Assembly (NCBI GenBank): GCA_903813345.2
Contig: CAIIXF020000009.1
Span: 5,884,030 to 5,948,029, forward strand
Reading direction: 5' to 3'
Length of the DNA: 64,000 bases
From: Owenia fusiformis
Taxonomy: Eukaryota; Annelida; Polychaeta; Sabellida; Oweniidae
Position numbers and translations under genes: made by a program. Shown here piece after piece: positions 1 through 64,000 of the stretch. Position 1 is the first letter of the stretch, and each line of letters begins with the position of its first letter. The notes beneath the pieces were generated by a model. That model searched no databases. It had not been told where the DNA came from and worked only from the letters and a program-made list of their open reading frames with translations.

Positions 1-40
1 GCCCCTCATGATCTTCCATGATGACCCAGTCAGAGTCCTA
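1..40 (+). CDS. Myosin exon a (3' part)
   Basis: Reads [13 protein letters not shown] in the frame required by the next exon and ends at a consensus donor (gtaagt at 41). It is linker just before the MyTH4 domain. Its acceptor is outside the window. Confidence 0.7.
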
Positions 41-3000
41 GTAAGTATAGAGTAATGATATTGAAGTCAATACATATATAGGGTGAGTATATACATGCAG
101 GTAGAGCTGTCCAGCAAATTGTCGGCTCATTTTTATGTTCTTTCCCGATTTTTTTTATTGAAATTCAAGCTGGCTCATCTGAACATGGTCATTAATATTT
201 TATTACACATTCCAGGTTTCTTACATAATTTAATAACCAGAACAATTCATTTATTTCACTCTGTGAAATACATGTAATATTTAATTGGTGAGGAAATTTA
301 TTTAATATGCCAGTTAAAATGATTTTTCCTTATATGCAGGCCCGGCCACATTAATATATAGCAACATACATGTAGTAAAAAAACTATGTTCTGTATCCGT
401 TATACTAGTATAGTATGCAATACTTTACAGGCCATATTTCTTGCCAAGACCAAAATTTTCAATTTATTCATTCTTTTTTCACCCATTGTAATGTTAACAA
501 AAACAACTTCACTCATTATGTGTTCACTTATCTGAGGCAGATCTGAAAATCAAGAGGGAGTTGCAAAAATTTGGCCTCGAATTTGATATTTTTGGGCTCA
601 AAATCTGAAAATAATGGCAATTTGTCAGCTAAATTGTCCAATTTATCGGGGTAGAAGCACATTTTGGCCCTCAAAATTATTTTTCTGATTGTGCAAGATA
701 ACAGGGGCCTCATAGTGTAACAAATGGCAGGTTGTGACATTTTCCATGTTAATGCGATGAAAATAAAATGCCAAATACTTGTGTGTTATAGGATGAAGGC
801 AGTGTCACTAGTCAAAGCAGTTCTGTTATGCGAGATGGTAAATATTCTATGATGGAGTTTGCAATGCTACATTTTAGAGAAACCATGGATAGGTATGTTC
901 ACCATCTCTTGGCTGTCTTATATGGATTTAATGCATATTATTTCAACTTCAGCATGTTCCCAGAAGGAATATTCTGAATTCTGATTCAGATTGTCTTTAA
1001 CAATGTTTCTATTGTTATTTTGTTAAGTACAATTAAAAAACAAGAATCGTTTGTTTTCTTTTTTCTAGAAAATAAATCTTGGTTATCTTGTTTTTTTACT
1101 CTTTTCTCTAATAATCATTTTGATACGATAAAAAATCTTGAATTGGTTTGAACTAATGTTTCTAGACATTGCTTTTAACAATTTTGCTTTTATTCATCTA
1201 ACTAATATTTAATTCTTAAAATAACAATCTCAATTATAACGAACTGCCATCTATATGTCTTATATTGTAGCAATCGAAAACGAAGATCTTTTGGGAGAAA
1301 AGGTAGCCACATGCACAACATACAGTGAATGAGCCATGAAGCTTTGTTAATAAACCTGCTTGGGGAGATATTGTGTATAATTTGGATTGTATTTATTTAG
1401 TTAGGGGTGGTCTCCAAATGTTAGCAATGTTGTGGAAGAAAGGTTAATTTTGTAACGGTTTAACCCCTCCCCCCTTATAATAGTTTTAAATGTTCATAAT
1501 ACTAACATTCCCTGGATCAAAAATCAATATTTTTCACCCAAGAATAAGTGATAAGACATTTGACCCTCCCTTCTAACGAAAATAATTTCCTTCTTCCATG
1601 ATTAAGGGCACCATCCCTTTCCAGCTATAATGGGATTTTAAAATACAGTAAAGCCTATTTGTGAGAATCACTGCTCAGGGTGTAAGGCTAATTTTTTCAA
1701 AATAATGTGCTTTCATATTGAGGCATTAGGCATTTGGACAATTTAATTGGGTTATGGTCAGTAACCTGTTAACATTTGCAAGATCATTCATTTTCAATTG
1801 TGTTTATACATTTTCAGCGATGTTCATTCATTTTCAATGGTGTTCATTTATTTTCAATGATATTCATTCATATTTAAAAATGTTTATTCATATTCAATGA
1901 TGTTTATTCATATTCAATGATGTTCATTCATTTTCAATAATGCTCATTCATATTCAATGATGTTCATTCATATTCAATGATGTTCATTTATTTTCAATGA
2001 TGTCTATTCATATTCAATGATGTTCATTCATTTTCAATAATGCTCATTCATTTTCAATAATGTTCATTCATATTCAATGATGTTCATTAAGTTTCAATAA
2101 TGTTCATTCATATACAATGATGTTCATTCATATTCAATGATGTTCATTTATTTTCAATGATGTCTATTCATATTCAATGATGTTCATTCATTTTCAATAA
2201 TGCTCATTCATTTTCAATAATGTTCATTCATATTCAATGATGTTCATTAATTTTCAATAATGTTCATTCATATACAATGATGTTCATTCATATTCAATGA
2301 TGTTCATTTATTTTCAATGATGTTTATTCATATTCAATGATGTTCTTTCAATAATGTTCATTCATATTCAATGATGTTCATTCATTTTCAATTATATTCA
2401 TTCATATTCAACGATGTTCATTCATTTTCAATGATGTTTATTCATATTCAATGATGTTCATTCATTTTCAATAATGTACATTCATATTCAATGATGTTCA
2501 TTCATTTTCAATAATGTTCATTCATATTCAATGATGTTCATTCATTTTCAATTATGTTCATTCATATTCAACGATGTTCATTCATTTTCAATAATGTTTA
2601 TTCATATTTAATGATGTCAATTCATTTTCAATACTGTTCATTCATATTCAATGATGTTCATTCATTTTCAATTATGTTCATTCATATTCAACAATGTTCA
2701 TTCATTTTCAATGATGTTTATTCATATTCAATGATGTTCATTCATTTTCAATAATGTTCATTCATATTCAATGATGTTCATTCATTTTCATTTATGTTCA
2801 TTCATATTCAACGATGTTCATTCATTTTCAATGATGTTTATTCATATTCAATGATGTTTATTCATATTCAATGATGTTCATTCATTTTCAATGATGTTCA
2901 TTCATATTCAACGATGTTCATTCATTTTCAATGATGTTTATTAATATTCAATGATGTACATTCATATTCAATGATGTTCATTCATTTTCAGTGATGTTCA

Positions 3001-6000
3001 TTCATATTCAGTGATGTTCATTCATATTCAATGATGTTCATTCATTTTCAATTATGTTCATTCATGTTCAATGATGTTCATTCATTTTCAATGATGTTCA
3101 TTCATTTTCAGTGATGTTCATTCATATTCAGTTTTCATAGCATAGCATCAGTCTACCATTGAGTATACTGACTCAAAAATTGTCCAGATTTCTAAAAGTT
3201 CCAATCATCAGATTGTTCAAACAGGCTTTACTGTATTACTGAACTAAGAATAGACTTTCAGAGACTAGTTCCAGTTGGAATCTACAAACTGACAAATACA
3301 GCATGGTTCCCCCTCATCCAAATAGAGAAAAAACATCCATATTTAAGTTGCTTGTATTACGTAGGCTTGTGTTTCATTTAGGTATGAGATGGTCCGCACC
3401 GACGATGGCTCTATTAGAGGGACAGTTAAGAAACTTGAAAGTATGAAGCTTGGGAAATCTAACAAAAACTCTAGTCATAAAAAAGGTGATGGGACATGCA
3501 TTTAGCATGTAGTTTCTATATAACTTTAACATAGCTATCCTTTTACTAACAACTAACAATGCTAACTAAAGTGTTATCTAATCTTGTCATGGATCACAAA
3601 GGACTCTTAAACTTGTCATGCATCATGCAGAGGTCATGACTTGTGTGTCATGAAGGTCCTCCAGATCTTGTCATTTGTCATAAAGGGCTCTTATAAAATC
3701 TTGTCATGCATCATGAAGGGCTCTTTGTCTCCTCATACTAGTGCATTTGAAGGGCTCTTTGTCTTGCATCATGAAGGGCTCTTGATCTTGTCATGTGTAT
3801 AATCCTTTCATAATCTTGGCATGTGCCATGAGGTGTTCCCTTTGCTGTTTCAGTAGCTGTTAAATGCATTCAAATAAAATGTTGAAATCAAAACTGCTTT
3901 CAAATTGAAAAATTATAGATAAGAAATCAAAAGAAAATCTTCTGGAATTATGAAATTATGGTTTTTGGACCTGAACAAATATTGCCTATTATATAATGCT
4001 TGGAATGCTTGTACGAAACAGTCTTAGTAAAAATTAGTTCCTATGAGCTTTTGCGTTTTAAGTGCAAAGTGCATTTACACCTTATCCCTTCAGTAATATT
4101 AATGATTTTTAAAGCCCTTACATTTACTGCCAAGACAGTTGAGATTTACAGTTGAGTATTGATATGCTTATAAAAATGAAGGTTTAATTTAACAATTTTT
4201 ATTAAAATTCAAAAGTTATGATTGGCCAAAATTATTGATACCAGTGATGTATACTGCAATCAATCCAAGATGTAGATACATGTAGCTGATGTATTTCCCA
4301 ATATGAACTAGCTATTAATTGTGATGTTAAGTTAAATGTGTTTACTGCATATCCCAATACATGTGCATCTGAAAATCAATAATGTGTAAAATAGGGTGAA
4401 CTTAGGTAATGAGAGTGAGAGTTTCTCAATTGGCAAGAATTTGAAAATTTTTATGTTTTCATAAACGGTGAATATTATAACTATCTATAAAAAGAATTTA
4501 TTGCCAGTTTCTAAAAGTTTCTATAATTGCAAGCATTAGGAGGATAATGGTGAAATAGTCTTTCAAATATACTATTGAAATAAATTATAATTATATATTT
4601 GACATTTGACCTCATTGGCGACGTTGCAGAATATTTGGACCTTGCATGACCTTGACCTTTCGTTGAATTTGATTTTAATATGTTGTATTTTAGGAAAGAA
4701 AACAGATAGCTGGTCATGGAAAGAACAAGCAGAGCTTGTCAAGTGGACAAAGGTATATTTTAATAGTGTATCATTTATTTATTTGACCATTTTGGGAATA
4801 GTTTTAAAAAGGGTTCTTGCTTCTGTTCATTGTGCAAGTTTTACAACCACCATTTTTGAGATAAGTGATGATTATTATCTGTTACATATGATTGTCTGAA
4901 ACATTTGATTGTCTGTTACATATGATTGTGTCACTACATATGATTGTCTGTTAAATATGATTATCCGTCACTACATATGATTGTCTGTTACATATGATTG
5001 TCTGAAACATTTGATTGTCTGTTACATATGATTGTGTCACTACATATGATTGTCTGTTAAATATGATTATCCGTCACTACATATGATTGTCTGTTACATA
5101 TGATTGTCTGTGACTACATATGATTGTCTGTATCTACATATGATTGTCTGTCACTACATATGATTGTCTGTCACTACATATGATTGTCTGTTACATATGA
5201 TTGTCTGTCACCACATATGATTGTCTGTTACATATGATTGTCTGATACTACATATGATTGTCTGTTACATATGATTGTCTGTCACTACATATGATTGTCT
5301 GTTACATATGATTGTCTGTCACCACATATGATTGTCTGTTACATATGATTGTCTGATACTACATATGATTGTCTGTTACTACATATGATTGTCTGTTACA
5401 TATGATGGTCTGTCACTACAAATGATTGTCTGTTACATATGATTGTCTGTTACATATATAATTGTCTGTTACATTGTCATGTTTAGAAACTTGCATTTAT
5501 GTTGTTTTTTCATTTTAGTCTCCTATCCAGATTTCTCTACTGAAGCACAGCAATTCAAAGCTCAATAAGATGGCACTGGAGTGCTTCATTTGTAAGTAGA
5601 AACAAATATCATCCTTTACCCAAGAGGAGGGCAAACCCTAGAGCTTAGAGATGACAGACAATTATGTTTCTTGCTTACCAATTTTATTTGTCCAAATTTT
5701 TGGTATCTTAGTTTTGGAATACCACATTTTGTGATGTTTTAATCGATGTTAGCATATTCTTTACATCTTTGTTATATCTTGATGTGAAATAACAAGCTAT
5801 GATATTGGTTAACATGCCAGAAATTAACATAATATTATTCGAAGCATTTTTAGAAAATTTTGAGAGTGCCATTGAATGACTTCAATTGTCTGTCAATTTG
5901 ACCAATCAGCAAAGATGTCTTCTCAATACACATTTACATTATAGACTAAATGTCTTCAATGAACCCTGGGGTTTACCCTCTTTTCCTGTATCTGAATCAG

Positions 6001-9000
6001 CATCATCCTATCATACTACACTCCTTGTAAATCCCATGTTCCATAAACAGAATGTTGAGACTAGATGCATAGTCATATAATATTGTTATGTCTCCTATTT
6101 TTTGTGTGGGCGTCTGGCGTTCGTCATTCAACCTCTGTAACAAATAGCAGGTGGTGACATTTTTCCTGTTAATGCCTAATGCTTTAGTTAATTATTTTTG
6201 AATATGAAATCAATAGAAAATATTTACAGGTTATAGTGCCTTTGACCCCCTCTAGAGGGAGCATTGTTTGCCATATATCAATGAACTTCAAGTTGTATCA
6301 GGCAATAACCTCATTTTTGTGAAATAACATGTAATGTTTTTGTGAAAAACACACAGATTGATTAGAAATTTTGATTTATTTTTCTGGTAGAATTATAGTT
6401 TATGTTGAGAAACATTACAAATAGATTTAGAAATTTGATTAATTTTTCTGTAAAATAGATATAGTTGAGGATTTGTAAATCATCATAAATAGAACAATTT
6501 TCCATAACTCATGGAAAAACATGTTGAAAATGTCCGGAATAAAGGTCCAGGGAGTGTAAGGATTAGAGGGGTTTACGTAGCAATAAACATTGTAATGATA
6601 AATAAGACAACATCACTATTCCTAAAAATAATTTATTGGCATTTCAATGATGGTTTTGATATATTGCTTGAAGGAATATTCTACACTTTTTGTCTTCATA
6701 CGAATGATATATGTGATTAATGAGTGAATCGGATTTGATATCTGCATTATATTATAGAGAAAGAGGGAAGATATTGAATATCCTCAGTGGATAAAAATCA
6801 CAATATTTGTGCATTTTTATTCCACAGTTAAGGGTTTTCTTTTTTATCACTTGAACAATTTCTATGTATGAACCTGAGTAGGTGGGCTTGTAGGGCTTTT
6901 GTCGCATATTTTAAATTAGAAATCACTCGAGTTTTTCTAATTATAGAAAGCTTCAGATGTTTTTTCATTCAACTAAACACCTCTCTTTGAATAGTCATTT
7001 TGGGTAGAAATAAGAGAACTGAAATCTGGAAATGAAAATTCAGTTTTTGTTTATTTGTCTTTTGCAGCAATAATGCGGTACATGGGAGACTACCCTCTAG
7101 CCAAGAACCAGAAGTTGGTAGACTGTGTACATGCTGTTCTTACTGTAAGTCCATGCAGTCACAACAAGAATGATTAAATTAAATATGGCTGTAATTGGTA
7201 TCATAGATTATCTCAGTATTTTTTTGTATACTTGGTCCTAACTTCCCATGGGGAACCTTAAAATGGGCTTTCTGAGCTTTATGAAAATATACAAGTCAAA
7301 AGTGAAAACAAACATGCTAATACAATGTGGAAAAATAACAGTACATGATTACTATGGCTCAATAACAATTTCTCCATATTTTTTGTTTGCAATTCTATTC
7401 AAAAGAGTATAGAGATTGTAAAGATTGAGGGGAAGGTTGCAATTTCCTGTCCAACTTTTCCTAGTTGAATGACTAAATGAGAGTGTTTTAGGTTGTTACC
7501 AGGTATATGTACATGTATATGTATATGTACATGTACATGTGTATTTGATCAAATAGTGTATGAACAGACGCCATGTCAAGTTATAACTTAACGTTTATTT
7601 CAGGCTTGCCATTATCATGCTGATCTCCGAGATGAGGTCTATGTGCAACTCTGTAAGCAGACTACCAGTAATAGGAGCACAAAACCGTAAGTTAATGTAA
7701 CTTAAATATGCATCTTTGTATTTAAAGGTCTTGGTTTACCAGATGATTTCCAAATATGTTTGCACAGGTGTCAAAGGGTCAAAAATATTTAACAGTCTCT
7801 TTTCCTTAAATTCCACTCAGAGACATATCATACACATTGTCTAAGCTTTATAATAAAACCATACGATTATCATATATAATTGCCTCTCTCTATTCTTCTT
7901 CAGGTTTAGCTGTCAGAGGGGCTGGCGGTTGATGTCAATTATGTGTGCATACTACAATACCTCAGACATTCTCAGGCCCTACCTTATGACATATCTAGAA
8001 AATGCTGCCTACAATTCATCTAGGCAGTACCATGGTGTGTATATACTGTATTGTGTGTATGTCAGAATACTGGTCACTGCTTGAACAGTTATAAGCTTGT
8101 CTTAAACAGGCTTTGGCTTGTCTGATATTGTTTTAACAGGTCCAGGCACATTGTATCTTGTTTGAGCAGGTTCATGCATGTCTAATTTTGTCTAAGCAGG
8201 TTCATGCCTGTCTAATATTGTCTAAGCAGGTTCATGCCTGTCTAATCTTGTCTAAGCAGGTTCATGCCTGACTAATTTTGTTTAATCAGGTTCAACTTTG
8301 TCTGATCTTGTTTAAGCAAGTTCATGCCTGTCTAATCTTGTTTGAGCAGGTTCACCCTTGATGATACATTGATTTACGTTTCAGGCTTGGCTTCAGTTTG
8401 TCTTCAAAATATACGAAAAACACTAAAATATGGTGGTAGAAAAAATATCCCCACTTCTGTAGAAATTGACCAAGTGACAGTTGGACGTATAACAAAACGT
8501 CAACTCATCGTGCTTCCTGGTGGAACACCATTTGTGATGCAGTCAAAATCGACGACAGTTGTGGAAGATGTAGTCGAAGCTATTTGCCAAGAACTTCACA
8601 TCTCAAATGATATTGAGACGGAAGAATATGCAATATTTTATGTAGTTGAAAAAGGTAAGTACATGCACATATTTTGGTGGATGGAGTGTTAGTTTAATAG
8701 TATAAGAACTTATTACCATGGATTTGTGGTCTGTTTGACTGATTGATGAACTCAAAATAACCGGTCCAAATAACCAGGTCACCCATATGATTTGTGTATC
8801 GGATAAACTTACCTTTCCTTATTGATTATAAATAGGTTTTCAGATCCAATGTCAAATATTTGAGAAATGAACATATTTGAATGAGGCTTGAAATTATACA
8901 TTAAATCATATCCTAACTGTACATTGTATTTTCATTAATTATCCCATCGAACGAAGTTCGGAGGGATATAGGGAACGCCTCCGTCCGTCCGTACATACGT

Positions 9001-12000
9001 CCGTCCGTCCGAGCAATAACTCAAATACCGTTGGTCTGATTTTGTTCATATTTTGTACACATATACCCTATGGGGGTAGAAGTTCTGCTCGGAAGCCAAT
9101 TTTCAAAATGGCCGCTTATTTAAAAATGGCGGCCATTTTAGTGCTGATTTTACAGTAATTTAGGTGCAATATGTAAAACTGTAATGGCAATATGTTTTAA
9201 ATGTAAAAAAATTATGTAGGACATTAATAAAGCTAGAAATGTAGATAGTATAAAAGCACATGGCAGCCATCTTGAAAAATGGCGGCCTTTACTCGTTATT
9301 TTACAATTTTTGCTGTAACTCGAAAAGTAGTGGAGCGATTTTGTTCATATTTGGTATGTGAATACTATAAGCATGGCACACTGTCTAATGACACTTTTGG
9401 TAGAAGGCGGCCATTTTGAAAATGGTGGTCATTTTGAAAAATGGCCGCCATTTTAACTTATTTTACTTTAACTCGAAAAGTAGTGGAGCGATTTTGTTCA
9501 TATTTGGTATGTGAATACTATAAGCATAGCACACTGTCTAATGACACTTTTGGTAGAAGGCGGCCATTTTTCAAAATGGCGGCCATTTTAACGTATTTTA
9601 CTATAACTCGAAAAGTAGTAGAGCGATTTTGTTCATATTTGGTATGTGAATATTATAAGCATAGCACACTGTCTAATGACACTTTTGGTAGAAGGTGGCC
9701 ATTTTGAAAAATGGCTGCCATTTTTGCTATATACTTTGTTTGTAAAAATGCCAGCCATGGCTGTTCGATGGGATTCGCTACGCTTTGGCGTTGCCGTTGT
9801 TCTGGTTTAAACAAGTCATACTCTTTAAGCAACATAATATGTTTTTCAGAAAACTTATATTGCCCACTGACAAGGAATGAGTATATATTTGACATCACAA
9901 CGGAACTGATGATTCAACGCAAAGAATTTTACCTGCTTTTCCAGAGGACAAGTTGGTTTTTCCCATTGCGACTAGAAGGCAGTAGTGACCTCTATATTGA
10001 CATTATCTACAATCAGGTATCCTGAAATTTGTAAACCCTAACACAGTTAGAGATTGTCTGTGTATGCTTAGGTATTGTCATTATTTAGCGAGTCCGTTCT
10101 AATCAGATGGTGTTATACTTATCATTTCGCTCAGGGTAATCAATTATATAATAAGCAATGAAGTTGCATTGCTCAATTCTAATAATACTTATTCAATGCT
10201 CGATTTATATTAATTACAAGGCACGATAACCTGACAAGAATCTTCCTGTGTTATGGTTGAATGGATATACATTGTATATCTTTTCACTTTTGTTTGATTA
10301 TACTAAAGGCAGTCAGTGTAACCATATTCATCTTATTCATAGGCCACTCTGTTATGTTTTATCAATGAAAATGTGACTACTTCTATATAAAGTGCAGACT
10401 GGCAATTTATTCAACTAATGTCTGATTGTACTTTCAGTGCATACTGACATTATTCAGCTAATGTCTGATTGTACTTTTAGTGAATACTGGCATTTTTCAG
10501 CTGATGTCTGATCATACTTTCAGTGAATATTGAAATTATTCAACTAATGTCTGATTGTACTTTCAGTGCATACTGACATTATTCAGCTAATGTCTGATTG
10601 TACTTTTAGTGAATACTGGCATTTTTCAGCTAATGTCTGGTTGTACTTTCAGTGCATACTGACATTATTCAACTAATGTCTGATTGTACTTTCAGTGCAT
10701 ACTGACATTATTCAACTTATGTCTGATCATACTTTCAGTGAATATTGGCATTATTCAACTTATGTCTGATTGTACTTTCTGTGCATACTGACATTATTCA
10801 GCTAATGTCTGATTGTACTTTCAGTGCATATTGGCATTATTCAGCTAATGTCTGATTGTACTTGCAGTGCATACTGACATTATTCAGCTAATGTCTGATT
10901 GTACTTTTAGTGAATACTGGCATTTTTCAGCTAATGTCTGATTGTACTTTCAGTGCAAATTGACATTATTCAACTAATGTCTGATTGTACTTTCAGTGCA
11001 TACTGACATTATTCAACTTATGTCTGATCATACTTTCAGTGAATATTGGCATTATTCAACTTATGTCTGATTGTACTTTCTGTGCATACTGAAATTATTC
11101 AGCTAATGTCTGATTGTACTTTCAGTGCATACTGACATTATTCAACTTATGTCTGATCATACTTTCAGTGAATATTGGCATTATTCAACTTATGTCTGAT
11201 TGTACTTTCTGTGCATACTGACATTATTCAGCTAATGTCTGATTGTACTTTCAGTGCATACTGACATTATTCAACTGATGTCTGATCATACTTTCAGTGA
11301 ATATTGGCATTATTCAACTTATGTCTGATTGTACTTTCTGTGCATACTGACATTATTCATCTAATGTCTGATTGTACTTTCAGTGCATACTGACATTATT
11401 CAACTTATGTCTGATCATACTTTCAGTGAATATTGGCATTATTCAACTTATGTCTGATTGTACTTTCTGTGCATACTGACATTATTCAGCTAATGTCTGA
11501 TTGTACTTTCAGTGCATACTGACATTATTCAACTTATGTCTGATCATACTTTCAGTGAATATTGGCATTATTCAACTTATGTCTGATTGTACTTTCTGTG
11601 CATACTGACATTATTCAGCTAATGTCTGATTGTACTTTCAGTGCATACTGACATTATTCAGCTAATGTCTGATCATACTTTCAGTGAATATTGGCATTAT
11701 TCAACTTATGTCTGATCATACTTTCAGTGAATATTGGCATTATTCAACTTATGTCTGATTGTACTTTCAGTGCATACTGACATTATTCAACTTATGTCTG
11801 ATCATACTTTCAGTGAATATTGGCATTATTCAACTTATGTCTGATTGTACTTTCTGTGCATACTGACATTATTCAGCTAATGTCTGATTGTACTTTCTGT
11901 GCATACTGACATTATTCAGCTAATGTCTGATTGTACTTTCAGTGCATACTGACATTATTCAACTAATGTCTGATTGTACTTTCAGTGCATACTGACATTA

Positions 12001-15000
12001 TTCAACTTATGTCTGATCATACTTTCAGTGAATATTGGCATTATTCAACTTATGTCTGATTGTACTTTCTGTGCATACTGACATTATTCAGCTAATGTCT
12101 GATTGTACTTTCAGTGCATACTGACATTATTCAACTTATGTCTGATCATACTTTCAGTGAATATTGGCATTATTCAACTTATGTCTGATTGTACTTTCTG
12201 TGCATACTGACATTATTCAGCTAATGTCTGATTGTACTTTCTGTGCATACTGACATTATTCAGCTAATGTCTGATTGTACTTTCTGTGCATACTGACATT
12301 ATTCAGCTAATGTCTGATTGTACTTTCAGTGCATACTGACATTATTCAGTTAATGTCTGATCATGTTAATGTCTGATTGTACTTTCAGTGAATATTGGCA
12401 TTATTCAACTTATGTCTGATCATACTTTCAGTGAATATTGGCATTATTCAGCTAATGTCTGATTGTACTTTCTGTGCATACTAAAATTAATCAGCTAATG
12501 TCTGATTGTACTTTCAGTGCATACTGACATTATTCAACTAATGTCTGATTGTACTTTCAGTGCGTACTGACATTATTCAACTTATGTCTGATCATACTTT
12601 CAGTGAATATTGGCATTATTCAACTTATGTCTGATTGTACTTTCTGTGCATACTGACATTATTCAGCTAATGTCTGATTGTACTTTCAGTGCGTACTGAC
12701 ATTATTCAACTTATGTCTGATCATACTTTCAGTGAATATTGGCATTATTCAACTTATGTCTGATTGTACTTTCAGTGCATACTGACATTATTCAGCTAAT
12801 GTCTGATCATACTTTCAGTGCATACTGACATTATTCAACTTATGTCTGATTGTACTTTCTGTGCATACTGACGTTATTCAGCTAATGTCTGATTGTACTT
12901 TCAGTGCATACTGACATTATTCAGCTAATGTCTGATTGTACTTGCAGTGCATACTGACATTATTCAACTTATGTCTGATTGTACTTTCTGTGCATACTGA
13001 CGTTATTCAGCTAATGTCTGATTGTACTTTCAGTGCATACTGACATTATTCAGTTAATGTCTGATTGTACTTTCAGTGAATATTGGCATTATTCAACTTA
13101 TGTCTGATTGTACTTTCTGTGCATACTGACATTATTCAACTTATGTCTGATCATACTTTCAGTGAATATTGGCATTATTCAACTTATGTCTGATTGTACT
13201 TTCTGTGCATACTGACATTATTCAGCTAATGTCTGATTGTACTTTCAGTGCGTACTGACATTATTCAACTTATGTCTGATCATACTTTCAGTGAATATTG
13301 GCATTATTCAACTTATGTCTGATTGTACTTTCTGTGCATACTGACATTATTCAACTAATGTCTGATTGTACTTTCAGTGCGTACTGACATTATTCAACTG
13401 ATGTCTGATCATACTTTCAGTGAATATTGGCATTATTCAACTTATGTCTGATTGTACTTTCTGTGCATACTGACATTATTCATCTAATGTCTGATTGTAC
13501 TTTCAGTGCATACTGACATTATTCAACTTATGTCTGATCATACTTTCAGTGAATATTGGCATTATTCAACTTATGTCTGATTGTACTTTCTGTGCATACT
13601 GACATTATTCAGCTAATGTCTGATTGTACTTTCAGTGCATACTGACATTATTCAACTTATGTCTGATCATACTTTCAGTGAATATTGGCATTATTCAACT
13701 TATGTCTGATTGTACTTTCTGTGCATACTGACATTATTCAGCTAATGTCTGATTGTACTTTCAGTGCATACTGACATTATTCAGCTAATGTCTGATCATA
13801 CTTTCAGTGAATATTGGCATTATTCAACTTATGTCTGATCATACTTTCAGTGAATATTGGCATTATTCAACTTATGTCTGATTGTACTTTCAGTGCATAC
13901 TGACATTATTCAACTTATGTCTGATCATACTTTCAGTGAATATTGGCATTATTCAACTTATGTCTGATTGTACTTTCTGTGCATACTGACATTATTCAGC
14001 TAATGTCTGATTGTACTTTCTGTGCATACTGACATTATTCAGCTAATGTCTGATTGTACTTTCAGTGCATACTGACATTATTCAACTAATGTCTGATTGT
14101 ACTTTCAGTGCATACTGACATTATTCAACTTATGTCTGATCATACTTTCAGTGAATATTGGCATTATTCAACTTATGTCTGATTGTACTTTCTGTGCATA
14201 CTGACATTATTCAGCTAATGTCTGATTGTACTTTCAGTGCATACTGACATTATTCAACTTATGTCTGATCATACTTTCAGTGAATATTGGCATTATTCAA
14301 CTTATGTCTGATTGTACTTTCTGTGCATACTGACATTATTCAGCTAATGTCTGATTGTACTTTCTGTGCATACTGACATTATTCAGCTAATGTCTGATTG
14401 TACTTTCTGTGCATACTGACATTATTCAGCTAATGTCTGATTGTACTTTCAGTGCATACTGACATTATTCAGTTAATGTCTGATCATGTTAATGTCTGAT
14501 TGTACTTTCAGTGAATATTGGCATTATTCAACTTATGTCTGATCATACTTTCAGTGAATATTGGCATTATTCAGCTAATGTCTGATTGTACTTTCTGTGC
14601 ATACTAAAATTATTCAGCTAATGTCTGATTGTACTTTCAGTGCATACTGACATTATTCAACTAATGTCTGATTGTACTTTCAGTGCGTACTGACATTATT
14701 CAACTTATGTCTGATCATACTTTCAGTGAATATTGGCATTATTCAACTTATGTCTGATTGTACTTTCTGTGCATACTGACATTATTCAGCTAATGTCTGA
14801 TTGTACTTTCAGTGCGTACTGACATTATTCAACTTATGTCTGATCATACTTTCAGTGAATATTGGCATTATTCAACTTATGTCTGATTGTACTTTCAGTG
14901 CATACTGACATTATTCAGCTAATGTCTGATCATACTTTCAGTGCATACTGACATTATTCAACTTATGTCTGATTGTACTTTCTGTGCATACTGACGTTAT

Positions 15001-18000
15001 TCAGCTAATGTCTGATTGTACTTTCAGTGCATACTGACATTATTCAGCTAATGTCTGATTGTACTTGCAGTGCATACTGACATTATTCAACTTATGTCTG
15101 ATTGTACTTTCTGTGCATACTGACGTTATTCAGCTAATGTCTGATTGTACTTTCAGTGCATACTGACATTATTCAGTTAATGTCTGATTGTACTTTCAGT
15201 GAATATTGGCATTATTCAACTTATGTCTGATTGTACTTTCTGTGCATACTGACATTATTCAACTTATGTCTGATCATACTTTCAGTGAATATTGGCATTA
15301 TTCAACTTATGTCTGATTGTACTTTCTGTGCATACTGACATTATTCAGCTAATGTCTGATTGTACTTTCAGTGCGTACTGACATTATTCAACTTATGTCT
15401 GATCATACTTTCAGTGAATATTGGCATTATTCAACTTATGTCTGATTGTACTTTCTGTGCATACTGACATTATTCAACTAATGTCTGATTGTACTTTCAG
15501 TGCGTACTGACATTATTCAACTTATGTCTGATCATACTTTCAGTGAATATTGGCATTATTCAACTTATGTCTGATTGTACTTTCTGTGCATACTGACATT
15601 ATTCAGCTAATGTCTGATTGTACTTTCAGTGCATACTGACATTATTCAACTTATGTCTGATCATACTTTCAGTGAATATTGACATTATTCAACTAATGTC
15701 TGATTGTACTTTCTGTGCATACTGACATTATTCAGCTAATGTCTGATTGTACTTTCAGTGCATACTGACATTATTCAACTTATGTCTGATCATACTTTCA
15801 GTGAATATTGACATTATTCAACTAATGTCTGATTGTACTTTCAGTGCATACTGACATTATTCAGCTAATGTCTGATTGTACTTTCTGTGCATACTGACAT
15901 TATTCAGCTAATGTCTGATTGTACTTTCAGTGCATACTGACATTATTCAGCTAATGTCTGATCATACTTTCAGTGAATATTGGCATTATTCAACTTATGT
16001 CTGATCATACTTTCAGTGAATATTGGCATTATTCAACTTATGTCTGATTGTACTTTCAGTGCATACTGACATTATTCAACTTATGTCTGATCATACTTTC
16101 AGTGAATATTGGCATTATTCAACTTATGTCTGATTGTACTTTCTGTGCATACTGACATTATTCAGCTAATGTCTGATTGTACTTTCTGTGCATACTGACA
16201 TTATTCAGCTAATGTCTGATTGTACTTTCAGTGCATACTGACATTATTCAACTAATGTCTGATCATACTTTCAGTGAATATTGGCATTATTCAACTTATG
16301 TCTGATTGTACTTTCTGTGCATACTGACATTATTCAGCTAATGTCTGATTGTACTTTCAGTGCATACTGACATTATTCAGCTAATGTCTGATCATACTTT
16401 CAGTGCATACTGACATTATTCAACTTATGTCTGATTGTACTTTCTGTGCATACTGACATTATTCAGCTAATGTCTGATTGTACTTTTAGTGAATATTGGC
16501 ATTTCAACTAAAATCTAATACTTTCAACTCAAGTCATACATTCTCATACTTCCAGTGTATTCCTGACTACCTAGATGGGCTATTGCTACTCATACAAGAG
16601 GGTGGGGCACTCACACCTGAGATGACGGTAAGCAAGCAAATGATATTGTTCATTCCACTGTTGAAACACTCCAGCTTGATTTATCACAGTAAAACCTGTC
16701 TAAATAGAAAACCTTATGTACCTGTGAAAAGTGTTCCACTTGTGAGGTGTTCAACTTATGGAGGTTCATTTAACATTAGTCAGTTGGTCTTGGGACTCTT
16801 GAGAGTGTTCCACTAAAAGAGATGTTCCACTTCTAGAAGTGTTCCTCTTGACAGGTTTCACTGTAGTTCATTAACCTAAGCTACTCTTTCTAAGAGTGAT
16901 AAGTATTGACTCACACTCTTTGAATTAATGAATCAATGGTGCTATTTGCATAATCAGTTGAGTTATGTCTCAGTCAGATTTGATTTATGGCCAGTCTACG
17001 ACGGCTGTAGCTTCCCAAAATTGAGTGAAACTTGCAGCATAAGATAGGGATAAGCCTAAGTACGATGTAGATTTTCTATATTGATTTTGTGAAGCTACAG
17101 CCGTCGTAGAGCAAATGTGACTGAGTGAGGTCCGAGTCTCATCCTTTTATATCACCAATATACATCTGAACTTGCTGAGCCAATCAGAGTCTGTTATTCC
17201 TAAAAAATGGAACATTTTTTCTACAATTTATTGGACTCTCTGATTGATTCAAAGTCTAAGCTGTATAACTTACTTTTTATTCATCCACGGGCCGATCCCA
17301 TGATTCATCCTATAATGAATATAACATACAACCAAATGTGAAAAAATGTTTGTAACTCCATTACCAAGACTCACTCATTCCCATTCATACCACAGTACAT
17401 TCATTTTTGTACAATGTTTTAAATATGCCTTAAAGTCTTTATAACCCTACTATCACACCAAACTAGTTCTCACTGCGTTCTCGAAAACGGGCTTCAACTG
17501 TATACGAACGGACTGGACCTACTAAGAACCGTTTGGGATCTATTTACAAACTTCATCGAACGTACTCGAACAGGTAGATCCTCTAGAACTTAGACAATGC
17601 TCAACATGTTCTTGTGGTCGTCATGTTCTACAATTAGAACGAGTGACAACGTATTAACGACGAGCTGGACGTACTACGAACGGAACCGTCGTACTTTAAT
17701 CCTACTAGGGACGTTTTAACAACGAGTTGAACTGTATGCGGACGTGTTGAGAACGAGGTAGAACTAATTGCAAACGGGTTTAAACTGATTAAGAACGTAT
17801 TTAACACTGCTTATGAACGAGTTAGCAAAAATATAGCTATCACACCAAACAAGTTGCCACTGCGTTCTTCAAAACTGGTTTTAAACTGTGTGCGAACGGA
17901 ATGAACGTAGCTGCAACTTTCTAAGGTCTATTTACGAACTTTATGAACGTTCTCAGACGGGAATGTGATTTTAGAATTAAATTCGATGACGACCATACCG

Positions 18001-21000
18001 TTCTGTAATCAGGTCATGTTGACCTCCTAGACTAAGGGGCGCGTTCTACGACGTTGCACTCTGACGTGGTGCGACCTGAACGAACTGCGAATGAGATGGA
18101 CGTATTGAAGACTGTTTAAGAACGAAGAAGCTAATTATTTCAAACATATTTCTCGACCACAGCCAGATTGAGCCCGTTTGACGACGTTTTCGTAGGACTG
18201 GCAAGAATGGGTAATAACTAGTTTGATGTGATAGGGGGGTAATTTGGAATCTCTGGTTGCAATGTCCTGTTATAAATGTAGTACATGGCTGTATTTTGTA
18301 ATAATAATGACCCTATTTTCAAAATCACTCCATTGAGAGCTACCAAATAATACTGATTATAACATACCTATGATGATGTATAGTGCAAAGTGTACACAAG
18401 ACAGCGGGCCAATATAAGTTTTGAAAAGCCCGCGCCCGCTAACTTTCTGATTGGTCAAGCGCTGGGACTACTTTCCCAACATCCGGGTACTTTTCTTCCT
18501 GCCGATAAACAAAATGGATTTTGCTTTCGATGACGATTTCAATGAATTAATACAACTTTTTGAGGATGATATTGATGCAGTTGAAGACCTGTCTGTTAAA
18601 CGGGATAACTTAAGACATTTTGTAGAACAGCAGGAAAAAGCTAGCACTAAATCTAAAACTAGTTCGGATATAAAAAGATTTTTGGATTTTCTACCTAAAA
18701 ATGAAAAAAGACCCGTAGAAACAGTGAGTAGACTCTAAATATTATCCTATATATTCGGTCCCTGGTAATCAAGAATCTAATTTTTGGACAACATGTACAT
18801 GTTACATTATATCAAGCAGTTCTTACAGATTTTGTCAATTTCTTCCTTCAATTATGTTGCTAAACTTGTTCCCCCGGCCCGGCTACCCCACGGAGATAAG
18901 TGTCTGACCCGGCCCACCAGTCTTTAGGCCCCGTTTAGGCAGTTACTTACAATGTTCTTATATCATTACTTCCAGATGCCGTCAGAAGATCTAGCCATAT
19001 ACATCTCAGATTTTATAGTGAATATTCGCAAATGTGGAGGGACGGAACAATATGAACCCAATACCCTCACATCTTTCGTCCATTCTATTGAACGATATCT
19101 CGGCAAACATGGGTATGAACATTCAATAACACGTGATAAACAGTTCAAACTAGTGCAGGATACTCTTAAAGCAAAAAGGGTGGAACTTCAAAAACTCGGA
19201 AAAGGTCGTAAACCGAATGCTTCGAGCCCATTTTCTCCGGAGGAAATAAATTTACTATGGGAAAAGGGAATCTTGTCTAGTGACAAGCCATGGAATCTTC
19301 AGTTTTCTATGTGGTTTTTTATCACATTGCATTTTGGCTTCAGAGCACGCGATGAACATCGTAAGCTGCAATGGGGGGATATCATACTGTCCACGTCTTC
19401 AGGAGGTGAGGAATATTTGGAGCTGAAAGTTTTTCGTGGTAGTAAGACGCGAGATGGCTCTGTGGAGGATAAAATGGACACACGAAAAACGACACCTAAA
19501 ATCTTTGCTACTGCGACAGATAGATGTCCCATAAAATTTTACAAAGAGTTCCAACGACATAGAATTGTATCGAACAGTAAACCTGATTCGCCATTTTACC
19601 TCACCCCAATCCCTGAGAAGAGACTAGTCAAAACCAATGATTCGTGGTACTATAGCAACGCTATGGGGAAAAACATGCTGTCTACTTTAGCCAAGAAGGC
19701 CTGTGAAATGGCTGGTATTACTACACGTCATACTAATCACGGAGTAAGAAAAACTCTGGTTGAGACAATGACCAAAAACAATGTTGACCGATATGATCAA
19801 ATGCATATTACTGGACACAAAAATCCAAAATCAATAGATGAATACAATAGTGGACTGAACTTGAAGAAACACGAAACTATTTCAAAAGCTCTATCCGTCG
19901 CATCTGGGTCCCTAATGCCCGAAATGTCGGCCCTTGTTCCCTCTGGATCGAATACCACATCAAAGGTCCCTCCAGCAAATGTATACAACAATTGTACTTT
20001 TAATGTGTTTACATCCACCAACACTCAACAAATGATATCCTCAAGCCAAAGTCCACCTATTGGGGCACTAGCTCCAAAATACAGGAGGATTACAATAGCA
20101 GAGAGTGACTCTGATGATGACTTGTAGGCAGGCTACCAAGTCGTGGGAATAGTGACTAATACACATTGATATAATAATGTTTTTTTTGTTAATTAATGTT
20201 TATTGAAAACGTTATTATTGTAACTTTATTGTAGGCTAGCAATTGTGACATGTATACATGTAATACAATGCAATTATGAACATGAACTGAATTGTTTCAA
20301 TAGTTTCAATATTGAATATCATGGTGACCCTTTTAGGTGTAGGATCCTCTTCATAGACTACATGTATTTTTTTTATGTTGGTTGCCCTTATTTCATGTAT
20401 TTCTGAAATTCAGTCACATATAGGGGTTATTAAGTGCAATGGGTTTCCCAGGGAATTCCCTCCGTTTGTCATCGTCTGATGAATCATCATTGACTTTGAT
20501 TTTTACTACTAGTCCGCCAAGAAAATAGTTCCCTCACAAAAAACAGTGCACACACCAATCGTAATTTATTTCACGTAACATTACAAATAAATACATCACA
20601 AATAATTTTATATAAATTTATTGGTGAATCATGTTTATTGATAAATTTGTGTCCAAAGGTTGTTTTCAGTTGATCGGTTAGTTTTATCTCCAGTTGATCG
20701 GTCAGTATTCGCGTAGTAATACATTACGTCATTAGGTCTAAATGACTCGTACATTCTTAGAAGATACAAACATGGGAATCAATCATTATTTCCGAACAAT
20801 TGCTAGTCAATTAAATAAGAAAACAGTACTCTCTGACCAGTCGGCATCACCATAGGTATGTTATAAATCGTTTATGTCACTATCGTTGCACATATGCCCT
20901 CGGTTCTCAGTGATCAATGTCCCTCCCAAGGTCGGGCCATATATCACTGAAAACCTCGGGCATATATGCAACGATAGTGACATAACCTCTAAATAACTAT

Positions 21001-24000
21001 CAGTTCTAGTCAGAGGGCATATTTAGTTTAGATACTGATCTCAGGGTATGAGTTCTCTCAAAGAGGTGAATTGTTTGTGTTCCAGATGGATGTTGCCAGA
21101 TTGGCCGCCCTTCAGCACAGAGCTAGTGGACTTAACAACTTACCTACTGTGTAAGTAATTATCTATTGAGAAATAAATATAAATAAAACATTGTCATGGA
21201 AGTACATGTACATAAACAAAACAATAAAAACAATACACAAGCTGTGTCCATAACAATGTAAGTCATTATCTATTTAGAAATAAATATAAATAAAGCAGGA
21301 AAACATTGTCATGGAAGTACATGTACACAAACCAATCAATGAAAACACTGTACAAGCTTTATCCGTGTAAAGTAGTGCCTAAAAATGTTTTGACAATGTC
21401 TGTTGTACCTGCAGGAAGGATGTGCAGTCCCTACTTCCAGCAGTTATTCCAGACCTGCCCAACATGAAACCACAGCAATGGGTGAATATTGTACATGATA
21501 AACTAGAGGAGACAACAAAGTTTACACCCACTGGGGCCAAGGCTGCTTTCTTGGGTAAGTTCTTTCATGACGTTCAGGTGCATTTTGTCCAATTGAACAA
21601 AGTTTGGGGATATAGAGAAAGCCAACACCCAATCCGTCTTTCTGTCCATACTTCCATTCATCTATCCATCCAAATGTCCATATGTGCATCCATCTATCCA
21701 TCTGTCCATCTGGATGTCTGTATATCCATATGTCCATCCATTCATTCATCAATCCATCCATCCATTCATACATCCAACCACCATCCATCCTTCCATCTAA
21801 CCTACGTCCATCCATCCAACCATCCATCCATCTGTCCGTCCGAATGTCTGTATATCCATATGTCCATCCATGGGCTTTCAACTCTAATTGAAAGCCCATG
21901 GTCCATCTAACCAATAATTCAAATAGTGTTTGCCAAATATTGTTCATTTTATAGATTCATATTCCAAAAGAAGTAAGATATGTGTGGACAATATAATCAC
22001 TGGATTTCAAATTGTGCATTTTGTGTTGTCATTGTCAACTCATAGTATCAAAGGAATCATAAAAAAGCAAAATGGCTATAGAAAAGCCTCATTCACATTT
22101 GCTCAATAGCAGCTGTAAGGCGGATATAGCTTCACAAAATCGATATAGAACATCTACTTCATACTGCTTATCCCTATATGCTGCATATTTTTCTTGATTT
22201 TGGGAAGCTATGTCCGTCATACGGTTGACGTAGGTTAAATGTGACTGAAGCATTATGTACTATCAATTTTAGATATACCAACTATAAATTTCTTTCAGTG
22301 TCATTGAGATATATTTCCAGGGTATATCTCACATTAATGAGTTATGGAATTAACCAAAACATGAAACATGGATTCGGATGAATAATTCGAAGACAATAGC
22401 ATTTATATCCACTCGAATTAACGTCATTTGTGGAATAGTAGGATTATTGGACCATGATCGGATTTCAGCAAGCATTATTAATCTTAATATAAAGGGACTA
22501 ATCTCTTTATCACATAAATATTTGTTTACTCGATAAGATGATGAGATTGAATGTACCCTGTATTATCATCAACTAGGTACACTCTCCTCTTACATTCAAG
22601 ATCATTCCTAACCTTGCTAGCTTTTGCTATATATGGACTACTTGTACATCAAAACATCTCGAATTTATCTCTCTTTAAGAGTGGAGACCAAAGCAAAAAC
22701 TTTTCCAGTAGTGAAGTATACAAGTTAATTTCACTAAATAATATTAATTATGGCTGTAATAATCTGTTTACAAATATCAGAAAATCAGACTTTGTGAAAA
22801 GTATACCGAGACTGCCATATTCCGGCATGCATGTCCTTATTTTTTTGTTATAATTGCTTGGGAATGTTAAATACACATCGCCATAGTAATGCGTAGGCAG
22901 CAAAATCAGTATACATGATCAGGGCCACAATTTATTTGTTTTTTAACCTTCATCCAACATAGCTTTACTATAACACATTCTTCCTCTATATTACATGGAT
23001 GTACCTGAGACTTCATTGTAACATCTGTATGGTATCCTAACACCCCTATGGTAACAATATAACTGTTATTTATATATTTAATATAATTGTGCAAAGATAA
23101 TTGTTACAATGAGACAATTAAATAATTGTAATGGAGAAATGGGAATGCATATTTTTAGTTTTGATATTGATTGGACTTAATGCTTCTTTAAATATAAAAA
23201 TGATACTAATCTATCTAACCAATCATTGAGGAAATCTGATTACTCGATCATCCATTTTTAAATAAAAGATTCACAAAAATCCAATAAAATACAGGGTGAT
23301 CAAGAAGAAAGATCAAAGATATTGCCATTTCAATATAATATATATGTACGTATTACTGAAGGAATGATCTTAAAATTTGATACAGATGTTCCAAAAACAT
23401 AACTGAGTTATTACCAAAAGATATTTGATCACAATAAAAATTACAAATCTTTCCTATGGTTATCCAGATCCTTTCCCCCTTTTCTTGTTTATTTTTTACA
23501 ATCACTGCATATAGAAGAACCATTGTAATATACCATGGCAATATCCTTTGTGAGAAAGGAAATGTGCATGATGAACATCTACCCAAATGTATAAAACCTA
23601 GAAAAAGAAACTTAATTTGCGTGGGAAGGATAATAGATGTCTGAAGGGGATTGTTAAATAATCACTTTTATGAAACAATCATAAATATGATACGACCACT
23701 TTAAATCACCATTTGGAGACAATATTATCTCACAAAATGTCAATCAAATAAATCAACTCATTTTTTTATCAACTCATTTTTTTATTGAGGGATTCTATTT
23801 GTTAGTTTTAATTTTAGTGTCCAATATTTTTTTCTCAGATTGACTAGACAGTATGGTATATACTTTATGACTAGTTAATTGATACAAAATGAAATAATCT
23901 GTCAATAAAATGTCTCTATTGTTTTTCCCTGTATAGTGTATTGCTATGACGATACTATGGTGACCATCTGTTTGCTTTCCCAAGATATTTTTACGATGGA

Positions 24001-27000
24001 TGAAAGACAATAATATTTAATTGTTTAATTGGTCATAAACTCATTAATGTTGGACTTTTATTTCTATCATGAACAAAGTTAAGAGTCTGTAGTCTAATAA
24101 AATGGATCTGTCATGCTGTAAGGTTCCATACTCCCCCAAGGTATACATGTATATGTTTTCTTAATTGGCTTTTCAGTATATACAAAATCTGATATATATT
24201 TGTATGATTTGTATGTGCTGTTTTTCGAAGTAGGATTTATATGCGATTATATATTGTTATTCTTTCTGTACAATCTTGTTGATCATATAATACAAATTTC
24301 CAATTAGTGATTGAATATAATGCAGGGACCTTTAAGGTATAGGAATTTCTCATTAGTATGGGTTAGGTTATGGGGATGCCATTTATCAAAGCATTTTTTA
24401 CAATATTGCAAAATACTTGATAGAACTATTTTATAAAGTGGTAAAATTTCCCTCAACAATTATGGTGAGCACGCCTGTTGTCAGGGGGCTCTGTTAGGCT
24501 TCATTTGATTGCTGTCACGCGGGAAATCTCTGACCTGATGCCTTTTTTCAAAATATATATTTGTAGTAACCTTGAATGATTAACCATTTGTATTCCAGAC
24601 ATCCTATCTAAGTGGTCACTGTACGGGTCAACGTTCTTTTCTTCAAAATACATATTTGTAGTAACCTTGAAATTTATACATGTACAAACCATTTGTATTC
24701 CAGACATCCTATCTAAGTGGTCACTGTACGGGTCAACATTCTTTTCTTTAAAATACATATTTGTAGTAACCTTGAAATATATACATGTACAAACCATTTG
24801 TATTCCAGACATCCTATCTAAGTGGTCACTGTACGGGTCAACATTCTTTTCTTTAAAATACATATTTGTAGTAACCTTGAAATATATACATGTACAAACC
24901 ATTTGTATTCCAGACATTCTTTCAAAGTGGTCACTGTACAGGTCAACATTCTTTTCTTCAAAATACATATTTGCAGTAACCTTGAAATATATACGAGGGG
25001 TGATCCAAAAGTCTTGGACGCCCCGCTCTAACTTTGCTATTTTCTAATATAATTACATGAACCTTTCAGATAATAAAGATCAACATCTTAACAACGTTGT
25101 GTATAGGTTTCAACAGAAAATAATATATTTTAGCTACTTTTCTAAATATATTTTGATACCGGGTCCTTGCCACCCGGAACGGTATTTAAATATAGCAAAT
25201 CACGTAACAACTGTTATAATATGTATTAAAAATTTCCGATTTCTAGTCAGAGTGTCATCTGCCATCATCATCTTCACATATTAAGACCTACTTTTCAACA
25301 TATTTCCACGAATTTGAACACATTTTTCATACCGCTTTACCAATGAATGAAAGACATTTATGAAACCGCTATTGCTTATGTTATACAAATGCTGCTGGAG
25401 TGCCACTCTAAATCTCATCCAATGAGTAAAAAACATTTTCTTTCAACCCTCCATTCAACTTGGAGAAAAGAAAGAAAATCACACGGAGCCATATCTAGAC
25501 TGTATCGTGCATATGATAGCTGCTCAAGGTCAATAATAGTGAAAATATATTGTAGTATTCTTTGTTCCACTTTGATTTCTTTCATGTTCTGCATTTTAGC
25601 AGCCATCTTGGAGCAAAAATGATACCAGAATGAGTGTTGATTGTCTAATGTCATTTTCTTAGAACTTGACATATACGGCCATTATCATATGTGACATTAT
25701 GATTAAAACACAATTAATTGGTTGCCTAGTATCAAAGGAAGTTAACTAACATGCCTTAACATTCAAAATTTAAGGAAAGATAGTGGTCAAGACTTGCTAA
25801 ACATGTCAAATAGCGGCAACATTTAAGGCTGAAAGTTGCCATGTGCGAATACCGTTCTGGGTGGCAGGGTCACTATATTAATAACTATCGAGAAAACTAC
25901 ATAAAATATATCATTTCACCATAAAATTAATACACAAAGTAGTTAGGTTGTTGGTCTTTATTATTGGAAAGTTTAAAGTAATTTTATCAAAAACCAACAA
26001 AATTAGAGCAGGGCGTCCAAGACTTTTGGATCACCCCTCGTACATGTACAAACCATTTGTATTCCAGACATCCTATCTGAGTGGTCATTGAACGGGTCAA
26101 TGTTCTTTTCTTCAAAATACATATTTGTAGTAACCTTGAAATACATGTACAAATCATTTGTATTCCAGACATTCTTTCGAAGTGGTCACTGTACAGGTCA
26201 ACATTCTTTTCTTCAAAATTCATACTGTATTTGTAGTAACCTTGAAATATATACAGGTACAAACCATTTGTATTCCAGACATTCTTTAAAAGTGGTCATT
26301 GTACGGGTCAACATTCTTTTCTTCAAAATACATATTTGTAGTAACCTTGAAATATATACATGTACAAACCATTTGTATTCCAGACATCCTTTCGAAGTGG
26401 TCACTGTACGGGTCAACATTCTTTTCTTCAAAATACATATTTGTAGTAACCTTGAAATATATACATGTACAAACCATTTGTATTCCAGACATCCTTTCGA
26501 AGTGGTCACTGTACGGGTCAACGTTCTTTGCTCTGAAGGCTGTTGGTGATGCAAGAATTCCCTCTCGCTGTCTCTTAGCAATCAACAAGAAAGGAGTCCA
26601 TTTCTTGGATATTATGTCTCATGTGAGTACATTCATTAATGAATGCTTGCTTTCTTGTATAAATAAATAGATGATTTCAGTCTTTTAACACTGAATCATG
26701 TATCATGCCATAATTCATAAAATATGAATTCCATTATGTATATTTACAGCACTTTTCACAGTCAAAATTTGCATACACAGTTGAAAAAATATTTTTCACT
26801 GACCTTCATTTATTAAGGTTCAAAAGATGGGGAAACAAATTTGTTCCTAATTAAGAAAAATCAATTGTTGATGAGCTGTGATTTTGGATTTGCATACATG
26901 TACAAGGCAATTCAAGGCAATTCCTGATGTTCTTCAAAAATAGCTTTTTTAGTATTAACAAATTGAAACACTTCTAGTGGAACACCTCTAGAAGTGGAAG

Positions 27001-29185
27001 ACCTCTTTTAATGGAACACTTTTCAAATTCCCAAGATCAACTGACTTAATGTTAAATGAACCTCTATAAATGGAGCACCTCCCAAGTGGAACACCTTAGA
27101 GGTACCAAATGTGTTCCACTAAGACTTTTTTCTGTATATAATATATGTAAAGTCAAAAATCTTTTTTTGACCCTCCCATTAGTACTCCAAATGCATTGAT
27201 TGCAAGGGTAATTTGTCATTGGAATAGGCAATATAACTTTTTTGTCTACAATTGTATATGATTTATATTATTTCTAAGAATGATACAAAGTGTCCCATTT
27301 TTATTGCCCACCCTGTTAATGTTGTCCCATCCCTTCGACCTTCAAAGAGCTGTCTAGAAAGCCAATGATTAATAAAAACAGAAATTCTCAAAAACTGTCT
27401 CATTTTTTTAATGGAAAGTCTAGACAATTCCAAAGAACCAGGCTTGGTATGGTTGGTGATTTAATTGTAGAAATCTCTTCAGAAATGCAAACCTTGGAGG
27501 AGTGACTTCAAAAATTCACGGTCAGAGATAAAAAATCACATTCCACGCCTGGTCACCCAATTTATGCAGTCTGTTAATACTTATTTGTTAAACAATTAAT
27601 AAAAAAATTTCATATCACCACCACAAATGGTGACATATTGTTATGGTCTCAAACTTGTTCAGCATTTGTAACAAATGGCAGGTGGTAACATTTTGCATGT
27701 TAATGCCTTGTCTAAATATGCTTTAACAATTTATTGAAGTACATGTACTTGGCAAGTTTTCCCCTGAACATGTTATATATGCTTAGTATGTGTATTGTTA
27801 CTTGCTTTTCTTCAGGCTGTACAGATATCTTACTCATTTAGTGACATTATATCTTCACGGAGATTCAAGAGCGAAGCAGGGGTGCAATTCCTCGATATGA
27901 AGTGTGGGAACCTCATGATGCAGAAAGTCACTCGGATAGAAACCGATCAGGTAAGAAAATCACATGGAGAGTAACAATAATTGGATTATGAAAGATTAAG
28001 TAAGATAATTATTACTTGGATAGAGACCCGTCACTTTCATCAGAGGGGGCTAATTTTTCAAGGGGCTTTAGCATTCGCCCAAAATGCCAATTTGGACCAG
28101 ATGTATGCCAATTTTGACCAAAATTTAAATCTGACCCAAAATTTTCCTTCGAAATCTTGGGGCTTATTTGAGTTCATCGAGCCCCTTTTGGGTATGGACA
28201 TGATTAACAAGATCAGTAAGTACTAGTCAACACAAAATCTGAGTTATTATCGAAGGTATACATTTGAAATAAATGCCAGATACATCATTCCTTTCAATGA
28301 GACTTACTGCAATCATGCCTAAATGATTCCACATCCTGAAGACTCACTAATTAAGAACTATTCATCTATGTCATCAATAATTGAATCAATAGAAACTATT
28401 ACAACAGGATTAAGTAGTTATTTTCCTAACTAGCGATGTTGCATTATTTGAAGGTTAAATCATTTGCAACAGTAGTTTTACTCTTTCAGAGAATAATCAT
28501 CTATAATCCACCATATCAATATAGATTCCTTTGTAGATTACTCTACTTTTATACTATTTGTAATTATTGTGAAATGTATTGAATCCTGCTTTTATATAAG
28601 CATAATGCCTAGAGGAACAAACATACAAGTAAACAAACCAATGAACAAACATACAAGTAAACAAACCAATGAACAAACATACAAGTAAACAAACCAGTGA
28701 ACAGACATACAAGTAAACAAACATACAAGTAAACAAACCAGTGAACAGACATACAAGTAAACAAACATACAAGTAAACAAACCAATGCACAAACATACAA
28801 GTAAACAAACATACAAGTAAACAAACCAGTGAACAAACATGCAAGTAAAGAAACATAAAAGTAAACAAACCAGTGAACAAACATACAAGTAAACAAACCA
28901 ATGAACAAACATGCAAGTAAAAAAACATGCAAGTAAACAAACATACAAGTAAACAAACCAGTAAACAAACATACAAGTAAACAAACCCCAACTTCTCATT
29001 CAATGATCAATCTCCAAAATAGTTTTGAAAAGAGCCCTCATTCCCCAACTGTCATGTATACTTAATTGAAAAATATATGAATTGCTGTGATTGAATATTT
29101 CATTTGTATTTTCCAGGGAGCTGAGATATCATCACTTATAGGACAATACATTCAATTGATAAGCAAAGGACGGCTCCCTAAATGA
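1..29185 (+). CDS. Unconventional myosin heavy chain, C-terminal MyTH4-FERM tail (myosin XV/VII-like), 5' partial
   Basis: Sixteen exons join in frame to give the last 572 residues: 1-40, 792-892, 3382-3485, 4694-4752, 5519-5591, 7068-7144, 7604-7686, 7904-8034, 8385-8654, 9850-10016, 16556-16627, 21086-21150, 21415-21554, 26489-26622, 27816-27950, 29117-29185 (TGA). Every junction is GT-AG and every phase fits. Residues about 30-220 form a MyTH4 domain ([20 protein letters not shown] and RGWRLMSIM blocks). About 230-315 is FERM F1, 370-460 F2 and 462-570 the PH-like F3 ([14 protein letters not shown]). In this family MyTH4-FERM tails bind cargo and microtubule or adhesion proteins at actin-rich protrusions. 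The order and the end of the protein resemble the second MyTH4-FERM module of myosin XV or VIIa. Motor, neck and any SH3 domain lie upstream of the window, so the exact class is inferred. Long introns are filled with repeats. Confidence 0.92.
717..756. repeat. Dispersed repeat 'gtaacaaatggcaggt', copy 1
   Basis: The core 'gtaacaaatggcaggttg' followed by 'gacatttt' and 'atgttaatgc' recurs in two other introns (6134-6175, 27665-27705) in the same orientation. Boundaries are approximate; family unknown. Confidence 0.5.
792..892 (+). CDS. Myosin exon b, start of MyTH4
   Basis: Encodes a Ser-rich linker and then [17 protein letters not shown], the opening helix of a MyTH4 domain. Enters in phase 0 after an ag at 790-791 and leaves two bases (AG) before gtatgt. 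Confidence 0.88.
1645..3234. mobile_element. Pogo/Tigger-like MITE expanded by an internal 20-bp minisatellite
   Basis: Perfect 12-bp terminal inverted repeats (acagtaaagcct and aggctttactgt), each with TA at its outer edge, enclose about 1.6 kb. The interior from about 1790 to 3130 is a tandem array of a roughly 20-bp unit (tgatgttcattcatattcaa and 'ttttcaa' variants). CAGT termini with TA target sites are typical of pogo/Tigger elements. The open frame at 2554-2754 is array read-through. No transposase is present. Confidence 0.65.
3382..3485 (+). CDS. Myosin exon c, MyTH4 linker
   Basis: Accepts the two leftover bases of exon b to give [20 protein letters not shown], then a Lys/Ser-rich stretch, and leaves one base for exon d. 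Only this frame is open. It lies just after the TIR-bounded minisatellite at 1645-3234. Confidence 0.8.
4694..4752 (+). CDS. Myosin exon d, MyTH4
   Basis: Encodes [14 protein letters not shown], the conserved Trp-Lys-x-Gln segment of MyTH4 domains. Starts after tttttag-type acceptor at 4692-4693 and ends in phase 0 before gtatat. Confidence 0.9.
4880..5475. repeat. Minisatellite, 17/20-bp units
   Basis: Tandem copies of 'acatatgattgtctgtt' (17 bp) alternate with a 20-bp form carrying an extra 'cta' (actacatatgattgtctgtc). It fills the intron between myosin exons d and e, with no unique spacers. Confidence 0.9.
5519..5591 (+). CDS. Myosin exon e, MyTH4
   Basis: Encodes [20 protein letters not shown] and continues ECFI. 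The 'SPIQxSLL' block is typical of MyTH4. Leaves one base before gtaagt. Confidence 0.9.
6134..6175. repeat. Dispersed repeat 'gtaacaaatagcaggt', copy 2
   Basis: Second copy of the motif seen at 717-756: 'gtaacaaatagcaggtggtg' then 'acatttttcctgttaatgcc'. It lies in the intron before myosin exon f. Confidence 0.5.
7068..7144 (+). CDS. Myosin exon f, MyTH4
   Basis: Encodes [20 protein letters not shown] and continues [13 protein letters not shown] is among the best conserved MyTH4 motifs. Consensus tttgcag acceptor and gtaagt donor. Confidence 0.95.
7604..7686 (+). CDS. Myosin exon g, MyTH4
   Basis: Encodes [20 protein letters not shown]. The RDEVYxQ(L)xKQ motif is diagnostic of MyTH4. Leaves two bases (CC) before gtaagt. 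Confidence 0.95.
7904..8034 (+). CDS. Myosin exon h, end of MyTH4
   Basis: Encodes the [20 protein letters not shown] block and the final MyTH4 helices ([12 protein letters not shown]). Leaves one base (G) before gtgtgt. Confidence 0.93.
8100..8360. repeat. Minisatellite, about 30-bp unit, next to an acceptor
   Basis: Copies of 'gttcatgcctgtctaat' plus 'cttgtctaagcag' repeat up to 25 bp before the acceptor of myosin exon i. Each unit ends in an 'agcag' acceptor-like motif. The 5'-most copies (caggctttggcttgtct) look like the exon start (caggcttggcttcag). Confidence 0.8.
8385..8654 (+). CDS. Myosin exon i, FERM F1 lobe
   Basis: Longest coding exon of this part. It completes the MyTH4-FERM junction ([19 protein letters not shown]) and encodes the ubiquitin-like F1 lobe, including the [20 protein letters not shown] region. 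Consensus gtaagt donor. A 30-bp minisatellite ends 25 bp upstream. Confidence 0.93.
8941..9774. mobile_element. Dispersed repeat with 'ggcggccatttt' tandem core
   Basis: Starts 'atcccatcgaacgaagttcg' followed by a cgtccgtccg tract, and ends with the inverted motif 'gttcgatgggat'. Inside, a unit of about 140-150 bp (gaaaagtagtggagcgattt ... ggcggccatttt) is present three times (about 9322, 9474, 9609). Open frames here (9441-9707 and 9653-9898 minus) are repeat read-through. Class unknown; the short inverted ends suggest a non-autonomous DNA element. Confidence 0.55.
9850..10016 (+). CDS. Myosin exon j, FERM F1-F2
   Basis: Encodes [20 protein letters not shown] and continues to IDIIYNQ, the F1-F2 linker region of myosin FERM domains. 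An open frame upstream (from 9711) is read-through of the repetitive intron. The intron that follows is 6.5 kb and almost entirely minisatellite. Confidence 0.92.
10380..16495. repeat. Large minisatellite, 43-bp unit with acceptor-like core
   Basis: About 140 tandem copies of a 43-bp unit: tgtctgattgtactttcagt, then gcatactgacattattca, then 'gctaa' or 'actaa'. Variants include 'gatcatactttcag' with 'gaatattggc', and 'ctttctgtg'. Most units contain a pyrimidine run plus CAG like a 3' splice site. The array ends 60 bp before the true acceptor of myosin exon k. A 2123-bp block (11271-13393) is repeated at 13394-15516. Confidence 0.95.
16556..16627 (+). CDS. Myosin exon k, FERM F2
   Basis: Short exon encoding [20 protein letters not shown] and PEMT. 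The acceptor (catacttccag, ag at 16554-16555) resembles the acceptor-like core of the 43-bp repeat that fills the preceding intron. Consensus gtaagc donor. Confidence 0.85.
16686..16864. mobile_element. Pogo/Tigger-like MITE, unexpanded copy
   Basis: A 179-bp element with imperfect 15-bp terminal inverted repeats (acagtaaaacctgtc and gacaggtttcactgt, one mismatch). The interior has 'gttccacttctagaagt' and 'gttccactaaaagagat' modules. Same family as 1645-3234 and 32980-34264 by termini, and as 26955-27140 by interior. Confidence 0.65.
16970..17130. mobile_element. Palindromic MITE, copy 1
   Basis: Near-perfect inverted arms 'tctacgacggctgtagcttc' (16995-17014) and its complement at 17091-17110 lie inside weaker outer arms (ctcagtcagatttg and caaatgtgactgag). 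A related element in the opposite orientation is at 22094-22255. Confidence 0.65.
17450..18234. mobile_element. Non-autonomous 'gaacg'-rich element with TIRs
   Basis: Terminal inverted repeats of 19 bp (ctatcacaccaaactagtt and aactagtttgatgtgatag, one mismatch) bound a 785-bp region full of gaacg/acgaac motifs. A second internal start (ctatcacaccaaacaagtt near 17836) suggests two tandem, partly decayed units. A diverged copy in reverse orientation is at 43345-43905. No coding capacity seen. Confidence 0.6.
18514..20127 (+). CDS. Crypton-type tyrosine recombinase (DUF3504 family), two exons
   Basis: Exons 18514-18723 and 18976-20127 (TAG at 20125-20127 preceded by an acidic end) join in phase 0 through a gtgagt donor and a tacttccag acceptor to give 453 residues. 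The catalytic set of tyrosine recombinases is present: Arg193 in GFRARDEH, His325 and Arg328 in HGVRKT, His351 in ITGHKN and Tyr360 in DEYN. Residues 1-70 are an acidic helical start, 71-170 the probable core-binding domain, 170-370 the catalytic domain, then a Ser/Pro-rich tail with the 'NNCTFNV' motif. Crypton enzymes move circular DNA by strand exchange; animal genomes also hold domesticated relatives (ZMYM, QRICH1, KCTD types). It lies on the + strand inside a myosin intron and has no stop or frameshift, so it is recent, active or domesticated. Start ATG 18514 was chosen over earlier in-frame codons because it opens the conserved acidic stretch. Confidence 0.85.
20828..21030. mobile_element. 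Hairpin (inverted repeat) element
   Basis: Arms of about 43 bp (20872-20914 and 20943-20985: ttatgtcactatcgttgca and complement, catatgccctcgg and complement) flank the short loop 'caatgtccctcccaaggtcg'. Weaker pairing extends outward (ctctctgacca / tagtcagaggg). It lies 55 bp before myosin exon l. Confidence 0.6.
21086..21150 (+). CDS. Myosin exon l, FERM F2
   Basis: Encodes [20 protein letters not shown] and TV, the F2 helix in which the protein 'loses' or aligns A-x-L-Q motifs of FERM domains. Leaves two bases (GT) before gtaagt. The preceding intron hosts the Crypton-type gene. Confidence 0.9.
21415..21554 (+). CDS. Myosin exon m, FERM F2 end
   Basis: Encodes the [20 protein letters not shown] segment and [10 protein letters not shown], equivalent to the 'AKxAFL' end of F2 in myosin tails. 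Leaves one base (G) before gtaagt, matching the phase of exon n. Confidence 0.92.
21640..21905. repeat. (CATC)n-rich microsatellite region with terminal palindrome
   Basis: Degenerate 'catccatccatc' with a repeated 'atgtctgtatatccatatg' module (21713 and 21844). The long open frames on both strands (21422-21910 plus, 21522-21947 minus) are exon m read-through and its complement. A 14-bp-arm palindrome (ccatgggctttcaa) at 21868-21901 ends the tract. Confidence 0.8.
22094..22255. mobile_element. Palindromic MITE, copy 2 (reverse orientation)
   Basis: Aligns with the reverse complement of 16970-17130: 'tcacatttgctc', 'atagcttcacaaaatcgata', 'gcttatccctat' and 'gattttgggaagctat' in the same order. 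Its arms have decayed more than those of copy 1. Confidence 0.6.
22256..24579. other. AT-rich intron, nothing recognised
   Basis: Part of the myosin intron 21555-26488. Scattered short open frames on both strands (for example 22551-22853, 23353-23586 minus) show no family motif and no splice support. I see no gene or clear repeat here. Confidence 0.5.
24994..26040 (-). mobile_element. Mariner-like element inserted in the 105-bp array
   Basis: Terminal inverted repeats of about 30-42 bp begin 'cgaggggtgatccaaaagtc' on both strands, and TA flanks both sides (24992-24993, 26041-26042). Removing 1049 bp restores the array: 24913 to 26067 becomes exactly 105 bp. Length 1047 bp is shorter than typical intact mariners (about 1.3 kb), so it is internally deleted or decayed. 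Confidence 0.9.
25300..25672 (-). pseudogene. Mariner transposase remnant (C-terminal part)
   Basis: The minus-strand frame from 25672 contains [14 protein letters not shown], equivalent to the 'SPDLAPCDF' motif that carries the third catalytic Asp of mariner DD34D transposases. Downstream, residues matching the C-terminal region ([12 protein letters not shown]) are broken by stops. The N-terminal DNA-binding part is not recognisable. Inactive. Confidence 0.75.
26489..26622 (+). CDS. Myosin exon n, FERM F3 start
   Basis: Encodes [20 protein letters not shown] and [18 protein letters not shown], the first strands of the PH-like F3 lobe. The acceptor chosen (ag 26487-26488) is the last of nine near-identical acceptors 105 bp apart; only after this one does the sequence continue into conserved F3 coding. 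Donor gtgagt. Confidence 0.9.
26955..27140 (-). mobile_element. Pogo/Tigger-like MITE interior copy, reverse orientation
   Basis: The reverse complement matches 16686-16864 through 'gaggttcatttaacatta', 'gtcagttgatcttggga' and 'gttccattaaaagaggtctt'. Its termini have decayed (only 'ctgta' remains near 27133). Confidence 0.6.
27665..27705. repeat. Dispersed repeat 'gtaacaaatggcaggt', copy 3
   Basis: 'gtaacaaatggcaggtggta' then 'acattttgcatgttaatgcc', matching the copies at 717 and 6134. Lies 110 bp before myosin exon o. Confidence 0.5.
27816..27950 (+). CDS. Myosin exon o, FERM F3
   Basis: Encodes [20 protein letters not shown] and [20 protein letters not shown]. Phase 0 at both ends, ttcttcag acceptor and gtaaga donor. 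Confidence 0.93.
28612..28988. repeat. Minisatellite, 12/16-bp modules
   Basis: Modules 'aaacatacaagt' and 'aaacaaaccagtgaac' alternate through the last myosin intron. Open frames on all three minus-strand frames (up to 149 residues, Cys/Leu/Phe/Val only) are repeat translation and not genes. Confidence 0.9.
29117..29185 (+). CDS. Myosin exon p, C-terminus and stop
   Basis: Encodes [22 protein letters not shown] and TGA (29183-29185). The final 'EISxLIxQYI' helix closes the F3 lobe as in other myosin tails. No convincing AATAAA was found close downstream. Confidence 0.92.
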   Translation, partial: GAEISSLIGQYIQLISKGRLPK

Positions 29186-30384
29186 TAATGACCTGTTACA
29201 TGAAGAAAAAATCAGACTCGATTGTGATAATCACTCATTGCATGAAGAAAACAGTTTGCTGTATCTTGCTAACATCTTTCCCCGAATTGTGAACAGTTCA
29301 CTCAACATAAGAACATTTTCTTCCAAATATGAACAGTTGCTTGTTCCAAGTACTCATAATCGTGGGTTCAGGCTGTACAATAAGGTTGCAGATGTGACTG
29401 ACTATAGATAAGCTGTTACAGTTATTACTAAATCTTAGTTACCTGTTAATTACGTTCTAGTCTTGTTCGTTAACTGAAATATACAGACCTACCCTAGAAA
29501 TATTTATAAACCATTTTGATCAGAACAATACACCAAATACAGACATAGTAATTTCCATTTAGTGGGTGGATAGTAGAATGTAAAACAAAAAGTGTGAACA
29601 AAGTTGGAAATATGAAGATTTTGTGGAAATCATTTGAGATGACCCCCCCCCCCCATCAAGAAATTCTAGGGTAGGACTACATCTTTAAATTTATTTTATT
29701 ATTTAATTATAAACACATATGTTCTGGATATAATGAGCAATTTGATGATATCTAACAAAATATGTGATTATATTCACTTTCAAATTCATATAAGATGTAT
29801 GATTAAATGAATTTATATCATAGATTACACAAAATGCAAACATACATAGGTATTTGAAGCTAACCAGTTTACTCAACTGTAGCTATTACAGTGAAAATGT
29901 TTTTTTTAAATGATTAATTGATAAGTTTCTGAGAGCAACACAGCAAATTGAAATTGACTTTCATTTACATCACAGGGCTGTGTATAGTCAATGTAATGGT
30001 CACTGTAATAGTCAGTTGAAATAGTCAATTGAAATAGTCAGAGTCAATTCTGAACTTATATTTTTACAATATCTTGCAATACACCATTCCAAAATGGTTT
30101 CATGCTTATACATAATCATTAATATTGTATATATTCTGAGGATCAATGTGTATATACATTTACTGTCAAAACCAGTAGTTTGGTGGTTTTTATGTTTATT
30201 TCGTTCACCATTTTTACCATGTGCTAAAGGAGGTGATACAAGCCTATACTGAAAAATGGCACATTTTCGACAGTATGCCATGTATGCAATATTCTGTGCT
30301 GTACATTGTAAATAAGTACATACATCAAGTGAAATATACAACTGTAAAAGCTGAGATGTTGAACAATTCTATCTAAGTAGATCA
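29186..30384. other. Myosin 3' flank, nothing recognised
   Basis: Probably holds the 3' UTR of the myosin mRNA, but no clear polyadenylation signal stands out near the stop. A C10 run lies at about 29644. No gene or repeat family recognised. Confidence 0.4.
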
Positions 30385-30975
30385 TCTTTGAACAACTTTG
30401 TACGCTGATGAACACCTTTGTACACTGATGAAACCTTTGTACACTGATGAAACCTTTGTACACTGATGAACACCTTTGTTCACTGATGAACACCTTTGTA
30501 CACTGATGAACACCTTTGTTCACTGATGAACACCTTTGTACACTGATGATCACATGTATACACTGATGAACACCTTTGTACACTGATGAACACCTTTGTA
30601 CACTGATGAACACCTGTGTACACTGATGAACACCTCTGTATACTGATGAACACATGTGTACACTGATGATCACCTGTATACACTGATGACCACCTGTGTA
30701 CACTGATGAACACCTTTGTATACTGATGAACACCTTTGTACACTGATGAACACCTTTGTACACTGATGAACACCTGTGTACACTTATGAATACCTGTGTA
30801 CATTGATGAACACATGTGTACACTGATGAACATCTCTGTACAATGATGAACACCTCTGTACACTGATGAACACCTGTGTACACTGATGAACACCTCTGTA
30901 CACTGATAAACACCTCAGTATACTGGTGAACCCCTCTGTACACTGATGAACACCTGTGTACACTGATGAACAAAA
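30385..30975. repeat. Minisatellite, 20-bp unit
   Basis: About 29 copies of 'cactgatgaacacctttgta' with few substitutions (ctgtgta, ctctgta). The period is not a multiple of three, so several minus-strand frames stay open (up to 249 residues, 'VHQCTEVFISVQRCSS' pattern). These are artefacts. Confidence 0.93.
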
Positions 30976-32979
30976 CTTTGTAAGATATGCAAGTTTCATT
31001 GTTCTTTTAATATGGAATCGAACTCCAATTCATGAATAACTATAAGCAATACGATTTAATGATTATGAATCTGAAATGCAACAACTGTTGGTTACTAATA
31101 GAAAAGATTGTGATCTGTTTATGTAGACAGATTGTATACTAACATTGTATTCTGATTTTTGAAGATATGTTTAACAAACTTTATTTAATTCATAATTGTA
31201 TGTACTTGTATCATGCATAACCAAGATTAATCTTTTTTGATCAATGCTGTTTGGGTGGGGTTTGTTTGAACAATTTTTCATCAATACAGAAAATTGCTAA
31301 CACGCATAATCATCTTTGATGTACATGTACAATATATCTCGATATTTGATCATTGAGGCTGCGTTTTGAATCTATAAGAGCCTTTAATTCTTTTAAGCAC
31401 AAATTAATTTTTGACAAAGGTCCTACACAAAACCCTCGTTATGTGACCCCCATCATCCAAGACACACCACACCTACAAGGTCTCTGTGGGTGATGTGAAT
31501 GGGTGTGGGGAGGCAACTTGTTACAGAAGAAAATGATTATTCTATTGTAACATAAAATGAAAAATAGGTTAAAATGTTATTTATTAAAGCTTTTTGCTAA
31601 TATGTATAAAATATTATGTATAGATTATTTATAACAAAATCAATATTTTCGTTTTTGAACCTGAATCCTTGTTCAATTAAGTTCTGTTATTTTGCAATAG
31701 ATTCATATAGTGTTGCAAATTTATATATTTTATCAATTTTGTTTTCATTTTGTACATTATAATTGGAAGCGGAGAGTATATTTAAAATTATATGTAATTG
31801 GAATTTAAATATGTATATTAAAGCATTCATTTCTAACATGTCAATTGATTTTATATTTTGAACACTGTGTAAATAAAATGGTGTTATTCTATAATGAAAT
31901 ACAGAAGATACCACATATACAAATAATATTTTCTTCTTATTGATGGTGATGCGATTGTCCAAATAATCAATGAAGACACCCTTAAAGTACAAATGTAATT
32001 ATGGATTAATTAACTTTTTTAATTTTATTAGATTTTAATTGATGAATATTTCACCCTGCATTAATATAGGTACAGGTATATCATTGTGTGGTTACTTTGT
32101 GTTGCAAAAATATGCAAGATGTTTTTCTTCAATAATAGAGGGATTACTAACCATCTAGTGTGACGATACAGTTCAACATTAACGTAAATGACATATTTCT
32201 TTGATTAAACTTATCTGCTTTTTTTGATCGACAATAGGCAGGATTTTTTTTTGTTATGTTCAGTTAGTTTTCACTTACGATTTTTAATTTTAAATCAGAT
32301 GTTACTTCAAGGGTTTGTAAAATATTGCATATTTTATTTTTAGCTATTCTATCAACTCCGATCGCCTTAATGCCTTAGCCACATTTTCTCTGATCTTCAA
32401 CACCGGCTTCCGGCAGATGAGAATTTTGTTCAAATCTGAACGCAATATCGAACCCCTACAATATTATAATATTAGGATACACAAGAACAGCATTTTTATT
32501 TTTATTTGATTCATTTATCACTTGTTTGTTATATATAGATGTAGACTTCTAGGAGCCAATCTACGTCATGCCCTTCCAACTGGTGCCTTGATATATTTGT
32601 TCTGATCGTAAAATCTCAATATGAATTAAGTGCTCTGTCATGCATATATCATACTGGCCAGAGGAACAGAGAAAAGTGGATTAGGGACTTGAAGGATATA
32701 ATGTGGTTTGTGAAGCGTGGAAGATTGACCAACTCACAAAGGATATAGCATCATAAATAACAATATATTTGTCATTGGAGATAAGAAGAAATAGGTCTAT
32801 AGATTATTTGATGAAATGTGACAATTCTATTTCGAAGTTTTCTGCTCTGCATCTACATGTATCTGTCTATACATGTACTTAGACATATGAAAAGATGACT
32901 CCATGCTTTAGAACATATTTATATTTGTGGATACTTTTGAAAAATTACCTTTTTATTTAATTCATCAGTAAATATGTGT
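30976..32979. other. Gene-free AT-rich stretch
   Basis: No open frame with family motifs, no array and no clear inverted repeat was found. The minus-strand frame at 31687-31992 is AT-driven and lacks any recognisable domain. Confidence 0.45.
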
Positions 32980-34264
32980 ACAGTAAAACCTGTGTATATT
33001 GAACATTTTTTTACCAAGAAAAAACATTCAGTGTTGGTAGGTGTAGAGAGGGTAATTTATACAAAATTCAATAGAGCATATGCCGAGGAAGGGTGTCCAC
33101 TAGAGAGAGGTGTTCACTAGAGACATGTGTTCACTAGTTAGAGATGTTCACTAGAGAGAGGTGTTCACTAGAGACATGTGTTCACTAGTTAGAGGTGTTC
33201 ACTAGAAAGAGGTGTTCACTAGTTAGAGGTGTTCACTAGAGAAAGGTGTTCACTAGTTAGAGGTGTTTACTAGAGAGAGGTGTTCACTGGAGACATGTGT
33301 TCACTAGTTAGAGGTATTCACTAGAGAGAGAGGTGTTCACTAGTTAGAGGTGTCCACTAGAGAGAGGTGTTCACTAGTGAGAGGTGTTCACTAGTTAGAG
33401 GTGTTCACTAGAGAGAAGTGTTCACTAGAGACATGTGTTCACTAGTTAGAGGTGTTCACTAGAGAAAGGTGTGCACTAGTTAGAGGTGTTCACTAGAGAG
33501 AGGTGTTCACTGGAGACATGTGTTCACTAGTTAGAGGTGTTCACTAGAGAGAGGTGTTCACTAGTTAGAGGTGTTCACTAGAGAGAGGTGTTCACTAGTT
33601 AGAGGTGTTCACTAGAGACATGTATTCACTAGTTAAAAGTGTTCACTAGAGAAAGGTGTTCACTAGATACATGTGTTCACTAGTTAGAGGTGTTCACTAG
33701 AGACATGTGTTCACTAATTAGATGTGTTCACAAGAGAGAGATTTTCTCACTAGAGACAGGTGTACTCTAGTTAGAGGTGTTCACTAGAGAGAGGTGTTCA
33801 CTAGTTAGAGGTGTCACTAGAGACAGGTGTTCACTAGTTAGAGGTGTTCACTAGAGACAGGTGTACACTAGAGACATGTGTTCACTAGAGACATGTGTTC
33901 ACTAGAGACAGGTTTACACTAGAGAGAGGTGTTCACTAGTTAGAGGTGTTCACTAGTATAGTTAGAGGTGTTCACTAGAGACATGTGTTCACTAGTTAGA
34001 GGTGTTCACTAGAGACATGTGTTCACTAGTTAGAGGTGTTCACTAGAGAGAGGTGTTCACTAGAGACATGTGTTCACTAGTTAGAGGTGTTCACTAGAGA
34101 GAGGTGTTCACTGGTTAGAGGTGTTCACTAGTTAGAGGTGTTCACTAGAGAGAGGTGTTCACTAGTTAGAGGTGTTCACTAGAGAGAGGTGTTCACTAGT
34201 TAGAGGTGTTCACTAGAGAGAGGTGTTCACTAGTTAGAGGTGTTCACTAGACAGGTCTTACTGT
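32980..34264. mobile_element. Pogo/Tigger-like MITE expanded by a 17-bp minisatellite
   Basis: Terminal inverted repeats 'acagtaaaacctgt' (32980-32993) and 'acaggtcttactgt' (34251-34264), one mismatch, with TA at the outer edges. From about 33090 the interior is 'gttcactagagagaggt' and 'gttcactagttagaggt' units, clearly related to the 'gttccactaaaagagat' modules at the end of the unexpanded copy at 16686-16864. Confidence 0.75.
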
Positions 34265-37200
34265 ACTTTGTATCAATTTAATGGACAATACTAAAGTGAT
34301 GACATATAATGCAAACTGCAAAATGTAAACTAATAGGACATACATGTAGTTAACAAAATGTTTTTGTTTTTTTCCTATGACTTTATTTCTTTCAGTTTAA
34401 CGATAAATTAACATTTACAAAAGGAAGATATGATAAACAAATGTTTGTTATGTTGTCATATTAGGTAAAACGTATACATGATATTTTTAGTAAAACTTCA
34501 GATTGGTTCAATGTTCAATGTAACAAAATGTTATAAAAATACTGCCATTCAGTTTTTGGAGACAATCCACCTTCCTCTTTAAATCCTATACTTATCCTTC
34601 TCGTCTGTATCCCAACATGGAGTAACAATTTTCTTGCTAAAGTTAATAAATGCAGATGTTGACACTCACTGCATAGCTTGTGATAATTCTGACTTGTGAA
34701 ATTCAAGGAGTCCAACACCTGGTGATATGTGACATGTTATACTAACCAATGATAATATGTGATACCAATCCATGGTAAAATTTAATACTAGCTCATGATG
34801 ATATTTGATACGAGTTTGTGATATGTGATACTGATCCATGGTGAAATGTGATACTAGCTCATGATGATGTTTGATACGAGCTTGTGATATATGATACTGA
34901 TCCATGGTGAAGTGTGATACTAGCTCATGATGATATTTGATACAAGCTTGAGATATGTGATACTGATCCATGGTGAAATGTGATACTAGCTCATGATGAT
35001 ATTTGATACAAGCTTGAGATATGTGATACTGATCCATGGTGAAATGTGATACTAGCTCATGATGATATTTGATACGAGCTTGTGATATGTGATACTGATC
35101 CATGGTGAAATGTGATACTAGCTCATGATGATATTTGATACGAGCTTGTGATATGTGATACTGATCCATGGTGAAATGTGATACTAGCTCATAGTGATAT
35201 AAGATACTATCTAATGGTGATATGTGATACTAAGCCATGATGATATGTGATACTAGCTCACGGTGATATAAGATACTAACCAATGGTGAAATGTGATACT
35301 AGCTCATGATGATATTTGTGATATGTGATGCTGATCCAAGTTAACATTTAATACTAGCTCATAATGATATTTGATATGAGCTTGTGATATGTGATACTGA
35401 TCCATGGTGAAATGTGATACTAGCTCATGATGATATTTGATACGAGCTTGTGATATGTGATACTGATCCATGGTGAAATGTGATACTAGCTCATAGTGAT
35501 ATAAGATACTATCTAATGGTGATATGTGATACTAAGCCATGATGATATGTGATACTAGCTCACAGTGATATAAGATACTAACCAATGGTGAAATGTGATA
35601 CTAGCTCATGATGATATTTGTGATATGTGATGCTGATCCAAGTTAACATTTAATACTAGCTCATAATGATATTTGATATGAGCTTGTGATATGTGATACT
35701 GATCCATGGTGAAATGTGATACTAGCTCTTGATGATGTTTGATACGAGCTTGTGATATGTGATACTGATCCATGGTGAAATTTAATACTAGCTCATGATG
35801 ATGTTTGATACGAGCTTGTGATATGTGATACTGATCCATGGTGAAATGTGATACTAGCTCATGATGATATTTGATACGAGCTTGTGATATGTGATACTGA
35901 TCCATGGTGAAATGTGATACTAGCTTATGATGATATTTGATACAAGCTTGAGATATGTGATACTGATCCATGGTGAAATGTGATACTAGCTCATAGTGAT
36001 ATAAGATACTATCTAATGGTGATATGTGATACTAAGCCATGATGATATGTGATACTAGCTCACGGTGATATAAGATACTAACCAATGGTGAAATGTGATA
36101 CTAGCTCATGATGATATTTGTGATATGTGATGCTGATCCAAGTTAACATTTAATACTAGCTCATGATGATATTTGATACGAGCTTGTGATATGTGATACT
36201 GATCCATGGTGAAATGTGATACTAGCTCATAGTGATATAAGATACTATCTAATGGTGATATGTGATACTAAGCCATGATGATATGTGATACTAGCTCACG
36301 GTGATATAAGATACTAACCAATGGTGAAATGTGATACTAGCTCATGATGATATTTGTGATATGTGATGCTGATCCAAGTTAACATTTAATACTAGCTCAT
36401 AATGATATTTGATATGAGCTTGTGATATGTGATACTGATCCATGGTGAAATGTGATACTAGCTCATGATGATATTTGATACGAGCTTGTGATATGTGATA
36501 CTGATCCATGGTGAAATGTGATACTAGCTCATGATAATATTTGATACGAGCTTGTGATATGTGATACTGATGCATAGTGAAATGTGATACTAGCTCATGA
36601 TGATATTTGATATGAGCTTGTGATATGTGATACTGATCCATGGTGAAATGTGATACTAGCTCATGATGATATTTGATATGAGCTTGTGATATGTGATACT
36701 GATCCATGGTGAAATGTGATACTAGCTCATGATGATATTTGATATGAGCTTGTGATATGTGATACTGATCCATGGTGAAATGTGATACTAGCTCGTGATG
36801 ATATTTGATACGAGCTTGTGATATGTGATACTGATCCATGGTGAAATGTGATACTAGCTCATGATGATGTTTGAAACGAGCTTGTGATATGTGATACTGA
36901 TCCATGGTGAATTGTGATACTAGCTCATGATGATATTTGATACGAGCTTGTGATATGTGATACTGATCCATGGTGAAATGTGATACTAGCTCATGATGAT
37001 GTTTGAAACGAGCTTGAGATATGTGATACTGATCCATGGTGAAATGTGATACTAGCTCATGATGATGTTTGAAACGAGCTTGTGATATGTGATACTGATC
37101 CATGGTGAAATGTGATACTAGCTCATGATGATGTTTGAAACGAGCTTGTGATATGTGATACTGATCCATGGTGAAATGTGATACTAGCTCATGATGATGT

Positions 37201-38129
37201 TTGAAACGAGCTTGTGATATGTGATACTGATCCATGGTGAAATGTGATACTAGCTCATGATGATGTTTGATACGAGCTTGTGATATGTGATACTGATCCA
37301 TGGTGAATTGTGATACTAGCTCATATTGATATAAGATACTATCTAATGGTGATATGTGATACTAAGCCATGATGATATGTGGTACAAACCCATGATGATA
37401 TGTGATACTAGCTCACGGTGATATAAGATACTAACCAATGGTGAAATGTGATACTAGCTCATATAGTGATATAAGATACTATCTAATGGTGATATGTGAT
37501 ACTAAGCCATGATGATATGTGGTACAAACCCATGATGATATGTGATACTAGCTCACGGTGATATAAGATACTAACCAATGGTGAAATGTGATACTAGCTC
37601 ATATAGTGATATAAGATACTATCTAATGGTTATATGTGATACTAACCCATGATGATATGTGATACTAGCTCATGGTGATATAAGATACTATCCCTTGGTG
37701 ATATGTGATACTAACCAATGGTGAAATGTATATATGTGATATCAACCCATATTTATGTGTGATACTGGTCTGTGATTAAATGTTGTGCTAACCCATGGTG
37801 ATATGTGATACTGACCCATGATGATATGTGATACTGACCCATGGTAATATGTAATACTAGTACAAGATAACATGTTAATGATACCAACCTATGATGATAT
37901 GTGCTACTAATAATGACATGTTATACTAGGTCATGATGATATGTGATACTAGCCCGTAGTGATAAGTGATACCAACCCATGATGATATGTGATACTAGCC
38001 TAAGGTAATACTAGGTATAGTACATGATTACATGTATGTGATAGTAGCCCATGATGATATGTGATACTAACCCATGATGATATGTGATACTAGTACATGG
38101 TGATACATTTATGTGATACCAACCTATAG

Positions 38130-38265
38130 AGGTTATTTAATGGGAGGTTTTTGATACCGGGTTTATCCGAGGGAGGGAAATACAATATATCTACCCGAGG
38201 GACCAAAGGGACCGAGGGTTGATATATTGTATTTACCGAGGGATATACCCTGTATGAAAAGTATG
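38130..38265. mobile_element. Hairpin element interrupting the 66-bp array
   Basis: Inverted arms 'ataccgggtttatccgaggg' / 'gggatataccctgtat' and 'aaatacaatatatctac' / 'gttgatatattgtattt' surround a short 'gggaccaaagggaccgaggg' loop. Related hairpin material continues to about 38535, including gagcggg/cccgctc arms at 38484-38511. Confidence 0.55.
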
Positions 38266-38552
38266 AAAATTATGAAAATTAAATATGCATTGGATGTTAG
38301 GGAACCCTACTGTAAAAATTACAAACGATAATTACAATCAAAACATGAATATTTTATCTCAATTTAAAGTCCTCAACAATTTTTTAATTAACAGTGTATG
38401 AAATTAATATTTATCAAATAGAGCCAAAGTATATCCCGGGAATTCAAAAAAGCACCGAAAGAAATTCCCGGTGATTGCTGATGAGCGGGTGATATATATA
38501 TGTCCCGCTCACCTCATGGTATCGATTATATTCCCGTATGTTATTTACCAAG

Positions 38553-38725
38553 GCCCGTAGCCAGAGGGGGAGCTGGGGGACATAAGCCCCCCTGGCCAGA
38601 AATTCTTTTAAAATCATGCAGTTTTTCACCATTCTGATAATTTTTCGCATGAATTTTAGCCAAAATTGTGAAAAAGCTCCCCCCCTGGAAAAAAGCCCCC
38701 CCCCTGGTAAAAGCTGGCTACGGGC
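38553..38725. mobile_element. Short MITE with 12-bp perfect TIRs
   Basis: Perfect terminal inverted repeats 'gcccgtagccag' (38553-38564) and 'ctggctacgggc' (38714-38725) enclose 173 bp, with 'gggggagctgggggac' and 'ccccccctggtaaaag' purine/pyrimidine tracts inside the ends. Confidence 0.7.
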
Positions 38726-39244
38726 AAGTTACCTATGACACTTCTAAGTATGGGATAAATGGTGATATGTGATACTAGCCCATGGTAATACCCATACATG
38801 ATTACATGTATGTGATAGTAACCCATGATGATATGTGATACTAACCCATGATGATATGCAATATTAGTACATAATGACATGTATGTGAACTCAAGATGGT
38901 ATGTGGTACTAACCATGATGATATTTGGTACTAACCCGTGGTGATATGTGTTACTGACCCATGGTGATATGCAATACTAGTACATAATGACATGTATGTG
39001 AAACCAACTCAAGATGGTATGTGGTACTAACCATGATGATATTTGGTACTAACCCGTGGTGATATGTGTTACTGACCCATGGTGATATGCAATACTAGTA
39101 CATAATGACATGTATGTGATACCAGCCTATGGTGATATGTGATACTAGCCCATGGTAATACTAGAATAGTACATGATTACATGTATGTGATACTAACCTA
39201 TGATGATATATGATACTAGTACATGGCTATACATATATGTGACA

Positions 39245-39345
39245 CCAACCTATGTTGTTTTTTCTATGTCTTGCACTGTCTTATTGTTATTGTTATTGCT
39301 ATTGTTGCAGTGCCGTCGGGACCAAGGTAACAACACCAGAGACAA
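39245..39345 (+). pseudogene. Decayed copy of astacin-1 signal-peptide exon
   Basis: 'ctatgtcttgcactgtctt', 'attgttgcagtgc', 'gtcgg' and 'accaa' occur in the same order as in exon 1 of the astacin gene at 40548. The ATG context is altered, an 'attgttattgttattgct' expansion is inserted, and the downstream part is lost. It is flanked on both sides by array sequence. Confidence 0.75.
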
Positions 39346-39600
39346 TATATCTACCAGGTAAATAGTTTTATATAATACTAACCCATTGTGATATGTGATA
39401 CTAGTCTATGATGAAATGGCCAACCCATTGTGAAAAGTGATACTAACCCATGGTGATATGTAATAATAGCACAATATGACATATATGTGATACCAACCCA
39501 TTATGATATGAATTTACCAAACCCATGGTGATATGTGATACCAACCAATGATGATATGTGATTCCAACCCATGATGATATCACAACCCTAGATTTTGTCC

Positions 39601-40547
39601 CACGTTAGTTTGGGATACTAACTCATGGAAATGTGTCACTATGTTACCGTTTTTACGGTGACAACATGGTGATAAATGATTTAAAATATGTGTATTTCAT
39701 CCTCAACATTGTCTCTGATGTGCAATACCAAAGCATACTAATATACTCTACTAATCCCAGGTACTAAAACATTGACAATATGTAAGGTGATACAACTTAA
39801 ATCTTTGTCAATGTTTGACGGGTTTTGATAAAGATAACGTACGAAACGTAGACGGAGATGAAGCAGTACTTAGTTAAATCTATCCTTTTCAAAAATTTCA
39901 ACAATGAAAACCATCATTTCCTAGACATTTTCCAATAGACTTCTAGAAAGCCCATAGTTCTATCATCAGGCCCATGCGTCGGTTCCCATGTCCTCGATTT
40001 GCATATACAATCCTTATAAGAACTATGATCACAATCCATGACATCCCATGACGGCTGATTTTGTCCTTCGTCTCAAACACTGATAAAACAATTGGGCATT
40101 GTCCGTATTTTTATATTTATATAGCTTACATCAGTCAACATAGGCTATAACTTAAATATGGAATGCTTCTTGGACATAGGATCTTATTAGAGACGCACCG
40201 TATCGCATCAGATATACGAAAATAACCCTTATATGACACCGGATACGCCTTATGACATCAGAGGCATGATAATACATCAGATACGTTAAAAGACACAGAA
40301 TAAGACACCAGAGGTACCATAAGGCATTAGAAATCAGAAGACACCAGAGAAATAGATATATCAATAGTTTTATACAGCGCGACTTAGGAAGTGGAAACCG
40401 ACAGGATACATGTGCTTTATACAAGTGTATGCCGATTTCGTCTCAATTTGTCTCGTCCAATTTAGAAAACAGGCGGAGTAACATATCACACTGTCCTATA
40501 CCCTATATTTGAATAACTTTCACCAGACGTTTTTGTGGAATACCAAC
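39601..40547 (+). promoter_or_regulatory. Upstream region of astacin 1
   Basis: Unique sequence between the minisatellite and the first astacin exon; expected to hold the promoter. An AT-rich 'cctatatttgaataac' lies about 45 nt before the ATG, but no consensus TATA box or other element can be assigned with confidence. Confidence 0.3.
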
Positions 40548-40674
40548 ATGAAGATTTGTTTTTTTCTATGTCTTGCACTGTCTTTAGCAATTGTTGCAGT
40601 GCAGTCGGAACCAATGGAACAAAGCAGTGACCGTAGTAGTAGTACGGAAATGTCGCATGAAGAAGAAGAAGAAG
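40548..40674 (+). CDS. Astacin 1 exon 1 (signal peptide, acidic start)
   Basis: [20 protein letters not shown], then a Ser-rich and EEEEE stretch. Ends in phase 1 before gtacat. Confidence 0.85.
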
Positions 40675-43600
40675 GTACATTGACGTTCATTTCTTATGTT
40701 TTTATGTGATTGATTAATGATTTTCAATTTTGTTATTCGTGTTTTCATAATACTGCCTTTTGTGTCTGAAGTAATCATGGCTATTTTGTCATTTGCAAAT
40801 GTGTTCTGTCAAACCCCAAAATGGAATGTGCTGAGAGTCAGTCACAAACTGGGAAGAAACTCTATTTTCCAGCAAATGCTTATAATTTATGGAAATCCAG
40901 TAGGCAATACACATCATTCCCCAAAAGCAGTGATGATAAACACACTGTTTCGTTGGTCCAGTAGTAATGTTCAAAGAAGGTGTACGATTTTTTGGCTTCA
41001 GATTCGATTCTGCCATATAACTTAAATTTCAAAATTTTAATTGGGTTGTTTTAGTTCAACAAAATTATGGAAGAGCTCATGCAGCAAACACTCCAATAAG
41101 TTTGTTTATTTAATTTCAGGTGATGCGAATCCTGATGACTCCAAAGGTAAGTTTTTTAACAGTGTAGATGCAATATGGTTGCCATGCCATTTTGTTATCT
41201 CTACAGATAAGTCAGAGTAAATGAATGTCAGGGTGAATCATAAAATATAATATCGGCTTCAAGATGGGAGGATTGTGGAGTTTAAAATGATCATACAATG
41301 GTCAAAGGAATGGCACTATTTGTTCCAGGGTTAGACTATACCATTTTAAAGGTGATTCGTCGGACATAAGAAATAAAAAATAATTCATAATTCGTACAGT
41401 TACTGTTTACAAACATATACCTATATATATGCTCTAACTGTCTTAAATACTTTTCAATTCAGCTGAAATTTTGTGTATATAACAATTGAAGTTTTATCCT
41501 GAAGTTTCAGCATCCAACATTAATATTAAGTCTTAATATGGTTGCTATAACAACATGGGGGTAGGGGTGGGTGGGGCAGGTACCAATTTTTCTAATTATG
41601 AAAAGATCTTAGTGTTATTTTATTAATATTTCTTTCCTTTAAATGGTCAAAATGTTTGGGAAATTGTTAAATTTATTCAGCATGATGTTAACCAAGTACA
41701 AATAATGACATTTAGCACTGTGATATCATAATACCACATTCAATAGTCACGAATTCAAATACGGTCACAGTCAAAAAATTGCAAAAATGGCTGCAATTCT
41801 CACTTGATAACAACAGAAGGGCTTGCGTTTGGTGGCCTAATTTCATACTTCACTTGGACTCACAGCCATGCAAAACAATGATACCATGAAGAAAGTATAT
41901 AAGGAGTATAAACCAGATAGAACTACAATTATGAAGTGGCAGAAGAGATTTAAAAGAGACGATTCAACCCTGTATGACAACTCCAAACATGGGAGGCAAA
42001 AACTCTACAAGTCACAGTGGAAGAAATTGCCGAGAGTGTTTGACCTGACAGGCATCAGAAGTACATAACATGCAAAGGGCAATATTTTGAGAAAATGTGA
42101 AATGGGACACTGTGCAATATACATCCATTAAATCTAGGATGTGCTCAGAGTAATTTAGTATCTTAAAATGTATTTTTTAGCATACTTCATATAGCTACAC
42201 CAAATGGTATTTGTTGATTAATTATTTCATATTTTCAATTTTTCATTCCTTTTGACGTGACTGTATAACCTTCCCCGCCCTACCCAAACTCACCAACTTG
42301 ATTTTATTATAACATCAATATAGTTTTATCAGTCAACATGAAAATTTTTAGAATAATCAAAATGTCTCTAAGGAACATTTACTGAAAATTTCCTGGAAAA
42401 ATACCAATCATTGATAAAGTTATAGCATATAGTGCATTACTTCTGGGACAACCCTCGTATAACATATACGTTTTTTAATCATTCTTTTGAGAATATTTCA
42501 TAGTTAATTTAAAAAGTAAAAAAAACAATCAATTTTGACCGCGTGGCATAACCCCCGAAATCCGAGGAAGGGAGACTACTTATGATGTATCTTGATAGCC
42601 AGTATTGATGAGCACTTTGTGTTTTTTATGAACCCCGAAAGCTTGGAACACATTCTGTCATCTGTCTCGCCTCATTACGAAGCTTCATTTGGCTCAAATG
42701 TACTTAATCACAATGAGGCTGTAAACGTTGATATGTTGCTTTTTTATTTGCAGGTGTGCTTGTAGAAGATGATATTCGTGAAGATGAATCGAAATATAAA
42801 AGTGGCGCTGATCAGGTTAAATTTTGGCCAGAAGGGAAGGTGTATTTCAAGATAGACAAGACCAGATTAAGTAAGCACGCTGACATTGATAAGCTTGTCA
42901 TAAATGTTTAGATGCGTTAGAAATCTATTGCTATCGCACTTTTCATTGCTGATTTCGTTAAACTTGCTCTATTTTTTTATTTGTATTATATTCGTTAGCT
43001 GAGGTATTTGTTCATTATGGGTAGTACACTACTACAGCCTGTGCTTTTAGTTTTACATCTGATCTAGAATATCTAAGTTTGACTTTGAGCTTGAATTTTA
43101 AACTTTCAATCTTTATTTGTCAATTCAACCAGATTCGTTTCATCACATACACAAATGGATTTAGCACATTTAGGTAAATGTTCGTATATATTTTTGCAGG
43201 TGTTGGCTTGAGGAAAAATATCAGTGAAGCCATGCGTATAATCCAGTCAAAAACACAGATAAAAGCAAATTGTATTCAGTTCTTCGAAAATACTTATAAA
43301 ATTAGAAACAGAAACTATGTGTTCTTAACCAGCAAAGACGGGTTAGTATAAACAATAGGGAGGTTAAGTTTCACTTTTTTAAGAGAACCTAAGTGGCCAG
43401 AACTAGTTAGGTGTATTCCACATAGGACCACGTCCTCGTGTAAGTTTTTTTAAAAAGTGTACCTAATCTCCCTAATATTAAAATTTATTCCGTCTAAACA
43501 ACGTATCCAAGCAGTTCAGTTATGTCCTTAATCAGCAGTTAAAACTCGTTGGCAATTAGTTCTACTTCGTTCCCAATCCGTCCTAGTAGGATTGAAGTAT

Positions 43601-46600
43601 GACAGTTCTGTTCGTTACGTTCAGCTCGTCTTGAATACGTTGTCACCCCGGGGTTGTCACTCGTTCGTGACGACCACCAGAAAACTCTTGGCCTGCTGTA
43701 AGTCCTGTAGGACCTACTCCTACGATATTTTGTAAATACATGTATACCCTAAGTGGTTCTAAGTACGTCCAATCCGTCTGTACACAATCGTGTATAAGCC
43801 CGTTCTCGAGAACTAGTTAGGTGTGTTAGTAGTGTTTTCCACAAAGGACCACATCCTCGTACAAGTTTTTAAAAGAGTGTATCTAATCTCTCTAATATTA
43901 AAATGGGAAACTCGACCTTTTGAAGCCAGGCAAATACTATTAGTTGAATTATGAAGTAGAACATCTCAATGATAAAAGATTCAGAGCTATTGGGATGACA
44001 AAATTGCAAGCGGAGTGTACAATTGAACTACCGATGTATTCTGCACCATTTCAAATATAATTTCACCCGAAAGGTCTTTGATATGTTATCAATTAGTTAA
44101 GATTCAAAGTGCACAATTTGCCATAGATGCATAAATTCTCCCAAATAATAAATGTAGTTCCAGTATTGTATAAGAGTGCTTACTTGAACGGCTAGAGTTC
44201 GACCATGAGTTGTTATTTCATGAGTTGTGTTTTGTAGATGCTGGTCTAGAGTAGGCATGAAGGGTGGAATGCAAGTCACGTCACTTGGACCCGGATGTGG
44301 ATCCATAGGAAGAATAATTCACGAGCTCTTACATGTATTGGGATTTTACCACGAGCAAAGTAGATCTGACAGAGACCGTTACATAACAATAATATGGAAA
44401 AATATACTGTCAGGTATAACATTTAAAAACAATCATTGAAATGTTACCTGGCTTATTCCTCTGATTGATTCGAAACGATTCGAGTACAAAGCGATTCAAA
44501 GTGATAGAGCGGGCCTTCTTCGAGTTCCTCTCTAGTTAATATATACAAATAAAACGATCTGACGAAATACTAGATGTTAATAAGTGATTTTCATAAAATA
44601 GCTTTTGAACCTAATGTTCCTTCATGTTTGCCTCTTCAAAATATTTCAATGTTCATAAAGGGACACATGTTTAATCCGAACCCCACTGTACCGGCTGATC
44701 CAGAATCCAACAAGGGTGGGGGGGACATTTCAAATAAGGAAAAAATGTTTAGGCCCCTAGATTGGGCTCACATTTTGACAATTTAAGGCCCATTTTTGCC
44801 CCATGCCCCCATCCTCTGGATCCGCCAGTGCACAATGCAAGGACCAGCCAAAAGTGTTAGAATTAGCAGGTCCACGTTTCATGTTTCCTAATGTGTACGC
44901 CAACAGGAGGTCACAAATTAGGGACCGAGAAAAATGTTTACATTGAGAGTTGTTCAGTTTAATAAGATGTTACTTTATGTCTTTTACAGATTATTCTGTA
45001 AACTTTCATAAACGAAACGACAAAATCTACAAGATGAAGTATGATTTGGAAAGCATCATGCACTATCAATCAAATGCCTTTTCCAAGAATGAAAAACTAA
45101 ATACTATAGAAGTCAAAGGGTCTGCCAAAAGAGGAATGCTATTAGGACAGAGGAAACATCTCAGTGCTCAAGATATTTATGGAATTAAAAAGGCCTACAA
45201 ATGCACAGGTATTATTATTTCACTCTACTATACCTTGCATTTGGTGTTCACGAGCAACCCATTTGGCTTATTAGCAATGATTATATTATTAGTTTTTATT
45301 ATGTCCCCACCACATAGTGTGGGGTCATATTGTCGGCCTAGGCGCGTCCGTCCATCTGTTTGTCTGTCTGTCCATCCGTACGTCCGGCAGTTTTTTCCAA
45401 AAACCGCTACAGATATCACCTTCAAATTTTTAAGGATAACTTATAAGTGCATACAGATGTGGATGAAAAAAAATTAACTCGATACCTACTTCCTGTCGGC
45501 CATTTTGAAGTCAAATGCTAAAATCCTTGTCTGCAAACTTTAAGAAAGACGGCTTCACAGTTGCTTTTAAAACTTTAATATCTTGTTCAACTTACTTCAT
45601 TCTTCATCTGATTAGGTTTTGGACCTGTTAGCTCAGTATGTCAGCCATTTTGAATGTCTTAAGAAAAGTTAGCGCGCGATAATACTTTGTATCATATTGA
45701 ATGGTGTTTTTGAGTTTTCATACTTTAACTATTTAGTAGCTTTATAAATAATTTCAGGTGTACTTTGTTGTAAAAGCCTACGTTATTGTTAACAGTGGTT
45801 ATATATGACAATTTTGTAAAAGGAAATCAGCAAAAACTCATAATCACTTTTTTATTGTCGGCCACTTTGGATTTTTCCGTCCTTGTCTTGTATCTTGTCT
45901 GTAAAGTCTTGTCTACGCATTTCCAGGTGAACCGTTTGGTAGATCAATTTCAAAGTTTCAGGGATGATTCTTAGTATGAAAATCTAGATCTGATTAGTTT
46001 TTTGGCGTTCGGGGTAAATGTCAAGGCAGCCATTTTGGATTTTCCGTCTTAAAATCTTGTCTGTAAAGTCTTGTCTACGTATTTCCAAGTGAACCATTTG
46101 GTAGATCAATTTCAAATTTTCAGGGATGATTCTTAGTATGAAAATCTAGATCTGATTAGTTTTTTGGCGTTCAGGGTAAATGTCAAGGCAGCCATTTTGG
46201 ATTTTCCGTCTTAAAATCCTGTCTGTAAAGTCTTGTCTGCGCATTTCCAGGTGAACCGTTTGATAGATCAATTTCAAATTTTCAGGGATGATTCTAAGTA
46301 TGAAAATTTTGATCTGATTAGTTTTTTGGCATTCTGGATAAATGTTAAGGCAGCCATTTTGGATTTTCCGTCTTAAAATCTTGCCTGTAAAGTCTTGTTT
46401 ACGCGTTTTAAGGTGAACCGTTTGGTAGATCAATTTCGAATTTTCAGGGATGATTCTTAGTATGACAATCTAGCTAAAGATTATTTTTTGGCTTTCTGGG
46501 TAAATGTCAACGCAGCCATTTTGGTTTTTCCGTCCTAAAATCCTGAAAATTTTGATCTGATTAGTTTTTTGGCATTCTGGATAAATGTTAAGGCAGCCAT

Positions 46601-48451
46601 TTTGGATTTTCCGTCCTAAAATCTTGTCTGTAAAGTCTTGTCTACGCGTTTTCAGGTGAACCGTTTGGTAGATCAATTTCAAATTTTCAAGTATGATTCT
46701 TAGTATTAAAATCTTGAACTTATTAGTTTTTTGATATTTTGGGTAAATGTCAAGGTAGCCATTTTGGATTTTCAATTCTAAAATCTTGTCTGTAAAGTTT
46801 TGTTTACATGTTTTCTGGTTAACTGTTTGATGGATGAATTTCAAAATTTCAGGGGTGGTTCTTAGTATGAAAATCTAGAACTAACTAATTTTTGGGCATT
46901 CTTGGTAAATTTTAAGGTGGCCATTTTGTAATTTCCGTCCTCAAATTGTGTCGGTAAAGTCTTGTCTACCTATTTTCAGGATAACCATTCGATGGGATCA
47001 CCCATTGGTGGGGACATTTTGTACACATTTGTGTTCTTGTGTTTTTATGCCTTTCCTTATGAATGGTTTATCGGATGACTGTTAGATGTTAATAAGGTAC
47101 TTTCAAAAATATACTAAACAATACAATTAGACAAACAGAGTATCCTATATGCATTTCTAGTTGTTAGGTATAGGAGAGTGTATTTATTAGGAGGCCCCAT
47201 CGGGGGGCCTCTTATTAATTTTGTAGATATTATTCTTTATTATTTATTCTTCCCCCTCTTTTTCTCCTACTTCCAACTACCTTTCAACCATCTCCTACAT
47301 GCGCCTTCCAGGGACCTTTGCTGAACCTGGCGGGAAAGAACTTTTTATCTAGGTCAAGGTCCAAGGTCAAAATCTAGGTCAAATCTAAGTTTTTCAAGTT
47401 TCTCAAATCCTGACACTACACTTAAATATATTTAGCTGAATTTTTGCATACAGATAGATATAAGTATTCTATAAGTGAGAGCCTTTTGCCGTCTAAACAA
47501 ATTTTGCCTAGATTTTGAGATATTGAAGGTCAAAAAAGGTCAAAAAGGTATTTTTCAACTTGCTTCAAATTGACCAGGGTCTAGTTATTAACGACGAATG
47601 GAATGCAAAGTGGATGGATCGATCCTGATTAGTCAAACAGATCTATAAAATAAATTAAAGAATTTAATCAAAAAGAATAACATCAATTTTAAACAGGAAC
47701 AATAATTCTCTCACCATTAATACTTTCGAATCACTTACAATTATAAGTCTGTAGAATTGAATTTGACATATGGAAATACTGGGAATTGGGATAATTTCTA
47801 AAAGATTGGTTTTGAGATTGAATGGCGCGTCATTCGTCCGAAGTTAGTCTTAAATTGACGAAAGGTATATCATGCATGTTTCTTTAATAATTTAAACTAT
47901 TGATATGTTATATTTTAATCATTAGTAGTAAAAAGTGATGTTATTATATTATTGTAGCACAGGGATCAGGAATATCCGCAAAGGTACCTTCTACGACAGC
48001 TGCAACTACAAAGCAAAAATACACTATACCTGCTTCCGGACGTTCAAGCTTTACACGGCCTACAATCAGTCGTCGCCGACCAATAACGATTCGTCGCCCA
48101 CCAGTAACGACTCGTCGCCCACCAGTTACCACTCGTCGACCGCCAGTAACAACGCGTCGATCACCTATTACAGCTCGTCGCAAACCAGTTACAACGCGGC
48201 GACCACCAGTTACCACTCGTCGACCGCCAGTAACAACACGTCGATCACCTATTACAGCTCGTCGCAAACCAGTTACAACGCGGCGACGGCCGGTGACCAC
48301 TCGTCGACCACCACCAACCACTCGTCGACCACCACCAACCACTCGTCGACCACCACCAACCACTCGCCAGCCCGCGGTAGCAACTCGTCGTTCTTATTAT
48401 AGCAAACGTCCTACCACACGAGCTCCATATAAGAGACGCACGTATGGATAG
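40548..48451 (+). CDS. Secreted astacin metalloprotease with Arg/Pro heptad-repeat tail (astacin 1)
   Basis: Exons 40548-40674, 41120-41146, 42754-42870, 43200-43341, 44238-44413, 44990-45208 and 47958-48451 join in frame to 433 residues. Residues 1-21 are a signal peptide ([20 protein letters not shown]); 22-60 an acidic pro-region with EEEEE; the likely inhibitory Asp58 is in EDDI instead of the usual F-x-G-D. The catalytic domain has [13 protein letters not shown] (zinc ligands His166, His170, His176; Glu167) and the Met-turn SIMHY (Met220, Tyr222). Residues 270-433 are a very basic tail of about 14 heptads of T-R-R-P-P-V-T type ending RRTYG. Astacins are secreted zinc endopeptidases of matrix, digestive or developmental roles. 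No EGF or CUB domain is present. The inner Met at 40548 was chosen over 40509 because it starts a clean signal peptide. Paralogous to the gene at 57098. Confidence 0.92.
41120..41146 (+). CDS. Astacin 1 exon 2 (27-nt microexon)
   Basis: GDANPDDSK between taatttcag and gtaagt. Phase 1 in and out, as for exon 2 of the paralogue (45 nt). Confidence 0.75.
41350..42470. mobile_element. Decayed mariner-like element in astacin 1 intron
   Basis: The right end has 'acttctgggacaaccctcgta' (42446-42466), the form of mariner ends. Weak inverted similarity links the outer left part (about 41420-41580) to the right part (42200-42400). The left terminus is not clear. Confidence 0.45.
41868..42068 (+). pseudogene. 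Mariner transposase HTH fragment
   Basis: The frame reads [20 protein letters not shown] then [19 protein letters not shown], matching the helix-turn-helix region of mariner transposases ('...WxxRFKxGxxSxxDxxRSGRP'). The catalytic DD34D part is missing. Confidence 0.65.
42754..42870 (+). CDS. Astacin 1 exon 3 (pro-region and mature start)
   Basis: [11 protein letters not shown] then [17 protein letters not shown], the first strand of an astacin domain ('WPxGxVxYxID'). Consensus gtaagc donor. Confidence 0.9.
43200..43341 (+). CDS. Astacin 1 exon 4
   Basis: [20 protein letters not shown] and continues to [10 protein letters not shown]: the helix and strand of the astacin N-lobe. 142 nt, exactly the length of the paralogous exon. 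Confidence 0.92.
43345..43905 (-). mobile_element. Reverse copy of the 'gaacg'-rich element, within a ~90-bp direct repeat
   Basis: The reverse complement of about 43490-43830 aligns with 17456-17770 ('actagttctc', 'gaacgggctt', 'gtcgtca', 'acgagtgacaacgtatt', 'aatcctactagg'). It is flanked by direct copies of about 90 bp (43399-43484 and 43810-43901, 'gaccacgtcctcgt' / 'gaccacatcctcgt'). Confidence 0.6.
44238..44413 (+). CDS. Astacin 1 exon 5 (zinc-binding helix)
   Basis: [10 protein letters not shown], then [20 protein letters not shown]: the full HExxHxxGFxHEQxRxDRD astacin signature. 176 nt, identical in length to the paralogous exon. Confidence 0.97.
44990..45208 (+). CDS. Astacin 1 exon 6 (Met-turn)
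   Basis: [20 protein letters not shown] through [20 protein letters not shown] and CT. Contains the Met-turn and the closing Cys of the catalytic domain. Confidence 0.95.
45296..47010. repeat. Dispersed repeat with 'cacatagtgtgggg' head and ~180-bp tandem body, copy 1
   Basis: Begins 'tatgtccccaccacatagtg' plus a cgtccgtcc tract, followed by a tandem unit of about 180 bp ('cagccattttggattttccg', 'aaatcttgtctgtaaagtct', 'caggtgaaccgtttggtaga'). Open frames on the minus strand (46146-46433, 46470-46844) are repeat translation. Located in the last intron of astacin 1. Confidence 0.75.
47189..47560. repeat. Hairpin-headed dispersed repeat
   Basis: Opens with the palindrome 'gaggccccatcggggggcctc', followed by a C/T-rich tract and 'aggtcaaggtccaaggtcaa' repeats. 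Likely another dispersed family; extent approximate. Confidence 0.45.
47958..48451 (+). CDS. Astacin 1 exon 7 (Arg/Pro heptad tail, stop)
   Basis: The frame set by exon 6 stays open for 494 nt despite starting without an ATG: a Thr/Ser linker, then TRRPPVT-type heptads (21-bp units), then [19 protein letters not shown] and TAG. An 84-bp block (48119-48202) is repeated at 48203-48286. The GGGRRV open frame on the minus strand and the Ser/Thr frame from 47935 are shadows. Confidence 0.88.
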
Positions 48452-49680
48452 AACAATGGCATGATGGCATCAAAGTTAAGACTACTGTGAAGTGATAATA
48501 CAACTTGTTAAATTGGAGAGCGTCATCAATATTTTCAAAGGAAGTTAACCACTGGTTAAAGGGACAGTCGATTTTGAATTAACAGACCTTACTTCAAGTG
48601 TGTGTACTATAATGAGATTCATATTATCATTTAAAGAGTATCATACCACTGTCGTCATCAAAAATATTGTTTTATTTATTTATTTTATGATAATAATGTC
48701 AATCACAAGGCGTTTACTGAAGTAAAGAATTAACTTGAAACACATGGTCATAATTATTAGTTATTACACATTCTTATACATAATATAATCTATCGTGTCG
48801 TTAATACCCATGTATAATCCGGGCCAGGGATTTACCTTTCTATGCCATGATACTATTATACGGTATTTTTGCATTAAAATTGCCCTTGACGAAATTTCCC
48901 AAAGAAAGTCATGGTGAATGGACATGGTGGTGTACGGATCATGAATAATATTATGTATTGTTATGTCTTATTTCAGCAATTACAGTTTTTTAACAGTTTT
49001 TTAAATTACAGTCAATTAAGACACTACATTGAGTTGAGGAGTGTAAGTTACACCAGCCATCAAGAACGACCCGACCCATTCATTCAGAGTTCGCTTGTAT
49101 AACACAATTGCCAAATCTTGGTCGAATTCAAAAGGTCATGAAGAAATATAGTTTCATTATTTTGTCTTCCCTTTAAGTGCTGGTATTAACGGTTAATTAA
49201 ATCAAAAGTACAAAAAATGGCAGCCATTTGTTTTTAAAATGTGTTTTCTTTATGTAAATTAATGTATTTCTTGAATAAAGAGACGTGTCAAAGTGGAAAT
49301 CACATTTAAACGCATTTTCCATAACTATGAATTGCAGGTGGATGTTGGTTCTATCCATTGTTTTCAGCATAATTTTGGTCACCGAAAATTGATATCTTCA
49401 AAACTATACTTTCAATCCATTCTTCGTTTGAAGAAGTTTTAGACCCGTAGCTGAATAATCTTTTCATCCAATAAAAATCAGAAAAGGAAGATCCCCTTTT
49501 GAGTAAATAGGTTCAATATTTTGAAAAATTGTTGACATGTGGTCCCCATTCATAATTTTTCGAATTGTTCGATTGATATTATTTTAATTATCATAGGGAC
49601 TTCACTTGAAAGAAAACATATTGTTTTAAATAAAACCATTTTATTTATGGCCATTTTGAAAGATATGACAGTCTAAAATC
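48452..49680. other. Intergenic, nothing recognised
   Basis: Downstream flank of astacin 1. No AATAAA close to the stop and no family motif in the short open frames (48911-49102, 49197-49382 minus). Confidence 0.4.
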
Positions 49681-50761
49681 ACTTGCAATATTGCACATGG
49701 TCCTTTCCACAAATCATCTTACCTTACTAAGGAACATCAAAAGAGCATACAAAGATGTACTTCTTGCATCGTTGGAGTATAATGAGGCTCAAACCATATT
49801 GTCATCTTAGTATTTCATGTCCACCATTTGTTTGCTGGGACTACTTTTTCTTGATGAAATCAAGATTGCTGTCAGTACATCACTTAAGTAATGCTTTAAT
49901 GCCTCCAAAGATATGCATGTAAAATAGTGATGAGATAGATACCAGAGGTGTATTAATGCAGAAGGGCATTGTTTTGAGGTCTTTCGTCGATTTTTATTTC
50001 GATGGGATTTTACTGTTCCATTTATAGATTTAGCTTTTTTGTTTTAGATTTTTGATAGAAGTTATGATCCTGTCATTATGAGCTCAAGTACCAAATGCCT
50101 CTACCACGGGAAAAGTGCGATTATTATGTCTCCGCCACATAGTGTGGGGCCATAAGTATTGTTGGCCTAGGCGCGTCCGTCCGTCCGGCAGTTTTCTCCA
50201 AAACCGCTACAGAATCACTTGCAATAATCACTTGCAATATTGCACATGGTCCTTTCCACAAATCATCTTACCTTACTAAGGAACATCAAAAGAGCATACA
50301 AAGATGTACTTCTTGCATCGTTGGAGTATAATGAGGCTCAAACCATATTGACATCTTAGTATTTCATGTCCACCATTTGTTTGCTGGGACTACTTTTTCT
50401 TGATGAAATCAAGATTGCTGTCAGTACATCACTTAAGTAATGCTTTAATGCCTCCAAAGATATGCATGTAAAATAGTGATGAGATAGATACCAGAGGTGT
50501 ATTAATGCAGAAGGGCATTGTTTTGAGGTCTTTCGTCGATTTTTATTTCGATGGGATTTTACTGTTCCATTTATAGATTTAGCTTTTTTGTTTTAGATTT
50601 TTGATAGAAGTTATGATCCTGTCATTATGAGCTCAAGTACCAAATGCCTCTACCACGGGAAAAGTGCGATTATTATGTCTCCGCCACATAGTGTGGGGCC
50701 ATAAGTATTGTTGGCCTAGGCGCGTCCGTCCGTCCGGCAGTTTTCTCCAAAACCGCTACAG
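49681..50761. repeat. Recent tandem duplication, 549-bp offset
   Basis: 49681-50212 is repeated at 50230-50761 almost base for base (for example attgtcatct versus attgacatct). Both copies end in the 'cacatagtgtggggccat' repeat head. A short 'aatcacttgc' joins them. Confidence 0.9.
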
Positions 50762-52200
50762 ATATCACCTTCAACTTTTCAGGGATAACTTATGAGTGCA
50801 TACAGATATGGATGAAAGTTTTCGATACCTACTTCCTGTCGGCCATTTTGAAGTCAAATGCTAAAATCCATGTCTGCAAACCTTTAGAAAAACGGCTTCA
50901 CAGTTGCTTTTAAAACGTTGACATCTTGTTCAGCTCACTTCATTCTACATCTGGATAGGTTTTGGACCTGTTAGCTCAGTCATGGCGGCCATTTTGAATG
51001 TCTTAAGAAAAGTTAGCGTGCAATAATACTTGAGTTGTCATACTTTAACTATTTAGTAGCTTTATGAATAATTTCAGGTGTACTTTGCTGTAAAAGCCTA
51101 TGTTATTGTTAACAGTAGTTATATGCGATAATTTTGTAAAAATATATCAGCAAAAACTCACAATCACTTTTTTGTTGTCGGCCATTTTGGATTTTCCATC
51201 CTAAAATCTTGTCTGTAAAGTCTTGTCTACGCGTTTGGTAGATCAATTTCAAAGTTTCAGGAATGATTCTTATTATGAAAATCTAGATCTAATTAGTATT
51301 TTTGCATTCTGGGTAAATGTCAAGGCAGTCATTTTGGATTTTCCGTCCTAAAATCTTTTCTGTAAAGTCTTGTTTACGCGTTTTCAGGTGAACCGTTAAG
51401 TAGTTCAATTTCAAATGTTCACTGATGATTCTTAGTATAAAACTCTTGAACCGATTCGTTTTTTGGCATTCTGGGTAAATGTCAAGGCATAACTTATGAG
51501 TGCATACAGATATGGATGAACGTTTTAGATACCTATTTCCTGTCGGCCATTTTGAAGTCAAATGCTAAAATCCTTGTCTACAAACCTTTAGAAAAACGGC
51601 TTCACAGTTGCTTTTAAAACGTTGACATCTTGTTTAGCTCATTTCATTCTACATCTGAATAGGTTTTGGACCTGTTAGCTCAGTCATGGCGGCCATTTTG
51701 AATGTCTTAAGAAAAGTAAGCGTGCGATAATACTTGAGTTGTCCTACTTTAACTATTTAGTAGGTTTATAAATAATTTCAGGTGTACTTTGTTATAAAAG
51801 CCTATGTTATTGTTAACAGTAGTTATATGCGATGATTTTGTAAAAAAAAATCAGCAAAAACTCGCAATCATTTTTTAATTGTCGGCCATTTTGGATTTTT
51901 CCATCCTAAAATCTTGTCTGTAAAGTCTTGTCTCCGCGTTTTCAGGTGAACCGTTTGGTAGATCAATTCCAAAGTTTCAGGGATGATTCTTTTTATGAAA
52001 ATCTAGATCTAATTAGTATTTTTGCATTCTGGGTAAATATCAAGGCAGCCATTTTGGATTTTCCGTCCTAAAATCTTGTCTGTAAAGTCTTGTCTACGCG
52101 TTTTCAGGTGAACCGTTAGGTAGATCAATTTCAAATGTTCACTGATGTTTCTATAAAACTCTAGATCTGATTATTTTTTGTCATTTTGGGTAAATGTTAA
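50676..52200. repeat. 'cacatagtgtgggg' repeat family, copy 2
   Basis: Same head and tandem body as 45296-47010, in the same orientation, with the 'tcatggcggccattttgaatg' block present twice (50983, 51684). The minus frame 51289-51561 is repeat translation. Confidence 0.75.
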
Positions 52201-53340
52201 GCCAAAAAAATATTGCAATTTGCATTATACCGATACATAATGGATTAGTAGCTCATCTCCTCAGTTTTTCAAAAATGTTTTCCCCATTTAAAAGATATTT
52301 CGTTTTTGCTCGTTTTAGCCATATGAGAAGTTCCTCTTGCACTTTGTCAGTAGCCACTGCTTAAGTTGTAGCTAACATATTGTTCTGATGTAAAACGAGG
52401 AATGTGTGCCCTAACAATACTCCCTGTTAAAATTCAAATTGTCCAAAATTGATACACCACGCCGTCCTTTGAGTAAGGCAGGGTCACTGTTGAAGTCCTT
52501 CCATGATCAGGTCTCAAGAAGACCTTTCGGATAGGGGGAACACCTCGACTCGCGCAGACCATGAAGAAGCACACTTTCCTGACTTGATGTGTACAGACAG
52601 TGAAGACATCGATGGTGTCTTAATGTTTTGGACAAGTAATTTGAAGATGAGAGGCACTGGATCCATCAATGAGCAGGACTGAAGGCTTGTAAATATGTGA
52701 CCCACAAATGTTGACCTATGTACCAAAATACAGTCACCTTATGCTCATCATTCAAATAAATGATATGTACTTGTACACATTTATGCACAAATGTTTTTGC
52801 TTATTGTGTGGAAATAACACATTCGTAATGAAAAAATAACCTGAAATAAGTATGAGTTATCTAATACTTAAATCAAAACATGATTTTAATCTGTAACTTA
52901 CACTTATACTTATTAACATACGTATCAGTGTAAGTAGAATTAAAACCTTTGTCGAAAATTATCTAATAACAGTTAATGTTATATACAAAGTAATGCGACT
53001 GGGTCTTCCATTTTAAGTTTTCAGCGAATCTTTCTAGATTATGCATATATTTTCAGGGTTGCAATAATGAGTGCACATACCCGATTTCATGTTACATTTT
53101 ATCACACACATTTAATGGAGAGGTTGGATAAGTTGAACTTTTTGAACACGCGTTTCTCTTAAACCACTCATCAAAACATTCTGAAAATTTTACACATCGT
53201 CAATTTAATGGTCATCTTTTGGATGGTAACATTATAATTTGATATATACATATATATACCTTTCTCTATATTGTGTTAGAAAACACATCAGACACTTCTT
53301 TTGTTCTTGGTATCATATGTTCGGAATGAAATGAAACATC
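52201..53340. other. Intergenic, unassigned
   Basis: A GC-richer island at 52450-52730 has a 70-residue minus-strand frame (LMDPVPLIFKLLVQ) that I cannot assign; it might be a fragment of a mobile element or exon. The rest is AT-rich and shows nothing. Confidence 0.35.
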
Positions 53341-53353
53341 TATCCGAACCTCA

Positions 53354-54440
53354 TTGGAACAGAACGACGTAAACACAACGTGTTTAGGTCTCTCAATATC
53401 GACGGTAATTGTACAAAGGAAAGTTTGGTTGATTTTAAAAAGTATCTTAAAATATCAAATAATTCTAGTAGGTCTATCATCTACTTCTAATATTGAATAT
53501 GGGATACCACAAGGTTCTGTTTTAGGTCCCCTCCTATTTATTATCTTTATAAATATTTATTTAACGTCAGATAAACTCAAATTTGTTCTCTATGCAGATG
53601 AAACAAATATTCTATTGACTGATGATAACATTAATAATCTGAAGAAAGACATAAATGAAGAATTAAAAAAGGTTAATGACTGGATGATTTCTAATAGATT
53701 TACACTCAATGTAGAAAAAACTAAATTTATGATTTTTGACAAAAAAAGAGTTAATAAAATTTACAACTTTGAAATAAAATTAAATAATCAACTAACAGAA
53801 AGGGTAAATCATATCAATTTTCTTGGTGTAATTATTGACTCTAAGCTAACATGGGCTCCTCATATAAATACACTCTGCACCAAAATTTCGAATTTAATTG
53901 GATTGATATATAAAACTCGGCATAAATTGACATTGAATGCCTTGTTAACTACTTACTTTTCTTTAGTTTATTCCTATCTTAGTTATGGGAATATTCTATG
54001 GGGCAATGCAACGAAAAATCATTTGACATGTTTGAGCAGACTTTTTGTTTTACAAAAGAAATTCCTTAGAATAATGATAGACTCTCCAAGAACTGCTCCT
54101 TCGAATTCTATCTTCAGAAAAGTTCAAAATATTAAATATTTTTGACATAAATAAACTTCAGATTGCTACATTTGTGCAGAAAACTGTGACTTAATCAAAA
54201 GATTTTCCATCTCGTAATTTCAAGCTTTTTTCGAGAGTGAATTGACATACATTCCCATGATAGAGAAATAAATATAATTTGGTAATAAAGAAATTTAGAA
54301 CTGAAACTGGTCTTAAATCAATTGCGGTCAGTGGAGCGACACTTTATAATTCTTTATCAACAGATTTTAAAAAGGCAAACCATATAAAACAGTTCGAAAA
54401 AATGATCAAACGTGAACTTATTAATCAATACCAGTGATAC
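53354..54440 (+). pseudogene. Non-LTR retrotransposon reverse transcriptase fragment
   Basis: The frame 53354-54145 contains the RT core: GIPQGSVLGPLLFIIFIN (residues about 50-67), the active-site box YADE at 80-83 (normally [FY]ADD), then LNVEKTKFMIF and LGVIIDSKLTWAPHI. The second catalytic Asp is replaced by Glu. After the stop, C-terminal matches (SGATLYNSL, FKKANHIKQFEKMIK) continue to 54437 in disrupted frames. The 5' end, including any endonuclease, is missing. Family resembles jockey/CR1-like elements; clade uncertain. Confidence 0.85.
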
Positions 54441-54599
54441 TTTGTGCTTCCATCTGTTCTTTTTTCAATTAAATTGAAAGTAAAACATGAATGTTGAAAA
54501 TCTATTTAGCCACGAAATGTATACGCCACGTGGGGTGTCTTTTTCATGTATTGTATGAAACATTGTATGATTGACTTTTAATTTAATAAATTGAATGAA

Positions 54600-55840
54600 A
54601 TAAAAGGTTTATCTTAATTCTAATCTATTTTTGGAGGTTTTATTTTAAGTTTTTGCATGTTTTTTTGTTAAATCAACCCAAATTTCCTTTGTATTTATAA
54701 CTATTATATTGAGAGGTCTAAAAAAATGTTGTATATGCTATTTTGTTCCATCAAGGTTAGGAAAGACATTTCATTTCATTCTCAAGAATTGGAGGAAAGG
54801 AACAAAAACAATTGCACTAAAAAACAAAAAATGTTAAAAAAACAGTTATGAAAAATATATATGAATAATTTTTGCATTAAATTGTTGCCAATCAGTCAAC
54901 ATTACATAAAGGACCGTGTTTTTTACCAAATGTTTTCAATAATTGGTTTAAGAGAAAAACATTGTTGCATTCAGTTCACCATATCGATACCTATCCTTTG
55001 TAACATGGTTCTTGACACAACACCTGTTACGTTACATTTAACATCACTAGACTAGATGCGAGTAGAAATAATCTTGATTTACCTCATTTAAAATTCAAAA
55101 TTCAGTCAAACTGATGTCATATTTGGAATCTACATGTACAATTACATCTAGTAAAGTGGTTTTGAAAATAGTTTATTTTCTTTGAAAATGTGACTTCTAG
55201 GTCGGGGGGATTCCACACGTTGTAAAATCACAAAAAGTGAAATATCTTTTCTTGTGTTGGGCAGATATTTTCTTTTATTGGATATATCGTATAACTATCA
55301 GATACATAGAGTTAATATGAAAAGTGAGCCACTTAAACTGATGAATATTAAATTTTAAGGGAATTTTGTAATACCCCGCCATGTTATTTTCCCCGAATCA
55401 GCCACCTGGTGGCGAGACTGGTAACTACCTACTTGCATCTGAGTAATTAGAAATATTTAATCCTGGGCATATCACTTCTGCAAATGATACAATATTTTAT
55501 AACTCGAGCACTCTAGGTCAATGCCCATTGGATATAATATTCACTTAAAAGTAATCTGTATCTGCTTCAATGCATTTTTGTTGTTCAGTCATACAATCTG
55601 GCTGCCATTGCAATTTTCACATCAGAATGAAACCATTGACTCTTTAGGGAGTCCAAAAACACGGAAATGGAGCTCGATTTCATCTGATGAGTATTGAGCA
55701 AGGTCTATATTATAAATCCTAGACTGCATTCTCTCCATTGTCAACTTTGTATGCAGTGTGACACGCATTGTAATTTTGCAGCTAGTTTCCCTTTCAGCAA
55801 AACCTGTTTTTCCGATGACATTACAAACTATGATTGTAAA
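54600..55840. other. Intergenic AT-rich, nothing recognised
   Basis: The retroelement probably ends near 54600 (aaattgaatgaaataaaagg). Beyond it I see no coding signal or array. Confidence 0.4.
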
Positions 55841-56060
55841 AATACAAATAAATGCCCAAACACCCGCAATATTAGAGAATTTGAAAGAAAACGGCTTCAC
55901 TTAGAATGACTCTAACTGAATTGAATGATGACAACATCAGTTGTCTTCAACTTCAGTTTGACTTCAGAGTCATTCTAAGTGAAGCAGTTTTCTTTAAAAT
56001 CCTCTAATATTGCGGCTGTTAGAGCATTTTTCTGTTGTTGTTTACAATCGTAGCTTTATT
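55840..56060. mobile_element. Inverted-repeat (MITE-like) element
   Basis: Arms of at least 60 bp: 'gcaatattagagaatttgaa', 'agaaaacggcttcacttaga' and 'atgactct' on the left (55867-55913) pair with 55967-56016. The loop is about 55 bp. Pairing continues outward more weakly (gattgtaaa / tttacaatc). The two open frames here are complements of each other. Confidence 0.65.
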
Positions 56061-57011
56061 AGTTTCCATGGCGAAACTTTTGGAATCCAGATTTAACTTG
56101 GTTTAGCTGAATGAGGTTTGTCGAAAACTAAAGATTTTCGGCAATCATCTCGAATGACGCTAACTGTAGTTAGTGTCACCCAGCTGTGGAACAGTGAATT
56201 AGTAGATTTTGACCGTATAAGGATTATATTATGCATATATAAGCTATTATATATTAACTTATTTTCATTTCAATATATTTTTCCTTAATTTTTGATATCA
56301 TTAAATAAATTTAAGTTTGTATCTAATACTTGAAAGCAAAGTTGACATTATGATTTTAAGTTCATTTTCATTTGACCTTCAAACATTTCGCTATATTGGG
56401 TGTAAAGGAAATCATAAGATATCTTCAATGCACCTTATTTTCGTATTAGAATAATTGTTCTCTATTACTACTGATGTTGTTACTTATATACTGTTGGTGA
56501 AAAAATTAAGTTTGTATCTTATATACGGTTCCAAAGTTTATTTTCTACTGACCCAACTAAAGTAAGATTGTGTAAAGGTGAGGATATACTAGTTTTGCAC
56601 GTCTCAAACCTTTGATATCACCCTACATCATTTAAGCTTGTAACTTATTTTCCAACAAGAAGAAAGAGAATATTTCGCCTCAGTCTCTCCAACGTCTATT
56701 TTTAATTTCTAGCTGCTTATCAGACAAAGGGTCTCTAGGTAATAACAGATTCCCCACAGTTTTCATCTCACACGTTAATAGAATGATATATAGCTAGGCT
56801 GTACAAAATAAAGTGTCCATACCTGACCAGTTTATTGATTGATCACTTCATATTAAGATTTATTTTAGATCATTGCAATCTGTGGTCATTCTCCGGCCCG
56901 TAGTATGTATTTTTGAAACATAGGTAACTTTGAAGCCTTCGTTCCGGTTCTAAACCTCCAAATCCCCGACATGCCAAAATGATATATATTTGTTTTATAT
57001 AATATATCTAG

Positions 57012-57018
57012 TATATAA
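57012..57018 (+). promoter_or_regulatory. Candidate TATA box of astacin 2
   Basis: TATATAA lies 80 nt before the astacin 2 ATG, which would put the transcript start near 57040 and leave a 5' UTR of about 55 nt. The wider region is AT-rich, so this is only suggestive. Confidence 0.35.
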
Positions 57019-57097
57019 CTGGTGCTCCGTAAACACATCACCATAGAGGCCAAAGAACGAATTATAGTGCAGAGGAGCAGGCTGCAAGGATTTCAAC

Positions 57098-57332
57098 ATG
57101 AATCCAAGAAATTTACTTAGTGCAGTTGGACTGGTGTTTTTTCTAGCGGCTTACGGGGTTCAAACGTCTGAAGAGGTTGAGCCCGAATATGAGAATGAAG
57201 TACAAGCACTCAAGAACGTGGTTGGAAGACTAGAACGCATCGAATCTTACTTGGGACTGGAGAAAGAAGTAGAAAAGGAAAAGGAAGATGAAAAAGAAGA
57301 AGAGAAAGAAGAAAGCGGTGGTGCTAGTACAA
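57098..57332 (+). CDS. Astacin 2 exon 1 (signal peptide, Glu/Lys pro-region)
   Basis: Signal peptide, then VVGRLERIESYLGLEKEVEK and a Glu/Lys-rich run, ending Gly-Ala-Ser-Thr in phase 1 before gtaggt. Confidence 0.88.
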
Positions 57333-60300
57333 GTAGGTAGTTTCAACTACATTGTTTCCCATCCATGTATAATGAATATTTTTCGTATGTGTACTCCACG
57401 TTTAATGACAAATGAAGGGAAATACTAAGTGCATATAATAAATGTGGCAGACTAACAGTATATATATTTTTTAATAAGGATTGGTTAAAATGTGTACGTT
57501 TTTTGGTCCACACAAATAACTTAAAACAGGAATCCCATCGACAGAGGTTTTTAAACGTGCCACTGTTGTTGACGGAAAAGTGGATTTCGCGAGTCAGATG
57601 GACAAATCAATGTTAACTAAAATGGCTGAAAATAAAAAAAAATGGATATAATTTTTTGCTGATTTTTTGTAACAAAATTATTTCATATATCTACTCTTTA
57701 CATTGACATGGATTTTTACAATGTAGGACAGCTGAAATTATTTGTAAAGCTAGGAAATGGGTCAAAAGTGAATTTCGCGAGACAAAATTGGCAGCCATTT
57801 TGAAAATAGGCGAGCGTCAACACTCGTATACATGTATTTTAGCAATTGTATAGAGATTATCGGAAGGGTTGCATACAAATCCTTCAAAAGCTCTAATTCC
57901 AGTAAATGTTATTACACATGGTAAATACATTGTCCGTCAAATGTATTATCCCTAAAAAATATTTTTTACCCATCTTTTATTTTTGCATTTATAGCAAACA
58001 CTATTTGTAAAAACGGTCATAGTTAATTTGAAAATATATAAATTGAAACTAAATGTATGGTGAGTACCTTTGAAAAAAATTGTATTATTGCTTATTAAAC
58101 TTGTAGAATAGATCTGATTATAATAATACACCGCTATAAAAGCACTTTTTCGGTGTGAAAATCCAATTTCTAAATTAGCAATACTGATATTTCTTTCCTT
58201 TTCTCATTTCCAACATTCCATTTTTATTCTTTTAAATGCATACCAACATCTCGTTTATTTTATTCTTTTATTCTCTGGAATGAAAGCAAGTTAAACTCTC
58301 TTTCATCGACTTAGTCAGATGGAAAAACGGAGTTCCCTTTCCAGCATTTATTGCAAAAATCACTAGATTACAATTAACAAAATGTAATAATGTCAATCGC
58401 CCTAAAAGCATTACAGGCACATCCCCGAATAAAGAAAATACATATAATGCAAGTTATTGGAAAATAAATATAAGTGTAATGACAATTTTTTCAACAAATC
58501 ATGGCCATTCTTATTTATAAGGGCAATCCAATCTAGTTTTATATCATGTACTCACAAACGACAAACTTCCGATACGTTTTGTATTTTGATAGGATATAAT
58601 CTAGAAGATTGCCACATTTGAATCTTTCTTTTCATTGATTGTATATTTATTCTAGGTAGTGAGGAGGAGGGCGAGGATGAAGCAGAACCAGAATATGGAG
58701 GTGATTATAAACAAGATTACTTAATCAATGCTTTAGTATAGATAGTACTAGATATAAAAAAGGTTGTCCTAAATATAATTAGCCGTGAATTTAATGACAC
58801 TTTATTTTGTTATCTGTTCTTACTGTTGGATAATGACATTTTATGGTCAAAATCTGTTTAGACCAGTACTTGCAGATGGATGATGACATTTTATATGGTC
58901 ATATTCTGTTTATACCAGTGCTTTCGACTGGATAATGACATTCAATATGGTCATATTCTGTTTATACCAGTACTTACAGATGGATAATGGCATTTTATAT
59001 GACCATATATCTGTTTATACCAGTTCTTACAGTTGGATAATGACATTTTATGGTCAAAATCTGTTTATACCAGTGCTTTCGGGTGGATAATTACATTTTA
59101 TATGGTCATATTCTGTTTATATCAGTAGTTTCGGGTGGATACTAACATTGTATGATCAAAATCTGTTTATACCAGTACTTTCGGGTAGATAATGATATTT
59201 TATATTGTCAAAATCTGTTTATACCAGTACTTTCGCTTGGGTGGATAATGACATTTTATATGGCCATATATTAGTTTAAACCAGTACGTACAGATGGATA
59301 ATGTCATTTTATATGATCACATTTCTGTGGTGTGATGTGCCAGTTCTTTCGGGTTGATAATGCCATTTTATGGTCATATATCTGTTTAAACCAGTACTTT
59401 CGCCCGGTTGGACATATTCTTTTATACCAGTACAAACACGTGGATATGGCCACATATCTCTTTATAACAGTGGTTTGTTTTGAGTATTGACTATGCGTGA
59501 TGGGGAGGAGGGGTAAAGAATATGATAATTTCGAAAAAGCATTGGATAAGCATGGACATCATGCCATTTCAATAAATCACTACGAAAATGAAATGTCTCA
59601 AATCCTCAGTTATACATCCTCGAAAAGCATATTTTAAACTAGTCTTTTTATAATTATTTTTTCTAACACTTTTACTAGGGGTTTCTCGATGTTTTGATAT
59701 GTACAGGTAGTTGGTAATTGACGTTTTTCAAATGCTTCTTTTTATGTGTTGTCACCGGTCAAATAGTTTACCATCGTATAAATGTGTCATTTTAGATAAG
59801 GCAGGAGGCGACATGGCTGAAGATGAAGCAAAGGTTAGGGCTGGTGCCATTGCTACGAAAATGTGGCCACAGGGGAAAGTTTATTATTCGATTGATGCAG
59901 CTAAATTGAGTAAGTTTAGATGATATTTTTAATTAGAAGTTCAAAAGGTGAAAATTGCAATCAATAAATCCATAAATATAGGAGTTGTATCAAGTCTGCG
60001 TTTTTATCTTTACATATCTATAACAGCATCTTAGAATACCAACTAATTGTGATTTACACAATACATTTCGTGGACCTTCGAAAATTCGCTTAGATTGCTG
60101 TATTTCCTCCTTTCACATTCCATCTCTTAATTTTTCCTAACATTGATGATAGTTTAAGTAACATCAATGTCTCCTTAAATATATTTAAATTATTAGCCTA
60201 TTGGTGAATGATGCCATTGGTACGGAGCCACACAAATTAAAAAAAATTATGTTCATCCTTTCAGCTGCCAGTACCATAGCCAACATAACAAAGGCCATGC

Positions 60301-63070
60301 AGATAATCCAAACAAAGACAACGATAGGTCGTGCAATATGTATACGGTTTACCAAAAAAACAAGTATGCTGACCAGGAATTATATCTTTATAACGAAAAA
60401 GGACGGGTGTGTATTTAATTCCTAATATTATGATTATATGGTTCGTTTATCAATACCCTCTATTTGCTTGCTTTTAATTATCAATAGAGAGATTTGATCT
60501 TTGGTGACAAGGTCCATATATACTGGTACTTAGATTTTACTAGAAAAACTACTTATTTAGCACGAGCACTGCGGTAACTAGTTAAGTAGAATTAGAATTG
60601 TTTCGCCATTGTAAATTCAATCATTACAGATGCTGGTCCAAGGTTGGCATGAAAGGTGGGAAGCAGGAACTGTCAATAGGATTTGGTTGCAGCTCTACAG
60701 GAACAATAATGCATGAGCTTTTACACGCCCTCGGTTTTTTCCATGAGCAGGCAAGATACGATCGTGATTCGAGTATTATAATACATTGGAAAAACATCAA
60801 ACCGGGTAAGAATTTGTTCAGAGAACCGATCTTGTGTATCCTTCTCAGCTACGAAAGTCTCTAATTTGTATATTTATCAACAATCAGGAATGATTTTTAG
60901 AAATAAAAAAAATTATCGTTTCTGCTTATATTATCTTCATCTTTGAATAATATCATCTGATATTTTAAATGCAAAATTTCCACTACCCATTTTGTCATCG
61001 GGTTTATTTATAGTTTAACAATGCATTTCCGCACACAAATTATACGCTCTAGAACTAGATTCGAATTTTAGGTTGGTCTGGCAACTTTGATATGCAACCT
61101 AAAGGGGGCATTGAAAAGTACAAGGATAGTTATGATACGGAAAGTATAATGCATTATGGACCAGCTGCATTTACAAAAGGAAAGGGATTCAAAACTATTG
61201 ATCTCAAAAAAGCGAGTAATAAAGTTTTTGGACAACGAACTCACCTTAGTGACCAGGACATCAAGGCAGTATCAAGGATGTATAAATGCACAGGTATTGA
61301 AGTTATATAGCTTGTAATGTTGCATTGATCATCAAAAAATATATTTTGAAGTGAAGTGGGATTATAATGACGTGAACGAGATTAGGGTGAAATATGGGAT
61401 AACAGGGCTTTTTGTCACTAGCAGATAGCGTCAAAGCTTATCAGACGACTGTTACATAAATTTAAAGCATTTATCATACGCTTTTCAATCAAAATGAAAT
61501 GCAATTATTTTAATTTCAAAAATAAAGCGACGCAAATTATTTGGAAAACATTGTCCTTGCAAAATGGTCACAATAAAATTTGATTGCCATAAATGACAAT
61601 GGCTATAAAAATTCATTATTGTAGTATCTCAAATAATCTTTGCCATATACACAAATTACCTGAGTTTTGATATTTTGCCAATTTGATGTGTCAAAAATAA
61701 AGACACAGTATCCTTATTTTATTTATTTTTGGGTGAAATTAATGTTTTTATTGTTATAAGGGCGGGGCACAGAAGGTGACTGAAATTTTGTAATATGCAT
61801 CTAAATAACTATTGTGCAATTTGGAACGCTTAGAACAATTCTCGGATTAGTGAGCGGATCTGGCTTGTATTTAGTGCAATGGTTGAAATTAGGGAGTTTA
61901 AGCTTGCATATAAAATTGAAACGCCAACCTATAAGTATGACTGATCGCCCATACAAATGCATCGTTTAAATGTTATGTTATGTTATATTTTATTTATGTC
62001 TCACGCCATTTAAAATACATACAATTATAAAACAATAATATTAAAATCGTCTGGCCCGGCCTGTGTCGACCTTAAAATATTTCCTGTCCACTTTTAGGTT
62101 GTGAAAAGCATTGCAAGCTTAAACTCAGTATTGTTGCAAATCATCCCCTGTCAGATATGAGTGTATCGTATGATTGTATCTATGTCTATCAATAGTTTAG
62201 GTTGTAATGTTATATACCATTTTGTATGTAATTTATTTTTCTGACAAATATCGGAACTTCGTTCTTTGCAATGATCATATCTTACAAAGGAGTTTACATA
62301 TTATACGACAATCATCTATTATTTGTTCTCATGCAGAATATGCCAAATCAAGGTGCGCACTATTGAAAAATATACTCAATCCAACCTCAAATGATTATAG
62401 AGGTTCTGATTTATGAACACATCTACATTTACATAAGTGGGGCTTTCTTGTATTACACAATTTGAAGGAAAGTTTAGCATCATGTTCTTGGAAATTACTT
62501 TTTATCTTTATCTTGATTTATTGTCTCGTTGACTTTGACTGAGCTATTTTCTTTTCAAAATGTGGCCATACTTTGAAGCCTACTTTGTGTGGATCCCATC
62601 TTGCATTTTATACTGAGTTTCAAAGCTATCTAAAGTTATGAACAAATGAAATCGTTGATCGAGAAAGGTCCTATTAGAATTCTACATGTTATTTTACCAT
62701 GCGAACCTATTTGCCAGGGTAAAATTAACATGTAATTATTAAACCTAACTAATTGAAGTAAACATGTCATTTCAATTACTTCAAAGGCACTGGAAGTGGT
62801 ATTCCTGCAGACTCATCATCAACTTCATCAAGGACATTTGCTTCAAGAACGTCAAGTAACCCGAGAACAACCTCAACTGGCTCAAGAACAGCCTCGACTG
62901 GCTCGAGAACAGCCTCGACTGGCTCGAGAACAGCCTCAACTGGCTCAAGAACAGCCTCAACTGGCTCGAGAACAGCCTCGACTGGCTCGAGAACTTATTC
63001 CCGAACGCCTGTGACAGTAACTAGGCCAAGGTATCCGCCCACAAGGTCTAGAACATATGGAAGACGATAA
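57098..63070 (+). CDS. Secreted astacin metalloprotease with Ser/Thr/Arg heptad-repeat tail (astacin 2)
   Basis: Exons 57098-57332, 58656-58700, 59796-59909, 60265-60406, 60630-60805, 61072-61293 and 62787-63070 give 405 residues. A signal peptide (LLSAVGLVFFLAAYGVQT) is followed by an acidic, probably coiled, pro-region with an alternating Glu/Lys run, then GGDM with Asp99 at the expected aspartate-switch position. The catalytic domain has HELLHALGFFHEQ (His207, Glu208, His211, His217) and SIMHY (Met264, Tyr266). Residues 312-405 are a tail of heptads TGSRTAS (21-bp units) ending SRTYGRR. Exon number, phases and the lengths of exons 4 and 5 equal those of astacin 1, so the two are tandem paralogues. 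The tail has no homology to known domains that I recognise; Arg at every seventh residue is its main feature. Confidence 0.93.
58656..58700 (+). CDS. Astacin 2 exon 2 (45 nt, acidic)
   Basis: SEEEGEDEAEPEYG between tattctag and gtgatt. Phase 1 in and out. Confidence 0.78.
58770..59480. repeat. Minisatellite, ~50-60-bp irregular unit
   Basis: Repeated 'tctgtttataccagtacttt', 'cgggtggataatgacatttt' and 'atatggtcata' segments fill much of the intron between astacin 2 exons 2 and 3. Copies are diverged, so this array is older than those in the myosin gene. Confidence 0.85.
59796..59909 (+). CDS. Astacin 2 exon 3 (pro-region switch and mature start)
   Basis: DKAGGDMAEDEAKVRAGAIA then KMWPQGKVYYSIDAAKL. 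GGDM fits the F-x-G-D propeptide motif position. Confidence 0.9.
   Translation: MRQEATWLKMKQRLGLVPLLRKCGHRGKFIIRLMQLN
60265..60406 (+). CDS. Astacin 2 exon 4
   Basis: IANITKAMQIIQTKTTIGRA to NYIFITKKDG, matching astacin 1 exon 4 in length (142 nt), phase and sequence pattern. Confidence 0.92.
60630..60805 (+). CDS. Astacin 2 exon 5 (zinc-binding helix)
   Basis: CWSKVGMKGG, then HELLHALGFFHEQARYDRDS: complete astacin signature. 176 nt, gtaaga donor. Confidence 0.97.
61072..61293 (+). CDS. Astacin 2 exon 6 (Met-turn)
   Basis: YDTESIMHYGPAAFTKGKGF through FGQRTHLSDQDIKAVSRMYK and CT. Met-turn intact. Confidence 0.95.
62787..63070 (+). CDS. Astacin 2 exon 7 (Ser/Thr/Arg heptad tail, stop)
   Basis: The acceptor is weak (acttcaaag, ag 62785-62786) but is the one that keeps the frame of exon 6. 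Encodes GTGSGIPADSSSTSSRTFAS, about six TGSRTAS heptads (62876-62995), then a basic Pro/Arg end and TAA. The Gln/Leu/Arg frame at 62796-63014 is a shadow. Confidence 0.85.
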
Positions 63071-63404
63071 AATGACATCCTTATGTATGGATGCATGGAG
63101 TCAACCCCACATGACCCTCTAACAATATTGATATTTATACAATATCATACACTTAATACTCTGTACACTGTAAAATATTTACTCACTCGTGATCTTATTA
63201 GGAGACTGGTTATAAGAAGTTCAGAGTGGAAACGATAAGTTATTTTACAGTGTGCAATAATGCTAATAATTAAATTATTACTATCGTAATTGAATGCCCA
63301 AATCCCACACGATGTTGGATAATGAGCACCGATTCACATTTTCACAAGGAATACAAACCTTCCATTGTACATATGTCAGGCAAAGTGTGTTACGAGTAAG
63401 AAAC

Positions 63405-63410
63405 AATAAA
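63405..63410 (+). terminator. Polyadenylation signal of astacin 2
   Basis: AATAAA lies 335 nt after the stop codon, in an AT-rich setting followed by a T/G-containing stretch. It is the first clear canonical signal downstream. Confidence 0.55.
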
Positions 63411-64000
63411 TATTTGAACAATTTTAAACATGTCTTATCTGAGCATCTCACAATCTGAACACTTCTTTTGTCCTAACTTCTTTATCTTCCATTGATTCTC
63501 ATATTTAAAAAAACTGAAATGCGAACACCTGTTAGGCTGTTATTGTGGAACGGGGTCACGCTGTACATAGAATAACGAGAGCAAAATAAAGTGACCCAAC
63601 TCTAAACTTGTCTCTATATCTTTTAGTCAAGATCTCCATCTTTAAATTCACCAAAACAACAGCATGTGATAAAGTAAACAAACCAGTGATCTCCCCATGT
63701 CACTTTTACCGGGGGCTCCCCCTACTTGAAACCAAAGGCCCCCCAGTTGGCACCCAGTTGGCATCTGCATTTCAACCTCTGATTTGAAAAATGGGTGAAG
63801 TAAGCACCTACACGGAGATATTGTGAGCGTAGCTAGTGCTGATTTTTTCAGACTTGAAATCTTGCACCCAGTTGAAAATTTTTTTTGGGGAGAACACTGC
63901 AAACAATACAAATAGGTAAACAAATAACACACTTTTCTTCATGATTTGACAATTGTAAGAAGAAGAATGAATGTAATATAATAAAGGAGTTGTACTAGTA
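63411..64000. other. Window end, no gene recognised
   Basis: A GC-richer patch (63700-63860, 'ccccccagttggcacccagt' and related) looks like a dispersed repeat fragment. The minus-strand frame 63648-63932 has no family motif. Confidence 0.35.

Follow-up and report, generated by a model that had tools for sequence, protein, structure and literature searches.

The myosin gene and its exons

The window considered here, the whole 64-kb stretch of DNA that was analysed, contains exons e2-e16 of a gene, and these exons when joined give a single frame of 559 residues terminating at a stop. Pfam matches on the joined frame identify MyTH4, the central domain of FERM and a PTB-like lobe at the C-terminus, and among solved structures the product comes closest to the C-terminal tails of myosins VIIa and VIIb. 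Myosin motor exons lie upstream on the same contig and the same strand and presumably form one gene with the MyTH4-FERM exons. The product of exon 14, the exon of main concern here, aligns with residues 415-454 of myosin VIIa chain 5mv9. The features of this part of the gene are as follows (positions are those of the window; a slash marks the splice boundary).

21415-21554, + strand: exon 13 ('m'), the upstream exon, 3' end TTCTTGG/gtaagt, phase 1
21555-26488, + strand: intron 13, 4934 bp, bearing the array
26489-26622, + strand: real exon 14 ('n'), 134 nt, FERM, donor CAT/gtgagt
27816-27950, + strand: exon 15 ('o')

Other elements are also present in the window. Within intron 11 of the myosin gene an open frame (18928-20124) has DUF3504, phage-integrase-like and QRICH1 matches, and is probably a Crypton-type element. 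Astacin metalloprotease exons are found downstream of the myosin gene (44947-45474 and 60586-60861), a related 162-bp unit makes up two separate arrays (45892-46993 and 51885-52195), and an open frame at 53330-54142 was recognised by eye as resembling a reverse transcriptase portion.

Repeated acceptors ahead of exon 14

Intron 13 ends in a series of nine acceptors, the G of the AG lying at 24598, 24703, 24808, 24913, 26067, 26168, 26278, 26383 and, for the real site, 26488. An earlier note on this DNA had given these nine coordinates, all of them exactly, and its description of tandemly arrayed 3' splice sites, each carrying the FERM exon start and eight of them decoys ahead of the real site, is borne out. 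Each acceptor has the sequence CATTTGTATTCCAG/ACAT, after which ~42 nt correspond to the beginning of real exon 14; past this point the decoy copies revert to intron sequence and the real exon alone continues. The units thus span the exon-intron boundary as had been claimed, but the exonic part is ~42 of 105 nt, and the proportion of exon to intron is nearer 40:60 than half and half. The spacings from acceptor to acceptor are 105, 105, 105, 1154, 101, 110, 105 and 105 bp, so that the 105-bp period noted earlier holds for most steps but not for the unit interrupted by a transposon (1154 bp) or for those of 101 and 110 bp. Tandem Repeats Finder reports the array as a left block (24582-24994, 105 bp x 3.9, 97% matches) and a right block (26041-26529, 105 bp x 4.6, 90% matches). 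The individual copies are listed below.

24540-24598, + strand: single-copy left flank of copy 1, by alignment homologous to the unit's intronic half but diverged from it (ancestral left edge)
24599-24703, + strand: decoy 1, ~42 nt exonic plus the intronic part up to acceptor 24703
24704-24808, + strand: decoy 2
24809-24913, + strand: decoy 3
24914-26067, + strand: decoy 4, transposon-interrupted
26068-26168, + strand: decoy 5, 101-bp unit
26169-26278, + strand: decoy 6, 110-bp unit
26279-26383, + strand: decoy 7, carries an in-frame TAA
26384-26488, + strand: decoy 8; its acceptor (26383, against the real 26488) would lengthen the exon by 105 nt and the product by 35 residues without a frameshift

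The recurrence of splice sites was examined by comparing 40-mers of 15 acceptors and 15 donors with all 15 introns of the gene at a cut-off of at least 26/40. The exon 14 acceptor gave eight matches in its own intron, the best at 40/40, and the other acceptors gave a single, borderline match (that of e5 in intron e2-e3, 26/40); none of the 15 donors matched any of the 15 introns at this cut-off. Since only the exon 14 acceptor recurs, eight times, within its own intron, the array exceeds chance expectation. A genome-wide search with the 105-bp unit, in which the best candidates from the 498-Mb assembly were scored, found it at this locus only. In this assembly 12 contigs of 32-62 Mb make up 96% of the sequence, and the stretches read have a G+C content of ~34%.

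The six intronic minisatellites of the myosin gene (window 1784-29117) are without exception closer to the acceptor than to the donor of their intron (P 0.0026 against a uniform distribution); this acceptor-side bias is weaker in other genes, where 14 arrays surveyed have a mean relative position of 0.39. A 43-bp minisatellite of ~142 copies (window 10391-16511), many with an acceptor-like TACTTTCAG, stops 44 nt short of the real exon 11 acceptor. Derivation of this array from that acceptor was suggested by eye and was rejected, the ungapped match of 22/40 being not above chance.

A transposon within the array

The long step between acceptors 24913 and 26067 is caused by an insertion that the earlier note had not recognised.

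24994-26040, + strand: mariner-like element, 1047 bp, TA duplicated, within one array unit

The element has terminal inverted repeats of ~210 bp that are 77% complementary, and removal of the 1047 bp together with one TA reduces the 1154-bp gap to 105 bp. A first look at the genome gave 525 candidate members of the family, and among the 40 that were scored those closest to this element share 91% identity with it. When six copies were compared, the element in the array showed private differences at 19 of 934 columns, or ~2%. As it fits inside one unit with its TA duplication, the array predates the insertion: it already had at least two copies when the transposon arrived, and the element has since gathered ~2% change, which makes the insertion datable given a rate.

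The insertion also bears on whether the array could be an artefact of assembly, a possibility that the earlier note had raised. Tandem arrays are difficult to assemble. Against this, a transposon with its target-site duplication lies inside one unit, the copies have diverged from one another by substitutions and by indels of 4-5 nt, and 14 similar arrays, some on other chromosomes, occur elsewhere in the same assembly (see below). An artefact is accordingly an extremely improbable explanation.

Splice-site strength and the consequences of decoy use

Splice sites were scored with an acceptor and donor matrix built from the myosin gene itself together with predicted myosin and kinesin sites, the training set including the real acceptor. 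The nine acceptors of the array occupy ranks 1-9 among the 197 AGs of intron 13, on a matrix trained partly on the same gene. Eight of them, the real site included, score 12.4, and the highest score, 13.6, belongs to decoy 26168. All eight decoys keep the AG and score no lower than the real site. In a recursive splice site, or ratchet point, a donor GT comes immediately after the acceptor AG; none of the nine acceptors is of this kind, the AG being followed by AC in each (CCAG/ACAT).

The donors are distributed differently. Of all GTs between 24590 and 26640 the true donor of exon 14 scores highest (7.6), and outside the transposon and the real exon no donor scores above 3.5, as compared with 5.0-12.8 for the gene's 14 donors. 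The only sites in the array region besides the true donor that reach this range, at its low end, are two in the transposon, at 25181 and 25977 (5.3 and 5.4); the element contains another at 4.3. A cryptic exon using donor 25181 or 25977 is possible on these scores.

The consequences of decoy use were followed in silico by splicing each decoy to the true donor. Seven of the eight (24598 to 26278) run into a stop, and decoy 26383 alone stays open, adding 105 nt and 35 residues in frame. It could be proposed that the array is put to use, alternative acceptors giving rise to longer FERM isoforms and chiefly to one with 35 additional residues via acceptor 26383. Such a use would be consistent with a 105-bp unit that is divisible by three, with a last decoy that is open to the true donor and with a score for acceptor 26383 equal to that of the real site. 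The stops that follow seven of the eight decoys argue against it, as does the nature of the insert itself, which would probably duplicate one strand of the FERM C-lobe and bring in 21 residues encoded by the intron. In view of this and of the further evidence given below we consider the use of longer isoforms unlikely.

A different role for the decoys would be regulatory, in that they may sequester splicing machinery and so cause intron retention or poison transcripts. The presence of eight strong acceptors ahead of the real one, the stops to which most decoys lead and the donors of 5.3-5.4 in the transposon could all be cited for this, whereas outside the transposon no decoy is accompanied by a donor in the gene's range. 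Taken with the pattern of variation and the other arrays of the genome, this makes regulation by sequestration very unlikely.

Variation among the copies

The copies were aligned over 102 columns and change events were counted. The 42 exonic columns hold 12 events and the 60 intronic columns hold 8 if copies 2-9 are considered, or 11 if all are; the coding half of the unit is no less variable than the intronic half. With regard to possible concerted evolution within the cluster, from which the edges would be exempt, copies 24703 and 24808 are near identical and copy 1 has a diverged left edge, as read from one haplotype. The splice-site stretch from -20 to +3 is slightly less variable than the rest (P 0.04 when copy 1 is set aside, 0.07 otherwise). 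This might be taken in favour of a regulatory role for the decoys, but the reduction is not significant over all copies, and special protection of the decoy splice sites was rejected on that ground.

The earlier note had also stated that the copies carry FERM coding sequence. The start of the exon is indeed present in each, but the copy at 26278 has an in-frame TAA, so that it does not encode the 14-residue peptide given in the note, and those at 24913, 26067 and 26168 have amino-acid changes. Over 14 codons the decoys differ from the real exon by 11 variants, of which six are synonymous, four change an amino acid and one is nonsense. The synonymous share of 6/11 exceeds the 23% expected (P 0.023), and this excess would be in keeping with the production of longer isoforms. 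The variants shared by at least two decoys are synonymous in six of seven cases, as compared with none of the four that are private to one decoy (Fisher P 0.015); the latter comprise three amino-acid changes and one nonsense codon, which speaks against such isoforms. We read the shared variants as old, deriving from copies of a functional exon, and the private ones as young and free of constraint. Alternatively, the synonymous excess could reflect past use of some of the copies.

The sequence evidence as a whole favours the decoys being ignored by splicing, because seven of eight lead to stops, all four private coding changes are nonsynonymous or nonsense and there is no comparable donor outside the transposon.

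Boundary arrays in other genes

Similar arrays, which the earlier note did not report, were sought in the same genome in 46 regions covering 168,846 bases, of which 15 contain motor exons of myosins and 31 those of kinesins. The regions were chosen by exon matches only (67 of the 93 listed for myosin, and 98 of 99 for kinesin, taken from 147 listed), and arrays were detected by tandem-repeat search, self-comparison and reading. In 11 of the 46 regions 14 further boundary-spanning arrays were found, eight of acceptor type and six of donor type.

L025 (G000:C4:24495400-24504700), one myosin gene: acceptor, 91 bp x12; acceptor, 260 bp x4; donor, 83 bp x7
L032 (G000:C2:23265500-23270000), kinesin intron: acceptor, 159 bp x18 (one step 158), ~128 nt of exon each, near-identical
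L034, kinesin: acceptor, 42 bp x3
L038: acceptor, x3, irregular spacing
L041 (G000:C6:40704200-40710500), kinesin exon end: donor, 57 bp x17 (53-59 bp spacing)
L041: acceptor, 154 bp x2
L051: acceptor, 53 bp x2
L054: acceptor, 87 bp x3
L020: donor, 34 bp x4
L021: donor, degenerate, x5
L026: donor, 41 bp x4
L040: donor, 91 bp x2

Two more arrays, at L036 and L042, overlap matched exons and were excluded from the count. The splice dinucleotide is kept in 47/47 acceptor copies (AG) and 38/39 donor copies (GT), figures to which the search motif contributes by selecting for similarity. The kinesin array of 42 bp at L034 would, like that of exon 14, keep the frame, which would suit the production of longer isoforms. 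Across all nine acceptor arrays, counting that of exon 14, splicing to the nearest decoy would put the reading frame out in six and run into an in-frame stop in one, leaving two open, and this argues against such a use. The variety of unit lengths, the occurrence at both acceptors and donors and the unrelated genes involved are reminiscent of mutation and not of regulatory design, which further weakens the case for sequestration.

The frequency of such arrays was assessed by an automatic rule applied to the 142 acceptors and 154 donors that remained from 165 exons after junctions with low predicted scores had been dropped. A tandem copy on the intron side was found at 6/142 acceptors and 4/154 donors; the resulting 10/296 junctions are a lower bound, as the rule missed the 91-bp and 83-bp arrays of L025 as well as L026 and L032, in which the exon was unmatched or the predicted site wrong. 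The same rule applied to noncoding positions gave 1245/11583 upstream and 1268/11583 downstream (~11%), a background that includes the boundary arrays and excludes positions within 60 nt of matched exons. A preference of the arrays for splice junctions was rejected, the rate at junctions being below that at noncoding positions in general. Given 10/296 junctions against ~11% of noncoding positions, the boundary arrays look like part of the general minisatellite load, with fewer surviving at junctions, although myosin and kinesin genes may not represent the genome.

One portion of the myosin head (approximately profile positions 18-84) is matched twelve times in succession at G000:C9:37986009-37994334 on the minus strand; these matches are perhaps an alternative-exon cluster in a muscle myosin gene.

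Relation to known systems

The published systems are compared here on the basis of parts of the papers cited. Minisatellite-like tandem duplications of exon-intron boundaries have been described in amphioxus, where they were named 'mirages' for Adh3 (PMC3087553), and others have been reported in the globins BflGb6 and BflGb9, troponin C and PGBD5 (PMC3087553, PMC3902484). The exon 14 array is a mirage, since its tandem unit contains the exon-intron boundary and the AG is kept in 9/9 copies; membership of this known class was not mentioned in the earlier note. The amphioxus mirages likewise consist of boundary-spanning tandem units at an acceptor or a donor, often with AG or GT kept, and BflGb6, in which the 3' end of the intron is repeated with the 5' part of the next exon (PMC3087553), has the same anatomy as the array of exon 14. 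RT-PCR has shown that the amphioxus mirages leave regular splicing undisturbed (PMC3087553, PMC3902484). Regular splicing and length instability have been demonstrated there, while the exon 14 array is known from its sequence. It also differs from the amphioxus mirages in being divided by a transposon and in the organism concerned, those mirages all being from lancelets. The present genome is not that of a lancelet, as a search for innexins gave 34 matches, among which eight at separate loci are nearly complete, in comparison with the one innexin of lancelets (PMC8769644). Hemerythrin and COX1 were sought and not found, results of little weight for placing the animal. In the parts of the open-access literature consulted no case of mirage-type boundary repeats outside lancelets was recognised, and in the consulted parts of a report on earthworm metallothionein the intronic minisatellites are not boundary-spanning (PMC12783039). 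Mirages therefore apparently occur outside chordates, and the class is a known one that has rarely been noticed.

Near-identical repeated splice sites are also found in human coagulation factor VII (F7), which has 37-bp repeats at the donor of exon 7/intron 7. Several near-identical repeats occur there, the first of which contains the splice site, and the most upstream donor, which is the exon-proximal one, is normally used alone (PMC6627357). F7 differs from the array of exon 14 in that a donor is involved, at one human locus. Mutually exclusive tandem exons resemble the array in placing tandem exon-derived copies within one intron, but they are whole exons, whereas the copies seen here are exon starts of ~42 of 134 nt without a donor; an arrangement of this kind was ruled out, as there are no complete exon copies and donors other than those of the transposon and the real exon score 3.5 at best. 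In the model of intron gain by tandem duplication (PMC3087553) a duplicated boundary likewise offers spare splice sites. The exon 14 array differs in that the frame and phase of the exon are intact and no new intron is evident.

Origin and significance of the array

We are fairly confident that the array is a tolerated by-product of a minisatellite-rich genome, a mirage in which the exon-proximal acceptor is used through exon definition. A segment across the boundary of intron 13 and exon 14, comprising ~60 nt of the intron end and ~42 nt of the exon start, would have undergone a head-to-tail duplication, after which ordinary repeat turnover raised the number of copies to nine. As the rest of exon 14 follows the last copy only, a normal mRNA would result if the exon-proximal acceptor is chosen. 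That choice may be made by exon definition: the nine acceptors are locally equivalent and only the last sits 134 nt from the true donor, so that a decoy acceptor would have to extend the exon across the array or pair with a different donor. The decoy copies would then behave as intron and drift, probably with neutral effect, and the older shared variants may date back to copies that were in the functional exon. The undisturbed splicing of the amphioxus mirages and the sole normal use of the exon-proximal donor in F7 agree with this reading. Less in accord with it are the synonymous excess among the decoys, the slightly quieter splice-site stretch, the open frame behind decoy 26383, the higher score of decoy 26168 and the two transposon donors within the gene's range.

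A wider proposal, which we advance tentatively and consider possible rather than probable, is that this non-chordate genome contains a genome-wide population of junction minisatellites, probably thousands, at acceptors and donors and with up to 18 sites per intron. A strict exon-proximal rule would render them harmless, with an occasional in-frame insert where the length is divisible by three (here 35 residues in the FERM domain of a myosin). The choice among equally strong splice sites has usually been studied with engineered duplications. A natural test set is available here, with nine equal acceptors in intron 13, 18 in one kinesin intron and 17 equal donors in another, and in genomes with such arrays gene finders may misplace the ends of exons.
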